From a virus: 64,000 bases of DNA. The notes under the pieces are model-generated. The model was not told where the DNA came from. It made no database searches and was given only the letters and a program-made list of their open reading frames with translations. Below, in pieces: positions 1 through 64,000 of the stretch. The translations under genes were made by a program, and so were the position numbers. The stretch covers positions 45,753-109,752 of IMG/VR virus record IMGVR_UViG_3300032753_000007, one strand, 5' to 3'. The first letter of the stretch is position 1; every line of letters starts with the position of its first letter.

Positions 1-2
1 TT

Positions 3-2066
3 AATTTTAGCTCAACGCCCTCTCCAGTAGTTACTCCTAATCCAGTACCTACTCCTGTTGCTAAATTATCACCTACTAGTTTTCAAACATCACCTTTTGC
101 TGAAAAAGTATTAGTAGATCCTTACCAAACATTTAATTTAAATAAACTCACATTACCAGAATTATCTATTGATAAAACAGTAGATTATTTAGAAAGCTTA
201 ATACCTACTGACATTATTAGCAATTTAAAAAAAGCACCAGACTTACTTAGCTTTTTATCACAAAAAGCAATGTCATTAGAAAATTTTGTAGGCTCATTAA
301 GAAATATGATGCCGTCTAATTTTTCATTAGATGGCATATTAAGAAAATGTGGTGCTTTAGATTTATTTAATAATATAAATGATATTAAAAACGTATATAG
401 TAATTTAGGTGTAGAACTCAGTACCATTGGGCCAGATGCATTAGCTACTGCTACTAATTACATATCTAATATAGAAGGTCAATTTAGTTCTGTATCTCAA
501 CAATTTTCATCATTAGGTGGAGGGCTATTAGGATCATATGGTAGCAATAGTTATGGTAGTGTGCCTTATAGTTACAATGCATCGCCTATTGTATCTACTG
601 CAGCTACATTAAGTTACGTTAATGAGTTAGCTAAAGTAACACCATCTAATAGTGATATACTCTCTACAGTAGGATTAAATAGTATAAACAATAACAAACT
701 ATTAAATAGCACTACTAGCAGTACATTTACCACAATAATGGGAGCAGCTCAAACTATTGGTGCTTCTAATACGGCTAATATAGCTAATTCAGTATCGACA
801 TTAAATCCAGCATTAGTAACTTCTATTTATACACAAGCAGTAGCAAAACTAGGAACAGCAAATAGTTCAGGAAATCTGCCTACTACAATTCCTAAAGTAG
901 TAGCTTCTGGTATAGCTGCAGTAACTAAATTAGGTACAACTAATAGTAATGCTATTTGTGCTATGACAACAACTCAATCAGCAGTTATTTTATCAATTGC
1001 TACACAATACGATACATTATCTTCTAAGTTCATTACTACGCTAACTACACAAATAGCAACGCATGGTAGTGCTACTATACAAACAATAGTTAATGATTTA
1101 AATACAGTTATTTCTACTACTGGTGTAACGCCATTATTAACGTTACTAAATACAGTTTATAAAACAAATAGCACTACTGCATTATCTACTGCTACAAATA
1201 GCAGTATTTATACAACGTTAATATCAGACATTAACGCCTATGGGATTAGCTTTATTTATTCACTTGCACAAAGCATTGCTGTTAGTGGTCAAGCTACTGT
1301 TATTTCACTAATTACAAATATTAGTGAAATAACGCCTGCTGTATTATCGCCTATACTAGCATCAGTATCCACTATACAAACAACAATGACTAGTTTAATT
1401 GCTGATATACAGACATTAACACCCGCACAATACACAGCTATTACAGATATATTGTCTACTTATGATCCTGGATTAATTAGTGCACTAGCTACTGCAAATA
1501 CTACATTAACAGCAGCACAAGTACTACAAACTATCAATGCATTTACTAATGTAGATCCTACTGTATTAAGTAATAGCATTATACAATTAACTAATCAGTC
1601 TACATCAACGCTAACTACTATTGGTAAATTAATGGCAGTTAATGAACCCTATAGCATTGTTAGTAATTCTGTGTATGGTGATCCAATATTACTACATTAC
1701 GCAATAAAAGAAAGTTTAAAAATTTATTCATTAAAAGGTAATTATAATGCTGTTTTAAATCTATTAACTAATTATAATGGCACTATTGTAGCCAATGATT
1801 TATTAACAGTTATTAGTAACCTATTAACTAATTATAAACAGACTACTTCTGATTTATTACTGGGATTAACAGAAGCGGGTGCTAATTTATTAAACGCTTT
1901 AAATAGCATTTATATTAATTGGTTTACTGTACTCAGAAATGGCATTAGTATTGAAAATACTTATATACTAATTGGCGCTAGTAACGATGCTTTAATTTTA
2001 TTACAAACTCAACCATCCACAGCTATTGGGGCTACTTTAGTACTTGATAACAACTATACAAAATAA
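3..2066 (+). CDS. Ser/Thr/Asn-rich virion structural protein, 5' partial
   Basis: The reading frame is open from the left edge of the window, so the true start lies upstream; an internal ATG at 270 lacks a convincing ribosome site and the 89 codons before it read as normal coding sequence with a Pro/Thr-rich stretch. The visible 687 residues are low in charge and very rich in Ser, Thr, Asn, Leu and Ile, with degenerate repeats of helix-like segments such as ISTTGVTPLLTLLNTVY. I recognise no domain. This composition and its place next to the giant tail protein suggest a virion structural or tail-associated protein. It is followed after 12 nt by a membrane-anchored protein. Function is not assignable from sequence alone. 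Confidence 0.75.
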   Translation, partial: NFSSTPSPVVTPNPVPTPVAKLSPTSFQTSPFAEKVLVDPYQTFNLNKLTLPELSIDKTVDYLESLIPTDIISNLKKAPDLLSFLSQKAMSLENFVGSLRNMMPSNFSLDGILRKCGALDLFNNINDIKNVYSNLGVELSTIGPDALATATNYISNIEGQFSSVSQQFSSLGGGLLGSYGSNSYGSVPYSYNASPIVSTAATLSYVNELAKVTPSNSDILSTVGLNSINNNKLLNSTTSSTFTTIMGAAQTIGASNTANIANSVSTLNPALVTSIYTQAVAKLGTANSSGNLPTTIPKVVASGIAAVTKLGTTNSNAICAMTTTQSAVILSIATQYDTLSSKFITTLTTQIATHGSATIQTIVNDLNTVISTTGVTPLLTLLNTVYKTNSTTALSTATNSSIYTTLISDINAYGISFIYSLAQSIAVSGQATVISLITNISEITPAVLSPILASVSTIQTTMTSLIADIQTLTPAQYTAITDILSTYDPGLISALATANTTLTAAQVLQTINAFTNVDPTVLSNSIIQLTNQSTSTLTTIGKLMAVNEPYSIVSNSVYGDPILLHYAIKESLKIYSLKGNYNAVLNLLTNYNGTIVANDLLTVISNLLTNYKQTTSDLLLGLTEAGANLLNALNSIYINWFTVLRNGISIENTYILIGASNDALILLQTQPSTAIGATLVLDNNYTK

Positions 2067-2078
2067 AAGGTGATTTAT

Positions 2079-2702
2079 ATGTTAATTAAGTTTGCAATTG
2101 AAAACGGCTATGCTATCATATTTTGGCTCTATGTAACATGGCACTCTATTTTAATTATATATAACTTAGTAAGAAAAAAGAACACAGCTGTTAAAGTAGC
2201 AAAAGCATTAAATGAAGTATTAGAGAATAATCCTAGAATTGTTTTTACTAAGCATGAAAGGAAGATACTAAAAGAAACAATGCCGTTAATGAATGATGTT
2301 TTGTTATTAAAAGTATTTTTTGAATTTCCTAGTATTAAATCATTAAGTGATAATAACTTAGTATCAGATAGAGTAATTAGTTTATATGAGTTAGGTAAAG
2401 ATTGTAGCCCTAAAATACAAGAAGCTATTGTTTGGTTATTAATGTTACAGACTAATATAAAATGTCATGAAGAATATTATCATAATAAAAAAATAGTCGT
2501 AAAAGAAGAAGTCTATAAAATACCTAAAACAAAAGTAGATTTATTGCATCAGCTAAATGCTTTAAATGGAGAATGTAGTCGATTAAAAATATCTACCGAT
2601 GCATTTACTGAAAAGGGCATTACATTTATGTATGGATTAGCAGTTGAATTAAATCTATGCAGAACTCATGAAGGAAAACGTTTAAATTGGACAACGCATT
2701 AA
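2079..2702 (+). CDS. Membrane-anchored protein of unknown function
   Basis: The start is taken at the ATG at 2079 because an AAAAGG site ends 8 nt before it; an in-frame GTG at 2070 would overlap that site. The 207-residue product has one hydrophobic segment at about residues 9-31 followed by a basic RKK stop-transfer patch, then a soluble helical domain of about 170 residues. This predicts an N-out, C-in single-pass inner membrane protein. It lies directly behind the Ser/Thr-rich structural gene and ends at a bidirectional terminator. I do not recognise the family. Confidence 0.7.
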   Translation: MLIKFAIENGYAIIFWLYVTWHSILIIYNLVRKKNTAVKVAKALNEVLENNPRIVFTKHERKILKETMPLMNDVLLLKVFFEFPSIKSLSDNNLVSDRVISLYELGKDCSPKIQEAIVWLLMLQTNIKCHEEYYHNKKIVVKEEVYKIPKTKVDLLHQLNALNGECSRLKISTDAFTEKGITFMYGLAVELNLCRTHEGKRLNWTTH

Positions 2703-2713
2703 CTGCATATAGC

Positions 2714-2747
2714 ATCACTACAGAGCCAATTATGGCTCTGTAGTGAT
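2714..2747. terminator. Bidirectional terminator between convergent genes
   Basis: Perfect 14-bp stem (ATCACTACAGAGCC at 2714-2727 with its complement at 2734-2747) around a 6-nt loop, between the convergent stop codons at 2702 and 2756. It can serve both transcripts. Confidence 0.85.
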
Positions 2748-2755
2748 TGTATATA

Positions 2756-4897
2756 TTAAAAATCTAATCGACCTTGTGCTGCTATACTCATTATGTTGCC
2801 TGGTAATGTATCATTGGCAAACCAACACAATAAGTTATTTACTGATACATAAGTATCAAAGTTTTGTTGTGCTCTTGCTCTTCTTAAACGCCATCTATTA
2901 GTAGGATAATATTGCTCTGCTAATCCTAAACTACCTAATACAGCCATATAGTCAGTAAACATAGTATCTTCATCAAACATAGATGTCCAGCCTTGCAATA
3001 CGTCTGATGTACTCAATTCAGATGTAATAGGGACATGCAGCATTTTAGATAAGTTAATAATACTAATTGTTAAATCAATCCCTAAAGGCTGTTGCTGTAT
3101 ATTCCATCCTACGTTACCAGTGCCTCTACGAATGCTTAAATTACTCACTATAGCGAGTTGATGTTGTACCCTACCCTTTTGCCATAGCTTTAAAAGAAAA
3201 GGCCCTGTCCAGCTATTTCTACCCGTTGTACGTGGCGCTGCGGCGGCTATCCACATTGCAGTAGGTACTAATAAATCTTGTAAAATAGAAATGGGGTTTC
3301 CATAAGGCGTTCTTAATTTAATAGTATAGTCACTTGTTGGTAATGAGGTACTACAGCTATCCCAAAAATCAGGTATGTCAACAAAGGCTTTACCGCCTAA
3401 CATAGCTAAACCACTAAAGCCAACTGATGCAGCTACACCAGACATAATACTACCAATTCCAGATATAGCTGTTTCTAAACTATTAGCAATGATATTATCA
3501 GCAATATTGCCATTTGCAATATTAAATAAACTGCTGCGTGCTGATCGACTCGTCTCATTCATTTTAGATGCAATTTCAGATTCTTTAGTACTATTAGAGA
3601 ATGATTCACCCGTACTCGCATCCCAATCTACAACAAAAGAAACAAATGCCTGCCCATAACCTAAGTCACCTTGTAATACTTCTGAATATTCAGCTAAATG
3701 TCGTGTTAAACCATTCCATAAATTAACGACTTCACCGCCCATAGTAGTAGTTGCTGTAGCTGCTTCATTAACTGATGTTTGTGCATCTTTTACAGTAGTA
3801 TCAGGCTGTTGATCAGGTGTTGAATTATTATTACCAGAAACAAGATCGCTTAATTGATCCAATAGCCAATGGCCAGTCGCTGAAGCACTGTTTATATACG
3901 CATCAATTGTTTTAGCAAAATCAGGTTGATCTTGTATATCGCTTTCTTTTAATCCACCGCCATCTATATACGCTTTAATAGCAGCATTAGCAGATGCTGT
4001 ATCTAATGAGTCTTCTCTAATTTTATTTATTATTTTTTGATGAGCATGTGTTAAACGATGGTATCTGTTAGCTACTTCTCTAATGTCTATGCCGCCATTA
4101 TTGTTTAACCAAATATCAGGTAAAATAGTGCTGAGTGTTTTTATATCTGCAGCGGATTGTCCAAATGCAGCTGCATTCATAGTAGCCTTTTGTCCAGGTG
4201 TTTTAGATATATCGCCTGATGCTACGCCTTGTGCTAGTTTCATATTAACGCTTAATGCATTAACAATAACTGTTACAGTAGACCAGTAAAGACTCATGGC
4301 GGGTTTCATGTAATAGAACTTACTCATAGGGCGCTGTTGTAAATCAGCAATCGCTTTTACTGCAGTACCATATAACACATTCATTAATGCTAATTCAGGT
4401 ACAATATACCAGATCATAATGAAGCCAGTAAACTGAGCAATGGTTTTTAATAGATCGCCACCTACCTTACCACTGTTAGCCATGTTGCCGTGCATAGGAT
4501 CGTAAAACGATGTAAAGAAATTAGTTAAACTATTATAAGCAGGTACGCCACATTGTATGGTAATCCGTGATGCATTTTGATCGACTGCTTCAGCATAATA
4601 TCTACCCATACCCATACAAGCATTTTTAGCAGGACGTGTACTATTTTCTACACGTGCTATTAGCGATGGTAAATTAGGATCTGCATTTTCTGTATACTGA
4701 TAGAGTGGGTTAATAGAGCGGTTTCCACCTAATGAGGTATCAGAATAGTTTAGCGTATTATAACTAAACTGCTTACTAGCTGCCATTTCTTTTGTGCGAA
4801 TATTGTTATCTCTTGTAGCACCTCTACTAGGTACAAAGAATGCTTGCCTTATCCAACTTGCATCCGTTACATTTACTGTATTTGTATATAATGCCAT
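2756..4897 (-). CDS. phiKZ-like virion structural protein (713 aa)
   Basis: A 713-residue protein encoded leftward immediately downstream of the giant tail hydrolase gene. It contains a strongly hydrophobic segment at about residues 157-180 (FIMIWYIVPELALMNVLYG) and a Gly/Ala-rich hydrophobic stretch at about 460-505, with an otherwise soluble composition. By position it corresponds to the structural genes beyond gp181 in phiKZ, so I infer a virion or tail-associated protein, but I cannot name the homologue. The downstream end meets the convergent terminator at 2714-2747. The hydrophobic segments would fit a protein that contacts the host membrane during ejection; that is inference. Confidence 0.75.
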   Translation of the reverse strand: MALYTNTVNVTDASWIRQAFFVPSRGATRDNNIRTKEMAASKQFSYNTLNYSDTSLGGNRSINPLYQYTENADPNLPSLIARVENSTRPAKNACMGMGRYYAEAVDQNASRITIQCGVPAYNSLTNFFTSFYDPMHGNMANSGKVGGDLLKTIAQFTGFIMIWYIVPELALMNVLYGTAVKAIADLQQRPMSKFYYMKPAMSLYWSTVTVIVNALSVNMKLAQGVASGDISKTPGQKATMNAAAFGQSAADIKTLSTILPDIWLNNNGGIDIREVANRYHRLTHAHQKIINKIREDSLDTASANAAIKAYIDGGGLKESDIQDQPDFAKTIDAYINSASATGHWLLDQLSDLVSGNNNSTPDQQPDTTVKDAQTSVNEAATATTTMGGEVVNLWNGLTRHLAEYSEVLQGDLGYGQAFVSFVVDWDASTGESFSNSTKESEIASKMNETSRSARSSLFNIANGNIADNIIANSLETAISGIGSIMSGVAASVGFSGLAMLGGKAFVDIPDFWDSCSTSLPTSDYTIKLRTPYGNPISILQDLLVPTAMWIAAAAPRTTGRNSWTGPFLLKLWQKGRVQHQLAIVSNLSIRRGTGNVGWNIQQQPLGIDLTISIINLSKMLHVPITSELSTSDVLQGWTSMFDEDTMFTDYMAVLGSLGLAEQYYPTNRWRLRRARAQQNFDTYVSVNNLLCWFANDTLPGNIMSIAAQGRLDF

Positions 4898-4919
4898 TAA
4901 TTAAAATCCTGTAGTAATT

Positions 4920-4947
4920 AGATAGCATAGCAATTGCTATGCTATCT
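4920..4947. terminator. 28-nt perfect palindrome between two leftward genes
   Basis: AGATAGCATAGCAA at 4920-4933 is followed directly by its complement. It lies between the stop of the giant tail protein (4955, leftward) and the start of the 713-aa gene (4897). There is no clear T-tract, so it may be a partial terminator or an RNA end-stabilising hairpin. Confidence 0.6.
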
Positions 4948-4954
4948 ATAAAGG

Positions 4955-7900
4955 TTAATAGGTTCTACCACTACTAATAACAGGCGATAGTGTTTGTTTA
5001 GCAGATGATGCATTAGCTACAATAATATTTTGAGCAGGTGTATTTGCTGTTGACTTCATCGTAGTTAATATTTGAGCCAATAGATCATTAGTAGTAGACA
5101 ATTTAGTAAGATGCTCATCATGTCTATTAGCTGAATCTTTATTAGCTTGTACTAATTTATCTTCAATAGGTTTAGTATTGAGTGCTGTTTGTGTAGTAAC
5201 ACTAGATAGCGTTGTTGCACTAGGTACAGGCGGCATATCGTTAGCTGTGCTTGTAGTTGTAGATTTAGATGCAGCTGCAATAGGCGATGTTACCGCATTA
5301 GCTGGCGTTACTGAGGTAGCAGGCGTAGGCATTACACTAGATGTAGGCATTGGTGGCATGTCATTGCTTGCTAGTGATGGGCCATTTCCTTTAGTTGCAA
5401 ATGCATCAGCAGGGGGTAAGCCACCTGTATTAATAGGCACATTTGTATTAGCAATGGCATTACTACTAGACGATACTGCTACTTGATAGGCTTCATCTTC
5501 AGACATGCCTTTAGATAAGTTAGCTTTATATTGCGCTCTACTGACATTCATTGCAGTAATTACACGCTCAGCTGATACTGAAGCTACATTACCATGCCCG
5601 TGCTTACTTCTGCCTGTATTAGGGTCAGCTAAACTCGCCCATTCTTCAGCAGCAGCATTAGCAGCAGCAACTGGATTATCAGTTTTACCTTTAATATAGG
5701 CTGATATTTGAGGTCTTTTTTTATCTAATAAATATTTACTAAATAAGAGTTCTTGTGTTTTAGCATCAAACTTAGTTGTATCTGGATTTAATCCTAATTT
5801 CTTTATGCCGTCTATTAATGTTGGTGGAATCATTTGATACTTACCTACAGCAAATAAACGACGCTCATCATTAGCAGATCTATTCATATCCGCTAGTATT
5901 TCAGATAATGTCATGCTCGTTAAATCACGATTACCTACTGGACCTAAAATCTTATTACCAGAAGTACCACGATTATAAGCGTTATAGCCTTTACTGCCTG
6001 ATTCAGCATTTTTAATTAAACCAGCTAATGAGTTAACTACCGGTTCAACTAAATTAACTTTAGCCCAATCAATGCCTTTACCGGCTGCTGTTTTACCTAA
6101 TGTGTAAAGCTCTTTAGCTTTATCACCTACTTTACCAGCAAAGTCTTTAATAGGATTTAATAAGTTTTCTTTACTCCAATCTACTGCTTGATCAAACATA
6201 GATTTCTTAGGTGTACCATCTGGATTAACGCCTTGCTGTCTATCTCTATCATAGTTAGGTGGTAATACTGGTTTATCTTTATCTAGTTTAGTAACAGTAG
6301 GATGTAAATTAATTGCAGATACTTTCTTTAAGTTATCTGCTTTAGTATCATTATTTCTATTAGCTTGATTCCTAAGTTGTTCTACTAATACGTCAATAGT
6401 ACTTTTATTATCACTTAACGTTATATCATGCCAAGGACTATTTTGTATGCCATAAGGATTCATACCTAAGTTAGCTTCAACAGAACCAAACTGTACTAAG
6501 TTAACAAACTTAATTATATCTTCTTTTTTTAATTCATCGTCAATATTGTCTACTTTACTTTTACCAAATTGCTGTAAGCTAGCTTTATGTTTAATATAAA
6601 CAGGTAAAAACCGTTTATATAACCAGGTATTAAAGTTAGTCTTATCAGTCATGTTGTCATAAGTACAACCAAAATCTTTATAGTACTTTTCCCATACTTC
6701 TTTAGGCAATAAATCTATTTTAGGAATATTTTTAGTGAGTGTAATATGGGGTGTAAAATCAGATTCAAAATTACGCATATCTGCTACTGCTTGACTATTA
6801 TCAATAGGTATACCATATTGTAAAAATCTTAATTTTTCTAAAGGCTCTAATGCTGTTCTATTCATTATATATTTAGTGCCTTTATATAAGCCATAGCCAG
6901 CAGCACCAACAATAATAGCCCAGCCTACTGGATTAGATAACAATAAAGCACTTTCACCTAACGCTGCGCCTGCCACGCCTAACTCACCAACAGTAGCTAG
7001 TCCAGCGCCACCTTCAGCAGCTGCAGTAGCAGCGCCTGCTGCAGTAGCAGCGGCTTCACCGCCAGCTAGTGCTCCAGCTCCAGCTACTCCTGCTGCACCT
7101 GCACCACCAATACCTAAAGCACCTAACGCTTTACCGCCCCAGCCTTTAGCATCTTTTACTAGATCACCTGCTTTACCAAATGCATCTAATATACTACCGC
7201 CAGTAGGAGTCACAATTGGTGCTGGTTTCTTATTAGTAGGTACACCCATTTCACGTAATTTTTTAGCAGTTTCTTGTTTAGCTTTACGTTTTTTAATAAT
7301 GTCTTGAAACCCACCTTCACGATTAGCTTCTTTTTCTTCACTATTTTCAGTAGGCCACTTAGTGCTAATATAGTTTTTAATATCTTTTAGTGTAGTATTA
7401 ATGGTATCTAGTTTATTACTGATCTCATTAACGTTTTCATCTACTGATTTAGTTTTCTTTCTATTTTTAAAGAAGCTGCTAATGCTGCCTACAGGATTTT
7501 TTAATACACCACCTAATTTACTAAACCAATTGCTAGCATCTTTTTTATCAGGTTTTCGTTTACCCATAGCAGCAAATAATAAATTAGACATTACTTGAGT
7601 AGTGCCTGTAAAAGCACCCCAACTTAGTTTACCTAATGTACCTACTGCTCTAGCTGCACGCTTAGGTGCTTTCTTAGCAGACCACCATATTAGATTGCCT
7701 AATAGCTTTGCTGGGAGCAATGCGAGTTTAGCACTACCAATGCCTAATTTAGCAGCTAATGGACCTAATACTTTAGCTACTGTCCAACCAACCTTAGCTA
7801 GTCTTTGTGCTCTTTCAGGGGCTTTCATTAGTTGTCTTTTTAAAAATCCACCACCTTTCCATAATGTTCTGCCTGTAAAGCCTAACATTGTTTTAAGCGG

Positions 7901-10900
7901 ATTATAAGCAGCCATAGCTAAACTAAATGGTAGCTTTGCAAGTGTCCAAGGTATTTTTATTAATGCTCCGCCTTTATCTACTATAAAGCGGCTAATGCCA
8001 GATAAGCGTTTAAATGAATTACCAAATTTAATACCTAAATTTTTACGTATACTAGGATCACCATCTGGAGAAGGGGCTGCATAGCCCGCTGATGGAATGG
8101 TAGCAATAATGGTTTGTAATAGTGTATTAGTGGATGTGCCTGTTTCTGTCAAAACAGTCATTAGATCTTTATGTTGATCTTTTAATTGTTTAGATAATGA
8201 AGTTAATTCATCAGGATTACTGCTATTGAATAAACCATTATGTTTTTGATTATCATCATTATTCCATTTAGGTAAATTTAATTTAGGCAATTCTATTTTA
8301 TTACCGTATTTATCATAGAGCTCAGTGGCATTTGTTTTTAATGCATTTACGCCAGTACTCCATCTATTTTTAATGTTCTCTTTTATATCAGAGCCTTTTA
8401 CTTTTTTTGCTTTATTTTTAATAAGCTCTTTTACTTTATTAACACTGCCATACTTTTCTTTAAGGTTATTAAACGTAGTTTCTCTGTTATCAAAAGCATG
8501 TGTTAATGCAGCATTAATTTGATTAGGTGTTAATCCTTTACTTGTTAAGTTTTCAAATAGTTTTGGATTTTTTTCTTTTATTAAAGTTTCTAAATTTTCT
8601 ACTGTTGGTTTATCCGGTAATTGATCTTTATGTTTATCATAGAAACCACGAATAGCAGTAGTAGCTGTATTAACTAGCTTATCTTTTCTTTCTAATAAAT
8701 TAGTTTGTAAAGCTTTAGCATCAAAAGGCGTATGGATTACCTTATTAGCTTCTTCTAATTTAGTCTTTAATAAATCTTCTATTTCTTTTTTATTAAACCC
8801 ACGTTTTTCTAATTCAGTAAATAGTTTACCACTTTGTGCAGTTAGTTGCTTACCGATTTCTTCAGGTTGTAATTGAGCGGGTATTAAATGTTTATGTTTA
8901 TTATAGAAGGCTTTGCTTTGTTTACTTGCTTCAGTAATGTGTGGTGCAACATGTTTTAATAAACCACTTTTAACATTTTCTATATTTTGAGATAATGGGA
9001 TAGCTGTTAGTTTTCCTTTAGTATCTTGAATATAAGTTGATAGCCCTTTTATCCGCTTACTGCCAGCACTATATACGCTATTTAAATGTTTAGATAATTC
9101 ACTTGGTGTGGAAGTATAATTAATAAATCCAGCACTAGGCATTAAATCAATCATGTTTTGTAGCAGGGCATTATTACTGCTGCTATGTGCTGCTAACGCC
9201 TTTAACATATCGCTATGATTAAAGCTCATTACATTAACTAATGTAGTAATATTATCATTACTAAAATTAACATTAGTAGTAGGCGATATCCCCTCATTAA
9301 TGTTAACTGTAGAGGATGTAGGCAATAATGAATTATTACTAGATAATGGTGTAGGGTGAATGGTTTTACCTGCCATTACTTTCATTCTGGCTTTAGGTGA
9401 TTTATTTTGATCGCCATATAAAGCGTCAATTAAATCCCAACGATATTGTTGATTAACAGCACCTTCATTATTGATTAAATTACCTAATAACTCTTTAGTA
9501 CCTGTTGCATTAGCTTCATTAAGTACGTCACCAAAATTACCCACGCCATATCGCAAAGCATTATAATTTCTGCTAATGTCTTTTTTTAATGTAGCAGTTT
9601 CTATATCATTGCTTGATACAGTCTTTATTCCGTTTTCATTAAACTCTTCAGTAATTTTAAACTTTTCTATAAATAAATTAGCAATTTTATTACGAGATTC
9701 ATATGAGAGTACAGCAGGTAAGTTATCAGGCGATGCATAGTCTATTGGGTCAAAGTTAACACCTTCAACCGCTGATTGTTTCATAAAGAAAATACCTAAA
9801 TATTTTCTTTCATTGGCATTTAGTATATTTTTATCAGGATCAATTAAATCAATGATATAATCAGCATTTGTTTTTAAATCAACACCGACTTCTTTTTTTA
9901 ATAGCTCACTAACTCGTTTTTTAGCACTAGATAACGTAGTAAACTGTTCAGTACGTGTATCAAACGTCAATCGTTCTGCTATTTCACCATTGCCTGATGT
10001 GTAGTTATAGAGTTTAGTTTGTTGTTCTAATATACGAGAAAGATAGCCTGGAATAATCTCTATTAATGAGCGACGTGATATTAAATCCCATGATACTGTT
10101 TCTGTAGCATCACTCATTAAATTCTTATTAACAGATTCGCCTAATGTGCCATTATCGCCACCATTAAATAGCTCGCCTACTGAGCCTACTAATGACCCGT
10201 ATTCTGCATGTTTAACTTTACGATTAATTATACCTGGTAGATCACCAAACCAGCGTGCTAGATCTTGTCCTACTGCATTAGTTTTATTAATGGCGCTAGT
10301 GCCTCTTTCACCAAGCACATTTTCAACATGTTTTTTACCATTCTTTTTTATCCAACCTGCAAATAACTTTCCAAGACCTTCACGCGCTTCATCGCCTGCC
10401 ATACCTGCTGCCATTTCAGCAGCAGATGGCATAAATTCATCCATGCCATCTTCTTGAGGTAAATTAGAATTTATAGCACTAGCAAATTCACTAATTTGTG
10501 TTTTTAGATTATTTTTAATACGATTAGGCATATCACCTAATCGATTACTAATACTCTTTTGTACACTACCAATGATGCGTCGTTTACTTTCATCTCTAAA
10601 CTTTTCAGAATTAGTTACTTTAACTTCATTAGGTAATGCTGTATTTTTAACAACATCAGCTAATAATGTTAATGTTTTACTATTATGAGAAAGCGTATTT
10701 TCTAATATGTCTTGTGTAGCAAAATAATGGAGGTATTGTACTTCTAATGACTTTTTATAATAAGTAGCTAATATCTTATCTTGAAAACCAACTATTCTTC
10801 CAATACCACTAACTATTTTATGCTGATACTCTATACCATGTTGAAATTTAGCTTTATCTAATTTAATGCTATTTAATTGAATAACATCATCGCGCTTTCT

Positions 10901-11428
10901 TTTTAACTTACCTTCAAGTTGTTGAGCACCAAAGATAGTTTCTAATGTATCTTTTAATCCTGTTTCTCTTGTATTTGAAGACCGTCCATAATCGTATGAA
11001 TCGGATTCTTTTCCTACATGAGACATGTCTTTTATTTTATTAGTCACTTTATTAGGTAAGAATTTACCTAATGTAGGGAGTGCTTTTTGTACTTTTTTAT
11101 CAATAACATTTAGCGCAGGTGCAAGTTCTTTTCTTGCATCATCAAACATGCTCTCTGCATCATATTTAAATGACATAATAGAGCTATAAGCGTCGCCGTA
11201 ACTACCTGGTAATACATCTTTAATTAACTTACCTATAAAGCCAATGCCATGCTCTTTTGGATTAAAACTGCTTTTTAATCCTGACGCTATATCGCTAATA
11301 GGTTTGCGATCTTTTTTAATATCAGGATCTGAATCATCAAAATCACCAAATTCAGATCCAAACTCTTTCATAAAGTCATCATAGTCATCATCTAAATCTA
11401 ACTTTATATCATCATCTTTCTTTGCCAT
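4955..11428 (-). CDS. Giant tail protein with peptidoglycan hydrolase domain (gp181-like)
   Basis: 2157 residues, close to the size of the phiKZ gp181 virion hydrolase. The N-terminus is acidic (DDDYDDFMKEFGSEFGDFDD), followed by long helical regions. Residues about 1146-1296 are basic amphipathic helices, and about 1426-1519 are Ala/Gly-rich and hydrophobic, ending in a membrane-like segment (VGWAIIVGAAGYGLY). A lysozyme/transglycosylase-like domain occupies about 1800-1960, with a likely catalytic Glu at 1809 in NAESGSKGYNAYNRG and the typical VGKYQMIPPT motif. Two internal segments are duplicated (about 752-810 and 1099-1158). It probably acts as tape measure or cell-puncturing protein that opens the cell wall during DNA ejection. 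The gene diverges from the virion RNA polymerase operon over 25 bp. The hydrolase assignment is strong; tape-measure role is inferred. Confidence 0.9.
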   Translation of the reverse strand: MAKKDDDIKLDLDDDYDDFMKEFGSEFGDFDDSDPDIKKDRKPISDIASGLKSSFNPKEHGIGFIGKLIKDVLPGSYGDAYSSIMSFKYDAESMFDDARKELAPALNVIDKKVQKALPTLGKFLPNKVTNKIKDMSHVGKESDSYDYGRSSNTRETGLKDTLETIFGAQQLEGKLKRKRDDVIQLNSIKLDKAKFQHGIEYQHKIVSGIGRIVGFQDKILATYYKKSLEVQYLHYFATQDILENTLSHNSKTLTLLADVVKNTALPNEVKVTNSEKFRDESKRRIIGSVQKSISNRLGDMPNRIKNNLKTQISEFASAINSNLPQEDGMDEFMPSAAEMAAGMAGDEAREGLGKLFAGWIKKNGKKHVENVLGERGTSAINKTNAVGQDLARWFGDLPGIINRKVKHAEYGSLVGSVGELFNGGDNGTLGESVNKNLMSDATETVSWDLISRRSLIEIIPGYLSRILEQQTKLYNYTSGNGEIAERLTFDTRTEQFTTLSSAKKRVSELLKKEVGVDLKTNADYIIDLIDPDKNILNANERKYLGIFFMKQSAVEGVNFDPIDYASPDNLPAVLSYESRNKIANLFIEKFKITEEFNENGIKTVSSNDIETATLKKDISRNYNALRYGVGNFGDVLNEANATGTKELLGNLINNEGAVNQQYRWDLIDALYGDQNKSPKARMKVMAGKTIHPTPLSSNNSLLPTSSTVNINEGISPTTNVNFSNDNITTLVNVMSFNHSDMLKALAAHSSSNNALLQNMIDLMPSAGFINYTSTPSELSKHLNSVYSAGSKRIKGLSTYIQDTKGKLTAIPLSQNIENVKSGLLKHVAPHITEASKQSKAFYNKHKHLIPAQLQPEEIGKQLTAQSGKLFTELEKRGFNKKEIEDLLKTKLEEANKVIHTPFDAKALQTNLLERKDKLVNTATTAIRGFYDKHKDQLPDKPTVENLETLIKEKNPKLFENLTSKGLTPNQINAALTHAFDNRETTFNNLKEKYGSVNKVKELIKNKAKKVKGSDIKENIKNRWSTGVNALKTNATELYDKYGNKIELPKLNLPKWNNDDNQKHNGLFNSSNPDELTSLSKQLKDQHKDLMTVLTETGTSTNTLLQTIIATIPSAGYAAPSPDGDPSIRKNLGIKFGNSFKRLSGISRFIVDKGGALIKIPWTLAKLPFSLAMAAYNPLKTMLGFTGRTLWKGGGFLKRQLMKAPERAQRLAKVGWTVAKVLGPLAAKLGIGSAKLALLPAKLLGNLIWWSAKKAPKRAARAVGTLGKLSWGAFTGTTQVMSNLLFAAMGKRKPDKKDASNWFSKLGGVLKNPVGSISSFFKNRKKTKSVDENVNEISNKLDTINTTLKDIKNYISTKWPTENSEEKEANREGGFQDIIKKRKAKQETAKKLREMGVPTNKKPAPIVTPTGGSILDAFGKAGDLVKDAKGWGGKALGALGIGGAGAAGVAGAGALAGGEAAATAAGAATAAAEGGAGLATVGELGVAGAALGESALLLSNPVGWAIIVGAAGYGLYKGTKYIMNRTALEPLEKLRFLQYGIPIDNSQAVADMRNFESDFTPHITLTKNIPKIDLLPKEVWEKYYKDFGCTYDNMTDKTNFNTWLYKRFLPVYIKHKASLQQFGKSKVDNIDDELKKEDIIKFVNLVQFGSVEANLGMNPYGIQNSPWHDITLSDNKSTIDVLVEQLRNQANRNNDTKADNLKKVSAINLHPTVTKLDKDKPVLPPNYDRDRQQGVNPDGTPKKSMFDQAVDWSKENLLNPIKDFAGKVGDKAKELYTLGKTAAGKGIDWAKVNLVEPVVNSLAGLIKNAESGSKGYNAYNRGTSGNKILGPVGNRDLTSMTLSEILADMNRSANDERRLFAVGKYQMIPPTLIDGIKKLGLNPDTTKFDAKTQELLFSKYLLDKKRPQISAYIKGKTDNPVAAANAAAEEWASLADPNTGRSKHGHGNVASVSAERVITAMNVSRAQYKANLSKGMSEDEAYQVAVSSSSNAIANTNVPINTGGLPPADAFATKGNGPSLASNDMPPMPTSSVMPTPATSVTPANAVTSPIAAASKSTTTSTANDMPPVPSATTLSSVTTQTALNTKPIEDKLVQANKDSANRHDEHLTKLSTTNDLLAQILTTMKSTANTPAQNIIVANASSAKQTLSPVISSGRTY

Positions 11429-11453
11429 TTTTTATACCTATAAAAAGGACATC
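11429..11453. promoter_or_regulatory. Minimal 25-bp divergent intergenic region
   Basis: The start codons of the giant tail protein (leftward) and RNA polymerase beta-prime (rightward) are only 25 bp apart. Rightward AAAAGGA sits 6 nt before the ATG at 11454. There is no room for two separate promoters plus leaders, so at least one promoter probably lies inside the opposing coding region. Confidence 0.5.
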
Positions 11454-13550
11454 ATGTTAAGTAAAAAAGAACCCTTTAATATATTTTTATTAAGTAATCA
11501 GAAATCACGTCTGATGGGCCTATTGCCTGTCCAATCAATGGACATTAAAAACATTGGTGGAGAATTTCATCCACAAGGGCTATACAGTATTGAAATATTT
11601 GGTGCACTAGGATCTAGGCAGCGTCAAAATAAACACGCCTATATTGATATGCGCTGTTATGTCATGCATCCTAAAATCTTTAGTGATTTAGAAAAACTAA
11701 AAGGACTCTATGCAGGCATCATGAGTAGAAAACAATATGCATTATGGGATAATAACATAAAAGACTTTGTTAAGGCTGATGCCATTGATGGTAAAACAGG
11801 TTATTCTTTTTTTATGTCTCATTTTGAAGATATTCAGTTTCCACGTAATGAGTCAGGCATACGCGATGCACGTATTGATCTATTAATACAAGAACAAAAA
11901 AAATGTATGTATCGCTATTTAGTTGTATTACCTGCAGGATTAAGAGATTTGACTTATGATGAAAAAGGTCAAGAAGTAGAAGACGAAATTAATCCTATCT
12001 ATAGAAAAATATTACGTACAGCTAATACTATTTTAGTAGATAATAACAACATAAATCCAACAAATATTGATGTGGCTAGATGGACATTACAGACATCATT
12101 TAATGAGCTTTATGATTACATAGAATCAATCCTAAGTGGTAAGAAAGGACTCATATTATCTAAATTAGCAGCACGCGCAGTGCATGGCGGTACACGGGCT
12201 GTATTGACGGCGGCGGATCCATCACCTGCTCATTTAAATGCGCCTGGTGGCTTTACTGTAAATGATACATTAGTGGGTTTACATCAATATATAAAAGGTA
12301 CAGTAGAGTTAACTATTTATGGTATTAAAACAGGGTTAGCTAAAGACATTATTGATAGATTACCTGGTGAAATATCATTAGTTAATAAAAGCACTTTAAC
12401 TAAAATAACATTAAACCCATCAACTGATACAGTTACATTATGGGGTGGCGAAGTAGGATTAGAAAAACTAATTAATAAGTTTGAAAAACCTATTATACGA
12501 CATAACCCTATAATGATTGATGGTCATTATTTAGCTTTGTTATATAGAGATAGTACGCATTTTAAAGTACTGTATGATATTACTGATTTACCTAAAGAGT
12601 TTAATAAAGCTAACGTAAAACCTATTACATGGGCTGAGTTTTTTTATTTAGCTGTTTATGAGCGCGTTAAAGATGTAGCAGTTTATGTTACGCGTTATCC
12701 TATTACTGAATTAGGTAGTATTTATCCATCTATGGTTAAATTACAAACAACTGTACAGTGTGAAAAGCTAATACCATTAGATGATGATTGGAAACCTATA
12801 ACTACTAATGTAAATGAAGTAACTGCCTACGCAATGCCTGTTTTAGGTAAACCCTTTTATGATAGTATCTCTGTACATACTACAAAGCTTCTTGAATTAA
12901 ACGCAGATTATGACGGTGATAAAGTAAATGCTGTATTTGTAATGTCTAAAGAAGCAGTAGATGAAGTAAAAAAATACCATCATACAAAAACTACTTTTTT
13001 AAATAGTAGTGGTAGTTTACGGTATGGTGCTTGTGGTGTTAAAGATCCATTAATTGGCTTGATATTACAAGGACTAACATCCGGTTTAGATAAAGATAAA
13101 ATAATTACTATAGAGCCATTAAAAGAGAGTGAAACTAAAAATTATATTCAGTTAGTTGAACATAAATCACATGACCCTTCATTAGGTGGCATTGTTATTG
13201 ATAAATTAAAAGCTGAATCTATTTATAGTAATTTATCTGATAGTGCTAATATAGGCTATACATTGAAACGAGGTAGTGCTATAGTTGGATTTGCTGTTTT
13301 TATTCGATCAGGCGTTTCTATGTCAGGTGAATTATACTGTATTGTTTTAGATATTTATTCAGGTAATAACTACGGCTATAAAATACTTAAAACATTATTA
13401 AAGCAATTAAAAACACTAGGTGTTAAAGAAGTCATTACTACTGTAGGTAAAGACGCATCTGCTGGTATTGTTTTATGTAAAAAACTAGGCTTTATGTATG
13501 TGCCAATTAAATCACCTAATGTAATAGAATATCGTTTGAGGTTATTATGA
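11454..13550 (+). CDS. Virion RNA polymerase beta-prime N-terminal subunit fused to a GNAT-like domain
   Basis: 698 residues. The first part carries beta-prime landmarks: GLYSIEIFG near residue 45 (clamp start), and the catalytic NADYDGD at 483-489, whose three aspartates (485, 487, 489) bind the active-site magnesium. The N-terminal zinc ribbon seen in the other copy (53252) is absent. After the catalytic motif and a short linker, residues from about 588 to the end read as a GNAT acetyltransferase fold: a beta strand GSAIVGFAVFI, a strand ELYCIVLDIY, a degenerate acetyl-CoA loop SGNNYGYKIL and the C-terminal SAGIVLCKKLGF signature. Bridge helix and trigger loop are missing and must be in another gene, as in phiKZ. 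Location beside the gp181-like gene points to the virion (injected) polymerase. Stop overlaps the next start (ATGA). Confidence 0.93.
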   Translation: MLSKKEPFNIFLLSNQKSRLMGLLPVQSMDIKNIGGEFHPQGLYSIEIFGALGSRQRQNKHAYIDMRCYVMHPKIFSDLEKLKGLYAGIMSRKQYALWDNNIKDFVKADAIDGKTGYSFFMSHFEDIQFPRNESGIRDARIDLLIQEQKKCMYRYLVVLPAGLRDLTYDEKGQEVEDEINPIYRKILRTANTILVDNNNINPTNIDVARWTLQTSFNELYDYIESILSGKKGLILSKLAARAVHGGTRAVLTAADPSPAHLNAPGGFTVNDTLVGLHQYIKGTVELTIYGIKTGLAKDIIDRLPGEISLVNKSTLTKITLNPSTDTVTLWGGEVGLEKLINKFEKPIIRHNPIMIDGHYLALLYRDSTHFKVLYDITDLPKEFNKANVKPITWAEFFYLAVYERVKDVAVYVTRYPITELGSIYPSMVKLQTTVQCEKLIPLDDDWKPITTNVNEVTAYAMPVLGKPFYDSISVHTTKLLELNADYDGDKVNAVFVMSKEAVDEVKKYHHTKTTFLNSSGSLRYGACGVKDPLIGLILQGLTSGLDKDKIITIEPLKESETKNYIQLVEHKSHDPSLGGIVIDKLKAESIYSNLSDSANIGYTLKRGSAIVGFAVFIRSGVSMSGELYCIVLDIYSGNNYGYKILKTLLKQLKTLGVKEVITTVGKDASAGIVLCKKLGFMYVPIKSPNVIEYRLRLL

Positions 13551-13813
13551 AAGAAGAGTATAAAATTAAATTATTAGCATTAGTAAAGTTAATAAAAAAA
13601 CGTTTATGTAAATTAGTAGGCTGTAATTTTTCATTAGTTGATGAAGTCACTGTAAACGCTATTAGTAAACACCAATCTTATACTAAATTTACATTAAGCT
13701 GTAAACGCTGTAAAGGTGATATGATGATTGGTATGCTAGTGCCTATTACTGAAATAGAGTTAGAAGATGCTATTTTATTAGAAAAATTTAAAAAGGGGTT
13801 AATTGTAAAATGA
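13547..13813 (+). CDS. Small Cys-rich protein between RNA polymerase subunits
   Basis: 88 residues, translationally coupled on both sides: its ATG overlaps the beta-prime stop and its stop overlaps the beta start. It has a basic N-terminal helix (IKKRLCKL) and four cysteines arranged as C-x4-C near residues 21-26 and CKRC near 54-57, which could form a zinc ribbon. Its position inside the polymerase operon suggests a role linked to the polymerase or to its packaging. No family is recognised and the zinc site is inferred from cysteine spacing only. Confidence 0.7.
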   Translation: MKEEYKIKLLALVKLIKKRLCKLVGCNFSLVDEVTVNAISKHQSYTKFTLSCKRCKGDMMIGMLVPITEIELEDAILLEKFKKGLIVK

Positions 13814-16800
13814 CACTATTATCTACAGATGCTTTTACAACACAATTTGTTACACGACAATTAAATAAACTCAGCACTGTATCTCGTTTACGATCAGTTG
13901 ATGATTTTGAATTACCTGAAAATGCGATTATTCATTATGTTAGTGATAGCGATCAGGTATTAGGCATTACTAAATCTAACGATATGATTAGAAGTACTAG
14001 CGATGTTTATACTTATCACGTTGATGCATTAGAGGGTAAAGAAGGCCATTATAGTAAATCAGAAACTACACTAAATGCTTTAATTACAAAATACCATCAG
14101 TTTAATTTAGGTATTAAACGCATTAATAATCTGTCAAGTGTATTAGAAAAAGTTAAACAGCCTATTGTAGTTAACTATAGCATGTTACCTTCTTTATACA
14201 AATATACTGTTTCTTCATTATCAGTCTATTACGAGTGGTTAAATATACGGACTACTATTTGGCACCATATTAAAGAAATAGGCAGCGATAAGCTTCATTT
14301 TATAGTTTATAAAATACCTGAAGTATTAATTACTAAAAATGATTTAAACAAATATGCCCATAATTTTAAACCTGATGCGTTAGAATTATTTACTGATATT
14401 AATAATTTAAACCTATTAGAGCTATGGCGAATGTTAGGCGAAAATAATACTACATTAGAAAGTGAAATGGATGAATTACTTTTAAGTAAAGTACATATCG
14501 TATTTATTGAAAGTAGACATATCGGTATTTTTACATTAAAGTCTTTTATTGATTGGGGTAAAAGCGATGGCTCTAAAGCTAAGATAGAGTTTTATAATTT
14601 CTTAGATAATTTAATTGCTAAACGCTCTAACTTAGAATCTGAAAAACTAATTAAAGAAGCAGGTGAAGAGCCTGAACAAGGTGAAATTAATAATGATAAA
14701 ATTCATCAATTAATTAATGAAAAAGCAGAAAACGGCTTATTATCTACTAATGAAAAGAAAGCTTTATTAAAACTATCTGAAAAACATAAAACAGTAATAG
14801 ACCCTGTTACTGGTTTAACGTTAGATAAAATAGCTGTTAAAAATACTGAATTAGTATTAAAGAAAAAACCACTCATTAAAGATAATAATACTATTTTTGA
14901 TAAGTCTATGCTATACAGTAGCATTAGAGATTTAGACAAGCAATATATTGAAGAAGGCTTATTACATCGGCATATGATAGAATCCGTAATGATGTTACAT
15001 CCAGCAGGTGTCATTGTTAAAGATATGCGTGTTAAAGATAAAATGACAGCCGCTACTAAAGCAACTGTATATAGTTTTTCTTTACAGCCTATTAATGGGC
15101 CTTCATCTACTATTACTTTTCCTATCCCTAAAATTAATCCAGATGGTACATTTTTAGCTGGTGGTGTTTTATATCGAATGGATAAGCAACATGGTGAAAT
15201 GCCAATTGCTAAAATTAAACACGATACAGTTAAATTAACTAGCTATTACGGCACTATCTTTATTAATCGATCTGAAAGTACAGTGACTAATCTATCTAAA
15301 TGGATAGTCAATGCATTAGTTAAATTGACTAAAGCAGGATCAGTTACTAATTTAGTTTATGGTATTACTACTAAATTTGATAAAAACTTACCTAGACAAT
15401 ATACAGCCATAATGAAAAGTATTAGTCGGTTTAATTATCAGACTACTGAAGTTAATTATAGCTTTTATTTTACCTATAGTAAGCTTAGTAATTTCTTTTC
15501 AGAAACAGAAATAGCTAAATTTGCTAATAGTAAGTTAGTAGGTTGTGGTAGAAATGAAAAGACAGGTAATCTATTAGTCATGGATGAGTTAGGTGATGTA
15601 ATAGAGTTACAAGATAACTCACCACTTAACTTAGGCAAGATACAGAATATACTATCTGATACAGGTGGCCCTATTGAATATACTGAAATGGGTTTATTAA
15701 ATAGACGTATTCCAGTAATAATGGCTATGTGTTATGTACATGGATTTACTAAAATTTTATCTGAATTAAAAGTACCTCTTGTTCAACATCCAGCAGGCAC
15801 TAGAGTGCCCTATAAGCCAAAAACTTATGTATTAAAATTTAAAGATGTCGTTATTGAATTACCTTATAGAAATGTAGAAGAAGAATTACTATTCGGCGGG
15901 TTTATGCCATTTCGTAAAGATTTAATCAATTTCCGTAGTGGCGATTTAAATAAACGAACTGCTTATTCTAATTTATTAAGTGGTAATGGATTATCTACTT
16001 ATCATTTTAGAGAATTATTATTAATGTGGGATATGTACATTGATCCTATTACAGCTGCACTATTACGAGAAACTGATGCACCTACGGACATCTTTAATGT
16101 TATATTAGCAGCTAATCGTTTATTAATTAACGATGCTATGCCTGATTATACGACTGTACGGTATAAAGGCTATGAAAGACTATGTGGGTTTATGTATAAA
16201 GAGCTTATTGGTGCAGTTAAAGCACACCGTGCTAAAGGCGCTTTAAGTGATGTAGGCATTACTATTAAACCTAATGGTGTTTGGTTAAATATATTGGAAG
16301 ATCAATCTATTGTCTTAGTAGAACAAAGTAACCCTATTCATAATTTAAAAGAGCAAGAAAGCTTTACTCATGCAGGTGCTGGCGGTAAGTCCGCCATTAC
16401 TATGGTAGCTGCTACACGTGGTTTTAAAGACAGCGATTTAGGTGTTGTATCTGAAGCTACACCTGATTCTGCTAAAGTAGGTATTAGAGCTATGTTAACG
16501 CCTAATGCTAATATTGTTAATCTATTAGGTATGGTTAAACAATATGAAGAAGATAAAGATGGTATTAGTTCAGTTATATCTACAACTGCTATGTTAGCAC
16601 CAGGCATTACCCATGATGATGGAAAACGATGGAACTTTAATAATGTTCAAATGTCACATGGTGTAGCTGCGATTGGTTATCAACCGTTACCCTATCGTAC
16701 TGGTTATGAGCAAACAATTGCTAATCGTGTTAGTGATTTATTTGCTACTGTAGCTACAGGTAATGGTTTTGTTTCTGAGATTAAATCATCTGGCATTACA

Positions 16801-17760
16801 ATTACTTATGATGATGGTTCTAGTAAAACGTATTTCTTAGGTGTTAAACACGGCATTGTATCGGGCAGTACTATACCACATCACATTGTAACGCATTTAA
16901 ATAAAAATGATAAAGTTATTAAAGATCAAGTCATTTGTTATAATGACGGGTTCTTTACAACAGGCGAATTAGATCCAAAAAGCATTATTTATAAACACGG
17001 CGTTATTTGTAGAATCGCATTAGCTGAAGATAGCGATACATTAGAAGACGGTTGCGTTATATCAAAAGGATTAGCTGATAAACTATTAACACCTACATCA
17101 GAAGTCTATGGCATTGTTTGTGACTTTAGTATGGCAATACATAATTTAGTTACTATTGGACAACGCGTTACACCTGAAACTATTTTGTGTATTCTTGAGC
17201 ATAGCTATGAAGGTGCTGCAGAAAAAGATTCTGATGCAATTTGGGCATTAAGTCAATTGAGCAATATATCGCCTAAATGTAAAGTCTATGGTACAGTCAG
17301 CGATATTGAAGTAGTTTACTTTGGTAAGCTAGAAGATATGTCACCTTCTTTAGCTGAAGTCGTTAGACACTACGATGCAATACGAAATCGTAATGTTAAA
17401 ACCTATTCTTTAAATGAAGCTAAATCAGGTGAAATCGATGAAACAATTCGTGTATCAGGTAAAAAGCTAATTAAGAATCAAGCAGCTATTAAGATATATG
17501 TGGATTATATTTTAGATATGGGTGATGGCGATAAGATCGTTATAGGCCATCCATTAAAAACAACCATTAGTCGAGTAGACATTAATCCTATGACAACTGA
17601 CGATGGTGTTGAAGTAGATGCTTTATTTGGCGCTCAATCGGTATCAGCGCGTATTGTAAAATCTGCTGAAATATGTGGATTATCAAATGAAGTAATGTGT
17701 AAATTATCAGTAGATTTTGGTGAAATGGTTTTAAAACTTAATGAAGGAGATAACAAATGA
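13810..17760 (+). CDS. Virion RNA polymerase beta subunit, full length
   Basis: 1316 residues, near the length of bacterial beta (about 1340). Collinear landmarks include an N-terminal region with PNGTFL-type motif (NPDGTFLAGGVLYRMD near 440), the rifampicin-pocket/fork equivalent SNPIHNLKEQESFTHAGAGG near 835-855, SEATPDSAKVGI near 880 (counterpart of CPIETPEGPNIGLI), GVAAIGYQPLPYRTGYE near 955, the LEDGCVIS motif near 1079 and the GDKIVIGHPLKTTIS segment near 1241 (counterpart of the GDKMAGRHGNKG loop). Both halves are thus on one chain, whereas phiKZ-type polymerases are often described with split beta chains. Operon position beside the beta-prime/GNAT gene and the gp181-like gene indicates the virion polymerase. 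Confidence 0.95.
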   Translation: MTLLSTDAFTTQFVTRQLNKLSTVSRLRSVDDFELPENAIIHYVSDSDQVLGITKSNDMIRSTSDVYTYHVDALEGKEGHYSKSETTLNALITKYHQFNLGIKRINNLSSVLEKVKQPIVVNYSMLPSLYKYTVSSLSVYYEWLNIRTTIWHHIKEIGSDKLHFIVYKIPEVLITKNDLNKYAHNFKPDALELFTDINNLNLLELWRMLGENNTTLESEMDELLLSKVHIVFIESRHIGIFTLKSFIDWGKSDGSKAKIEFYNFLDNLIAKRSNLESEKLIKEAGEEPEQGEINNDKIHQLINEKAENGLLSTNEKKALLKLSEKHKTVIDPVTGLTLDKIAVKNTELVLKKKPLIKDNNTIFDKSMLYSSIRDLDKQYIEEGLLHRHMIESVMMLHPAGVIVKDMRVKDKMTAATKATVYSFSLQPINGPSSTITFPIPKINPDGTFLAGGVLYRMDKQHGEMPIAKIKHDTVKLTSYYGTIFINRSESTVTNLSKWIVNALVKLTKAGSVTNLVYGITTKFDKNLPRQYTAIMKSISRFNYQTTEVNYSFYFTYSKLSNFFSETEIAKFANSKLVGCGRNEKTGNLLVMDELGDVIELQDNSPLNLGKIQNILSDTGGPIEYTEMGLLNRRIPVIMAMCYVHGFTKILSELKVPLVQHPAGTRVPYKPKTYVLKFKDVVIELPYRNVEEELLFGGFMPFRKDLINFRSGDLNKRTAYSNLLSGNGLSTYHFRELLLMWDMYIDPITAALLRETDAPTDIFNVILAANRLLINDAMPDYTTVRYKGYERLCGFMYKELIGAVKAHRAKGALSDVGITIKPNGVWLNILEDQSIVLVEQSNPIHNLKEQESFTHAGAGGKSAITMVAATRGFKDSDLGVVSEATPDSAKVGIRAMLTPNANIVNLLGMVKQYEEDKDGISSVISTTAMLAPGITHDDGKRWNFNNVQMSHGVAAIGYQPLPYRTGYEQTIANRVSDLFATVATGNGFVSEIKSSGITITYDDGSSKTYFLGVKHGIVSGSTIPHHIVTHLNKNDKVIKDQVICYNDGFFTTGELDPKSIIYKHGVICRIALAEDSDTLEDGCVISKGLADKLLTPTSEVYGIVCDFSMAIHNLVTIGQRVTPETILCILEHSYEGAAEKDSDAIWALSQLSNISPKCKVYGTVSDIEVVYFGKLEDMSPSLAEVVRHYDAIRNRNVKTYSLNEAKSGEIDETIRVSGKKLIKNQAAIKIYVDYILDMGDGDKIVIGHPLKTTISRVDINPMTTDDGVEVDALFGAQSVSARIVKSAEICGLSNEVMCKLSVDFGEMVLKLNEGDNK

Positions 17761-17975
17761 GTGCAGTAATGACAACAGGCATTAATGATGTGCCTGGTAA
17801 TGGCGACGTTATTGAACATGCTAGAGCAGCACGCGTAGGTGCTTGTGCAGTGAGCTTAGGCGTAGCTATTGTAAAAGAGTTAATTGGTAATGAAATTGGT
17901 AAAGAGGGCTTTAGTGATGAGTCATTGCCTGATATGATGGCTGCCGCTATCAATAGCCATATTAGAGGATTATAA
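17757..17975 (+). CDS. Small protein downstream of RNA polymerase beta
   Basis: 72 residues, start codon overlapping the beta stop (ATGA), GGAGA ribosome site inside the beta gene. Mostly helical, with an Ala/Gly/Val-rich central stretch (ARVGACAVSLGVAIVKELIG) that is amphipathic rather than clearly transmembrane. Translational coupling makes it a real member of the polymerase operon. Unknown function. Confidence 0.7.
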   Translation: MSAVMTTGINDVPGNGDVIEHARAARVGACAVSLGVAIVKELIGNEIGKEGFSDESLPDMMAAAINSHIRGL

Positions 17976-17977
17976 TC

Positions 17978-19390
17978 ATGTTAACAGTAAGAGCAGCAGA
18001 ACTCGGTACTGATATGGCATTTTCTCTTTCTACGTGTTGCGAAAATGATCATAATCAGAAACGAAGGACTTTATATTCCAAATCAGGCACACCTGTTAAT
18101 AATGCGTTATTAACATTAACCCCTATTGAAAACACTATTAATGCTAAGAGTATTTCAGATGATTCTATTGCTACTAAAAGTAGTTATGGTAATCATGCGG
18201 ATATTCAAAATCAAACTGCTATTAAAGCTTCGCATACTATTGCTAATATACTCAACACAGCTCAAAATACAATTAATCCTATTTGTAGAGAGCTACGTGA
18301 AGCTATTACAAAAGCAAAAGAATTAGCAGCAGCTAGACGCGTTAACATTATAGGCAATATTATTCAAGTTGATGTACCTGCTATTTTTACTAATAGCACA
18401 TTAACTGATATGACTGAACAATATCTAAATGCTTCTATAGATAGGTTTATTAAAATAACTGAATTATCAGTTATTTTAAATAATAACTTTAGTGATGAAG
18501 AATGTAGAATTCTTATTCAAACAAACTCATCAGGTTTAGATCAAGCGGTTGATGCGTTTTTATCAACTGATGATTTTAACATTAGAACAATGATTAATAA
18601 TACTAACTTTTACGTTGATGAGTGTGCTGTTAATAAAGCAGTAAGTATCTTTTTATTCTGTATGGGAATAGTTAATCATCGTATTGAAAAAGCAGCAATG
18701 ATTACTGATGATACGGTCTGTAATAATATGTTAAAATTACTCATGGCTACTACAGGCGCTATTATTGCAAGAGAAAGACGTAAATCTATATTAGCGTCTA
18801 AATCAGGAAAACTATTATGCGTAGATCCTAATCGTGGTACTTATGAACCTGAAGGCAGCATTGCTGTTTATGGTGATGCTTATCGTAAATGGTTAAAAGA
18901 AAAGGGTGGGTCACCTGAAGCCTTATTAGGGTTTGCATCTTCATTTTCACGTAGACAAGATATGGATTATACTAGAGAAAATGATTTATTAGAAAACCCT
19001 GAAAAGTATGTAATACGCTATAAAGAAAAGCTATCTGAATTAGCTAATATAGCAACAATGGATGATTATGCTATTGTTAAAGATACAACACGTACTTATA
19101 TTTCACGTTACATTAGAGAAAATAATAAAGATACTGCAGTTGTACAACGACTACAGAATAACTTATCATTAGCTTATGAGCATGAGTATTATGGCGAAAA
19201 GAATTTATCTGCTTATATCATTAAAATGGTTTGTCGTACTTTTACAGAAGGCACTACCATTAAAGAGTTCTTATTGACTATGGATAATATCCTATTGCAC
19301 GATCCTGAAACAGATATTCCTACTGCACGTAACTTAGCAGTTATTCAAGTAGTGGGTAAATGGATTGCCAGTCAATTAGTGGTCGCATAA
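17978..19390 (+). CDS. phiKZ-like virion protein of the polymerase operon (470 aa)
   Basis: 470 residues, mainly helical and Asn/Ile-rich, starting 3 nt after the preceding gene. There is no recognisable catalytic motif. The order beta / this gene / 241-aa gene / prohead protease resembles the gp178-gp177-gp176-gp175 order in phiKZ, so I infer a gp177-like virion protein. The following gene starts immediately after its stop codon, consistent with one operon. The assignment rests on synteny from memory. Confidence 0.65.
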   Translation: MLTVRAAELGTDMAFSLSTCCENDHNQKRRTLYSKSGTPVNNALLTLTPIENTINAKSISDDSIATKSSYGNHADIQNQTAIKASHTIANILNTAQNTINPICRELREAITKAKELAAARRVNIIGNIIQVDVPAIFTNSTLTDMTEQYLNASIDRFIKITELSVILNNNFSDEECRILIQTNSSGLDQAVDAFLSTDDFNIRTMINNTNFYVDECAVNKAVSIFLFCMGIVNHRIEKAAMITDDTVCNNMLKLLMATTGAIIARERRKSILASKSGKLLCVDPNRGTYEPEGSIAVYGDAYRKWLKEKGGSPEALLGFASSFSRRQDMDYTRENDLLENPEKYVIRYKEKLSELANIATMDDYAIVKDTTRTYISRYIRENNKDTAVVQRLQNNLSLAYEHEYYGEKNLSAYIIKMVCRTFTEGTTIKEFLLTMDNILLHDPETDIPTARNLAVIQVVGKWIASQLVVA

Positions 19391-20116
19391 ATGGATGTAT
19401 CGCATTTAGTACGTAATGCTGAAGCAGTACATAGTGCATTACAAGAAACCGATAAAACACTCATTGCATTAGAACCTTGTAAAATTTACTTTCCTGAAGC
19501 GTATATGGGTGGCGAATTAGGGTATATGGGCGATGTAATTAGGGTATGTGCTATTTATGGTATTGTCGTTAAAGAAAAGTTTTTAGGTGTTAGTAGAGCC
19601 TGTGCTTTAATGGAAACAGCACCGAGTGTTATTGATATTGTTGTTATTGGTGCTATGCGATATTATGAGTTTACTTATAAAGAAGGTGATGAAGTCATTG
19701 GGAATTTAGACTTAGTTAGGCTATCTACTTTAGTATATCGCATTTATAATGAGTTTATTACTAATGGTAAAGTGCCATGGTACTTTGATTATAATGATTT
19801 AGCCTTTATATTTGACACTGCATTATTACATGGTGGTGCTGATTTAAGAACTAACTCTACATTACTAGAAATGATAGCAGCTGTTATGGCTAGACAAACA
19901 GAAAATAAGTTTTTATATAGCAGACATGATCCTAGACTACAGCGTAAAAATTACAGTAAAAAAGTAATTAGTTATGTTGGTATGAAGTCAGTTATATATC
20001 AAGCAACGAATACATCAGCACGATTAAGTGGCAACTACTTTAATGAAGGCGTAACATCAGCACTCATTGCAACGTCAACTACCAATGAAAATATTGAAGA
20101 TTTAATTAGAGGATAA
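19391..20116 (+). CDS. phiKZ-like structural protein, last gene of the polymerase operon (241 aa)
   Basis: 241 residues, beginning one base after the previous stop, with no separate leader. It has no signal peptide or membrane segment and no motif I recognise. It is the last gene before the terminator at 20131-20167. By gene order it occupies the gp176-like position just before the prohead protease region, so a virion role is plausible. Confidence 0.65.
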   Translation: MDVSHLVRNAEAVHSALQETDKTLIALEPCKIYFPEAYMGGELGYMGDVIRVCAIYGIVVKEKFLGVSRACALMETAPSVIDIVVIGAMRYYEFTYKEGDEVIGNLDLVRLSTLVYRIYNEFITNGKVPWYFDYNDLAFIFDTALLHGGADLRTNSTLLEMIAAVMARQTENKFLYSRHDPRLQRKNYSKKVISYVGMKSVIYQATNTSARLSGNYFNEGVTSALIATSTTNENIEDLIRG

Positions 20117-20130
20117 ATAAAGATTAATGC

Positions 20131-20167
20131 TACAGCCACTACACTAATGTAGTGGCTGTATTTTTTT
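20131..20167 (+). terminator. Rho-independent terminator of the RNA polymerase operon
   Basis: Perfect 13-bp stem (20131-20143 with 20148-20160), loop CTAA, followed by seven T residues. Confidence 0.9.
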
Positions 20168-20174
20168 GTATTCT

Positions 20175-20209
20175 AAATAATTACAAAGCTATATTATTGT
20201 TATGCAGTA
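20175..20209 (+). promoter_or_regulatory. Putative early promoter, 35-nt repeat family copy 1
   Basis: This segment is 32/35 identical to 22734-22768 and shares the upstream ATAATT and downstream ATATTATT...TATGC elements, in the same spacing, with 40880-40908. It ends 35 nt before the start of the 288-aa gene and follows a terminator directly. Conservation of sequence, spacing and position before non-structural genes points to a phage promoter. Confidence 0.65.
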
Positions 20210-20244
20210 CACTTAATTTAAACTCAAAATAGAGGAATACAAAA

Positions 20245-21111
20245 ATGAAAACTAATAAAACCAATGCTAAAAGAACTTCAATCTTAGAAATATTAAGCCC
20301 TGACTCATTAAACATTGGTGCTTATGCTCGTCAATGGCAACAAGATTGTAAGGAGACATATATTAAACAATATGGCGAAGAAAACATAGACAGCTGGTAT
20401 AATCGGCTGAATAAGGTTTCTAAGCTAAGAAAGGAGCTAATAGCAACGGTAGATTTATTAGGACCTGAAAAGTTAAAAGATCAATTACTTATCATAAAGA
20501 ATCTATTGGAACTAAAGCCAGTAGATTTAAAACAAGTCATACTTCTTGAGCTTTCTGTAACGTTCATGATTGATACTATACTAGGTAATCCAGTTGAATT
20601 TATAACAAAGGAGTTTTCAGGCACACCTGCTGAAATTACAAATAAACTAAAAGCACTAAGAATGGGTAAGATTTCTACCCATAATTACAACATACTCTCA
20701 CTGCTATTTAAGTGTGAGTTTACTGAACGAGATGCTTATATTAAATCACTTATTCTTTTAATAGAGCTACAGTATAAATATGTTATAAAACTAATGGTTG
20801 TTAACATACATGACCAAAGTTATTATAAAGAAACCATTGGTATGTGTACGTGGGTACCAACCACTACACAAGGCGTTACCATATTGGTTAATAGAATTGA
20901 AGCTAGTAACCAATTTAAAGAAATAAATGAGAGCTTTGATAAAATTATGGAAACACAATTACCAGAAACAAATGCTGGCTATGCCGATCCAGTAACTAAT
21001 GAAGTAATAGAAGTGCCTTTGACAGATGATGAGGAAACAGAATTAGTTCCAACACAAGAAGAAAAAACTGAAGTACTACAAGCGTTTGTTAAAATGCTAG
21101 GAGTAAACTAA
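20245..21111 (+). CDS. Unknown protein, probably early or head-related (288 aa)
   Basis: 288 residues, ATG preceded by AGAGGA. Predominantly helical, with an acidic C-terminal region (LTDDEETELVPTQEEKTEV). It has its own promoter-like repeat (20175-20209). An acidic helical protein just ahead of the prohead protease could be a scaffold or core protein, but nothing in the sequence proves this. Its stop overlaps the start of a 24-residue membrane peptide in the TAATG arrangement. Confidence 0.7.
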   Translation: MKTNKTNAKRTSILEILSPDSLNIGAYARQWQQDCKETYIKQYGEENIDSWYNRLNKVSKLRKELIATVDLLGPEKLKDQLLIIKNLLELKPVDLKQVILLELSVTFMIDTILGNPVEFITKEFSGTPAEITNKLKALRMGKISTHNYNILSLLFKCEFTERDAYIKSLILLIELQYKYVIKLMVVNIHDQSYYKETIGMCTWVPTTTQGVTILVNRIEASNQFKEINESFDKIMETQLPETNAGYADPVTNEVIEVPLTDDEETELVPTQEEKTEVLQAFVKMLGVN

Positions 21112-21185
21112 TGGCATATATTCTATTATTAATAATCTTAGGATTTGTTGTTGCAGACATGTGCAAAGACATATCTAGAAAGTAA
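21111..21185 (+). CDS. 24-residue single-span membrane peptide
   Basis: ATG overlaps the preceding stop (TAATG), and an AGGAG ribosome site at 21099-21103 sits 7 nt upstream inside the previous gene. The peptide is MAYILLLIILGFVVADMCKD plus four further residues, a single hydrophobic helix with a polar C-terminus. Optimal ribosome site and coupling argue that it is translated. Possible roles are membrane regulator or lysis-related; unknown. Confidence 0.55.
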   Translation: MAYILLLIILGFVVADMCKDISRK

Positions 21186-21199
21186 TCGTTGGTGTAATA

Positions 21200-21231
21200 G
21201 TGTATACGTGCCTTATAAGGCACGTATACAC
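21200..21231. terminator. 32-nt perfect palindrome
   Basis: GTGTATACGTGCCTTA at 21200-21215 followed by its exact complement. It separates the 24-aa peptide gene from the prohead protease. There is no T-tract, so either weak termination or mRNA end protection is possible. Confidence 0.6.
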
Positions 21232-21269
21232 GTATCATATAGAGATGACTATTTTTTTTGGAGAAATAT

Positions 21270-22034
21270 ATGGCAGACGCAATTAATGCAATTAAATATT
21301 CGGCTGTTGCTTTTAATAGTGGCAAGCCATTAGAATTAAAGTATGATGATAAAGGTTATTGTAAAGTCATATTAGGTGGATTTGATATCTATAATAGGCA
21401 TGGTGACTTATACCCAATGGTGCCTAAAGTAGCCGCTCTATTTGCACCAGGTGGTACTGTAAGAAGGCGTTTAGATGAAGGCACTATGAGAGGCGAATAT
21501 AAGCATCCTGAATTAGTGGGTTTAACTAAAGCACAAATATTAAGACGATTAGAAATGATAGATGAATTACTAATATCTCATCACATTAGAGATATTGAGC
21601 TAATAGAAAAGAATGATGATAAAGGTAAAAAAATGGTATTAGCAGTAGGGAGTATTAAACCTACTGGCCCTTATGCAGATCCATTAGAAAAAGAATTATC
21701 AAATAGTGAAGAAAACGTAGCATTTAGTGTAAGGTGTTTATTTGATATTGGTCCAGGTATTCCTAGAAACGTTAGACCAGTATCGCATATCTTTACCTAT
21801 GATCATGTTTATGAAGGTGGTATTTTTCTTGCTAATAAGTTTTCATCAGTAGGTTTAGAAGATATTACAAGAGAACCTATTTATTTAACAGAAGATGATT
21901 TTGATGATGCTATTGAATTAAGTAGTGTAAATGGCATTGGATTAGAATCAGAAAAAACATACTTAACAATGATTAAAACAGATTTAGGTTGGAAAAAGAT
22001 ACAAGTAATGAGAACGAGCTCAATAGATTGGTAA
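21270..22034 (+). CDS. Prohead protease (phiKZ gp175-like, T4 gp21 family)
   Basis: 254 residues. The ATG at 21270 is chosen because GGAG at 21260-21263 precedes it by 6 nt; an in-frame TTG at 21258 is not needed. The sequence shows the herpes/phage prohead serine protease signatures: GEYKHPEL with catalytic His79, and NVAFSVRCLFDI with nucleophile Ser153, with conserved IKPTGPYAD between. In phiKZ-like phages this enzyme cleaves N-terminal propieces of capsid and inner head proteins during maturation. It lies downstream of the virion polymerase operon as in phiKZ, but behind its own leader, and is followed by a hairpin terminator. Confidence 0.9.
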   Translation: MADAINAIKYSAVAFNSGKPLELKYDDKGYCKVILGGFDIYNRHGDLYPMVPKVAALFAPGGTVRRRLDEGTMRGEYKHPELVGLTKAQILRRLEMIDELLISHHIRDIELIEKNDDKGKKMVLAVGSIKPTGPYADPLEKELSNSEENVAFSVRCLFDIGPGIPRNVRPVSHIFTYDHVYEGGIFLANKFSSVGLEDITREPIYLTEDDFDDAIELSSVNGIGLESEKTYLTMIKTDLGWKKIQVMRTSSIDW

Positions 22035-22045
22035 ATAGATAATCT

Positions 22046-22075
22046 ATTACTGGATAGCATTAGCTATCCAGTAAT
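22046..22075. terminator. Terminator after prohead protease
   Basis: Perfect 13-bp stem (22046-22058 with 22063-22075), loop ATTA, followed by AT-rich sequence. Confidence 0.75.
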
Positions 22076-22092
22076 AATATTTACCGTATTTC

Positions 22093-22186
22093 ATAAATTC
22101 AAATAATTTTCATATATATATAGTTAATATGAATAAAGACAATTCCGTCTTTTCAAACGCTGCGATGAGCAGCAAGGAAAAATATT
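22093..22186 (+). promoter_or_regulatory. Conserved promoter/leader with two hairpins, copy A
   Basis: This 94-nt region is strongly similar to 45962-46057, including ATAAATTCAAA, CATATATATATA, ATATGAATAAAGACAATTCC and GCTGC-loop-GCAGC in the same order and spacing. Hairpin 1 pairs AAAGAC (22135-22140) with GTCTTT (22147-22152) around AATTCC. Hairpin 2 pairs GCTGC (22159-22163) with GCAGC (22169-22173) around GATGA. An AAGGA ribosome site directly follows hairpin 2. The TATA-rich part plus ATATG is likely the promoter; the hairpins are likely in the 5' UTR. Confidence 0.65.
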
Positions 22187-22558
22187 ATGTTTGTTTTAAA
22201 ATCAGTACAACCGTTCTCTAATATAGATAACGGAAAAGTAAACTTGACAATAACAATAACGCTAAACGGAGGTGTGGTTACAGCAAAAAGAGTAGAGTGC
22301 AGATATCTGCACGGGGTGTCCACTAACAAGCTTGTAGTAGAGAAAGAAATCACCATTGTAGAAATGGAAGCTCTGCTTCAGTTCTACAACATTATGGACT
22401 ATCTAACTCATCTCACTGATGAGTTAGTAAGAATTGAAGAAATGCCTAATAACCACTTACATATAAGGGACTTAGAAGAGAAAATTAAGGAAATGGAAAA
22501 AACCAGTTCCTTACTAAGGAAGGCATTTCCAGATAGGATAAAAGACTTTATCTGGTAA
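22187..22558 (+). CDS. Small unknown protein under duplicated leader (123 aa)
   Basis: 123 residues with an N-terminal beta-like part and a charged coiled-coil-like C-terminal half (LEEKIKEMEKTSSLLRKAF). ATG lies 8 nt after AAGGA at the end of the conserved leader. Codon usage is richer in C and G than neighbouring structural genes, suggesting strong expression. No family recognised. It shares leader, size class and a similar C-terminal helical style with the gene at 46058 but not clear sequence identity. Confidence 0.7.
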   Translation: MFVLKSVQPFSNIDNGKVNLTITITLNGGVVTAKRVECRYLHGVSTNKLVVEKEITIVEMEALLQFYNIMDYLTHLTDELVRIEEMPNNHLHIRDLEEKIKEMEKTSSLLRKAFPDRIKDFIW

Positions 22559-22566
22559 GACTTCAG

Positions 22567-22610
22567 CTACCGCAGAGAGATTAATCTCTCTGCGGTAGTA
22601 TTTTTTTTTT
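22567..22610 (+). terminator. Strong terminator
   Basis: 32-nt perfect palindrome (22567-22598, arms CTACCGCAGAGAGATT and complement) followed after two bases by ten T residues. Confidence 0.92.
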
Positions 22611-22628
22611 CTATTCATTTTTATATTG

Positions 22629-22643
22629 ATATTATTACTATGC
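22629..22643 (+). promoter_or_regulatory. Promoter-like core ATATTATTACTATGC
   Basis: Exact copy of the 15-mer at 40894-40908. It lies behind a strong terminator and ahead of an 11-codon reading frame. The upstream ATAATT element seen in other copies is missing here. Confidence 0.5.
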
Positions 22644-22690
22644 TAATTAAATATAGTTAGCTTTAACTTAATGCTTAATGAGAATTTAAA

Positions 22691-22726
22691 ATGGAAAAAG
22701 CACCATTCATGCCACCTACTAAGTAA
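22691..22726 (+). CDS. 11-residue leader peptide or gene remnant
   Basis: ATG to TAA encodes MEKAPFMPPTK. It follows the promoter-like core at 22629 and a leader resembling that at 51051-51083 (shared TTTAAC and TTAATGAGRATTTAAA). Next comes another promoter copy at 22734. It may be a leader peptide or the rest of a deleted gene. Confidence 0.25.
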   Translation: MEKAPFMPPTK

Positions 22727-22733
22727 ATTATGT

Positions 22734-22768
22734 AAATAATTACAAAGCTATATCATTACTATGCAGTA
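22734..22768 (+). promoter_or_regulatory. Putative early promoter, 35-nt repeat family copy 2
   Basis: 32/35 identical to 20175-20209, with AAATAATTACAAAGCTATAT then the ATTACTATGCAGTA end. It ends 33 nt before the start codon at 22802. Confidence 0.65.
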
Positions 22769-22801
22769 CAATCAACTCAATTAATCTAAAGGAAAAATAA
22801 A

Positions 22802-23161
22802 ATGAACAACATTGTAACTTTTGCAAAAAACACAACTACAGTTAAACATGCTGATCCTTTTGTTGGTACGTTGCCAGCAAATGAAACTAGAGAATCTATT
22901 CTTGAAAAAGCAGCGGTTGTGGATGAATGGCGTGAGAATGTAATGAGTCATGTAGCTAATGAGGTAACCGCTCATTTCAGTACAATGGATCATAGTTTGA
23001 ATCCAACTATATCAGTTGATGGCTTGTCACTAGGTGGGAAAACTACATTAGCTGTGCATTGTAACAAAACAGACGGGTTATTTACAGTAACTGAATTTGA
23101 CCACGGTGACTTAATGAAAGAGGCTTTACAAAAAAGCAAAGAATTGTTTGGACCGTTTTAA
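22802..23161 (+). CDS. Small unknown protein, probably early (119 aa)
   Basis: 119 residues, start preceded by AAAGGAA. Mixed alpha/beta composition with no signal peptide or membrane segment. It is the first full gene behind promoter copy 2 and starts the run of small accessory genes that includes the macrodomain. No family recognised; an early host-takeover role is only inferred from the promoter and position. Confidence 0.65.
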   Translation: MNNIVTFAKNTTTVKHADPFVGTLPANETRESILEKAAVVDEWRENVMSHVANEVTAHFSTMDHSLNPTISVDGLSLGGKTTLAVHCNKTDGLFTVTEFDHGDLMKEALQKSKELFGPF

Positions 23162-23201
23162 AAAATACAGTTAACCATCACATCTCTTACCAGGAATAAA
23201 T

Positions 23202-23264
23202 ATGAAAGTCAAACAATATATAGAAAAATTTGCTAAAGAAACACCGGTAACACGAAGATGCTAA
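23202..23264 (+). CDS. 20-residue reading frame with good ribosome site
   Basis: MKVKQYIEKFAKETPVTRRC, with AGGA 6 nt before ATG and a CTCTTACCA element at 23184-23192 just upstream. It may be a micro-protein or the 5' stub of a deleted gene. It ends before the hairpin at 23299. Confidence 0.3.
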   Translation: MKVKQYIEKFAKETPVTRRC

Positions 23265-23298
23265 CAACAATAACACTATTGTAGAATAAACAACAATA

Positions 23299-23330
23299 AT
23301 ATCACACTACCATTGTTGGTAGTGTGATAT
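23299..23330. terminator. Terminator hairpin
   Basis: Perfect 14-bp stem (23299-23312 with 23317-23330), loop TTGT. Short T-poor tail. Confidence 0.7.
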
Positions 23331-23363
23331 ATTCTTACTCATTAATAAATAAGGAAAATAGTG

Positions 23364-23550
23364 ATGACACTGAATAAATTAACACTGCCCGCATTCTACA
23401 GTGCTTGAAGATGTATTGCTTGTATTTCAACTCAATGACAAACAGTTAAATAATTTAACGAGCTTATTTAGTTTATATTTAAAAGATGATGTAAAATGCA
23501 TTGAATTACGCACACTTGTTAATGGAGTAAATGAATATTATGATATTTGA
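23364..23550 (+). pseudogene. Frameshifted small gene or +1 programmed frameshift
   Basis: An ATG at 23364 with AAGGAAAA upstream encodes 14 codons and then stops. A +1 shift at the CCC at 23388-23390 joins it to a frame open from 23383 to 23550, giving a coherent protein of about 62 residues (MTLNKLTLPHSTVLEDVLLV at the start, then VFQLNDKQLNNLTSLF). The second frame could alternatively start at GTG 23401. The end overlaps the macrodomain gene. A one-base C insertion in a former CC, or a genuine +1 slippage on CCC, would both explain it. Confidence 0.45.
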
Positions 23551-23986
23551 AACAACCGGCAATATATTTGACTCTACAGCGGATTGGTTAGTAAATCCAG
23601 TTAACTGCGCTGGTGCGATGGGTAAAGGACTAGCGTTTAAGTTTAGAGAACGATATCCTTCTATGTATGCCTACTACAAAGATGAATGTCTTAAGAGAAA
23701 TATAAAAGTAGGTAAAGTAAACTTCTGGAACAACAAGTCATTTGTTGTACCTGGCATTATTTTGTTTCCTACTAAACAACACTGGGCTAATCCATCTAAA
23801 CTTGAATGGATTGATAGTGGGTTAGAATATCTAAATGAATCTATTTTAGGAGGTTTTGCTGAAAACGAATCTATAGCGGTGCCTGCTATTGGGTGTGGTT
23901 ATGGTGGGCTGGATATAGCAGATGTAAAACCATTAATTTACAAATGGCTAGATCCAGTCCCAAATCCAGTATACTTGTATCTGTAG
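23531..23986 (+). CDS. DarG-type macrodomain protein (ADP-ribose binding/hydrolase)
   Basis: 151 residues comprising one macrodomain. Signatures are TTGNIFDSTADWLVNPVNC near 9-27, GAMGKGLAFKFRERYP near 29-44, FPTKQHWANPSKLEWIDSGL near 80-100 and AIGCGYGGLDIADVKPLI near 120-138. The GNIF...NPVN..G.MGKGLA...F and KxHW...S...I..GL pattern is that of the DarG antitoxin macrodomain, which removes ADP-ribose from thymidine in DNA. No DarT toxin gene is adjacent, and the protein has only the macrodomain. It may protect phage DNA from host DarT-type defence. ATG at 23531 has GGAG only 3 nt away; ATG at 23540 is an alternative. Confidence 0.9.
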   Translation: MNIMIFETTGNIFDSTADWLVNPVNCAGAMGKGLAFKFRERYPSMYAYYKDECLKRNIKVGKVNFWNNKSFVVPGIILFPTKQHWANPSKLEWIDSGLEYLNESILGGFAENESIAVPAIGCGYGGLDIADVKPLIYKWLDPVPNPVYLYL

Positions 23987-24001
23987 AAAGAGGCTAAAAC
24001 A

Positions 24002-24292
24002 ATGATGGAAATAATGCATTTGGTACATCGCCTGCATAAACTCGATCTCGCTGCATTTTATAACCCAGACGATCAAGATATGATTAATCTTATTAAAGAA
24101 AGAAATAAAGAACAAATTTTCAACTATCTAATTGAAAAGAACCACTGTAGAATCGCCCCCCATAATGCCAATACTAATGTACTTACCCATGCTTTTACTG
24201 AAGAAGATCTTAAAGCTTTAGTAAGCGATTGTATTTTCATTGGAGAACAGATTGAGTCTAGTAAAAATGCATCTCTACTGCTAGATAAATAA
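24002..24292 (+). CDS. Small unknown protein (96 aa)
   Basis: 96 residues, start preceded by AAGAGG. Helical and charged, with DPDDQDMINLIKERNKEQ-like composition and a LTHAFTEEDLKAL helix. It follows the macrodomain gene by 15 nt and probably shares its transcript. No family recognised. Confidence 0.65.
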   Translation: MMEIMHLVHRLHKLDLAAFYNPDDQDMINLIKERNKEQIFNYLIEKNHCRIAPHNANTNVLTHAFTEEDLKALVSDCIFIGEQIESSKNASLLLDK

Positions 24293-24315
24293 CAATTCTT
24301 AACCTCTTACCATAT

Positions 24316-24360
24316 AGCACTAACGTTTGATTAATCAAATGTTAGTGCTTTTTATTTTTT
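24316..24360 (+). terminator. Terminator abutting the next start codon
   Basis: 17-bp stem with one G-U pair (24316-24332 with 24333-24349) followed by a T-rich tract that runs directly into the ATG at 24361. Confidence 0.85.
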
Positions 24361-25074
24361 ATGAAAATTACATTAATTACCCTATTTGTTTTATTAATGA
24401 TTAGTCCATTAGATGGATTAGCTAAAACTTATAAAAAAAGCTTAACAACAAAACGAGTAGATACTCGACCTAACGAATACAATAAAGACATATGGACATA
24501 TACTGCTGAAGTAGATATGTATTCGTATGCATCTTTTTTAAATATGACATTAGACTATTCTGATAGTAATGGGTGGGATATACAGCTAGCAAATTACAAT
24601 GACCAAATATACGGTAAAAATGCTAAAGACTATACAGGCACTGAGTATCTTAATATATCTAAGTCGTTTTATTTAAATAAGCATTATAGCTTTTTATTAG
24701 GATCACAAATAGGCACTACGTTATTTACTACACTAAAGCCTATGTATTTGTTTGAGTATGGTTTATTTACTATTCAGCCAAATAAGTACTTTAATATTCA
24801 ACTAGGTTCTTATTTTGCAAATAGTAGCTTAACAACAACTACAGATGTTATTGGCTATATAACTGGCTTTACTGTTAATAACTATAATGGGTCTTTAATT
24901 TTACAAGGTGATTATTATAGTGGTGAAAACAATGTATCCAGTGCTGTTATAAATTTGCTATATAGCGCTAATAATACAACACAGCCTTACATAGGTGTAG
25001 AGATACCTGAAACAAGTTCAGGTAATGATTTTTATGGTATTGTTGGTTTAAATTATACATTCAATAATCATTAG
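24361..25074 (+). CDS. Secreted protein, probable outer-membrane beta-barrel
   Basis: 237 residues. It begins with a classic signal peptide (MKITLITLFVLLMISPLDGLA, cleavage likely before KT). The mature part alternates short aromatic/polar beta strands with Asn/Gly/Ser turns (for example YLNISKSFYLNKHYSFLLGS and GLFTIQPNKYFNIQLGSYF) and ends GIVGLNYTFNNH, with an aromatic near the C-terminus as in outer-membrane barrels. The start codon has no ribosome site and follows a terminator T-tract without any gap. A phage-encoded envelope protein could alter the host surface, for instance to exclude other phages; this is inference. Confidence 0.65.
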   Translation: MKITLITLFVLLMISPLDGLAKTYKKSLTTKRVDTRPNEYNKDIWTYTAEVDMYSYASFLNMTLDYSDSNGWDIQLANYNDQIYGKNAKDYTGTEYLNISKSFYLNKHYSFLLGSQIGTTLFTTLKPMYLFEYGLFTIQPNKYFNIQLGSYFANSSLTTTTDVIGYITGFTVNNYNGSLILQGDYYSGENNVSSAVINLLYSANNTTQPYIGVEIPETSSGNDFYGIVGLNYTFNNH

Positions 25075-25109
25075 GAAACTTTATAGATACATCAGACCAT
25101 GTAGTTTAC

Positions 25110-25130
25110 TATAAGTTATATTGTGAGTAA
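25110..25130 (+). promoter_or_regulatory. Weak promoter-like repeat
   Basis: ATAAGTTATATTGTGAGTAA resembles the distal part of the putative early promoter at 47592-47626 (shared GTGAGTAA) and lies 31 nt before the 68-aa gene. Weak match. Confidence 0.3.
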
Positions 25131-25160
25131 TTATAATTTTAACTTATAGAGAATATAAAC

Positions 25161-25367
25161 ATGGGGTTTATTATAGGCTTAATAATGGCTTTTCTTATAT
25201 CGTTATTTAATTTTAATAATGATAATGATGTAATGCACAGTCATTCACAAACAACTGAGGAAATAGCTAAAAAAGATAAACACTATTATTCTGTTCCTGA
25301 AGTCAATAAAGATAAAACAGCTACAATAGCAATTGCTTTATTTATTAGCATTATGCTATTAATTTAA
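25161..25367 (+). CDS. Small two-span membrane protein (68 aa)
   Basis: 68 residues with two hydrophobic segments, one at residues 2-18 (GFIIGLIMAFLISLFNF) and one at the C-terminus (ATIAIALFISIMLLI), separated by a polar loop of about 35 residues rich in Asp, His and Lys. Start preceded by TAGAGAA. No family recognised; membrane-inserted regulator or lysis-associated proteins have this layout, but nothing specific supports either. Confidence 0.6.
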   Translation: MGFIIGLIMAFLISLFNFNNDNDVMHSHSQTTEEIAKKDKHYYSVPEVNKDKTATIAIALFISIMLLI

Positions 25368-25400
25368 TAATACATATAACTCATTATAGGATACACCATT

Positions 25401-26051
25401 ATGCAAATTATATATAACGACTGCCACGCAATGCAAGATTTTCCAGATATTCAAAATGAGCTTTTATATGATAGGGCAGTCAATATAAGTAGTTTAATTA
25501 ATTTTGAAGTATTAGGCAAATACCTCAATATAGATGAAAACATTGAAAATAACTTTACATTTAAAGATTATTTTTATAAATTAATAGAAGTAGCTTTTGG
25601 TGATGTGGATAATTATGTAAGTGCTTTTGGTGAAAAGTTTGTGTTAATTATAATGGTCTGGAGTAAAGCCATTGATGAAATATTAGCCAGTGGATTAAAA
25701 CGGCCTAAGAAAAAAGACGACTTATTATTTAGTTGGGAATGGAATACGCATGGAAAAATGACAAATACCAAATTACAAGGAGAATTTATTGTTTCACTTA
25801 CATCAGGCAAATATATAGACATCTATTGCATACTCCATAATGGTGTTGATACTTTAAGTGAAAAAGAAATACATTGCATTTTAAAATGTAATGCTATCGT
25901 TGCTTTACTCATATCATTTTATTATGGCATAGCTTATGGCATATCACTTATGCCTAATGTAGCAATAGTGAGTGATAATTATACATTGGTAAGTGATCGT
26001 AATAATTTAGTTGATTTAGCGATATTACATGACTATGTAACAATACATTAA
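25401..26051 (+). CDS. Unknown protein (216 aa)
   Basis: 216 residues, ATG preceded by AGGA. Mostly helical with a hydrophobic stretch near residues 160-180 (CNAIVALLISFYYGIAYGISL). It is the last rightward gene before the leftward tail tube and sheath genes and ends at a bidirectional hairpin. I see no family signature. Confidence 0.65.
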   Translation: MQIIYNDCHAMQDFPDIQNELLYDRAVNISSLINFEVLGKYLNIDENIENNFTFKDYFYKLIEVAFGDVDNYVSAFGEKFVLIIMVWSKAIDEILASGLKRPKKKDDLLFSWEWNTHGKMTNTKLQGEFIVSLTSGKYIDIYCILHNGVDTLSEKEIHCILKCNAIVALLISFYYGIAYGISLMPNVAIVSDNYTLVSDRNNLVDLAILHDYVTIH

Positions 26052-26056
26052 TAATC

Positions 26057-26089
26057 TATCATCACACATCCAATGGATGTGTGATGATA
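26057..26089. terminator. Bidirectional terminator between convergent genes
   Basis: Perfect 15-bp stem (26057-26071 with 26075-26089), loop AAT, between stops at 26051 (rightward) and 26113 (tail tube, leftward); the leftward gene ends next to an A/T-rich tract. Confidence 0.85.
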
Positions 26090-26112
26090 ATTATAATTAT
26101 ATTATTTTTTTT

Positions 26113-26967
26113 TTATGCTGTTGGTGGCAATACAGCAGCAGTAATTTCTGATGCTAAACCTTGTAATGAGGCTACATTGGATGCAATGCCATTTGCCATA
26201 CCTGCCAAATCTAAAGGTCTCAAACCATTTAGCTGTAAAGTATTTAAATAGTTTTTAGCCATTTGATCAATTTGTTGACCTACTTGCTGTACGCCAGTAA
26301 ACTCAATATCAACAGTAGTCAATTCTGAACCAGCACCCATTTCACGAGAACCTTCAATAGGGCCTGCTGTTTTTGGCATATGATTGCTAATTAGCCAAGC
26401 ATTAGTAATCTTAGTCATTGTCAAATCAGGTTCAAAATACAATACAGTAAATGATTGTTGTGATGCTAAAATAGCAGGAGAGCCTGCTGAAATATAAGCA
26501 GGTTCAGCAACAATACCTGGCACTTGTAAATCTGGATCTAAAATTAATTGTCTACCAAATTCAGTCCAGTATTTTGTAATTGCTTGACCGTATTTTTCAG
26601 CCCATGAGAAAGTAGGTGTAGACTGCTCACGGCTTGCTTTTAATGGAGACTCTAGTTTTAAACCAGAGTGTCCTATTGGAACGCCATCATATTCCCATTC
26701 AAGACTTTGTTTTAAACCGTCAATTTTTTGAGGCATTACTTCAATCAATTGTTTAAGTGCTTGCATTTGATAACTCGCATTAGGCATGTACTGCATTAAG
26801 CCTGGTGCAGATATCAATACGGCCATGACTTTCTGACGTATATAGTTACTAGATGTAGCCCAGAATAATGGATTAACCATTAACCCTTGCTGACCACCAT
26901 TAGACATGTCTAATTGTGGGGTGTTATTTGAGTTCATTGAAATCGTAGAAGTCGTTGTAATAGCCAT
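26113..26967 (-). CDS. Tail tube protein (phiKZ gp30-like)
   Basis: 284 residues directly downstream of the tail sheath gene in a leftward pair, 13 nt apart. In phiKZ-like myoviruses the tube gene follows the sheath gene in the same way. The sequence has the single-domain tube style: FTVLYFEPDLTMTKITNAWL and ELTTVDIEFTGVQQVGQQID strands and a small hydrophobic C-terminus. Codon choice is C-richer than that of most neighbours, fitting a highly expressed structural protein. ATG has GGAGT upstream on the minus strand. The assignment rests on synteny and overall similarity. Confidence 0.85.
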   Translation of the reverse strand: MAITTTSTISMNSNNTPQLDMSNGGQQGLMVNPLFWATSSNYIRQKVMAVLISAPGLMQYMPNASYQMQALKQLIEVMPQKIDGLKQSLEWEYDGVPIGHSGLKLESPLKASREQSTPTFSWAEKYGQAITKYWTEFGRQLILDPDLQVPGIVAEPAYISAGSPAILASQQSFTVLYFEPDLTMTKITNAWLISNHMPKTAGPIEGSREMGAGSELTTVDIEFTGVQQVGQQIDQMAKNYLNTLQLNGLRPLDLAGMANGIASNVASLQGLASEITAAVLPPTA

Positions 26968-26980
26968 AATTTACTCCTTA

Positions 26981-29845
26981 TTATGCTGCTGCAGCGGTGG
27001 TATTACGTTTAGTAATAATGGTGTACATACCTACTGTTTTAGGCACTTGTCCATAAACAGTTACTTCTTGTTGCCAAGAATATCCATTTGCTGTATCAAC
27101 TGCTGTAAAATAAGTATTTACTGAAATAGTAACTTGACTATCGTATTTGCCTGATGTACCCGCAATTAACAAACCATTAGCTTTATCAATAAATTCAGCA
27201 GGTGTTAGTGAATCATCATTAGTCATTTGTCTCCAAACGCCTTCAGATACAGCGGTTACATTAGCGCATATCCACATGAATTTTTCACTAGCCAATACAG
27301 AACGTTCTTGATTATAGATAGTATGCAAACCTGCATAGAACAAACGTTTAGTATCATAAGATTGACAATAGTTTAAACCACTAATCCAAGCTTGTGTTTT
27401 AGCACTCAATGGAATAAAGCTATTACTAATGTCTTTCATATAAGTAACAATATTGCCAGGTGCAACACTGTATTTATTATCTGAATTTAAAACACCTTGA
27501 GTAGCACCACTATAAGCAGCGCGTTTTGAAGCTAATTCAAATACAGTAGATACTAAACCATTAAAGCGACCATTTAACAATGTGCCTTGTTGCATCATAA
27601 TACAAGCACGTACAGCAGGTGTACCCCAATAAGCAGATTCAACATGGTTAAATAACTGATTACGTAACATTGTACCAATACTAATTTCATCAGACAACGA
27701 TAATGCTTTTCCTGCACCACTAGTAGGAACACTATAAGTACCTAATGTAACATGTACGTCGGGTCTATAATCTAACCAATTAGCCAATGCATATTTAGCA
27801 CACGTAATTTGTCCTGAACCAGGCAATGAATAACCAGAGTCATAGATTGCACTAAATGGATATCTAGCACTATCAATTAAAGGGGCTGATGGATTTTGAT
27901 AATGTGAAGATAGCGTACATTCATTATAAACGCATTGTTCATAAGTAGCATTATCTAAAGCGCCGTCTACACCACCTGTTAAATAATAGGTTCTATTTTT
28001 ATTAATTTGTACATTGCTAGTATCAACAACAAATCCATAGTAAGGCGTACCGTAATAATCAGTACCTGTAAATGGATCAATCATATAAATAGACAAAGAG
28101 TTACTGGTATTTTCACTATAAGGAATAAGAGTACCACTACCATTATTAGCACCTGTTCCACTAGCAACAAATGTAGTACCAACAGTATTACTGGGTGCAC
28201 CAATTAATGTAAAGTCAGTTAAATTAGTGAGTGTAGTAGAAGCAATTGTTTGTGTTACTGATTTAATAACAGTACCATTACCGGTAGGTGTAGTATTGTT
28301 AAACGTAAATACATCACCAATTTCAGGAGTGCTAGCAGTATCGCCAATAGCAGACCAATTAGTAAGCGTGCTACCTAAAGTAACAATAGTATAACTAGTG
28401 CCTGATAGCATTGCAGTAGCCGCAATAGGGGTAGTAGTGCTTACTAAGTAAGTACCTATACCACCAGTAGTACCTGTTAATTGTGATATTACAGCAGTAT
28501 TAGCAGGAACATTAGTACCTGACAAAATATCACCAGCATCTAAACTGCCTGAATTAACAGCAGTAACAGTCATTACGTTATTGGTAATGCTACCAACAAC
28601 ACTAGTGCCTAATGATTTAATGATATAAGCAGTTTGTAATTCAAAATTACCTGCGTTAATAGGCGAGCTAATGCCACTGCGTGCTGCTAACTCTTGTGTT
28701 TGTAGCGTAGTCAATACAGCTTCAATATTGTTATAATGGACTAACGGTGCAGTAATAGGACTAAAGGTGGGTGAAAGACCAGTAGTACTGCCATCATCAG
28801 AATACAACTGATCTGCTGTTTCTAAAGATAGTGGTTGATTTGTTTTGTAATTGTAGCTATTAGGCTGCAACATAAAACTAACTATAGGCGCATTATCTAG
28901 TGTAGGAATAATAGTAGGGCTACTATTTGGTACATTTTGTACAATTTGTAAACTGTATTGTAATGCACTTTGATCGGTAATAACATCTAAATCAGCTGGA
29001 TTAATAGAGGTAGAGTTTGATGACCATAGACGAACACCAATGCTATCATAACTACCACTTACACCGTTGTTATTTACACCAACAAAACTATCTCTAAATG
29101 TAATCAATGGATAATAAGTAATGCCATTAACATTAACAGGACCTGCATCTAGTGCGCTATCTGTTGTACTTCTTAGTTCTTGCCAAGATAACTCTAATGT
29201 AATGCCATTAGTAATTGGTGTAGTAGCGTTATAAGTATAATTACCATTACTATCCAATACAGGTACGCCAGAGCCATCACGCACTAAAGGATATAGTGTT
29301 GGGACTACAGTACCTGAAGATTGAGTTGTGCTAGTAGCAACAAATGTTGTTGAATTTAAAGTAATGCCACTTGTAGTAGTAATGCTAGTAGATAACCCCA
29401 TTGTGTGCCATTGTGAAATAGTAGTATTTCCCAATGAAACAATTGTATATGATTTTCCAGCCACTAATGACGTTACTGGATAAGCATTAGTAGAAGCACC
29501 ACCATAAATAGCAGCACATAAAGTGCTTTGTGCTTGCTGTGCTGTACTGTCATAAACCCGTTTACAATAAACAGGGTTAGCTAAATCTAGCATAGATAAT
29601 GCAAATGCAGTTGCATGATTATAATAATCACCGCGCATATCAACTGCAGCTGAACCAAACGCGCGAATAAACTCTGAGCCACTCATGGCTAAAAATACAT
29701 CAGGGCCAGTTGGCGCCATGATGTATACTAATGGGGTATGAATAGCCGTCGCTTCAGTAGCAGTAACAGCAGGCAAGACCGATTGGTCATTAATGCCTAG
29801 CATTACAGCCCTTGGCGTACTATTTGTAATAGGTGGTGTAATCAT
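26981..29845 (-). CDS. Contractile tail sheath protein with inserted repeat modules (phiKZ gp29-like)
   Basis: 954 residues, about 260 longer than phiKZ gp29 as I recall it. The N-terminus shows the sheath start ([17 protein letters not shown], then [21 protein letters not shown]) and the C-terminal half carries the conserved sheath core around [36 protein letters not shown] and [17 protein letters not shown]. The extra length is explained by beta-rich inserts at about residues 130-181, 404-480 and 482-575 built of YTIVxLGxTxWxxIG-type and [15 protein letters not shown]-type modules common in other phage tail proteins. These probably project from the sheath surface. Transcribed with the tail tube gene downstream. 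Confidence 0.92.
28121..28402 (-). repeat. Tail-module insert 3 in sheath (tandem YTIVTLGS type)
   Basis: Encodes sheath residues about 482-575: one complete unit starting [19 protein letters not shown] and a second truncated unit [20 protein letters not shown] ending GSGTLIP. Both match the insert 1 pattern. Confidence 0.65.
28406..28636 (-). repeat. Tail-module insert 2 in sheath ([15 protein letters not shown] type)
   Basis: Encodes sheath residues about 404-480, with [20 protein letters not shown] and [16 protein letters not shown], a module I recognise from many unrelated phage tail and structural proteins. Confidence 0.65.
29303..29458 (-). repeat. Tail-module insert 1 in sheath (YTIVSLGN type)
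   Basis: Encodes sheath residues about 130-181, beginning [20 protein letters not shown] and ending in SSGTVVP. The YTI-x-SLG-x-T...W...G...F.AT...GTV pattern recurs at residues 484-530. Confidence 0.65.
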
Positions 29846-29894
29846 TGCGATTCCTTTATTATTGAATTTAAACGTTTAATTCATATTATAAATA

Positions 29895-29933
29895 ATAGAA
29901 TAAGTGTCAGCCTTATATAGGCTGTTATTCTAT
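29895..29933. promoter_or_regulatory. Bulged hairpin in divergent region ahead of tail genes
   Basis: ATAGAATAA and CAGCC (29895-29912, with a GTGT bulge) pair with GGCTG and TTATTCTAT (29920-29933). It lies between the divergent sheath and 311-aa genes, overlapping an unused ATG at 29932. It could be a 5' UTR structure of the rightward transcript. Confidence 0.45.
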
Positions 29934-29958
29934 GACTTTACTACAGCTGGAGATTTAC

Positions 29959-30894
29959 ATGAGTATTTATGATAGAGAAAAAATTTATACATCGTATAAC
30001 ACGATCACTATGTTAGGCTTACATCAAAAAGCTTATAATGCTGCAAAAGCATTTGAAAGAATATTAGTCATTGATAATGATGATGAAAACTTTATTAAAA
30101 CAATGGATGGCCACATTGTATCAGTAATTGGTGACATTGGTGAAATAGATAAAATAGATCATCCTGTTGTTTTAAATAATGTGATTTATATTGATTGCCG
30201 TAGCTATTATTCTAAAGGTGGTACACTAAAATCAAAATATGAAAATGATTTTCTATATGCTAGAGCTATTTATGAGTATCTTTGGCTGTCTGATAGTGAG
30301 ATATTTTTTCCACAAATGAACTTTATGGTTGATGCATTTTCTACTTGGGCATCTAATGCTTTAGCAAGAGAACAAGTCACCTCTATTTTAGTACAATCAC
30401 AATACAGAATTTTATTAGCTATTTATTATTCAGCTATTTTTTCTAATGATCATTACCACAGTAAAGAAGATTTAGTATTGTATTTATTAAAACTAATACC
30501 TAAAATAACTGGATTACCACAACAGTTGTTACTGGATTTATTAGAAATGCATGAAGAAACGATACTCGCACTCTATATGATAAATACACCTGAATTGAAA
30601 ACTTCTAGAATAGAATTACTTTGTGAAGTATTTAATGGGGTATTTGAAGGGGGTATTTTGTTCCAACCTTATTATCTATTTAATGCTATTTGTAGAGGCT
30701 CTATCATTATGGCTAATGGCGTTGCTATTGCTACCATTGGTATGGAACACCCACCTACATTCTGTGCTATGCTATCCTTGAGTTTAGATAGAAATGAACA
30801 AAATAAAACAGCATTAGGTAGAGCAGTTATGTCTATTAGTCGGCGCAATAATCCAGAACACTTTAAATTGTTTTTAAAGGAACACAGTAAATGA
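29959..30894 (+). CDS. phiKZ-like tail-region structural protein (311 aa)
   Basis: 311 residues. The ATG at 29959 is preferred over the in-frame ATG at 29932 because GGAG at 29949-29952 is well spaced before it and the upstream codons overlap a hairpin. Helical protein without recognisable motif. Gene order tube/sheath, then three structural genes, then terminase matches the gp30-gp25 block of phiKZ, where this would be the gp28 position. The stop overlaps the next start (ATGA). Probable tail or neck protein. Confidence 0.7.
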   Translation: MSIYDREKIYTSYNTITMLGLHQKAYNAAKAFERILVIDNDDENFIKTMDGHIVSVIGDIGEIDKIDHPVVLNNVIYIDCRSYYSKGGTLKSKYENDFLYARAIYEYLWLSDSEIFFPQMNFMVDAFSTWASNALAREQVTSILVQSQYRILLAIYYSAIFSNDHYHSKEDLVLYLLKLIPKITGLPQQLLLDLLEMHEETILALYMINTPELKTSRIELLCEVFNGVFEGGILFQPYYLFNAICRGSIIMANGVAIATIGMEHPPTFCAMLSLSLDRNEQNKTALGRAVMSISRRNNPEHFKLFLKEHSK

Positions 30895-33512
30895 GTGATT
30901 TATCATCAAGTGTTTTAAATTCAGCTATAGCTAATGTATGGCCAAATAAAGAAGCTGATCGTGGTGCTACATTTAAAGCAACTAGAATTACGGGTGTTAA
31001 TGGCGCTATTGGTCAAATTGATTTTTCTAATATGACATTAGCAGCTGGATTAAGTGTTACTACATCATCTTACTTAGATGTGTTACCATTACCTGATAAT
31101 GTAACTTTATTTACAGTATTAGAATTTGGTTTAATTCCAATGAACTTAATGGGCATTACAACTACACCTATTTGGTGGACACCTATTGCTAATATTAGCT
31201 CTAAATACGCTATGTTAATTTTAGGCATTTGTGATGGACGATACATTACATTAAATGGTACTTATATGATGATTAATAATAGCGGCAATATGTATGTCGC
31301 TATTAGTTATGCTATATGCCCGTTTGTATCTCAAAATGTAGATGACATTTATTATAAGTTTTATATTAATCAAGCCTATGCTAATGAAGTATTATCTAAT
31401 GTTACTATAGGCACTACTAATTCTTACATTAATGTAACTAATGATTATACAGGGTATACTGCTTTTGCAACTGCTTATAATTTACTTGTAAGTACACTAA
31501 CTATACCGCCAATGGTATTTATTAATGGCTATTATAGACCAGATGGTTTACCACCACAAGTTAATTTATCCAGTGGTGATGTAGTTGATTATGTATCTGA
31601 TCCTTACTTTACAGATTACTTAACATTTAATGAATCATCATTAGTCTCGTATACATCATCAATCGATAATAATGCTAAATTAATTTTATCATTTAATGCA
31701 TTAATTCAGTTAATTTATGTTACTGAATTGGAATGCTTTATATCAGGCACTACTAAAACAGGAAATCATATAGGACTTTACTACATTGTTAAATCACCTG
31801 CTAGTTTAAGAATGTTAACCTATAAAGATTTTGGTATTGATGCAACTAGTGTTAGTGCATTAATAACGCAGTTAATGGTAGGCTCTGGTAATGTGACACC
31901 ATTGACTAATATTACTATTCATTTATATAGAAGATCTACTGGTCAATCTAAACAAGATATATTAGATTCAAATTACATTTCAGATTTAATGAATGTCAAT
32001 ACATCTGTTAGAGTAGGTGCTTTAGCAGGTGTAAATGCTACAATTCCTTTTTGGCAAGCACCTATATTAGAGCAATGTAACTATATTAAATGGTTATTTT
32101 TAAAATATACTCAATTAAATGATAGTAGTTTAATGGGTATATTTTCACGTTATGGTTTAATTAAATTTTATGAAAAAGTAAGATTTAATACAAATGCACA
32201 AGCATGGCAGCTACCTGCTAATGCAAGTAATGGTGGTATGTTACAAAGCTATGTAGGTAGTGGTGGGTTAGTAACATTTACTGATTATGCTAGTGGTAAT
32301 ATTAGCTCATCAACGTACAGTAATGGAACTGGTGTTGAATTATTTTATCCTGGACAAAACTTACAAAATCCTTTAGATAATGTTATTAATAGTGGTGATA
32401 CCAGTACACCTACTATTAATTCAGATATTGGTGTATTTTGTTATTACCTATTTGGCAGCGTATTAACTTATGCTATTGAAGGTACTGATTATAATTTAGT
32501 TACTACTAATGGGGTAACTACATTGGTTTGGAATAGTAATTTAATTCAATATACACGTTGGTATAGAACCAGTGAACCTGTTATATATTTTAAAGTAGCA
32601 TTAACCTATTCATTATTGACTACTGGTATTGATATATACAATGGTAGATCAAAGGCTAATGAAATTGGAATGGGCACTTTGATGGTTTGGATTAATTTAA
32701 CTGATGGTAGTGATCGGTTTTTAATAGAGGGTTTAGATTATAGTGTTTTAAATGGAATGCTTTATTTAACATCTAAACCTGTTAATTGGAATCCTACTGG
32801 TATAGTGACAATTGTTTATTTTGGTTTGCCTGATCCATCATTACAGCATGTTAATAAGAATGATTGGGGCTGGGTTAAACATGGCTATATTTATGAAAAC
32901 TCAGTATATGACTTATTCATGAATAGGAATAGATTGTTCTTTATTGATGGCAGAGCTACGCCATTTGAAGCAGTCATTTCACCTGAAAACTATTTAGACA
33001 AAACAAATTTACAACCAACAATACCTACTGTTGATGGTACGCCATATGCGGTTATTAAACCTAATAGTTTTTATAATGACGATGTATTAACATCGTACTC
33101 TACATCACTAGCTCAAGAAGTAGAAAATGATACATTAATTGCTAATTACTTATCTGCTATGGTGCCACAAGTACCATCAACTACACCTATTGGTATTACA
33201 CAGAAATATGAATTAGTTAGCCCATTATTAAATAGTGTAATTGATGGAGTAATAAATAATACAATTAATATTAACTACAGCAATTATACAGCAGATACGT
33301 TACAAGCTAGTTTAGAAAGTTATATGTACTTGCAGCCATTAGACCCCTGCACACTCAATCATGATGCTAACTTTACAGTCATTTCACCACGTTGGAGTAC
33401 TGATGCGGTTACTGTAACTAATGCTCAAAGTATATTTATTAATGATGTAAATATTCTTTTATTACAAGGAAAAGTATCAGATATTAATCATTACCTTACA
33501 ATTAGTCAATAA
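30891..33512 (+). CDS. phiKZ-like large tail/baseplate structural protein (873 aa)
   Basis: 873 residues, start overlapping the preceding stop (AAATGAG). Beta-rich, Asn/Thr/Tyr-rich composition typical of virion proteins, with YSLLTTGIDIYNG-like strands and no enzyme signature. It sits in the structural block between sheath and terminase, in the gp27-like position. A tail or baseplate role is inferred from context only. Confidence 0.75.
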   Translation: MSDLSSSVLNSAIANVWPNKEADRGATFKATRITGVNGAIGQIDFSNMTLAAGLSVTTSSYLDVLPLPDNVTLFTVLEFGLIPMNLMGITTTPIWWTPIANISSKYAMLILGICDGRYITLNGTYMMINNSGNMYVAISYAICPFVSQNVDDIYYKFYINQAYANEVLSNVTIGTTNSYINVTNDYTGYTAFATAYNLLVSTLTIPPMVFINGYYRPDGLPPQVNLSSGDVVDYVSDPYFTDYLTFNESSLVSYTSSIDNNAKLILSFNALIQLIYVTELECFISGTTKTGNHIGLYYIVKSPASLRMLTYKDFGIDATSVSALITQLMVGSGNVTPLTNITIHLYRRSTGQSKQDILDSNYISDLMNVNTSVRVGALAGVNATIPFWQAPILEQCNYIKWLFLKYTQLNDSSLMGIFSRYGLIKFYEKVRFNTNAQAWQLPANASNGGMLQSYVGSGGLVTFTDYASGNISSSTYSNGTGVELFYPGQNLQNPLDNVINSGDTSTPTINSDIGVFCYYLFGSVLTYAIEGTDYNLVTTNGVTTLVWNSNLIQYTRWYRTSEPVIYFKVALTYSLLTTGIDIYNGRSKANEIGMGTLMVWINLTDGSDRFLIEGLDYSVLNGMLYLTSKPVNWNPTGIVTIVYFGLPDPSLQHVNKNDWGWVKHGYIYENSVYDLFMNRNRLFFIDGRATPFEAVISPENYLDKTNLQPTIPTVDGTPYAVIKPNSFYNDDVLTSYSTSLAQEVENDTLIANYLSAMVPQVPSTTPIGITQKYELVSPLLNSVIDGVINNTININYSNYTADTLQASLESYMYLQPLDPCTLNHDANFTVISPRWSTDAVTVTNAQSIFINDVNILLLQGKVSDINHYLTISQ

Positions 33513-33525
33513 GGAAAATTAACAA

Positions 33526-35199
33526 ATGACACAAATTGTTTTTGAAATTGATATAAATAGAGGTTTTAGATGCTGGTATATTAGTCAAATCTATATGGGC
33601 CCTACTAATCCTGGATTAGGTAGAATTGTACCTAATGTTGATGATGTAGTGTTTGATTGGTCTGCTGGTATTTATAGAGTTATTTCTGTAGATGCGGTTA
33701 CTAACTTATCTGTATTAGTATTAATGTTTCCAATAGAAGCACTAGTACAAGGTGGCTTATCACCTAGTAATGACTTTTATAAATGGCAACCTAGTATACA
33801 AGAAGTCGCTTATTTAAATACCGCAGTTACACCGTATCAAATGGCATTAGACGCTAAGTACTTTATTGTAGGCATTGAAACGTCTTCAGTTGTTTTATTT
33901 AGAGGCACTGATACTTCATCAACAGGCACTGTAATTAGTGCAGTCTATGATTCATTGAATAATTACATTGGAAATACAGTTAAGGTATATCCCATTGATC
34001 CTACTAATTTAGCCATTACACGACCAAATGCCTTTAACTGCAGTACTGCATTAAACGATGGAGAAATCGTTACCTTAGTAGGCTATACTGCTTCTAATAC
34101 GCCGTCTATGGAACACCCTTTTTTAGTTAAGAACTCATCTGCAATACAGCCAATTAATAATGCAGTGAGTACATTAGTAGACGTTCAATTAGTCAGTAGG
34201 TTATTAGATAGTACCGTAAGTAATCAGATTAATGTACCGGCTAATATACCCATTCAGTCTAGTGATTATAGTGCTAATTTAATTTATGCAGATGGAACAA
34301 CTAAAGCTATTAGCATTGATAATGTTAAGTGTAAGTTACAAGGCACAGTAGCATTAAATACAGCCGTAGTAGGTGTATATGGTACATTAGTTTTAACATA
34401 TTACCCAGCTAATAATGAGCCCTATATTAATGGCAGTAACCCATCTATAGCATCATTATCACATATATACAATGTAAATGTAATGCCCAATACATTAAAT
34501 AGTGGGTTTAAAGTTTATGTAATTCCTAATTATAACGTTGATTATAATAGTTATCAGTTGTCGTTTTATTTAACCACATTAGATTATAGTACAGTGACAT
34601 TACTTAATCCATCACAATACACATTAAGTGAAATTGGTGGAAATCCTATTAACTATAGTTCAAGTGGTAGGATGCAATCATTAGAAATACAAGTGCCTAT
34701 TACATCGAGTATGGCTAATGGGTTTAGTGGCTATACATTTGTTCAAGCATTTGGTATACAGTTTAATAAACCTGCTCAAAATCCATGGATTATTGATTAC
34801 CTTAATACAAATAACAATATGTATGGTAGTGGGATATATTTTAATTTAGTAGCTCAAAACAATGCTTATGTCATTGATATGTCAATGGGGTTAACGTCAG
34901 TAACTACATGGTTAAGTAGTTTATTTGCTCCGTTATATCCTATTTATAATACTGCTTTGACAACAACAGCGCCTACACCTACACACATTTCATTAAGCTA
35001 TAATGGCTATACTACATCGCCTATATTACTCAGCAGTAATTGGAATGTAGTCGTAACAACAGCACTCTTTAATACGAGTACTGTATTTACATTTAATGAT
35101 TCAAGTAACGTTACTATTTCATGGCTAACCGCCACTGATCAAACTGATGTATTTTCAACAATTGCCTTATCTAGTGTAATACTATTAATGTCTAATTAG
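33526..35199 (+). CDS. phiKZ-like structural protein (557 aa)
   Basis: 557 residues, beta-rich, Thr/Asn/Ser-rich, with AAGGAAAA upstream of the ATG. Starts MTQIVFEIDINRGFRCWYIS; no catalytic motif. It follows the 873-aa gene by 13 nt on the same transcript and precedes a small membrane protein and terminase, i.e. the gp26-like position. Likely virion structural protein; exact role unknown. Confidence 0.72.
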   Translation: MTQIVFEIDINRGFRCWYISQIYMGPTNPGLGRIVPNVDDVVFDWSAGIYRVISVDAVTNLSVLVLMFPIEALVQGGLSPSNDFYKWQPSIQEVAYLNTAVTPYQMALDAKYFIVGIETSSVVLFRGTDTSSTGTVISAVYDSLNNYIGNTVKVYPIDPTNLAITRPNAFNCSTALNDGEIVTLVGYTASNTPSMEHPFLVKNSSAIQPINNAVSTLVDVQLVSRLLDSTVSNQINVPANIPIQSSDYSANLIYADGTTKAISIDNVKCKLQGTVALNTAVVGVYGTLVLTYYPANNEPYINGSNPSIASLSHIYNVNVMPNTLNSGFKVYVIPNYNVDYNSYQLSFYLTTLDYSTVTLLNPSQYTLSEIGGNPINYSSSGRMQSLEIQVPITSSMANGFSGYTFVQAFGIQFNKPAQNPWIIDYLNTNNNMYGSGIYFNLVAQNNAYVIDMSMGLTSVTTWLSSLFAPLYPIYNTALTTTAPTPTHISLSYNGYTTSPILLSSNWNVVVTTALFNTSTVFTFNDSSNVTISWLTATDQTDVFSTIALSSVILLMSN

Positions 35200-35212
35200 G
35201 AGTTTAAATAAA

Positions 35213-35521
35213 ATGAAACAGGTAAGCTTTGTATCAAACTTTGGTATTATGTGTCTAGCCTTTTATATGGTTGGCATTATGGCCAATGATATGTATCTTG
35301 ATCAAAAACAAATTATAGAAACTATTATGCCATCTAATAACGTAATGTATTCAATAGAACGTTATTTAGATAATATCGATTTAAACTGCATAGTAGATGA
35401 TATTATTTATCCTACAGCACATAGCTCATTTAATTTAGGTACTTTTGAATCAGAAAAAAGCCTATTAACTAGTTATGAGTTAATAGATAACTGCATTAAT
35501 GATAGTGATGAGTTAATATAA
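35213..35521 (+). CDS. Small membrane-anchored or exported protein (102 aa)
   Basis: 102 residues, AGGAG ribosome site. An N-terminal hydrophobic segment at about residues 7-27 (FGIMCLAFYMVGIMA) is followed by an acidic domain with two cysteines (LNCIVDDI and ELIDNCIND). It could be an uncleaved anchor or a signal peptide. It is the last gene before a strong terminator. Unknown function. Confidence 0.65.
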   Translation: MKQVSFVSNFGIMCLAFYMVGIMANDMYLDQKQIIETIMPSNNVMYSIERYLDNIDLNCIVDDIIYPTAHSSFNLGTFESEKSLLTSYELIDNCINDSDELI

Positions 35522-35524
35522 ACC

Positions 35525-35566
35525 ATTTACCCTATACCTAAATACTGGTATAGGGTAAATTTTTTT
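35525..35566 (+). terminator. Terminator before terminase gene
   Basis: Perfect 14-bp stem (35525-35538 with 35547-35560), 8-nt loop, then seven T residues. Confidence 0.9.
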
Positions 35567-35588
35567 AATTTATTTTTTTATTTAAGTT

Positions 35589-37739
35589 ATGATTTTATCA
35601 CTAGATGATTGGAAAAGCTATCCAAGTGCCATTGTAGATTTAAATACACGAAATGAATCTTGGATAAGAATGGCTAGTTTATTAAAATTAATGGGTGTTA
35701 AAAACTATTATTTTTTCTTAGCTTTATTACAACCAGAATTACAAGGCGTAGATCCTTATTCTCCTGATCTAACAGACCATCAAAAAACACTAATTAGTTA
35801 TGAAGTAAGATACAATATTTGGTATTTCTTTAGAGAAGTAGTAAGAGTACCTAATGGTAATAACCCACTGCGATATGGGCTTAATCGTGGTAACTTATCT
35901 TTGTATTGGTCTTTTTTGTCAGGCATTGATTATGGTTTAATTATGATTCGTCAAACAGGCAAAACATTAGCCTGTGATGCATTAGAAAATTGGTTACTAT
36001 ATATATACTATCGTAATCAAGATATGTTTTTGTTTACTAAAGATGATAAGTTAAGAAAAAAAAATATATCTAGATTAAAAGACTTACGTGATTTATTACC
36101 TGTCTATTTAATACCTACTTCTAAAAAAGATGTTGATAATTTAGATGAATTGTCGTGTAGTCAAAACGCTGTTTATTATAGAACAAAAGCAGGTCAACCT
36201 GGCAGGCAAGCAGCAGAAAGTGCTGGTCGTGGTTTAACAGCACCTTATGTTAGAATTGATGAAGGCCCCTATATTCCTAATGCGCAGCTTTCTATTCCCG
36301 CTATTATATCTATTACAGGTGCAGCTAGAGAAAATGCTGAAAATGACGGTACGTTATATGGTAACGTTTATATAACGTCAGCAGGTAGATTAGATAGTAC
36401 TGAAGGAAAATACATGTATAATTTTTTAAATTCAGGCATGTATTGGAATGAAACGCTATATGACTGTAAAGATAAATATGAAGCCAGAGAAACAGTCATT
36501 ACTAACAGTGGTGGACGGTGTTTGTTATATGGTACGTTTAATCATAGGCAATTAAGTAAAACTGACGAGTGGTTAAAAAAGCGTATCATGCTAGCGCAGG
36601 ATACAGCAGATGGTATTAATAAAGACTATTTTAATATTTGGGTAAATGGATCAGAATATGGTGCTATTCCATCTAACCTATTAGACATTATTAGAAAGTC
36701 TGAAATAGATCCTCTTTATACAGAAGTCACTACTGATAGATATATCATTAGCTGGTATACCGATAAAAATAATCTAAATGACTATTTAAATAATAATGAT
36801 CACATAATTTCATTAGATAGTAGTCAAGCAGTGGGTAGAGATAGTAATGGATTAGTATTTACAAATGTAATAGACATGGGTGTAACTGCCGTATCACGTG
36901 TTAATGAAGCTAGTTTATTACGCTACGGTGAATGGATAGCGACATTATTAATTAAGTATCCAAGAACTACCTTTGTAATTGAAGCTAAAGACTCTGCAAG
37001 AGGTTTAATTGATACTATAATTGCACGACTAGTAGCAGCTGGCATTGATCCATTTAAACGCATGTATAGCAGTATTGTAGATAACCATAAAGACAAAGAA
37101 ACTGAATTTAGAGAAATCAGTCAAGACTTATATCGTAGACCTGAACATGTCTATATTAAGTATAAAAAATATATAGGGTTTAATACTACTGGTAAGACAA
37201 GACGTTTGTTATACGATACTATATTAAATGACGCAATACGATCAACAGGACATTTAATTAAAGATAAGTGTTTAAGTGATGAGTTAAGAGGGCTCATTAT
37301 TAAAAAAGGTAAAGTAGATCATATGGATGGTGCTCATGATGATTTAGTCATTGCTTGGTTATTAGCCCATTGGTTTATTAAACACACTAAGAATTTAAGT
37401 TATTATGGTATAAATACAATGAAGTGTTTATCAGGTGTAGTAACTGATGGTGCTAGTATTAGTAAAGAAGAAGTTGAAAAAAGAAAACAAATAACGGTAT
37501 TAAATGATGAAATTAATAGTTTAAAACAAGAGTTATTGGTTTCTAATGGCATTATTGATAATATGCGATTAGAAAAAATGTTAGCCTATAAAGTAGGTCA
37601 AGCAAACGCATTAGGCGATAGTACATTAAACTTAGATACCATTATGCGATCTATTGATGAAAATAAAACAAACAAAACATCATTAAGAACGCAATTAAAT
37701 AACTTACAAAACCAAAACCTATATAGACGCCGCTATTAA
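35589..37739 (+). CDS. Terminase large subunit
   Basis: 716 residues. ATPase domain: Walker A-like RQTGKT at 121-126 and Walker B VRIDE with Asp224/Glu225. Nuclease domain (RNase H-like): first catalytic Asp410 in ISLDSSQAVGRD, a middle acidic site around VIEAKDSARG near 463, and the C-terminal GAHDDLVIAW with Asp584/Asp585. This is the DNA packaging motor and the headful or end-cutting nuclease. The length and divergent motifs fit phiKZ gp25. It begins behind a terminator with no strong ribosome site, so its own promoter probably lies in the AT-rich 35560-35588 stretch. A charged coiled-coil C-terminus follows the nuclease. Confidence 0.95.
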   Translation: MILSLDDWKSYPSAIVDLNTRNESWIRMASLLKLMGVKNYYFFLALLQPELQGVDPYSPDLTDHQKTLISYEVRYNIWYFFREVVRVPNGNNPLRYGLNRGNLSLYWSFLSGIDYGLIMIRQTGKTLACDALENWLLYIYYRNQDMFLFTKDDKLRKKNISRLKDLRDLLPVYLIPTSKKDVDNLDELSCSQNAVYYRTKAGQPGRQAAESAGRGLTAPYVRIDEGPYIPNAQLSIPAIISITGAARENAENDGTLYGNVYITSAGRLDSTEGKYMYNFLNSGMYWNETLYDCKDKYEARETVITNSGGRCLLYGTFNHRQLSKTDEWLKKRIMLAQDTADGINKDYFNIWVNGSEYGAIPSNLLDIIRKSEIDPLYTEVTTDRYIISWYTDKNNLNDYLNNNDHIISLDSSQAVGRDSNGLVFTNVIDMGVTAVSRVNEASLLRYGEWIATLLIKYPRTTFVIEAKDSARGLIDTIIARLVAAGIDPFKRMYSSIVDNHKDKETEFREISQDLYRRPEHVYIKYKKYIGFNTTGKTRRLLYDTILNDAIRSTGHLIKDKCLSDELRGLIIKKGKVDHMDGAHDDLVIAWLLAHWFIKHTKNLSYYGINTMKCLSGVVTDGASISKEEVEKRKQITVLNDEINSLKQELLVSNGIIDNMRLEKMLAYKVGQANALGDSTLNLDTIMRSIDENKTNKTSLRTQLNNLQNQNLYRRRY

Positions 37740-37757
37740 CTAATTGAAATAAAAACA

Positions 37758-38222
37758 ATGAATGCTATGTTACAAGATAAAATAAAGTATAATGTTGATG
37801 AGTGTCTACTTAAAAATAATCTATATACACCTGTTAAATTAACTGCAGCTAAACGACATCCCGATAAACGAAACTATCCTTACATTGTAGATATAGAATC
37901 TATTGTTAAAGTACTCATTGAAATAGTATTCCCATATGAATTTAGTTACTTTAAAATGAATGCTGTTGATGAAAAACAAATCATTAAGAATATAGCAGGA
38001 TCACTCAAAGTATTTTCTAAAGTCAATAAATTATATCGTGGCTTTATTATTAATCAGCCTACTTCATTAGTTTCACCTGAAGGGTATGTTTATAGACAAA
38101 TGTATGAATACATGTTATACTATTTATATAGCTTTAGTGAAGTACCTAGACAAAGAACAACTGAAATGAATAACTTAATTATACAGTTATGGAAGTCAGT
38201 AATTAAATTAAAACATATGTAA
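37758..38222 (+). CDS. Small protein downstream of terminase (154 aa)
   Basis: 154 residues, basic, helical, following the terminase by 18 nt without a strong ribosome site. Contains AAKRHPDKRNYPYIVDIESI near the N-terminus. Probably co-transcribed with the terminase and ends at the terminator at 38233. Could be a packaging accessory or a virion protein; not recognised. Confidence 0.6.
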   Translation: MNAMLQDKIKYNVDECLLKNNLYTPVKLTAAKRHPDKRNYPYIVDIESIVKVLIEIVFPYEFSYFKMNAVDEKQIIKNIAGSLKVFSKVNKLYRGFIINQPTSLVSPEGYVYRQMYEYMLYYLYSFSEVPRQRTTEMNNLIIQLWKSVIKLKHM

Positions 38223-38232
38223 AATATCATAT

Positions 38233-38262
38233 ACTAGTGCAGAGAGTAATCTCTGTACTAGT
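38233..38262. terminator. Terminator after terminase operon
   Basis: 13-bp stem with one G-U pair (38233-38245 with 38250-38262), loop GTAA, followed by T-rich sequence. Confidence 0.85.
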
Positions 38263-38286
38263 AGTGTTTTAATAGTTTTTTTAAAT

Positions 38287-38310
38287 ATATATTATTTACA
38301 TGAAGTATAC
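38287..38310 (+). promoter_or_regulatory. Putative promoter, repeat shared with 51027-51050
   Basis: 24 nt beginning ATATATTATTTACATG, 22/24 identical to 51027-51050. It follows a terminator and precedes three very short reading frames with ribosome sites. Confidence 0.55.
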
Positions 38311-38340
38311 AGTATTTTTAATAATTATTAAAGAGGTATT

Positions 38341-38385
38341 ATGCGAAGTAAAAAGTTAAATTATGACACCCAATCAGAAGAGTAA
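38341..38385 (+). CDS. 14-residue reading frame, possible leader peptide
   Basis: MRSKKLNYDTQSEE, with AGAGG 5 nt before the ATG. It is followed 5 nt later by the next micro-gene. It may be a leader peptide that places ribosomes near the start of the membrane peptide genes. Confidence 0.3.
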   Translation: MRSKKLNYDTQSEE

Positions 38386-38390
38386 ACCCT

Positions 38391-38507
38391 ATGAATATTT
38401 GTGAATTAAATACTAAAGACAAAATTATCTATGGATCAATTACCGTAGCTTTACTTGTAATTGTGTTCTTAGCAGTCTACAATGCGGTAAAATTCTTAAT
38501 GCCGTAA
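38391..38507 (+). CDS. 38-residue single-span membrane protein
   Basis: Begins MNICELNTKDKIIYG, followed by a strong transmembrane helix SITVALLVIVFLAVYNAV and a short C-terminus. A GAAGAG site precedes it inside the previous short frame. Its stop overlaps the next ATG (TAATG), so it is coupled with a second micro-membrane protein. Confidence 0.5.
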   Translation: MNICELNTKDKIIYGSITVALLVIVFLAVYNAVKFLMP

Positions 38508-38629
38508 TGGACACAATTATACTAAACACACTGTTGATCATTATGACAGTAGGATGGCTAATGTCAATTGTTATACCATTTGGTATAATTTCATATATTA
38601 TAGCAGCATTCAAACCCAATAAGAGATAA
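38507..38629 (+). CDS. 40-residue membrane protein, coupled to the previous gene
   Basis: Starts MDTIILNTLLIIMTVGW, hydrophobic for most of its length with a basic tail FKPNKR, allowing one long or two short membrane spans. The TAATG overlap with the 38-residue gene indicates coupled translation of a pair. Pairs of tiny membrane proteins can act in lysis or membrane remodelling, but there is no specific signature. Confidence 0.5.
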   Translation: MDTIILNTLLIIMTVGWLMSIVIPFGIISYIIAAFKPNKR

Positions 38630-38666
38630 ACTCTTTATCCACCTGATTTGCAATAAAGTACGGCAT

Positions 38667-38701
38667 AGTGTCCTACTACAGCATTGCTGTAGTAGGACAC
38701 T
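38667..38701. terminator. 35-nt near-perfect palindrome
   Basis: 17-bp arms (38667-38683 and 38685-38701) around a single base. It ends the micro-gene unit; a CTTTTTAA tract follows at 38709. Confidence 0.8.
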
Positions 38702-38832
38702 AGTACCAGCTTTTTAACAATTAAACTTATTGCCAGTAAGTTTACTTTCACCCCTTACCACAAGGATATCTTTAAGTTATTATGTTCATAACTTTCACAT
38801 AATATAATGATTATCTTTTATTTTTTTAATCA
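38702..38832. other. Non-coding gap between micro-genes and leftward genes
   Basis: About 130 bp with a CCCTTACCA element at 38752-38760 and a possible six-codon frame after AAGGAT. I see no convincing gene. Confidence 0.4.
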
Positions 38833-40062
38833 TTAATGAATAGTAACTAATGCACGAATAAGAATATATATCATTACACCAATCCGTGTACCAGGCAATG
38901 TTAATTCAGTAATGTCTGGATTAGCTTCTTCAATAATGACCGCTATATTTTTTTTTATTTTATTATATTCAGGTGATATCAATCTACTGGATCTTAAAAC
39001 ACCTTTCATTTTAATACCAATTATACCTAAATCATGTAATGGAATACTTTCTTTTTGTAATACATCAAAAGAAAACATTAATATTTCATCTACTAGATCA
39101 TGTACATTAACACCATGTATTCGTTTAAAATAATTTTTAGATATAACTTTTAATGTATTATCTAAATAAGCAGGATATACAGTATTAACAGTTAACAATA
39201 TAGCGCGTCTAACATCGTCATTAATAAATGCATTAACATCAGGCACTATAGCATCCATAGCTGTTTTAATACTAATATATTTATTAGTAGCATCTTTTAA
39301 AAACTTTTCTCCTTCAAAAGTAGAAAACTTACTCGTTGTTGCTATCTTTAATTCTTTTTCATGATATTCATAAAAACGAGTATTTAAGATATTTATAATT
39401 GATCTTAAACGACTCTGTATATCATTTAACATTTTAACAATTGAAATATTATCATCTAATGATCTTAATGTATGCGTGTGTAATGTATCATCAGCTATAA
39501 TTTCATCAGTACGCATTTGGATTAGTGCTTGCCAACTGCCTGCTTTTTTTAAAGAGAATCTATTGTTTAATGACTCATATACGGCTGTAGCTATAGCAAT
39601 ATTAGCAGGGTATTTAAAGTCATTGTATAAAATGCTACTAATAAACTTATATTGCAGCATATTAATTGCAGCGCTCGCTAATGCCATTTTTTCTTTTTCA
39701 TTTAAAGTATCTGAAATTAAAGCATGATGCGCTATCCATATACAGGATAAGTTAATTGGATTACTAGATACTTTAAAAGATTTATTGATATCAGGTAAAT
39801 GATAAAGATGCTCTGTTAAGATATCAAAGTCTACTACTTCAATACCGAGTACATTATTAATCCAATTGTTTCTATCTACTTTACTCCAAACAATAGGAAA
39901 TACACCTGTTAAATTACCACCAAAGAAATTAATAGAATTTTCATCTTTATTAATAAAGTCATTAGTATAGTTAATAACTTTTAATATAAATGCTCTATCA
40001 AACTTAATATCTAAAAACTGATCAAATGCATATTTTACTGTTTTTTCAATAGGTAATTTCAT
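38833..40062 (-). CDS. Unknown phiKZ-like protein (409 aa), probably structural
   Basis: 409 residues, leftward, second gene of a two-gene unit; AGGTG precedes its ATG, overlapping the end of the upstream gene region. Helical with moderate charge, C-terminus hydrophobic (TRIGVMIYILIRALVTIH). No recognised domain. Orientation is shared with other leftward structural genes, so a virion or neck role is plausible but unproven. Confidence 0.65.
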   Translation of the reverse strand: MKLPIEKTVKYAFDQFLDIKFDRAFILKVINYTNDFINKDENSINFFGGNLTGVFPIVWSKVDRNNWINNVLGIEVVDFDILTEHLYHLPDINKSFKVSSNPINLSCIWIAHHALISDTLNEKEKMALASAAINMLQYKFISSILYNDFKYPANIAIATAVYESLNNRFSLKKAGSWQALIQMRTDEIIADDTLHTHTLRSLDDNISIVKMLNDIQSRLRSIINILNTRFYEYHEKELKIATTSKFSTFEGEKFLKDATNKYISIKTAMDAIVPDVNAFINDDVRRAILLTVNTVYPAYLDNTLKVISKNYFKRIHGVNVHDLVDEILMFSFDVLQKESIPLHDLGIIGIKMKGVLRSSRLISPEYNKIKKNIAVIIEEANPDITELTLPGTRIGVMIYILIRALVTIH

Positions 40063-40069
40063 TATTCAC

Positions 40070-40816
40070 CTATACAGTTGACAACATACGTGCAATAGCG
40101 TTCATACTTGCTCTATCACCCAATATGCCCATTTTAGTGGTTTTTTCCATAAGTTCATAATACTCTTCTTCAGCACTGCTATAGCTATCAATGTATTCTT
40201 TTATAACACCTAATGCAATACCTTGTCTTACTTCAGCAGTGCCCAGTTTAATGCGCATGGTATTATAAATAATAAACTTAGTAGCGAGTATACAGAGTTT
40301 TCTATAATGGGGTAATAATCTAGGTGCAATGTTTCCTAAGTCAGGATCATTCTCTAATATACAGCGTAATGTTGCTATTGGTGTATAAAACATACCAGGT
40401 ACATAAATGGTATTAATGCCTGTTAAAGATAATTCTACTTTAGCATCTGATGTCGAAATCATATCAGTTGCAGCAGATGCAATAGTAGGTTGATAAGGGG
40501 CTTGTAATGAATAGCCATAACCAACTGATAGGACAGATAGTATACGTCTACCATTAGTAACGGATAAGCCAATTCTATAAATAGAGCCTTCACGTAATTG
40601 CGTAATATCAGCATTAGATAAATCTACAATAGCTTCAATGCCAGATACTAAATTACAATCAGCACCTACTTTATCAATAATTATTTTATTTTTTAATACA
40701 CCATTTAAAGGAAGTGGTAAGTCATTTAGATTAGGTGTTTCCATAAATGACATTTCTAGTATTTCAATAGGGATAGCATACTTAATTTGGTTAATTAAAT
40801 ATTCAGCATTATTCAT
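40070..40816 (-). CDS. Unknown phiKZ-like protein (248 aa), probably structural
   Basis: 248 residues, leftward, first gene of the pair. Mixed fold: beta-rich centre (VELSLTGINTIYVPGMFY) and a helical C-terminus (SSAEEEYYELMEKTTKMG). No catalytic motif. Seven nt separate its stop from the next ATG. It diverges from the 144-aa gene ahead of PhuZ across a promoter-bearing intergenic region. Confidence 0.65.
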   Translation of the reverse strand: MNNAEYLINQIKYAIPIEILEMSFMETPNLNDLPLPLNGVLKNKIIIDKVGADCNLVSGIEAIVDLSNADITQLREGSIYRIGLSVTNGRRILSVLSVGYGYSLQAPYQPTIASAATDMISTSDAKVELSLTGINTIYVPGMFYTPIATLRCILENDPDLGNIAPRLLPHYRKLCILATKFIIYNTMRIKLGTAEVRQGIALGVIKEYIDSYSSAEEEYYELMEKTTKMGILGDRASMNAIARMLSTV

Positions 40817-40879
40817 GGCATTACCTCAGCTAAAAAATGAATACACATTATAACTTTATGTATGGCTAGTTATATCAAG

Positions 40880-40908
40880 ATAATTTAAATGATATATTAT
40901 TACTATGC
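40880..40908 (+). promoter_or_regulatory. Putative early promoter, repeat family copy 3
   Basis: ATAATT at 40880-40885 and ATATTATTACTATGC at 40894-40908 keep exactly the spacing of 20177-20205. The 15-mer is identical to 22629-22643. It ends 30 nt before the ATG at 40939. Confidence 0.65.
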
Positions 40909-40938
40909 TTTATACTACAACTAACTAGGAAAAATTCA

Positions 40939-41373
40939 ATGAAAGAAAAAATAAGCTCTATTGGCATATATAGTGTTGAGCTAGACATTATTGTAGACAA
41001 AGTAATGGTAAACGCCTGTCTTTTTGCCTCTGGTGAAATAGGCATCTATAGGAAGGTTAATAAGGCTGCACGCAGTGGGTATGCTAAAGTAAACCCATTG
41101 CAATTTATTGAATATAGGAATCATTGTGAAAAGATAAACCATATGGCACAGTTGTATAAACGCATTCAGCATCTAAACACCTATTTAGATATAAGTGAGG
41201 ATTCAATAGCGTTTATAGAGTATAAACTATTTACACGCGAACGCATTGTTAGCGCACTCTATCGGATAAGAAAACTGTATGAAGAAATAACAACATTTAC
41301 TGATAGGCTTATTTATAGCGGTCTAGATGATATTATTATTCCATTACCACTAGACCTTTTATCATCACTTTAA
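40939..41373 (+). CDS. Unknown protein ahead of PhuZ (144 aa)
   Basis: 144 residues, AGGA ribosome site. Helical, basic N-terminal half (YRKVNKAARSGYAKVNP). It is the first gene behind promoter copy 3 and is followed after 39 nt by the PhuZ gene, so the two are likely co-expressed. No family recognised. Confidence 0.65.
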   Translation: MKEKISSIGIYSVELDIIVDKVMVNACLFASGEIGIYRKVNKAARSGYAKVNPLQFIEYRNHCEKINHMAQLYKRIQHLNTYLDISEDSIAFIEYKLFTRERIVSALYRIRKLYEEITTFTDRLIYSGLDDIIIPLPLDLLSSL

Positions 41374-41412
41374 TTTATTTACTCTTTACCACAATTAAAT
41401 AAGGAAAATCTA

Positions 41413-42414
41413 ATGCCTAAAAATACAATTCACGTTTATGCTTGCGGCGGTGCTGGAATTAACAGAGCCATTAGTATTGAACTACCCATCAATGCAGCTG
41501 GGTTTGCTACACCCCATACCACACTCATTGACACCAGTACATCAAACTTACCAAAACAACTACCCTCTAACTTTACACAATACATGATACCAGGTGTTGA
41601 TGGTGCTGGTAAGAATAGAGGATTTGCACACAATGTTTCTATTGCTCATTTAGATAAGATATTGATTGATAATAAACAAGGCGATGTCAATGTGGTTATA
41701 TTCAGCATGAGTGGTGGTAGTGGTTCAGTTATTGGCCCTATGTTAATTAAGCGGTTATTAGAGCGTGATTGCTCTGTTATCAGCTTAGGAATCGCTAACT
41801 TAACCAGTGCTGTTGAAGCTAACAATACGCGCTCCACGCTGCTAACATTATCAAATGTCAGTAGCAATGTAACTGGCGTACCATTGGTTTGTGGTATGTA
41901 TGAAAATACAAGTATGACACCACGCAGTGCAGTAGATGCTAAAATCGATAATGATTTAAGAGCTATCGCGATGTTATGTAGCGGTGAAAATATTGCATTA
42001 GATAAAATGGATATTTATAACTGGCTACATTTTAACAAAATTACGTCAGTGCCTTCACAATTGGTAGAGCTACACATTGATGTAGTCACCATAGAAAATG
42101 AACCCCATTATTCACCTGAGTACGCGAATGTAATTAGCACTGCATCGGTATTGCATTCTCAAGACTTAATTGAGCCTGCTTTAAATCAGGCTTATGGTTG
42201 CGTCGGTTATTTATCGCCTGCTACATTAGAAGCCTCTGATTCTTCTAAACCGTCACTACACTTCATTTTATCTAATGCTAATTTAGTATCACGATTAGAA
42301 AACTATGAAGCTATATTAAAATCGTTTAAAGAAAAAGAAGCAGCGACTGCAGCTGTTAAACTAATTGATGTACCTGTTATAATTGGAGCTGATAAAGACG
42401 GCTTTATTATATAA
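41413..42414 (+). CDS. phuZ: PhuZ-type phage tubulin/FtsZ homologue
   Basis: 333 residues, close to the 315 of characterised PhuZ. The N-terminal nucleotide-contact loop reads ACGGAGINRA (residues 10-19), and the tubulin signature loop, which binds GTP phosphates, is MSGGSGSVIGP with GGSGS at 101-105. A hydrophobic VNVVIFSM strand precedes it, as in FtsZ/tubulin. The C-terminus ends in a short acidic/hydrophobic tail (IIGADKDGFII), as used by PhuZ for filament contacts. PhuZ builds a bipolar spindle that centres the phage nucleus and carries capsids to it. AAGGAA ribosome site, a CTCTTTACCA element at 41382-41391 and a strong terminator right after the stop indicate high, self-contained expression. 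Confidence 0.9.
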   Translation: MPKNTIHVYACGGAGINRAISIELPINAAGFATPHTTLIDTSTSNLPKQLPSNFTQYMIPGVDGAGKNRGFAHNVSIAHLDKILIDNKQGDVNVVIFSMSGGSGSVIGPMLIKRLLERDCSVISLGIANLTSAVEANNTRSTLLTLSNVSSNVTGVPLVCGMYENTSMTPRSAVDAKIDNDLRAIAMLCSGENIALDKMDIYNWLHFNKITSVPSQLVELHIDVVTIENEPHYSPEYANVISTASVLHSQDLIEPALNQAYGCVGYLSPATLEASDSSKPSLHFILSNANLVSRLENYEAILKSFKEKEAATAAVKLIDVPVIIGADKDGFII

Positions 42415-42420
42415 TCATGT

Positions 42421-42448
42421 AGAGGTGACTACCTAGGTAGTCACCTCT
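42421..42448 (+). terminator. Terminator of phuZ
   Basis: 28-nt perfect palindrome (AGAGGTGACTACCT plus complement) followed by TTT. Confidence 0.85.
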
Positions 42449-42465
42449 TTTAATGGAGATTAATA

Positions 42466-42924
42466 ATGAATTTTATATTTGATATACGACAATTAGCATG
42501 TGAAACAGTAGGCATACTAAATATGTATACGCCTAACTTAGGTACGGACAAACCACAAATAGATGACATGGAATATCTAATATGGTGCATATTAAATTCA
42601 CAAATAGAAAGAAAGCTAAATAAGCTAGTCTTTAAAAAGACGAGTAGTGCTGTGCATTATCGCAATTACATTGAACGATATCGCCTATATCTAAATCCTA
42701 CTAAAAAAATAGTAGAATCAATGACTGGCTTTATAGCCTATAGCCAAATAATTGAAGAGTATATCAAACAAGATACATTTGAGTATTGGATCATTACTAA
42801 AGGAATGGGAGAAAATAAAGAAATCTATCAGCTAGAATCAGCAGGTGATTATCGAATATTAGAATGGGAAGCAGATCATCTTATTAATGGCATATATGTT
42901 TCAAGAAGACGCACCATTCCCTGA
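42466..42924 (+). CDS. Unknown protein (152 aa)
   Basis: 152 residues, GGAG ribosome site 8 nt before ATG. Helical, rich in Tyr, Ile and Lys. Its 3' end overlaps the next gene by 38 nt, and three genes run as one unit to the terminator at 43716. Small overlapping genes of this kind are often baseplate or head-completion genes in phiKZ-like phages, but I see no specific signature. Confidence 0.65.
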   Translation: MNFIFDIRQLACETVGILNMYTPNLGTDKPQIDDMEYLIWCILNSQIERKLNKLVFKKTSSAVHYRNYIERYRLYLNPTKKIVESMTGFIAYSQIIEEYIKQDTFEYWIITKGMGENKEIYQLESAGDYRILEWEADHLINGIYVSRRRTIP

Positions 42925-43318
42925 AGCAGTATCTTATATTTTTTCTGCTAATGCATTAAAAGAAATAGTCAATGAGATTATTGCGCCCTCTATTGGTAGC
43001 TTTAGTAGTATCATTGATTTAGAGCCATACTTAATGAATGAGTTATTTAAAGAATTACAAAAAGAAAACTATTATGAAATACCAAACATTGCACAGTATT
43101 TAAATGAATGGCCTATGCCTAGTGACATACGTGAATATATTCTTTATGAATTATCAGTTGTTTGTAAATCAATTGCCAATAACATTATTAATGATTTAAA
43201 AAATAAACTATTAGTCGATTTTATAATCATTAAAAACTACACTATCATAGCCAACGTTGTTTATTATTCAGAGAGAACATCATGCCAGAATCTATTACAA
43301 TATCCCAAATACAATTAA
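42887..43318 (+). CDS. Unknown protein (143 aa)
   Basis: 143 residues, starting inside the previous gene; ATG at 42887 or 42896 are both possible, with a GGGAAG site upstream. Helical and acidic (MFQEDAPFPEAVSYIFSANA near the start). The 3' end overlaps the following gene by 37 nt. The gp25-like baseplate wedge family has similar size and start style, but I cannot confirm it. Confidence 0.6.
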   Translation: MAYMFQEDAPFPEAVSYIFSANALKEIVNEIIAPSIGSFSSIIDLEPYLMNELFKELQKENYYEIPNIAQYLNEWPMPSDIREYILYELSVVCKSIANNIINDLKNKLLVDFIIIKNYTIIANVVYYSERTSCQNLLQYPKYN

Positions 43319-43707
43319 ATGACATTATATCCTTTACTACTTATGGTGTAGGTGGCATCCTTCAAATTACTAATGGCACTGTCATTGGAATTGAAACAGG
43401 CACTAATTTAAGAAATCCTACTGCTGCTGCTGCTGAACACACTAATCTATTTGGTGCTATTCCACAAAGCACTAGTAACCCTATCCCAAATGATTATAGA
43501 AAATATAATTATTTATTAATTCAAAAAACTGATAATACGTTAGTAGAAGTAGGGTTTCCATGGATTAATCAAAGCACCTTAACACGTTTAGCCTATGGTA
43601 CTTTAACAGTGGTCATTGAAGATTTTACTACGAGTAATTTACCTATATTGACTGCGTTCTTATTAGCACAAGGTTGGACAAACAACACCATTACTTATAG
43701 CAATTAA
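43282..43707 (+). CDS. Unknown beta-rich protein (141 aa), possibly structural
   Basis: 141 residues, ATG preceded by AGAGAG. Sequence alternates short beta strands (ISFTTYGVGGILQITNGTVI and TLTVVIEDFTTSNLPIL) with turns, like a small virion or tail protein. It is the last of three overlapping genes and ends at a terminator. Confidence 0.65.
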   Translation: MPESITISQIQLNDIISFTTYGVGGILQITNGTVIGIETGTNLRNPTAAAAEHTNLFGAIPQSTSNPIPNDYRKYNYLLIQKTDNTLVEVGFPWINQSTLTRLAYGTLTVVIEDFTTSNLPILTAFLLAQGWTNNTITYSN

Positions 43708-43715
43708 ATGCATTA

Positions 43716-43749
43716 TACACAGCCATTGCATAATTGCAATGGCTGTGTA
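43716..43749. terminator. Terminator hairpin
   Basis: Perfect 15-bp stem (43716-43730 with 43735-43749), loop TAAT. Little T-tract. Confidence 0.75.
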
Positions 43750-43799
43750 ATTGTAGGCGTTTCTATTATTCTATACCTAAGATAAATTGAGAATAATTA

Positions 43800-45965
43800 A
43801 TGAGTGATGCTTTTGTTAAACCACCTGACCACTATCATAGAGACCTAGATATTAAAGGCAATGCTGAGCTAATAGCAGCTAAATATTTACAAGTCAAAAC
43901 AGGACAATCATTTGATGTTTGTTTAGATTTTGTTAAAAAAGAAACAAGTGATAATGGTTTATTTCCGTTAGCGCCTAAACATTTAAAAGTATTAAGAAAA
44001 GATCAAAATCAAGATAGAGTAAAAGACGTTTATAGCATTGATAAGATATTAGGTATAGCAACGCATGAGAAAGCAGCACTAACGGGTAATATGTGCGTGT
44101 ATAGCTCAAATGAAAATATACCATGTAGTACGGCTAATTATATAAATGATAAGTTAAATCTAAGAGCTTCTATTAAAGAGAAAGAAAAGATTGCTGAACA
44201 AGAAGGAAATAAACTATTAGCAATGACCTGTAACAATGGTCAAACTGCTGCAAAGCTATTAAATAACTCAGTATCAGGTGCTAGAGTATCACCTTATAAT
44301 CCCTTACATTTAAAAACAGCACATTCTTCATTAACCTCTACCACTATGTTGTCAGTTAGTTATAGTAACTCATCTACTGAAAGATTCTTATCTGGAAATA
44401 GGCATTATTATAATCTCTCAGTCACTATTGACGCTATCCTATCTGTTACATTAAATACAGATTATCGAGCCTTAGAAGCGACTGTCGTTAAGTATAGGCT
44501 ATATATACCTAATACGTCAGATGTATTTAAAAGCATTAAGCGCTGTAGTAAGTTCTATTGGAAAAATACACATTGGGATGATGAGTTAATAGATATTATT
44601 AACGGATTAACTGATTTAGAAAAATGTGCTTTTTTATATACAGGTGATTTTTTTAATCTCTCTAAACACAATCCAGACTTTGTAAGAGGTTTGTTATTTG
44701 AAGGTATACAGCCTGCTGATACAAATAGAGATATTGATTCAGATGCTATTGTAAAATCTGCTGATGCAGATATTATTGCATTATGTTCAGTATTATGTTC
44801 TGAGTTTTTAACAGGCACAATACCTGCTAAAATTAAAGCAACTAACCCAGAGCAATACAAGTACTTTGCTTGTACTATACTAGATGTTTGTAATTACATG
44901 AATAAATACAGTGATTTGTTTAGCACATTATTTGCTACTGTTAATATGCCATTAATGATTAGTGAGTTTCCTAATTCAATTAGACGCTCTGTAATGGGGT
45001 CTGATACAGATTCTAATATGTTTACTGTACAAGAATGGATAGTTTGGTTATTTGGTAAAGTTATTTTTTCTATTGAATCCACTAAAATAGCACAACTATT
45101 GTGTTACTTAGTATCTGAAGTAACCGCACATTCATTAATATCCTTATCACGCCAATTAGGCGTTAAAGATAAAGAATTATATCGATTAAAAATGAAAAGT
45201 GAATTTAGCTTTGCTATTTATGGTAGAGCAAATAAAGCTAAGCACTATGCTACATTAATGACCTCACGTGAAGGCAATGTATTCTCAACACCTAAGTTTG
45301 AAATTAAAGGTGTGGGATTAAAAGATTCTAAAATACCTAAATCTATTATAGGTCGCTTAGAAGAAGAATTTATTTATTTGTTTACTAAAATAACAAATAA
45401 CAAAGGTATTGATATTTACCTATTATTACAACGGATTGCTAACTTAGAACACTCAATTATGGAAGATTTAAATAAAGGCGATATTCAGTATTTATCAATG
45501 GTTAAAATAGCTAATAAAGAAGCTTATAAAAAACCAATGGCTAGTAAGTACATGCATTATGACTTATGGCAAAATGTTTATGAAAAAAAGTTTGGATCAG
45601 TAGGCGCGCCGCCTTATCAATGCGTTAAAATATCTACTACATTAATTAATAAAACCAGTATAGAAAAATGGATAGCTGCATCAGATAGTAGCTATAGAAA
45701 TGAATTAGAAGAGTGGTTAATTAGAAATAATAAGACATCATTAAAGATGTTATTAGTGCCATTAGAGTTGTTTAAAACAGGATTGCCTAAAGAGTTTTCT
45801 GACTTGATTGATAAACGTAAAATTATAAGTGAGTTAATTTCAGGCTATTATACATTATTAGAAATCATAGGGTTTTATGTACGTAATGAATCCACATCAA
45901 TTCTATTAATGGATGATATAGAATATAGACCAGAATATGGATTACCAGGTGATGAATTAAAATAA
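43800..45965 (+). CDS. DNA polymerase family B, C-terminal (palm motif B/C) subunit
   Basis: 721 residues. Motif B is visible as KLLNNSVSGA at 152-161 (family B consensus K-x3-NSxYG), and motif C as GSDTDS with the two metal-binding aspartates at 402 and 404. Motif A (DxxSLYP) and the 3'-5' exonuclease motifs are not found upstream of motif B, so they must be on a separate polypeptide; split family B polymerases are known in phiKZ-like phages. The region after motif C would hold the thumb. The gene stands alone behind a terminator and its stop coincides with the start of a conserved leader (45962). A 15-codon stretch near residue 560 recurs in the next gene. Confidence 0.7.
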   Translation: MSDAFVKPPDHYHRDLDIKGNAELIAAKYLQVKTGQSFDVCLDFVKKETSDNGLFPLAPKHLKVLRKDQNQDRVKDVYSIDKILGIATHEKAALTGNMCVYSSNENIPCSTANYINDKLNLRASIKEKEKIAEQEGNKLLAMTCNNGQTAAKLLNNSVSGARVSPYNPLHLKTAHSSLTSTTMLSVSYSNSSTERFLSGNRHYYNLSVTIDAILSVTLNTDYRALEATVVKYRLYIPNTSDVFKSIKRCSKFYWKNTHWDDELIDIINGLTDLEKCAFLYTGDFFNLSKHNPDFVRGLLFEGIQPADTNRDIDSDAIVKSADADIIALCSVLCSEFLTGTIPAKIKATNPEQYKYFACTILDVCNYMNKYSDLFSTLFATVNMPLMISEFPNSIRRSVMGSDTDSNMFTVQEWIVWLFGKVIFSIESTKIAQLLCYLVSEVTAHSLISLSRQLGVKDKELYRLKMKSEFSFAIYGRANKAKHYATLMTSREGNVFSTPKFEIKGVGLKDSKIPKSIIGRLEEEFIYLFTKITNNKGIDIYLLLQRIANLEHSIMEDLNKGDIQYLSMVKIANKEAYKKPMASKYMHYDLWQNVYEKKFGSVGAPPYQCVKISTTLINKTSIEKWIAASDSSYRNELEEWLIRNNKTSLKMLLVPLELFKTGLPKEFSDLIDKRKIISELISGYYTLLEIIGFYVRNESTSILLMDDIEYRPEYGLPGDELK

Positions 45966-46057
45966 ATTCAAACTTTTTTTCATATATATATAATTTATAT
46001 GAATAAAGACAATTCCGTCCTTACATTAACGCTGCAATGAGCAGCAGGAGCTTTACA
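45962..46057 (+). promoter_or_regulatory. Conserved promoter/leader with two hairpins, copy B
   Basis: Second copy of the leader at 22093-22186, beginning at the stop codon of the polymerase gene. Hairpin 1: AAAGAC (46005-46010), loop AATTCC, GTCCTT with one mismatch. Hairpin 2: GCTGC (46031-46035), loop AATGA, GCAGC (46041-46045), followed by AGGAG. Distance from ATAAATTCAAA to the ATG is 96 nt here and 94 nt in copy A. Confidence 0.65.
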
Positions 46058-46450
46058 ATGAGTTTAGTCGCCAAGAGCAACCACAACAAATTTAATAACA
46101 AATACGACGGTGACGTATTTCCACTGTTGACGGAAACAATATTTACTCAGCATGAGGCTGATATATCGGAACATAGCCTAGTAAAATTGAAAATCGAACT
46201 CATTTATGAGAACTTAAATAAAGGGGATATACAATATTTATCAATGGTTAAACTCCGTGAGGACCTTGTATACCAAACAAGGTACATAAGCGATCTTAAA
46301 GAAAAAATAGTAAAGGATCACGAGTTTTTACTTAAAACTCCGTGTAAGGGTACTTTAGAAACTAGCGTTGAGGCTGCATTAAATGCAGCATATGATGATC
46401 ATCTACAATGGCTAGCCGAATTTATAGCCGATATGTGTAGTTCTTCTTAA
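46058..46450 (+). CDS. Small unknown protein under duplicated leader (130 aa)
   Basis: 130 residues. ATG at 46058 is chosen because AGGAG at 46046-46050 precedes it; an in-frame ATG at 46037 lies in the loop of the conserved hairpin. Helical and charged. Residues near 55-68 (ENLNKGDIQYLSMVK) match a segment of the preceding DNA polymerase gene (DLNKGDIQYLSMVK), with synonymous third-position changes. Function unknown; the polymerase-derived stretch suggests an origin by partial duplication or binding to the same partner. Ends at a strong terminator. Confidence 0.65.
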   Translation: MSLVAKSNHNKFNNKYDGDVFPLLTETIFTQHEADISEHSLVKLKIELIYENLNKGDIQYLSMVKLREDLVYQTRYISDLKEKIVKDHEFLLKTPCKGTLETSVEAALNAAYDDHLQWLAEFIADMCSSS

Positions 46451-46458
46451 CCATTTAT

Positions 46459-46498
46459 TACCACTATAGAGTTTAAACTCTATAGTGGTATTTTTTTT
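46459..46498. terminator. Strong bidirectional terminator
   Basis: 32-nt perfect palindrome (46459-46490) followed by eight T residues; the leftward gene stop at 46497 lies in the T-tract. Confidence 0.92.
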
Positions 46499-47555
46499 AT
46501 GCTTCACTTATTTTTTTTCTACTTTCTTCATAACGCTTAATAAAGGTTTCTCTTAATGCAGTAGGCATTCTTGTTAATGAATCAGTAGAATAAATAAATC
46601 TATCTACTCGTAATAATAAATTATGAATATTAGTAGTCGTTTGATTACCATTAGCTACAATAGCTGCTAAATAAAACCAATCAACATAAACTAATAACAA
46701 TAACCAATAACTGTACATACTCAATTCATTTATTTCATATGGTAATCTAGTCATTACATTATCACTAAACAATAAAGGTATTTGTTCTAATGTATTATAG
46801 TAGGGCAATCGCCTTGTTCTTAACTTAACTAATAGATGAGTTAATTCATGATCTATTGTTTCTTCAATACTTTTAATATTTTGTCTTTCTCGTTTAGTAG
46901 GATCAGGAATATCTTCACCTAATGCTAAGTGTATGATTCTATTTCTTAAAGCAATATCTATTTGTTCAGGCATCATACCAGGCAGCACATATTGCCCTAT
47001 AAACTCCGATAATGATTCATGTGTTAGCTCCGCATTGGTATCTTGTTCATGTAGCCATCCTCGCAATTGTCGTGCCAATTTAAATAGATCTATACCAATA
47101 GCTGAAAATCTATTATCTATAATATCATTACCGAGTGGAGGCAAGAATATTTCCATTGTGGTAAAGGGATGATTTAAACATCTAACAGGTCTTTCATTAC
47201 GCCAATCTAATTGCTTATCTGTAAATGTAGTAGATAAGACAGCACAGTTAGTCGTATAGAAGAGTTTTGTATAAATCATACCCTTTGTAAAGCTAGAGGT
47301 AATTCGTGCTGCAGAACAGATTTTTGTATGGTTATCTTCAATTAAACGATGTAGGTCTGTCTTAATAGTAACATAATCCATTAAGGTGTATAATACTTTA
47401 ATAAGTAAGTGATTTGAATTTATATACTTTGGATGTGTGGTTAAGAAGTATAAGTAATAATCATAATAGCCTTTATATACATTTCTTAATCGTAGTATAT
47501 TAGGTACATCAATCTCACCTCTATTACTAAGGTGATGTGTAAACAATCTAAACAT
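46497..47555 (-). CDS. Unknown protein with HELTH (HExxH) motif (352 aa)
   Basis: 352 residues, leftward, GGAG ribosome site before ATG. A zinc-metallopeptidase-like motif ETIDHELTHLL occurs with His236, Glu237 and His240. Further downstream lie SMYSYWLLLLVYVDWFYLAA, a hydrophobic segment, and a basic C-terminus. A third metal ligand is not evident. It may be a structural protein in which HExxH is fortuitous, or a metalloprotease. Leftward orientation is shared with structural genes of the window. Confidence 0.6.
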   Translation of the reverse strand: MFRLFTHHLSNRGEIDVPNILRLRNVYKGYYDYYLYFLTTHPKYINSNHLLIKVLYTLMDYVTIKTDLHRLIEDNHTKICSAARITSSFTKGMIYTKLFYTTNCAVLSTTFTDKQLDWRNERPVRCLNHPFTTMEIFLPPLGNDIIDNRFSAIGIDLFKLARQLRGWLHEQDTNAELTHESLSEFIGQYVLPGMMPEQIDIALRNRIIHLALGEDIPDPTKRERQNIKSIEETIDHELTHLLVKLRTRRLPYYNTLEQIPLLFSDNVMTRLPYEINELSMYSYWLLLLVYVDWFYLAAIVANGNQTTTNIHNLLLRVDRFIYSTDSLTRMPTALRETFIKRYEESRKKISEA

Positions 47556-47591
47556 ATATATCTCCTAATAGTCATAGGATTAACATGATTC

Positions 47592-47626
47592 AAATAATTT
47601 ATATAGCTACATTATAGCTGTGAGTA
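47592..47626 (+). promoter_or_regulatory. Putative early promoter, repeat family copy 4
   Basis: AAATAATT at 47592-47599, then AGCTACATTAT and GTGAGTA, similar in order and length to 20175-20209. It ends 27 nt before the ATG at 47653. Confidence 0.5.
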
Positions 47627-47652
47627 AATACAATTAATTAAACGAGGAATAT

Positions 47653-47838
47653 ATGACTAATAATGATACCCAACCAGTTAATAACGATACTAATAAAGAA
47701 GTATCGTTTAATAGCAGCCTCAATAACTTAAAACCTATGTCTGATGAACAATTAAAGCTCTACACTGAGACAGTTGACAATCCAAACATAAGTTTTAATG
47801 AAAAACTATTAGTACTTAATTCAAAATACGGCAAATAG
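47653..47838 (+). CDS. Small acidic protein (61 aa)
   Basis: 61 residues, GAGGAA ribosome site, Asn/Asp-rich N-terminal half (NNDTQPVNNDTNKEV) likely disordered, then short helices. First gene behind promoter copy 4. No family recognised. Confidence 0.6.
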   Translation: MTNNDTQPVNNDTNKEVSFNSSLNNLKPMSDEQLKLYTETVDNPNISFNEKLLVLNSKYGK

Positions 47839-47848
47839 GATTTAATTT

Positions 47849-48163
47849 ATGTTAAAACGCATAGTGCTTTACTTTCTATTACTAGTGGTATCACTTAATC
47901 TATTTGCTGCTACTTTAGCTGAATGTGATGTAATGTTAAAGCACTATGCTAAAGTCAGAAACAATAGTAATCCAAGTATTAGGAGTAAAGCCAATCTAAT
48001 ACATGATAAAATATTTAAAGAATGCATCATACCACAAGGATATGATACGGATACATTGATGTATCATTTAACTCACGATAAACCACTAGAAATAACACCT
48101 ACCAAACCTAAAGGAAAACATAATGAAAAAACCAAAAAGATACCCAATGCTAGACGACGATAA
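47849..48163 (+). CDS. Small secreted protein (104 aa)
   Basis: 104 residues starting with a clear signal peptide (MLKRIVLYFLLLVVSLNLFA, cleavage near AATLA). The mature part has two cysteines (AECDVML and FKECIIP) that could form a disulphide, and a strongly basic C-terminal tail (KPKGKHNEKTKKIPNARRR). A periplasmic protein is predicted. AGGA ribosome site; the 3' end overlaps the next gene by 41 nt. Possible envelope-stage role; no homologue recognised. Confidence 0.6.
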   Translation: MLKRIVLYFLLLVVSLNLFAATLAECDVMLKHYAKVRNNSNPSIRSKANLIHDKIFKECIIPQGYDTDTLMYHLTHDKPLEITPTKPKGKHNEKTKKIPNARRR

Positions 48164-48566
48164 TAACAGTGATGCTGCTGTTATAATGGCTATGCCAGAC
48201 ACACCACTACCAGAAGACGATGACACAGTACCATTTCTTATTAAAGGCGATGAGCCTACTGAAGAAGTTAAACCACAGATAACAATGGATGTATTACCAC
48301 CAGAAGTACAAGCATTCATAAAAGAACAAATAATAGCAGCAGTAGCACAAAGTACTGCTGCTATGTTAAGTGCTCAACCAATACTTAGTGATATTAAGGA
48401 TCAGTTAGATCATATTAATGAAGCTAGTAAAGTTGTCATAGAATCAAATAAAGTAGAAGAAATAACTACTAAAGAGGAAGATCCATATGCTGAGTTATGC
48501 TCACTAGATAGATTTATTATGGAATCAACAGAACATATTAGATTAGAACAACGTAATCATTGGTAA
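48123..48566 (+). CDS. Acidic, partly disordered protein (147 aa)
   Basis: 147 residues with AAAGGAAA upstream of the ATG, starting inside the preceding gene. N-terminal half is Asp/Glu/Pro-rich (LPEDDDTVPFLIKGDEPTEE), followed by a helical region (VQAFIKEQIIAAVAQSTAAM) likely to oligomerise. Third gene of the unit behind promoter copy 4; ends at a terminator. Unknown function. Confidence 0.6.
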   Translation: MKKPKRYPMLDDDNNSDAAVIMAMPDTPLPEDDDTVPFLIKGDEPTEEVKPQITMDVLPPEVQAFIKEQIIAAVAQSTAAMLSAQPILSDIKDQLDHINEASKVVIESNKVEEITTKEEDPYAELCSLDRFIMESTEHIRLEQRNHW

Positions 48567-48571
48567 AATTA

Positions 48572-48606
48572 CTATCTACTACATCACAGAGTGATGTAGT
48601 AGATAG
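48572..48606. terminator. Terminator hairpin
   Basis: Perfect 15-bp stem (48572-48586 with 48592-48606), loop CAGAG. Confidence 0.8.
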
Positions 48607-48687
48607 ATTACTTCTAGTACTATTATTTTTTTAATATATTAGATATGTATTTTATTTATTACATATAAAAACATATATTATAGAGAG

Positions 48688-48858
48688 GTAAGGGGGGGAT
48701 ACCCCTTACACCAACAGTAAAATATATATTCTAATACAACGTAGTTGTATTAGAATATATATTGCTTTAGATAACATAGACATCGTAGATGTCTATTCCT
48801 CATAACTTAATTAATAATAGTAATATCACTTGAGTAGTAGTAGCTATGCTACTACTAC
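48688..48858. other. Cluster of four perfect hairpins in a non-coding region
   Basis: Hairpin 1: GTAAGGGG (48688-48695) with CCCCTTAC (48702-48709), including a run of seven G. Hairpin 2: 20-bp stem (48721-48740 with 48744-48763), loop GTA. Hairpin 3: 8-bp stem (48777-48784 with 48788-48795), loop GTA. Hairpin 4: 11-bp stem (48834-48844 with 48848-48858), loop TAT. There is no reading frame of note. The density of perfect inverted repeats suggests a structured RNA or a replication/processing site rather than a single terminator. Confidence 0.6.
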
Positions 48859-49071
48859 GAGAGAATACATTGAATAATAGTACTGTTATTATACAGTAGA
48901 TGAGTAATGTGTATAGCATTGATAGATTAGTTAATTCATTAATAATTAAGTAGTGTGGTAATGAATAGATAGATTATTAATCAGTAGAGTAATGAAAGAG
49001 AGACTATATTACAGTACTTAAAGAGTAATCTATAGTAGAGTAATAAGAGTAATCATAGCTGTAATAAATAG
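48859..49071 (+). repeat. C-poor tract with repeated GAGTAAT
   Basis: About 210 bp almost lacking C on the top strand, with GAGTAAT at about 48902, 48987, 49022, 49038 and 49047 and related variants. No gene is visible. It leads into promoter copy 5 and a G-rich-strand gene. Confidence 0.5.
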
Positions 49072-49105
49072 AAATAATTATAAACAGATATTATTAATGA
49101 GAGTA
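49072..49105 (+). promoter_or_regulatory. Putative early promoter, repeat family copy 5
   Basis: AAATAATTATAAA then ATATTATTAATGAGAGTA follow the same layout as 20175-20209, one base shorter. It ends 21 nt before the ATG at 49127. Confidence 0.5.
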
Positions 49106-49126
49106 GATAGTTATTGGAGATAAGTA

Positions 49127-49747
49127 ATGAATGAAATGAGATGTATTCCTGTTAAAGATATGGAAAGGATTGTATCGGGCAAATATAAAGGGAATTTAGG
49201 GTATAGTAATAGAGTGAGTAGTATTACGTTAGAAAAGCATATCGACTATGATGGTAGAGTAGAGGTGAGTACATTTAAGGTGGATGTTAATGCTAAAGAT
49301 ACTACGAGTGATGCTAGGTATGAGATAACGAGTGATGGTGAAACACATTTAGAAATAGTATCTAAAGTGAATTTAGTGGTGCCTTATGCAATCTATGAGG
49401 GTAAAAAAGGCTGTAATAAGGTGGTGTTAGAAACAATGGGTAAAGCAACGGCTATAATAACACACGATGTTATTATAGCGAAACAAGATAAGGTAGTGGG
49501 TGATGGGGTTCGTAAGGTCTATAAAAAAGGTGAAAATGAGGTATTAATAAATACCTATATACATCCTGGTATGCCTGTTATATTTCATCATGATAATCCT
49601 TTTTTAGAGGTAGTAAAGAGTACGTTTTATAGTGACTTAGTTAAAAGGTATGTAAATATAGAGCCTATTGGTGTGAGTTATACCATGGGGTTAGATTACT
49701 TTATAAATAAGCTTAGAGAGTACATTGATAGGGAGAATAATAAATGA
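49127..49747 (+). CDS. Unknown protein with unusual strand composition (206 aa)
   Basis: 206 residues, GGAG ribosome site. Beta-rich with charged turns (RVSSITLEKHIDYDGRVEVS). The sense strand is strikingly rich in G and poor in C, unlike adjacent rightward genes, and continues the C-poor tract upstream. That may reflect transfer or strand-specific mutation near an origin. No family recognised. Confidence 0.6.
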   Translation: MNEMRCIPVKDMERIVSGKYKGNLGYSNRVSSITLEKHIDYDGRVEVSTFKVDVNAKDTTSDARYEITSDGETHLEIVSKVNLVVPYAIYEGKKGCNKVVLETMGKATAIITHDVIIAKQDKVVGDGVRKVYKKGENEVLINTYIHPGMPVIFHHDNPFLEVVKSTFYSDLVKRYVNIEPIGVSYTMGLDYFINKLREYIDRENNK

Positions 49748-49774
49748 CATGTAACCCTTTTATTAAAAGCTAAT

Positions 49775-50338
49775 ATGAGAGTAAAATCAATTACACTAGA
49801 AGGTGAAATTACACCTAATAGCAAAGGCAGTACTCATGTAGCTATTAGTTTTAATAATGATAGCTTAATCTATAAAGTACTGTATAACGCCTTATACAAA
49901 ATAAATGAGGATTTAATTGTAATAATTATAACTAATCCTGAATTACAACAATTTGGAATTATTTATTCACTATCAACTAAAAAAATCAAAGATTATAGTC
50001 CATTAACAGCAATTGCTGCAAGTGCTTTAGGCAACTACAATAAAGCATTAAACGAGTATTTGGATAACCTATGGGGTAATTGCGTAGATGAAAAACTAAT
50101 TAGACGTTGTTACTTTAATATTAGAATATGTGAGCGTGATTTATTTAAACTAGAATTAAGTAAATTTTTAGTTGAAAATGATTACTTAATAAATAGCATA
50201 ATGAATATTGTAAATGTAGTGCCAGTAAAAGAGATGGATTGGTGGTTTAGAGATGACATAGTAGTGGATAAAGATGTAGTAGATGATGTAAAAGCATTAA
50301 ACGAGTATTTGGATAACAAAGAGCAAGAGGATAACTAA
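49775..50338 (+). CDS. Unknown protein with internal 27-nt direct repeat (187 aa)
   Basis: 187 residues, weak ribosome site. The nine-residue sequence KALNEYLDN occurs twice, near residues 90-98 and 173-181, encoded by identical 27-nt stretches at 50042-50068 and 50291-50317. The second copy forms the acidic C-terminus. The stop overlaps the next start (TAATG). Unknown function. Confidence 0.6.
   Translation: MRVKSITLEGEITPNSKGSTHVAISFNNDSLIYKVLYNALYKINEDLIVIIITNPELQQFGIIYSLSTKKIKDYSPLTAIAASALGNYNKALNEYLDNLWGNCVDEKLIRRCYFNIRICERDLFKLELSKFLVENDYLINSIMNIVNVVPVKEMDWWFRDDIVVDKDVVDDVKALNEYLDNKEQEDN
50042..50068 (+). repeat. 27-nt direct repeat, copy 1
   Basis: Exactly identical to 50291-50317, in frame, 249 nt apart inside one gene. 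Confidence 0.85.
50291..50317 (+). repeat. 27-nt direct repeat, copy 2
   Basis: Exact second copy of 50042-50068; encodes KALNEYLDN again near the C-terminus. Confidence 0.85.
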
Positions 50339-51009
50339 TGATAAGTTTTAATGAAATACAGGAAAATATTAAAGATGAAATACATAAAGACATTATAAAT
50401 GACACGAGTACTAATGGTAAAGATGTGGTACAAGGTGATTTGTTTGATGTATTTGTACCTGAGTATTATAGTGAGGCTGTGTTAACCTCTGCTTTTATGT
50501 TAGCAATTTCATATGTTAAAAAAACTAAATTAATTACAGCAGCTACTGAAAGTTTTATTTTTCGTGGGTGGCAGTTAGCTGACAATAAAGAAGCATATAG
50601 ATTAAAAGATGATAAACACTTTACACCACTAATCTATTCAAATACATTAGCATTAAATAATGCATTTGAACTAACATTAAAGTATTATAACTTTAAACTC
50701 TTTAGTGCATTACACAGTGGTCAACATCGTCATGCAAAAGTGTTTTATAGGTCATCATCTATTAGTTATTATAGCTTATCTAATTTCAATACAGATGAAT
50801 TAAATGGCTTATGGTTGGGTGTGGTGCTGCGATATATTTATGACATTTATGTTAAAGAATTAAAAGCTATTGGAAGTGTTAAAATCTTAAAGAGTAGGCC
50901 ATCTGATTTATGGATTAACTTGTTAGACACAGAAGTACTCCATTATGATGGTAAATACTATACTGATCCTTTGTATAAAATACTCGCATTGCCATTAGCA
51001 TCACAATAA
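50338..51009 (+). CDS. Unknown protein (223 aa)
   Basis: 223 residues, coupled to the previous gene through TAATG. Helical, with a DVFVPEYYSEAVLTSAFMLA segment and no catalytic motif. It is the last gene before the leader of the chimallin candidate. A nonstructural role is suggested by company with small early-type genes, but is not proven. Confidence 0.6.
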   Translation: MISFNEIQENIKDEIHKDIINDTSTNGKDVVQGDLFDVFVPEYYSEAVLTSAFMLAISYVKKTKLITAATESFIFRGWQLADNKEAYRLKDDKHFTPLIYSNTLALNNAFELTLKYYNFKLFSALHSGQHRHAKVFYRSSSISYYSLSNFNTDELNGLWLGVVLRYIYDIYVKELKAIGSVKILKSRPSDLWINLLDTEVLHYDGKYYTDPLYKILALPLASQ

Positions 51010-51026
51010 TCAAGTTAAACTAATAA

Positions 51027-51050
51027 ATATATTATTTACATGTAGTATAT
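51027..51050 (+). promoter_or_regulatory. Putative promoter ahead of the chimallin candidate
   Basis: 22/24 identical to 38287-38310 (ATATATTATTTACATG then AGTATA). It lies 142 nt upstream of the 663-aa gene and its core resembles the ATATATTATTACTATG of the other putative early promoters. Confidence 0.6.
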
Positions 51051-51083
51051 GCTAACGTTTAACGATTAATGAGGATTTAAAAA

Positions 51084-51149
51084 ATGTAATTAAAAACATT
51101 GAGTAATATCATATGTGATAACACGCACGACATAGCCATCTATGTCGTG
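51084..51149 (+). promoter_or_regulatory. Start-stop minimal ORF and hairpin in leader
   Basis: AGGA at 51072-51075 is spaced 8 nt before ATGTAA (51084-51089), a start codon followed directly by a stop. Downstream, CACGACATAG (51126-51135) pairs with CTATGTCGTG (51140-51149), loop CCAT, followed by TTTTAC. This looks like a translated or ribosome-binding leader plus an attenuator-like hairpin before the gene at 51192. Confidence 0.45.
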
Positions 51150-51191
51150 TTTTACAATCTAACCTTTACCATTAAAAAAAAGGAATAAAAC

Positions 51192-53183
51192 ATGTCAAAT
51201 ACTTATTTTGATGAAGACGATATCTCTAGCTACAAAGCCAATAGAAATACTGCACAACAAGCACAACCACAACAACAAAGACAAGCACCACCGACTGGTA
51301 ATGCTCAAAAGACATTTAACTTTAGAGATTTAAGAGGTGCTGTATTAGCACACATTGGTACCAGTAAAGATGGTAAAACCGCACTGACTACAATGCAACA
51401 AATTACTGAGCAGTTTGTTGCACAAAACGTAGAGCGTCCAGTATCTAAGTTTCTGTTAATTGAAGATCCACAATTATCAGTGACTGCACTCGTAGCGTAC
51501 TTCACACCAGCGAGTACAATTTGCTACTATATGGTTTACTTGTTAGCTGCTAGTGCTCAACCGCCTAGCAACAAAATGATACAAATCCACAATGGCACTA
51601 AAACCATTGAAAAGGATTTTCCAGTGTCCGATTACTTTAATGAGAAAATGCGGGCTGTTGTAGAACATACTCTGAAAACCACACTACAACACAGTGGTGT
51701 TAGTTTTATGGGCATTAGTAACTATGGCATTACTGTTATTCCAAAAGAAGTTAACTTGGAAGACATTAGTGCATTAGCACCATTCTATATTCACATGGTT
51801 TCATCACTGTCAGCTGCTATTTCTATTGGTGGTGGCATTAGTACCTCTAGCTTAACATGTGATAGGTTGCGAATCGAAAACAGAAAGCTTGTAGCACAGT
51901 TTGTATTGACACCAGGTGCTACTTATAGAAGCAGTATTGGACAACCAATGGCAGGTGACTTTACAGTAACAACCAGTTCTGTACCTGTTAATACACGTCA
52001 ATACAGCGATATGATTCATAGTAAACAAGATGAATCTGTTATCACTCATTTAGTGGGATACCTTGATTTTATTAGGATTCCACAACAAAGGCATTTACCA
52101 CAATATGGTGTGCCACAAAATTACTATGAGCCAGGTTATAATCCTGTCATTGTTATTACTGAATTATCGTCATTTGGTAAAACAGCAGTGCCTATTGATA
52201 GTTTGTTAACATTCTTGTTAGCATTGCCATCTGTTATTCCATTGGTTACCGCTGAACAGAAATGGACGCAATTGTTTGCGCCTAATATTGGCACTACAAA
52301 TAAGGCAACACTAGGCGCATTGTCGCTTGAACATAACCTAGAGCCTGGTAAACCCTTTCAGCCTAAAATCACTGAATTGTACCCTGATACTGGTGTATAT
52401 AATCCAGAGATTACAACTATTTCTGAATTTGCTAGAGCTTTTGTCTCTACTACTCCCGTGATTGTCTTAGACATTCTTAACGGTGGCCCATTAATGGGCA
52501 TTTACTATTATATCGTATTTGCCAAACCAGGCACCGAATGCGAACGCATTATATTGCGCGAGCTAGATTCATTCTTTGCTATCACACAAGCAGATGGTAG
52601 CGTTGTAAACGATGTGTTTACTCGACTATGGCAAGCTGCAGGTAGCCCTTGTATCATTGCTCAAAATAGAAATACAAAGGTTCCTGATGAACCTACCATT
52701 ATTCATGCGGCTACTGTTATTACAGGCGATAAATCATTTGGTGATGCAAGTGAAAGCATTCTTGATATTCGTAGCTGTGATTACCTATCAGTACTGGAAA
52801 GAAGCAATGGTAATAAAGAAGTCATTGATGCATATAGCTGTGGCTATGTGCCAGGTACTTACAGCGATGAAGAGTTGGACATGAAACGAAATATCTTGAA
52901 AAATATGTTTGCCAATTTGAACATTACTGGTAAAATTACCAGAGTACACTTAAACAACGCTTTCATTTCAGTGATTGAAGAAGCGTTGAAAGTAGCCAAC
53001 ATCATTTATCAAGTAGAAGGTCTACAAGACTCAATGGCATTTAGTAATGAACGCCATTACTTTGATCCAGATAGCGTAAACGTACCGTTGAAAACACACG
53101 GCGCGTTTAACGCTTGGGCAAACAACCCCAATACTCCTCCTACTGGATTTAACAATCCGTTTATGAACTCGATGTACAGATAA
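51192..53183 (+). CDS. Candidate chimallin (phage nucleus shell protein), 663 aa
   Basis: 663 residues; known chimallins have about 600-630. Residues 1-40 are disordered and Gln/Pro-rich, a folded alpha/beta body spans about 41-600, and the last 60 residues form a flexible tail ending NNPFMNSMYR; chimallin also joins subunits through flexible N- and C-terminal segments. It directly precedes the second RNA polymerase beta-prime gene. It is a single-gene unit with promoter-like repeat, long leader, strong AAAAGGA site and strong terminator, and uses C-richer codons than neighbours, all fitting very high expression. A P-loop-like GTSKDGKT at 56-63 is an alternative lead to an ATPase. I cannot confirm chimallin without comparison; another abundant protein remains possible. 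Confidence 0.5.
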   Translation: MSNTYFDEDDISSYKANRNTAQQAQPQQQRQAPPTGNAQKTFNFRDLRGAVLAHIGTSKDGKTALTTMQQITEQFVAQNVERPVSKFLLIEDPQLSVTALVAYFTPASTICYYMVYLLAASAQPPSNKMIQIHNGTKTIEKDFPVSDYFNEKMRAVVEHTLKTTLQHSGVSFMGISNYGITVIPKEVNLEDISALAPFYIHMVSSLSAAISIGGGISTSSLTCDRLRIENRKLVAQFVLTPGATYRSSIGQPMAGDFTVTTSSVPVNTRQYSDMIHSKQDESVITHLVGYLDFIRIPQQRHLPQYGVPQNYYEPGYNPVIVITELSSFGKTAVPIDSLLTFLLALPSVIPLVTAEQKWTQLFAPNIGTTNKATLGALSLEHNLEPGKPFQPKITELYPDTGVYNPEITTISEFARAFVSTTPVIVLDILNGGPLMGIYYYIVFAKPGTECERIILRELDSFFAITQADGSVVNDVFTRLWQAAGSPCIIAQNRNTKVPDEPTIIHAATVITGDKSFGDASESILDIRSCDYLSVLERSNGNKEVIDAYSCGYVPGTYSDEELDMKRNILKNMFANLNITGKITRVHLNNAFISVIEEALKVANIIYQVEGLQDSMAFSNERHYFDPDSVNVPLKTHGAFNAWANNPNTPPTGFNNPFMNSMYR

Positions 53184-53189
53184 TAGACG

Positions 53190-53233
53190 TAATAGAGGCA
53201 GGATATATCCTGCCTCTATTATTTATCTTTTTT
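53190..53233 (+). terminator. Strong terminator after chimallin candidate
   Basis: 32-nt perfect palindrome (53190-53221) followed by TTTATC and a T7 tract. Confidence 0.92.
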
Positions 53234-53251
53234 TCACATTAAGGAGAACAT

Positions 53252-54790
53252 ATGCCAGGATATTTAGAAATAACGGATATGGATGCGTTATTTAAATTAT
53301 GTAAATCACCAATAATCATTAATGATTTGCCCAATACCACAAAAGAAGAAAGAGCTGCTTTTGATTCAGTCATTTATACGCGATTAGGTGATACAGAAAT
53401 ATTATCTAATACACCTACTTGTTCCTGTGGGGTTTTAAATGAAGGTAAAGAGTTAAATAGAATTTGTCCTAAATGTGGAACTGAAGTTCTCTATCCTAAT
53501 GAAAGTGATATTGAGTTTACTAATTGGATGCGTATTCCTGAACCATTAGATGGCTTTATAACACCAGTTGTATTTCATCGTTTACATATGGCATTAGGTG
53601 GTGGTAAGTATTCGTTATTAAATTATTTATTAGAAAGTAAATCAGAGCCCCCACCTAATGCTCAAAAAGTATTATTATCTAAAATAGCATACATTAATAA
53701 ATTAGGTTTTCCAAGAGGTTATAATAACTTCATTAGAAACTTTGATTGGTTTTTAGAAATCTATCCTACGATTAGTAATAAGAAATCCAAACATAAGCCA
53801 GATAGTTATGGTGAAATATTAAAAAAATTTAAAGACAGATTATTTCCTAAGCATTTAGCATTGCCTTCTAAAACAATGCTAATCTTAAAAGAAACACAAC
53901 TAAAATCATATGCTGATAAGAATACGATGTTAGGTGCTATTGATGGCATTAGAACATTAACATCTATCTATAAACGACGTACTAGACCTTTATCAGAATA
54001 TTTGATTGAAAAGAAAGTCGTTAGCATTTTGTTTAACTTAGCTAAATACTATAACAATACCATACGCTTATCTTTTTGTCAAAAGAAAGGCTGGTTTAGA
54101 TATCATTTAGGTTCGTCTAAAAGTCAGTTTTGTTGTAGAGCAGTTATTGTGTCGTTATCTGAACCGCATTGTGTGCGTGAAATGCATATTCCTTGGGCTC
54201 AGGGTTTAGAATTACTCAAAATTCATATATGCTCAGTCCTGTTAAGAAGAGGCTGGCACCCTATTGATATATTAGCATATATTAATAGTCATCATACCGT
54301 GTATGATAAAATGTTAGATGATATCATGAAAGAACTTATTTATGAGTCATTAAAACCAGAAGATTTAGATGATGTCAGTGGAATAGATAAATTAATGTTA
54401 GCTAAAAATCCTAACTGTACTGATGTATTTCCTGATCATGGTATGCCCTGTTACTTTCCACGTGAAGGTTTACCGGTTATATTTCAACGTAATCCTTCAC
54501 TATCACGATTAAGTGCACAAATGCTTTATATTACGCGTATAAAGACAGATGTAAATGATCATACCATTTCGTGGAGTGAGCTATTAACAAAAGGCCCTAA
54601 TGCGGATTACGATGGTGATGCTATGCACTTTTATATGGTATTAGGTAAAAAGCATTATGATGCAGCTAGATTATTAGAAACACAATTTGGCATTCATGAT
54701 AAAAGAAAATTAGGGCGCATTAGTCGTGACGCATCATTACCTGACGTAGTGGTATCAACTATTGCAAATTGGTGTAATTATGAACGATAA
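53252..54790 (+). CDS. Non-virion RNA polymerase beta-prime N-terminal subunit
   Basis: 512 residues. It has the beta-prime zinc ribbon CSCG...CPKCGTEV with Cys57, Cys59, Cys72 and Cys75, spaced as in bacterial beta-prime, then clamp segments (MRIPEPLDGFITPVVFH), a lid/rudder-like region (RKRR-type YKRRTRPLSEYL near 245), and the catalytic NADYDGD at 450-456, almost the same position as in E. coli (458-464). It ends soon after, so bridge helix and trigger loop are in another subunit. As the second beta-prime copy in the window, next to the chimallin candidate and away from the virion operon, it is best read as part of the non-virion, late-transcribing enzyme. AGGAG ribosome site. Confidence 0.93.
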   Translation: MPGYLEITDMDALFKLCKSPIIINDLPNTTKEERAAFDSVIYTRLGDTEILSNTPTCSCGVLNEGKELNRICPKCGTEVLYPNESDIEFTNWMRIPEPLDGFITPVVFHRLHMALGGGKYSLLNYLLESKSEPPPNAQKVLLSKIAYINKLGFPRGYNNFIRNFDWFLEIYPTISNKKSKHKPDSYGEILKKFKDRLFPKHLALPSKTMLILKETQLKSYADKNTMLGAIDGIRTLTSIYKRRTRPLSEYLIEKKVVSILFNLAKYYNNTIRLSFCQKKGWFRYHLGSSKSQFCCRAVIVSLSEPHCVREMHIPWAQGLELLKIHICSVLLRRGWHPIDILAYINSHHTVYDKMLDDIMKELIYESLKPEDLDDVSGIDKLMLAKNPNCTDVFPDHGMPCYFPREGLPVIFQRNPSLSRLSAQMLYITRIKTDVNDHTISWSELLTKGPNADYDGDAMHFYMVLGKKHYDAARLLETQFGIHDKRKLGRISRDASLPDVVVSTIANWCNYER

Positions 54791-54807
54791 TATAACGTGG
54801 AGTCACT

Positions 54808-55434
54808 ATGGCACCTGCACGTATTTATGAAGTAACTGATATATCAACTGTGGGTGCTGGAATTTATCAACAGCCCTCTTCAGAAACACAGCGTTATTTA
54901 GCACAACAAATGAATGATTATGTAGGGCGTGTATCTCAAGTAGATCCTAATTTTGGACAACAATTATTAAGAGATTATACGCAGTATCAAACATCTTGTA
55001 ATCAGTTATCTGAAAATTACTTTACTAATGTTGTTAGTACATTATGGAGTGCTCCAAGAACTCGACCAATTACACTGATGGAAGAAATGCAATTAGCACC
55101 TACTAGTATGCAGCGGTGGATATTGGCTAATCCTGCTGTTCAAGATAAGTATTTAAAAAATGAAATTTCAGGTTATAATGATGCGTATGAGGGTATTAGG
55201 CATAATCAAATAGGTATACATAATCGTGATTATCGTATAGCGACTTCAGGTGTAATGATGGAGCTTAGAAATAAACTAGTTACACGTACTTATACTGAAG
55301 TTTTAGAAGAAGAAGATATTTTAACAGTTACTGATAAATACAACATTAGAGTAACTTGGAATGCAATTGAAGATCTATTTAATAATGAAAGCAATTATGA
55401 AGACCCTACTTCATCAAGTGGTGGTACGTTATAA
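54808..55434 (+). CDS. Unknown protein downstream of RNA polymerase gene (208 aa)
   Basis: 208 residues, GGAG ribosome site. Gln/Asn/Tyr-rich helical protein with a Ser/Gly-rich tail (EDPTSSSGGTL). It follows the beta-prime gene by 17 nt on the same transcript. No motif recognised. A virion protein or a polymerase partner are both possible. Confidence 0.65.
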   Translation: MAPARIYEVTDISTVGAGIYQQPSSETQRYLAQQMNDYVGRVSQVDPNFGQQLLRDYTQYQTSCNQLSENYFTNVVSTLWSAPRTRPITLMEEMQLAPTSMQRWILANPAVQDKYLKNEISGYNDAYEGIRHNQIGIHNRDYRIATSGVMMELRNKLVTRTYTEVLEEEDILTVTDKYNIRVTWNAIEDLFNNESNYEDPTSSSGGTL

Positions 55435-55465
55435 TAACAAATAAATAGATAGCACTATTTTATGC

Positions 55466-55489
55466 GTGGTTAGCTAATTAGCTAACCAC
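55466..55489 (+). terminator. Terminator
   Basis: 24-nt perfect palindrome (GTGGTTAGCTAA plus complement) followed by TTTATTTTTT. Confidence 0.88.
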
Positions 55490-55515
55490 TTTATTTTTTA
55501 TACAGGCAATAATAA

Positions 55516-55938
55516 ATGGAAGAGTTTGAAAAAATAACAACATTATTTAGTTTTTTTATTGAAGAAGCTAAATGGATTGATAAAGTTGAAGTACCTTATG
55601 TTAAATATGAACACATTGCTGTTTTTAAGAAATTAAATGAAAATGATGCTACTCTATTTGATACGTCTGATAGTGAAGTATTTTTTATAAAGCATACTGC
55701 ACAGCGTGAACATTTATCTATAACGTGCAATGAAATAGGTGAAATGCAAGCAATGTTGTATGTAGAATTAGATAAAATTAATAATAAAATTATTTTGTTA
55801 AAAAATATTATTAATGATTATACTAAACTATCTTTAGATGAAGTATATCATTCATTAGAAGATAAAGTAAAAGAACGGCAATCTATTATTGATAAGCTAT
55901 TAGAACTTAACTCTAATTCTTTTATATGGCAAAGTTAA
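55516..55938 (+). CDS. Unknown small protein (140 aa)
   Basis: 140 residues, AGGCAA upstream of ATG. Acidic N-terminal half, then a long charged coiled-coil-like helix (LDKINNKIILLKNIINDYTK). Overlaps the next gene by 13 nt. It opens a unit of four tightly packed genes ending with the SbcD-like nuclease. No family recognised. Confidence 0.62.
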   Translation: MEEFEKITTLFSFFIEEAKWIDKVEVPYVKYEHIAVFKKLNENDATLFDTSDSEVFFIKHTAQREHLSITCNEIGEMQAMLYVELDKINNKIILLKNIINDYTKLSLDEVYHSLEDKVKERQSIIDKLLELNSNSFIWQS

Positions 55939-56318
55939 TTCCAAAACTAGATGGTGCAAGTTGGTCAATGACACCACGTCAAAAAGTCGTTAATGCGTTT
56001 GCTAATTTATTAACGTCTAATTATTCACAATCAACTATTTATAAAGGTAAAGTAACTACATTACAACAATTAATAGCGACTTATCAAACTGACATAACTA
56101 CAATGACTGATGAGTTAGAAAACGCACTCTTTGCTTATTACAGTCGTTTTTGTACGTTAGTTAATGTAGGTGTAGTTGCTGCTGATATAACTGATACTTC
56201 ATATACTTTACAAATCTCAATTAATGTGACACTGGATGGTGAAGTAGTTAGCGTAGCTAATGCAATACCTGTAAGCGGTGGATCATTAGCAACCGTTATA
56301 CAGGAGCTTAATAAATGA
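55926..56318 (+). CDS. Unknown small protein (130 aa)
   Basis: 130 residues, starting inside the previous gene and overlapping the next by 4 nt (ATGA). N-terminal basic part, helical middle and a beta-rich C-terminal half (SYTLQISINVTLDGEVVSVA). No motif recognised. Confidence 0.62.
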   Translation: MAKLIPKLDGASWSMTPRQKVVNAFANLLTSNYSQSTIYKGKVTTLQQLIATYQTDITTMTDELENALFAYYSRFCTLVNVGVVAADITDTSYTLQISINVTLDGEVVSVANAIPVSGGSLATVIQELNK

Positions 56319-56788
56319 ACGACTATTTAGAAGTAATTATTAATGAAGCATTACCTACTATTAAAGAAAATGAATTTAAAGCTAATTATTTACCATTATT
56401 ATTTTCTGATGATCTTTCAGCGTTTAATACTGCTTGGTTAAATAATGTAGCTAGACATCCTCATGCCAGTGTAAACATTGTAGATAATAATAGCAACGTT
56501 ATTATTACTGTACCGCCATTACGCATTTCGTTATTAGATTCAAGCAATAGCACTATAGCTGATGAATTAGCATTAGCTGAACGCTATAGTGAAACAAATG
56601 CCATGATTGGTAATGCAATGTTAAATAAAGTCATTAATAAATTAATGCTATCTCAAAATGAAGGCTATGATTCAGAGCATATTGCTAAATGGACTGCATT
56701 AATTAATCATTATGGCGGTCATACCTCTATTCCTAAACCCGTAAAAGAACCTACCAGCATTGTTAATTACGTTGATGAAGAATGGTAG
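56315..56788 (+). CDS. Unknown small protein (157 aa)
   Basis: 157 residues, coupled to the preceding gene (ATGA) with a GGAG site upstream. Mixed fold with VNIVDNNSNVIITVPPLRIS strands and a helical second half. Its 3' end overlaps the nuclease gene by 14 nt. T4 gp2/gp53-like or neck proteins have this size, but there is no direct signature. Confidence 0.6.
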   Translation: MNDYLEVIINEALPTIKENEFKANYLPLLFSDDLSAFNTAWLNNVARHPHASVNIVDNNSNVIITVPPLRISLLDSSNSTIADELALAERYSETNAMIGNAMLNKVINKLMLSQNEGYDSEHIAKWTALINHYGGHTSIPKPVKEPTSIVNYVDEEW

Positions 56789-57905
56789 TGTAATTAAAAT
56801 TATTGAACTCTCTGATTTACATTTAGGTGTAAAGAGTATACCCATTGAAGCAATGATTAATGGGCTAAATAAAAGTTTACCTGATAATGATTATCTCAGT
56901 GATATTGATATTATTTTTTTAGCAGGTGATGTATTTGATAGAGAGTTAATATTTCCTTCTGTAGAGGCATTAGTTATTCAGCATTGGATTGTTAGATTAT
57001 TAAAGTTATGTAAAAAATATAATGTTTTATTAAGAATATTAGAAGGCACGCCTTCACATGACCATAGACAATCTAAACACTTTATCCATTTAAATGATGT
57101 ATTTCATATTGAAGCTGATGTTAAATATATAGATATATTATTTATAGAGTATATAGAGCAATTTGATATTAGTGTGCTCTATGTACCTGATGAATGGCGT
57201 AGCACTACTGAAGTCACTCAAGCTGAAGTAAAGCAATTACTAAATGCACATTCATTAACTCAAGTTGACTATGCTATTATGCATGGTTGTTTTACCTATC
57301 AATTACCTGAGGTAGCATATGCGCCAGTCCATAATGAAGCGTATTACTTATCAATTGTCCGATACTATATCTTTATTGGGCATCATCATCAACACACTCA
57401 TTGTGATAGGATTATTGCAGCAGGGAGTCATGATCGCATCACGCATGGTCAAGAAGAATCTAAAGGCTATATATGCGCTACCATCGATCATATATCCCAT
57501 GAAATGAGTTTTGAATTTATTACTAATGAATTAGCTGCACTATTTATTACATTAGATAGTAGTTTATTTACAGCTAAAAAATTAACGAGTAAATTAGATA
57601 GCTTACTTAAACAACAGATAGAAACAAATATACCATTAAATATTCGTTTCTTGTATGATTCGCCATCACCATTAGAATCAATTATGAGTTCTTATAGTCG
57701 GCATTATAAATATGTCACTTGGACGGAGTCTAAAAAGACAAAAAAAGAAAAGAAAAAGAAAGGTAATCATTTACCTGACTTATTTGTACCCTTAATTATT
57801 AGTAAAACTACTATTAATGATATTATAAAATTACGACTCATTAATAAAGGTCATGAGCCTACATTCATTAATAAAATAGATTCACTATTAAATGTATTAA
57901 AATAA
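56775..57905 (+). CDS. SbcD/Mre11-like metallophosphoesterase nuclease
   Basis: 376 residues from the ATG at 56775; a TTG 15 nt upstream is less likely. All metallophosphoesterase motifs are present in order: SDLHLG (Asp14, His16), AGDVFD (Asp52), GTPSHD (counterpart of GNHD, His95/Asp96), MHG (His170) and GHHHQH (His203-207). This is the two-metal nuclease core of SbcD/Mre11/T4 gp47, which works with an SbcC/gp46-type ATPase in DNA end processing and recombination-dependent replication. The partner ATPase is not in the window. A Lys-rich stretch (KKTKKEKKKKG) near residue 320 may bind DNA. Overlap with the preceding gene indicates coupled expression. Confidence 0.9.
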   Translation: MKNGSVIKIIELSDLHLGVKSIPIEAMINGLNKSLPDNDYLSDIDIIFLAGDVFDRELIFPSVEALVIQHWIVRLLKLCKKYNVLLRILEGTPSHDHRQSKHFIHLNDVFHIEADVKYIDILFIEYIEQFDISVLYVPDEWRSTTEVTQAEVKQLLNAHSLTQVDYAIMHGCFTYQLPEVAYAPVHNEAYYLSIVRYYIFIGHHHQHTHCDRIIAAGSHDRITHGQEESKGYICATIDHISHEMSFEFITNELAALFITLDSSLFTAKKLTSKLDSLLKQQIETNIPLNIRFLYDSPSPLESIMSSYSRHYKYVTWTESKKTKKEKKKKGNHLPDLFVPLIISKTTINDIIKLRLINKGHEPTFINKIDSLLNVLK

Positions 57906-57919
57906 AGGTAAATTGATAT

Positions 57920-58732
57920 ATGGAAAGACAGCTCGGTGAGGTGATTGGTGTCAGTATAGGATCAGCCATTGCATTAGAAGGAATACTCACTGGTACAGTG
58001 CCTGTTAATGATTACAGTAAAATCTATATTAATTTAAAGACATTACATCGTAATTATTTCGGTACATTTAAAGCCATTGATATGCCTCCATTAAAAGCAT
58101 ATAAATCAGAGTTTTTTAAAGAACTCACTAAAATACAATCTATTATTACAGAAACATTACCAGGTAACTTACAGCCAGTATTTTATCTATGCACACATAA
58201 GACCATTATAAACCAAATGCCTTATGCTAAAATTAAAACTAAGTTTACTGATAAACAAAATAATTTCTTAGAGTTAGAAAAACTCTGTTTAGAAAACATT
58301 AAGCTATTAAACAAGCTAGCAATATTGCCACAAGTATTTGATACACTCATTAATGGATATAAAACACGTTCATTAATCCTTACCCATCATCCAGTTGATT
58401 TATTAAGTGCGCATACATTTAGAGAACTCATTTTGTTAGAGTCACACACGGGCACAACTAAAGATAAATTACATTGGTTTTCAAAATTATCGAAAAAAGA
58501 AGATTATCAAAATATTCCTTTTAATCCATTAACATTGCAATTGTTTGGTGATAACAATAATTTATTAGAATCAGAAAGCCATAAAATGATTAAAGCATTT
58601 ATGGCTATTGCTACTACTAATCGTTGGAATCGTATGACCAATATTGAAAAAATGAAACTAGATATCAGAAAAATCAATGATAAAGCATTTTCTCAGTATC
58701 TAATTGCAATGTCTTCTATTAACCTTAAATAA
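57920..58732 (+). CDS. Unknown protein next to recombination nuclease (270 aa)
   Basis: 270 residues, start 15 nt after the nuclease gene, with AAAGG upstream. Basic, helical, Lys/Leu/Asn-rich; no membrane segment or catalytic motif seen. Its neighbours are the nuclease and an SSB-like candidate, so a replication or recombination role is a reasonable guess but unproven. Confidence 0.62.
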   Translation: MERQLGEVIGVSIGSAIALEGILTGTVPVNDYSKIYINLKTLHRNYFGTFKAIDMPPLKAYKSEFFKELTKIQSIITETLPGNLQPVFYLCTHKTIINQMPYAKIKTKFTDKQNNFLELEKLCLENIKLLNKLAILPQVFDTLINGYKTRSLILTHHPVDLLSAHTFRELILLESHTGTTKDKLHWFSKLSKKEDYQNIPFNPLTLQLFGDNNNLLESESHKMIKAFMAIATTNRWNRMTNIEKMKLDIRKINDKAFSQYLIAMSSINLK

Positions 58733-58744
58733 AGAGATATAATA

Positions 58745-59389
58745 ATGGCTGAATTTAATGGTGGTGGATTTCCACCACGCCCTTGGACAGTATGGCAGCA
58801 TAAAGTATTTCAACGTTTTGGTAAGCCGTGGGCACCAAACGATTATAAAGCTATCCCTAGTATGCACTTTAAGATAGAAAATGGAAAACCTGGTTTTGTA
58901 TTTTACATCAATGAGCCTAATGGTCAGCCTGGTGCAGTAGTAACTGCTTTTGCTCAAGCCGATGACTTTTATAGCTTTTTAGAAGCATTTGAAGCAGTCT
59001 GTCATGGTAAAGAAGAAAAAGTAGTAATAGAGTTTAAAACTATGTTTAATGGCCAACAGCGTTTAGAACAACCTATGGTTATTTCTAAACTAATTGTAGG
59101 TATTAATGCTGATAAAATTATCTATATTAGTGTAGCAGCTAAAGGTAAAAAACAACCTATCTTTGAAATGCTGCCTTCTATTAATGTTGGATTTAATGGT
59201 GCTGATGGCGAGCGTCTTAATACTGAACAGGCAAGTAAGTATTGTGCGTTAGGGTACATTAAACGAATTAGAGGTGCTGCTGATACTTACCTATCATTAA
59301 AAGTAGAAGAGCCACCACAAAAAAATAAACCAATGAATCAACCATCATCACGATCGACGACTGATTGGGAAACTGATGTAACATTTTAA
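58745..59389 (+). CDS. Candidate single-stranded DNA-binding protein (214 aa)
   Basis: 214 residues. A compact beta-rich N-terminal domain of about 170 residues with many aromatics (FPPRPWTVWQHKVFQRFG, ADDFYSFLEAF) is followed by a Pro/Asn/Ser-rich linker and a short acidic tip ending DWETDVTF. A globular beta-rich domain, flexible linker and acidic, Phe-terminated tail is the layout of SSB-type proteins such as E. coli SSB and T7 gp2.5. It lies behind the SbcD-like nuclease. The match is architectural, not a sequence family hit. Confidence 0.45.
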   Translation: MAEFNGGGFPPRPWTVWQHKVFQRFGKPWAPNDYKAIPSMHFKIENGKPGFVFYINEPNGQPGAVVTAFAQADDFYSFLEAFEAVCHGKEEKVVIEFKTMFNGQQRLEQPMVISKLIVGINADKIIYISVAAKGKKQPIFEMLPSINVGFNGADGERLNTEQASKYCALGYIKRIRGAADTYLSLKVEEPPQKNKPMNQPSSRSTTDWETDVTF

Positions 59390-59395
59390 TACCTA

Positions 59396-59427
59396 TACTA
59401 CGCAGTGAGATTACTCACTGCGTAGTA
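59396..59427. terminator. Hairpin terminator
   Basis: Perfect 14-bp stem (59396-59409 with 59414-59427), loop ATTA, without a T-tract. Confidence 0.7.
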
Positions 59428-59492
59428 GTAAAATAATTAAAAGTTTTATATAGATACATTATATATTTGTTAGTCAACTTTATAGGAGTTTT

Positions 59493-60974
59493 ATGGACTT
59501 ACAATTGGTATTACAAGTACCACCATTAATAGTAACTCGATTTGATAATGGCGATATAATTGAGTGGTCTGCAGGGTATTGGAATAGAGGAAGAGTTAAA
59601 GCTAAAATACAACACCATGATGATGTTGGCAATATTGTTGATCCTGATTTATTTAATGTCATTAATAATTATTTAGCAGTGCTATCTATAGATGATCGAT
59701 GCAGTATTGAGCAAGGTTATAGAGAAGCGTTTCATGCATTAAATACAGTGACTGAAATTGATAGATTAGATTCAATGTTAATGTCAGCCATTAATAAAAT
59801 CTTTTCTCCGTTTATATGGCATCACTTTGTAGAATGGTTAATTGTTTATGGTAATGTTAATTTAGAAATTGGTCGTAAAGATGCATTAAATGAAAAACAA
59901 TCATTAGAACGTACTTACTTTACAAAAGACTACGCTGAGCTTGTAGCATTTAGTGTAATGTTAAAATTAATTATGCCTATTTGGGGTAATTATGAACGCA
60001 TTGTAAAAACAACATTAAATTCAGACCATATGCTAATTCATGGTGTAGAATTAATTCAATGCGATACAGTTGTAAATTGTCCTGCTTATATTAAGTTATG
60101 TCAGCATATTAATAATTATATTACCGCTGAATTACAATTAAGTGGGTTTAGTATTATGGGCGGCATTGGATATGAGGAAATGCCTGAGTTTTTATTAGCA
60201 ATGGTGTTGTGGAAAAAAGTTATTATATTTGATCCACGATCACATGAGCATTCTATTGTTAGTGATGTACATAATTTGTTATTTGATAAGTGTAAGCGCT
60301 TAGTCATTACGGGCCCTGCACAAAAAATGGCAACTAATGTAAAGGGCGAAGATGTGCCAGTTACAGATATGTTTAAAACACAACAGAAAATAGCGCCTGG
60401 CATCATAGTAATGATTGAACACTTTATTGAAGAACATGCATTAATGGCCTTCATGCCAATTACAGAAAGCATGTTTAATGAAGTTAATCGTTGTACGCCA
60501 CCCGTTATTCCAATGAATGAGTTATCTGGATTTGTATTATCATTGTTGTTTGGTAACTCAATTGGTATAAGAACTAAAGAATTGATTACTATAAAATCAA
60601 TTATTCTATTAACTCAAGTAGGCGTATTAAAATTAAAAGCATTAGGGTATCCTACATTAGCCGCTATGCTTATTGGCATTGCTATACCTAAAGATACAAC
60701 ACAACATATATTTTCTGATAATCAGTACATTGCTCGTTTATCAGAGAGTCAAATAAAAGCGATTAACGCGCTTTATAGTGATAGCCACATTGCAGGTAGA
60801 GATAATCCTGCAATTAAAATGTTTGATATTATTGCTAAAGAGTTATCAGTGTATAATTGGAGTCATTATACCATAATAGATAACGAAGTTTACGAAGAAG
60901 ATATTGAGTTGTTAAATTTAATGATTGAATTAGCTAACTTATTACTATACACCTATACCACAGAGGAAAAATAA
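59493..60974 (+). CDS. Unknown large protein (493 aa)
   Basis: 493 residues, AGGAG ribosome site. Helical, Ile/Leu-rich, with a GFSIMGGIGYEEMPEFLLAM segment and a helix-rich C-terminal half; no motif I can assign. First gene of a three-gene run with short spacing. An AT-rich segment at 59430-59470 (AAATAATT, then ATACATTATATAT) loosely resembles the promoter repeats. Confidence 0.65.
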   Translation: MDLQLVLQVPPLIVTRFDNGDIIEWSAGYWNRGRVKAKIQHHDDVGNIVDPDLFNVINNYLAVLSIDDRCSIEQGYREAFHALNTVTEIDRLDSMLMSAINKIFSPFIWHHFVEWLIVYGNVNLEIGRKDALNEKQSLERTYFTKDYAELVAFSVMLKLIMPIWGNYERIVKTTLNSDHMLIHGVELIQCDTVVNCPAYIKLCQHINNYITAELQLSGFSIMGGIGYEEMPEFLLAMVLWKKVIIFDPRSHEHSIVSDVHNLLFDKCKRLVITGPAQKMATNVKGEDVPVTDMFKTQQKIAPGIIVMIEHFIEEHALMAFMPITESMFNEVNRCTPPVIPMNELSGFVLSLLFGNSIGIRTKELITIKSIILLTQVGVLKLKALGYPTLAAMLIGIAIPKDTTQHIFSDNQYIARLSESQIKAINALYSDSHIAGRDNPAIKMFDIIAKELSVYNWSHYTIIDNEVYEEDIELLNLMIELANLLLYTYTTEEK

Positions 60975-60976
60975 CA

Positions 60977-62599
60977 ATGAGTGAACAACAAACTGAAGGA
61001 CAAGCGTACATTGATAGTTCTTTTTTAGAACCTAAATCAGTTGTTAGAAGAGCAATGCTCATTCTCATGCCACCTCAACATGAGCAGTATTTACGGCCTT
61101 ATATGTCTGGTAATTCAGCTGAAGGTTTAGACTTAGTACTTGAAGCTACAAATGGTGGTGCAAATTTATCATCTGCTGTATTTTCTAACATTGCATCTAA
61201 AGTACTAACGCCTACATGGGAGCCTAGAGCAGAATTGAAAATTCCAAATACCATGCGTAATTTACGATATGCATTCTATATTGAAATAGAAACAATGTCC
61301 GTGTATGGTCGTGAAGTAGAAATTATTAAAGGCTTTACTAATTATGATGGTGTTAGTCAAGGCGGTCATTTAGATCCTAACATGTGGTTTTATATAAACC
61401 ATAGACAATTAGTATCTCTAGAAAAGTTTAATTCGCCTCGTATAGAGCCAGCTACCATGCGTCATGATAACATGGTATTATCTAATATTGGTGGAATTGA
61501 TAATGGCGTAGTAATGCGGCCTGAAGATATTATTTATCATCAGCAATACAATCCAATGCAAACTGTTGGTTATGGTAAAGTTATTGAAGTACGTACTAAA
61601 CTCGATGGTGTTGCTAAATATGCACAACATACGCACCATATGCCAGCTGAATATTTAAGCAATATATTAAATGCTTATGTAACTGCAGTTGATCCAAATA
61701 AAGCAAGTACGCAAGATGAGTTAAAACGACAAAGTGTTGATTACTATAGCGATGCATATGCTACATTAAAAACATCAAACTTAGATAGGAGTAATTTTTA
61801 TCTAACGATGTCTAATGGCAGTGCTTTACAAAGCCATTGTTTTAATCTAGATCAGTTTAGTAAAGCATTTAACGTAGATGATAGTATTTGGGAAATTATA
61901 CAGCCCTCTAAAAAGTTACAGTATTCATTAATTGACCATACATCTACGTGGAAATCAGCATCAGTTGAAACTAATGTAGCATTTTCATTAACACATATGG
62001 TGCCTGCATTAATGGCTAAAGTGTTAATTGATAGTTTACATTTTAGTATTAATAACCTAAACTTTACAGGTGAACCCGATATTGGCATTTGGTCATTTAT
62101 GCGACATGCCACTAATAAAGCAGTTAATGAAATACAATTAGCTGATTACATTAAAGGCAGAATTAATATTGATTTAGTACGTGGCTTATTAATGCAAAAA
62201 GCATATACGTATAACATTACTGTTAAATGCGATACAATGACGAATATCAATATCGAAATGTCGTTAGATGGAAATCCAAAAGAAATTTATAATTCGCCTT
62301 TATTCTGTTCATCAAAATACAGTCCAATGATTGGTACTGATGAGCATGATTTACAATTACTCTCCAGTAGCATTGATACATTAGCAGAAAATATAATTAA
62401 TCAGCGGTATGGCTATCATACACCAATGCCTAATGAAAGATTTGATGCACCAGAGTGGTCTGGATTTGAAGCAGGTCATTTAGATAGTCTCTATCCTCGC
62501 AATGACGAGCTAGTATGTGAACAACCCTTTTCATTTATTCAACAGCATCCAAAGCCACGGGCATTAATGGATGAGCTATCTAGCTATAGACCTTTATAA
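60977..62599 (+). CDS. Unknown virion-like protein (540 aa)
   Basis: 540 residues, AGAGGAAA before the ATG, 2 nt after the previous stop. Soluble mixed alpha/beta protein starting with a short polar tail; contains IKGFTNYDGVSQGGHLDPNM and THHMPAEYLSNILNAYVTA. Style is that of phiKZ-like structural proteins; no enzyme signature. Codons are fairly C-rich, suggesting good expression. Confidence 0.65.
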   Translation: MSEQQTEGQAYIDSSFLEPKSVVRRAMLILMPPQHEQYLRPYMSGNSAEGLDLVLEATNGGANLSSAVFSNIASKVLTPTWEPRAELKIPNTMRNLRYAFYIEIETMSVYGREVEIIKGFTNYDGVSQGGHLDPNMWFYINHRQLVSLEKFNSPRIEPATMRHDNMVLSNIGGIDNGVVMRPEDIIYHQQYNPMQTVGYGKVIEVRTKLDGVAKYAQHTHHMPAEYLSNILNAYVTAVDPNKASTQDELKRQSVDYYSDAYATLKTSNLDRSNFYLTMSNGSALQSHCFNLDQFSKAFNVDDSIWEIIQPSKKLQYSLIDHTSTWKSASVETNVAFSLTHMVPALMAKVLIDSLHFSINNLNFTGEPDIGIWSFMRHATNKAVNEIQLADYIKGRINIDLVRGLLMQKAYTYNITVKCDTMTNINIEMSLDGNPKEIYNSPLFCSSKYSPMIGTDEHDLQLLSSSIDTLAENIINQRYGYHTPMPNERFDAPEWSGFEAGHLDSLYPRNDELVCEQPFSFIQQHPKPRALMDELSSYRPL

Positions 62600-62608
62600 G
62601 GAACACTA

Positions 62609-63997
62609 ATGCATACCCATGTTACTAATACTAATATAACATTATTAGATTTCTATAAAGAAATCTTACAAACATTAGATTATATTATTAAAGATGATTA
62701 CATCTTTAGTCAGTATGATGATAAAACACCAGCACAGTTAAAAGTAAATGGTGAAATAAGACCATTAGTATTGCCAACACGCAATATTATAAAAACAGGT
62801 GATTGGACTACGCTCTATGCATTTCATCCAGGCTCAGAATCGCCTTATGCAGGTCAAAGTGAAATCATTAGTTTCTTAGCAATGGCATTTAGTGTTAAAT
62901 TATATAATAGCGTTCAGCAGTTAGTATCTGCTATTATTGAATTAGGTATGGATGAATCTAAACTAGGTACATTATCATTGCCACAAAAAAAGCTATTGAG
63001 TCAATTTAGTTTTGATAAAACGACTTATAAACTAGCCATTAGTATTATTAAAAACAATACAGGGTGTTCAGGTGCAGCGCCATTAATAACCACTCGTTTT
63101 GAACGAGGTGGTGTAATTGATGATGAGCAATATGCTAGAATTTGTATTATCGTACCACATGTATTAAATGGTACTGATAAGATCTGTGGCGTAACACCTA
63201 GCTCAATCAAAAGTAAAGATAATATACTGGCATTATATAAAGCCATATTACCACCTAAATTAAAAGTAGGCAGCAACAATACCGCTATTCCTTATTTTGC
63301 AGCGTTACTTACGATGATGAAAGAAACATTTGATCATCTAAATGAATTAGTTGAAACATTAGGCAATCATTCGCCTATCCATACAACCAGTACAGAATGG
63401 TTTGCGTACATTAAAAATGTACCTAAATTAGTAAAAGCTGAATTACCCCAGCAATTTATTGGCAATATTGGAAAGCCATTACAAAAGAAAGATAATGATG
63501 ATGATAAAAAAGAACCTATTAATACACAGCGCTTAGTAGCGCCTATTGTGGGTAGTTCACCTACACCACCAAATCATCAAGTACCTCCAATGATGCAACA
63601 GCAACCTCAGCCTGTAAATCAAATACAGCCACTCATGCAGCAAGTAGCAGCTGTACCTAATGATAATATTAGTCCTGCTAAACGCGCATTAATGGCAAAA
63701 CAAGGTCAGTTTGGTTATCCGCCTCCACCACCACCAAACTATGGTGATTATCCAAATCAATATATGCAAAACAATCAGTATATGCAGCCAAATCCTATGC
63801 AAATGAATCAGCTGCCGCCTGCTATGCAACATATTTATGGTGGTGCAAGTATGTCACCACCCATGCAACAAACGAACCCATACCTACAACCAGGGTATGA
63901 CCAATACGGCAATCCAATTAACTACTCTAATCAAACTAATATTAATACTCTAAATGGGTTTAATATGCAAAAGTTTGGTAAAACAATAATACGGTAA
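62609..63997 (+). CDS. Unknown protein with Pro/Gln/Met-rich C-terminal tail (462 aa)
   Basis: 462 residues, AAGGA ribosome site. The first 300 residues are a folded helical domain; from about residue 300 the chain becomes Pro/Gln/Met/Asn-rich and disordered (for example QVPPMMQQQPQPVNQIQPLM and YGGASMSPPMQQ). Such prion-like tails can drive self-association or condensation. Third gene of the run; the stop lies 3 nt from the end of the window. Function unknown. Confidence 0.65.
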   Translation: MHTHVTNTNITLLDFYKEILQTLDYIIKDDYIFSQYDDKTPAQLKVNGEIRPLVLPTRNIIKTGDWTTLYAFHPGSESPYAGQSEIISFLAMAFSVKLYNSVQQLVSAIIELGMDESKLGTLSLPQKKLLSQFSFDKTTYKLAISIIKNNTGCSGAAPLITTRFERGGVIDDEQYARICIIVPHVLNGTDKICGVTPSSIKSKDNILALYKAILPPKLKVGSNNTAIPYFAALLTMMKETFDHLNELVETLGNHSPIHTTSTEWFAYIKNVPKLVKAELPQQFIGNIGKPLQKKDNDDDKKEPINTQRLVAPIVGSSPTPPNHQVPPMMQQQPQPVNQIQPLMQQVAAVPNDNISPAKRALMAKQGQFGYPPPPPPNYGDYPNQYMQNNQYMQPNPMQMNQLPPAMQHIYGGASMSPPMQQTNPYLQPGYDQYGNPINYSNQTNINTLNGFNMQKFGKTIIR

Positions 63998-64000
63998 ATA

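Follow-up and report, generated by a model that had tools for sequence, protein, structure and literature searches.

Chimallin is the protein that giant phages build into a nucleus-like shell around their own DNA. In the chimallins of 201phi2-1 and Goslar, an N-terminal segment (NTS) docks within the tetramer and C-terminal segments link tetramers to one another, giving a square sheet (PMC9365700). In phiKZ, gp69 has been identified as PicA, an import factor (PMC11087766), and reported early promoters of phiKZ-related phages consist of an AT-rich block, 6 nt and then a G (PMC5312081, PMC7598289). Here we analysed a 64,000-nt stretch of viral DNA (the window), which is the right-hand part of a source record of 109,752 bases, itself a genome fragment. 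An ORF of the window encoding 663 aa is almost certainly the chmA gene of a Chimalliviridae-type, nucleus-forming jumbo phage, and its product the main protein of the nuclear shell; the features of the ORF and of its surroundings are listed in Table 1.

Table 1. Features of the chmA locus, numbered from the first base of the window
Feature	Position	Strand	Basis or remark
PhuZ tubulin, upstream of chmA	41413..42414	+	third-position C 0.17
Family B DNA polymerase, phiKZ gp50 counterpart	43800..45965	+	gene-order comparison
Head protein, phiKZ gp52 counterpart, conserved upstream neighbour	46497..47555	-	gene-order comparison
Promoter-like element TATATTATTTACATG, pattern TATATTAT-N4-ATG	51028..51042	+	copies in non-coding DNA, layout
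Leader, ~150 nt	51042..51191	+	distance from predicted start G51042 to ATG; fold z-score -1.9
Strong leader hairpin, 11 pairs, 4-base loop, then TTTTAC	51125..51150	+	folding
chmA: chimallin, nuclear shell protein, 663 aa	51192..53183	+	profiles, tblastn, hhalign, predicted fold
Disordered Q/P-rich N-terminal tail, residues 1-41	51192..51314	+	model, alignment
Predicted counterpart of N-terminal docking segment NTS, residues ~42-54	51315..51353	+	alignment to 201phi2-1 gp105
N-terminal alpha-beta domain, residues ~55-219	51354..51848	+	model, alignment
P-loop-like GTSKDGKT, residues 56-63, judged a chance match	51357..51380	+	alignment, model, shuffles
C-terminal domain, residues ~220-609, counterpart of ChmA acetyltransferase-like domain	51849..53018	+	model, alignment
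Disordered C-terminal tail, residues 610-663	53019..53180	+	model, alignment
Intrinsic terminator after chmA, hairpin with 15 pairs	53189..53222	+	predicted
Non-virion RNA polymerase beta-prime subunit, phiKZ gp55 counterpart	53252..54790	+	PHROG 2987 1.6e-114; 8.9e-55
phiKZ gp69 (PicA/Imp1) counterpart, nuclear import factor	60977..62599	+	1.8e-19

The ORF product matches chimallin profiles

The original prediction, made from the sequence, was that this ORF encodes a divergent chimallin acting as the shell protein, and profile searches, profile alignment and the predicted fold agree in supporting it. Among curated profiles, the product matched PHROG 4795, 'nuclear shell protein', with an E-value of 4e-25, and it scored 49 bits against Pfam PF25677 (Chimallin_Phikzvirus), where the cut-off is 27. 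In tblastn searches of named phages, the sole matches were chimallins or their apparent unannotated counterparts, at ~20-24% identity, including those of BONAISHI (3e-7) and phiKZ (gp54, 7e-6). Aligned alone by hhalign with a set of 16 chimallins that leaves out the protein itself, the product matched over residues 58-614 (99.9%, 5.8e-33); as a control, the DNA polymerase encoded nearby gave 0.48 against the same set. Identity was below 20% to any characterised chimallin and about 20% to any named phage. A search of PDB sequences with the single product as query returned no match; searching the PDB with profile A5 reached chimallins, which A5 itself contains. Sequence profiles thus suffice to identify the product as a chimallin, and formation of a shell is what this homology would predict.

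The predicted fold and domain layout are those of chimallins

An AlphaFold2 model was built on an alignment of 32 metagenomic and known chimallins, and gave a fairly confident core (pTM 0.73). A Foldseek comparison of this model with the PDB returned nine matches below 0.001, all of them chimallins (201phi2-1, Goslar and phiPA3), the best being 7sqq (E 1.6e-25) and the next match beyond these nine standing at 0.11. TM scores reached about 0.80 against solved chimallin chains, and in a viral library 19 matches fell below 0.001, including proteins of Eowyn and phage proteins of BONAISHI length. The predicted fold is therefore that of chimallin and of no other family, although it is not independent of the chimallin assumption because the alignment behind it consisted of chimallins. 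The profiles, tblastn and hhalign are free of this circularity. Prediction from the single sequence was too poor to be informative (pLDDT 33).

Domain limits were mapped by alignment to 201phi2-1 gp105, using the limits described for that protein (PMC9365700), and correspond one to one between the two. The two-domain core of an N-terminal alpha-beta domain and an acetyltransferase-like C-terminal domain is present in the model, which rests on the chimallin alignment. A disordered N-terminus and a long flexible C-terminal tail had been anticipated, and pLDDT in the model falls below 50 at both ends, over residues 612-663 and almost throughout residues 1-56. Both tails are thus predicted to be present, disordered and alignable to docking segments; the C-terminal one carries alignable counterparts of CTS1 (~619-642) and CTS2 (~650-663), and is in part conserved with the nearest relative.

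A new clade beside the Vibrio phage chimallins

Neither viral nor genome contigs gave a relative when scanned directly with the chimallin, and viral contigs gave none with the RNA polymerase neighbour or with an alignment of Vibrio chimallins. When the DNA polymerase neighbour was used as query, one related contig was found, IMGVR_UViG_3300021142_000002, of 220,366 bases, whose DNA polymerase is 47% identical to that of the window. This contig holds a single detected chmA, encoding the nearest relative of our protein: the two are 34% identical over residues 6-654 and have stretches common to both C-terminal tails. The relative comes from an uncultured phage and differs in being without the P-loop-like signature. 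Two other observations concern this contig. A gene resembling dihydrofolate reductase, judged by eye, directly follows its DNA polymerase (L062, 12105-12668, +), and its counterpart of the RNA polymerase gene at 11454-13550 of the window (G001:C1:167815-169986, -) is matched in two stretches (L070/L071) separated by ~500 bases, the pattern that an intron or insertion would give.

In a maximum-likelihood tree, the window chimallin and that of the related contig grouped together (100/99), and this pair was sister to the chimallins of the Vibrio phages BONAISHI, pir03, sm033 and Yong MS32 (100/100; midpoint root). By sequence, the pair is a new clade, with two members, next to the chimallins of the Vibrio phages.

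chmA has its own promoter-like element, leader and terminator

The original prediction had also described chmA as a unit with its own promoter-like repeat, a long leader, a strong terminator and C-richer codons, all of which are borne out (Table 1 and below). Four exact matches to TATATTAT-N4-ATG occur in the window, all within the 6.7% that is non-coding, with one upstream of the PhuZ gene group. Allowing up to one mismatch, the + strand of non-coding DNA holds 8 copies against 0.8 expected under a Markov model, an enrichment that is descriptive because the pattern was picked after inspecting intergenic DNA; no enrichment was seen over the window as a whole. The layout of the element upstream of chmA agrees with the early-promoter layout of phiKZ-related phages given above, and we infer that the element probably serves as an early promoter for the virion RNA polymerase. 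In most other phages the region before chmA held no clear copy of the exact pattern, the best similar one being at locus L024, and a scan for sigma-70-type promoters gave matches no more frequent than in shuffles. The ~150-nt leader assumes initiation at G51042; the hairpin within it may stop transcription running in from upstream genes, or it may regulate chmA. Third-position C amounts to 0.17 in chmA, as in PhuZ, whereas most other large genes lie at about 0.07-0.11.

Elsewhere in the intergenic DNA, a second kind of promoter-like repeat, CATATATATATA..TATGAATAAAGACAATTCCGTC, was seen in two copies (22035-22186 and 45966-46036), and 560 non-coding bases at 48567-49126 are rich in AGTAGT/GAGTAAT-like runs and include several perfect hairpins.

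chmA occupies its conserved place in the genome

The gene adjoins an RNA polymerase beta-prime gene, as had been claimed, and the order along the window is DNA polymerase, head gene (-), chmA, non-virion RNA polymerase beta-prime, small genes, SbcD, gp66, gp67, gp68 and PicA. From the polymerase to PicA this is the order of phiKZ and largely that of BONAISHI, and its core recurs in most other phages compared. chmA thus lies within the block of DNA polymerase, head protein, chmA, non-virion beta-prime, SbcD, gp68 and PicA genes that we used to recognise Chimalliviridae. Between the head gene and chmA stand five small ORFs (47849-51009, +) with no confident relative in PHROGs or Pfam, while named relatives have from none to a few genes there. 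A further mark of Chimalliviridae is that they encode two multisubunit RNA polymerases; RNA polymerase subunit genes were located in the window, part of a fragmentary record, at 11454-13550, 13810-17760 and 53252-54790. The first of these (+; PHROG 2986; 698 aa) has a C-terminal extension of ~170 aa that is weakly GNAT-like (PF00583, E 0.0014, below the cut-off; PHROG 1249 acetyltransferase, 7e-4); its BONAISHI and phiKZ counterparts match only up to about residue 527 and 510, respectively.

The record falls well short of the about 230-320 kb of the named relatives compared, which leaves room for a reading in which the true shell gene lies beyond the ends of the record and the copy described here is a paralogue that serves the shell in some other way or not at all. 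We consider this very improbable: the gene occupies the chmA place of the compared phages, its third-position C is raised as in PhuZ, and a search for a second chmA across all 109,752 bases found none, the 220-kb relative likewise having one copy.

The P-loop-like motif is best taken as chance

The original prediction singled out GTSKDGKT as deserving attention. The motif is real, its eight residues fitting the Walker A pattern [AG]x4GK[ST], which would suit an enzyme or an energy-driven shell component that binds nucleotide, but it is neither conserved nor beyond chance. A functional P-loop is a scarcely credible reading, rejected here on the grounds that such a signature arises in 3% of the sequences obtained by shuffling the protein, is absent from the equivalent place in other chimallins (0/41; the nearest relative reads GNVGSGNT), and lies in the model between the disordered tail and the first helix, without the preceding strand that a P-loop needs.

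Discussion

The analyses above establish the homology of the chmA product, its predicted fold and domain layout, its gene order and that its partners are encoded on the record. By analogy with the characterised phages, the protein would also be expressed early, self-assemble, form the shell and protect the DNA. Early in infection, transcription of chmA would start at its own promoter and end just 3' of the gene; the enzyme would probably be the RNA polymerase that enters the cell with the phage DNA. By homology with the 201phi2-1 and Goslar chimallins, the NTS would dock on a neighbouring subunit to form the tetramer, and the two segments of the C-terminal tail would link tetramers into a flexible square lattice enclosing the replicating phage DNA. 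PicA and PhuZ, both encoded nearby, would serve import and positioning, respectively, as in other phages.

This protein adds a deep, uncultured branch to the known chimallins, beside that of the Vibrio phages. At ~20% identity the fold and the tails persist, the genes keep their order, and PicA and PhuZ are still encoded; knowing this helps to find nucleus-forming phages in metagenomes and to separate structural needs from lineage habits.

Compared with described systems, the window resembles BONAISHI and its kin (pir03, sm033, Yong MS32) in gene order, and their chimallins (ORF71 in BONAISHI) form its sister clade, although they are only ~18-20% identical. phiKZ gp54 belongs to the same family and holds the same place between the gp52 and gp55 counterparts, but is ~18% identical, and phiKZ has one gene (gp53) between the head gene and chmA where the window has five unmatched ones. 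With 201phi2-1 gp105 (PDB 7sqq) our protein shares its predicted fold and domain order at ~18% identity, but its C-terminal domain is ~37 residues longer. It is possible, though unlikely, that this longer domain and the tail contact other subunits of the lattice in a way not seen in the solved chimallins, in which case the geometry of the shell or its pore would differ. The protein is a divergent yet ordinary chimallin in the standard gene setting, and does not alter the current understanding of phage nucleus function.
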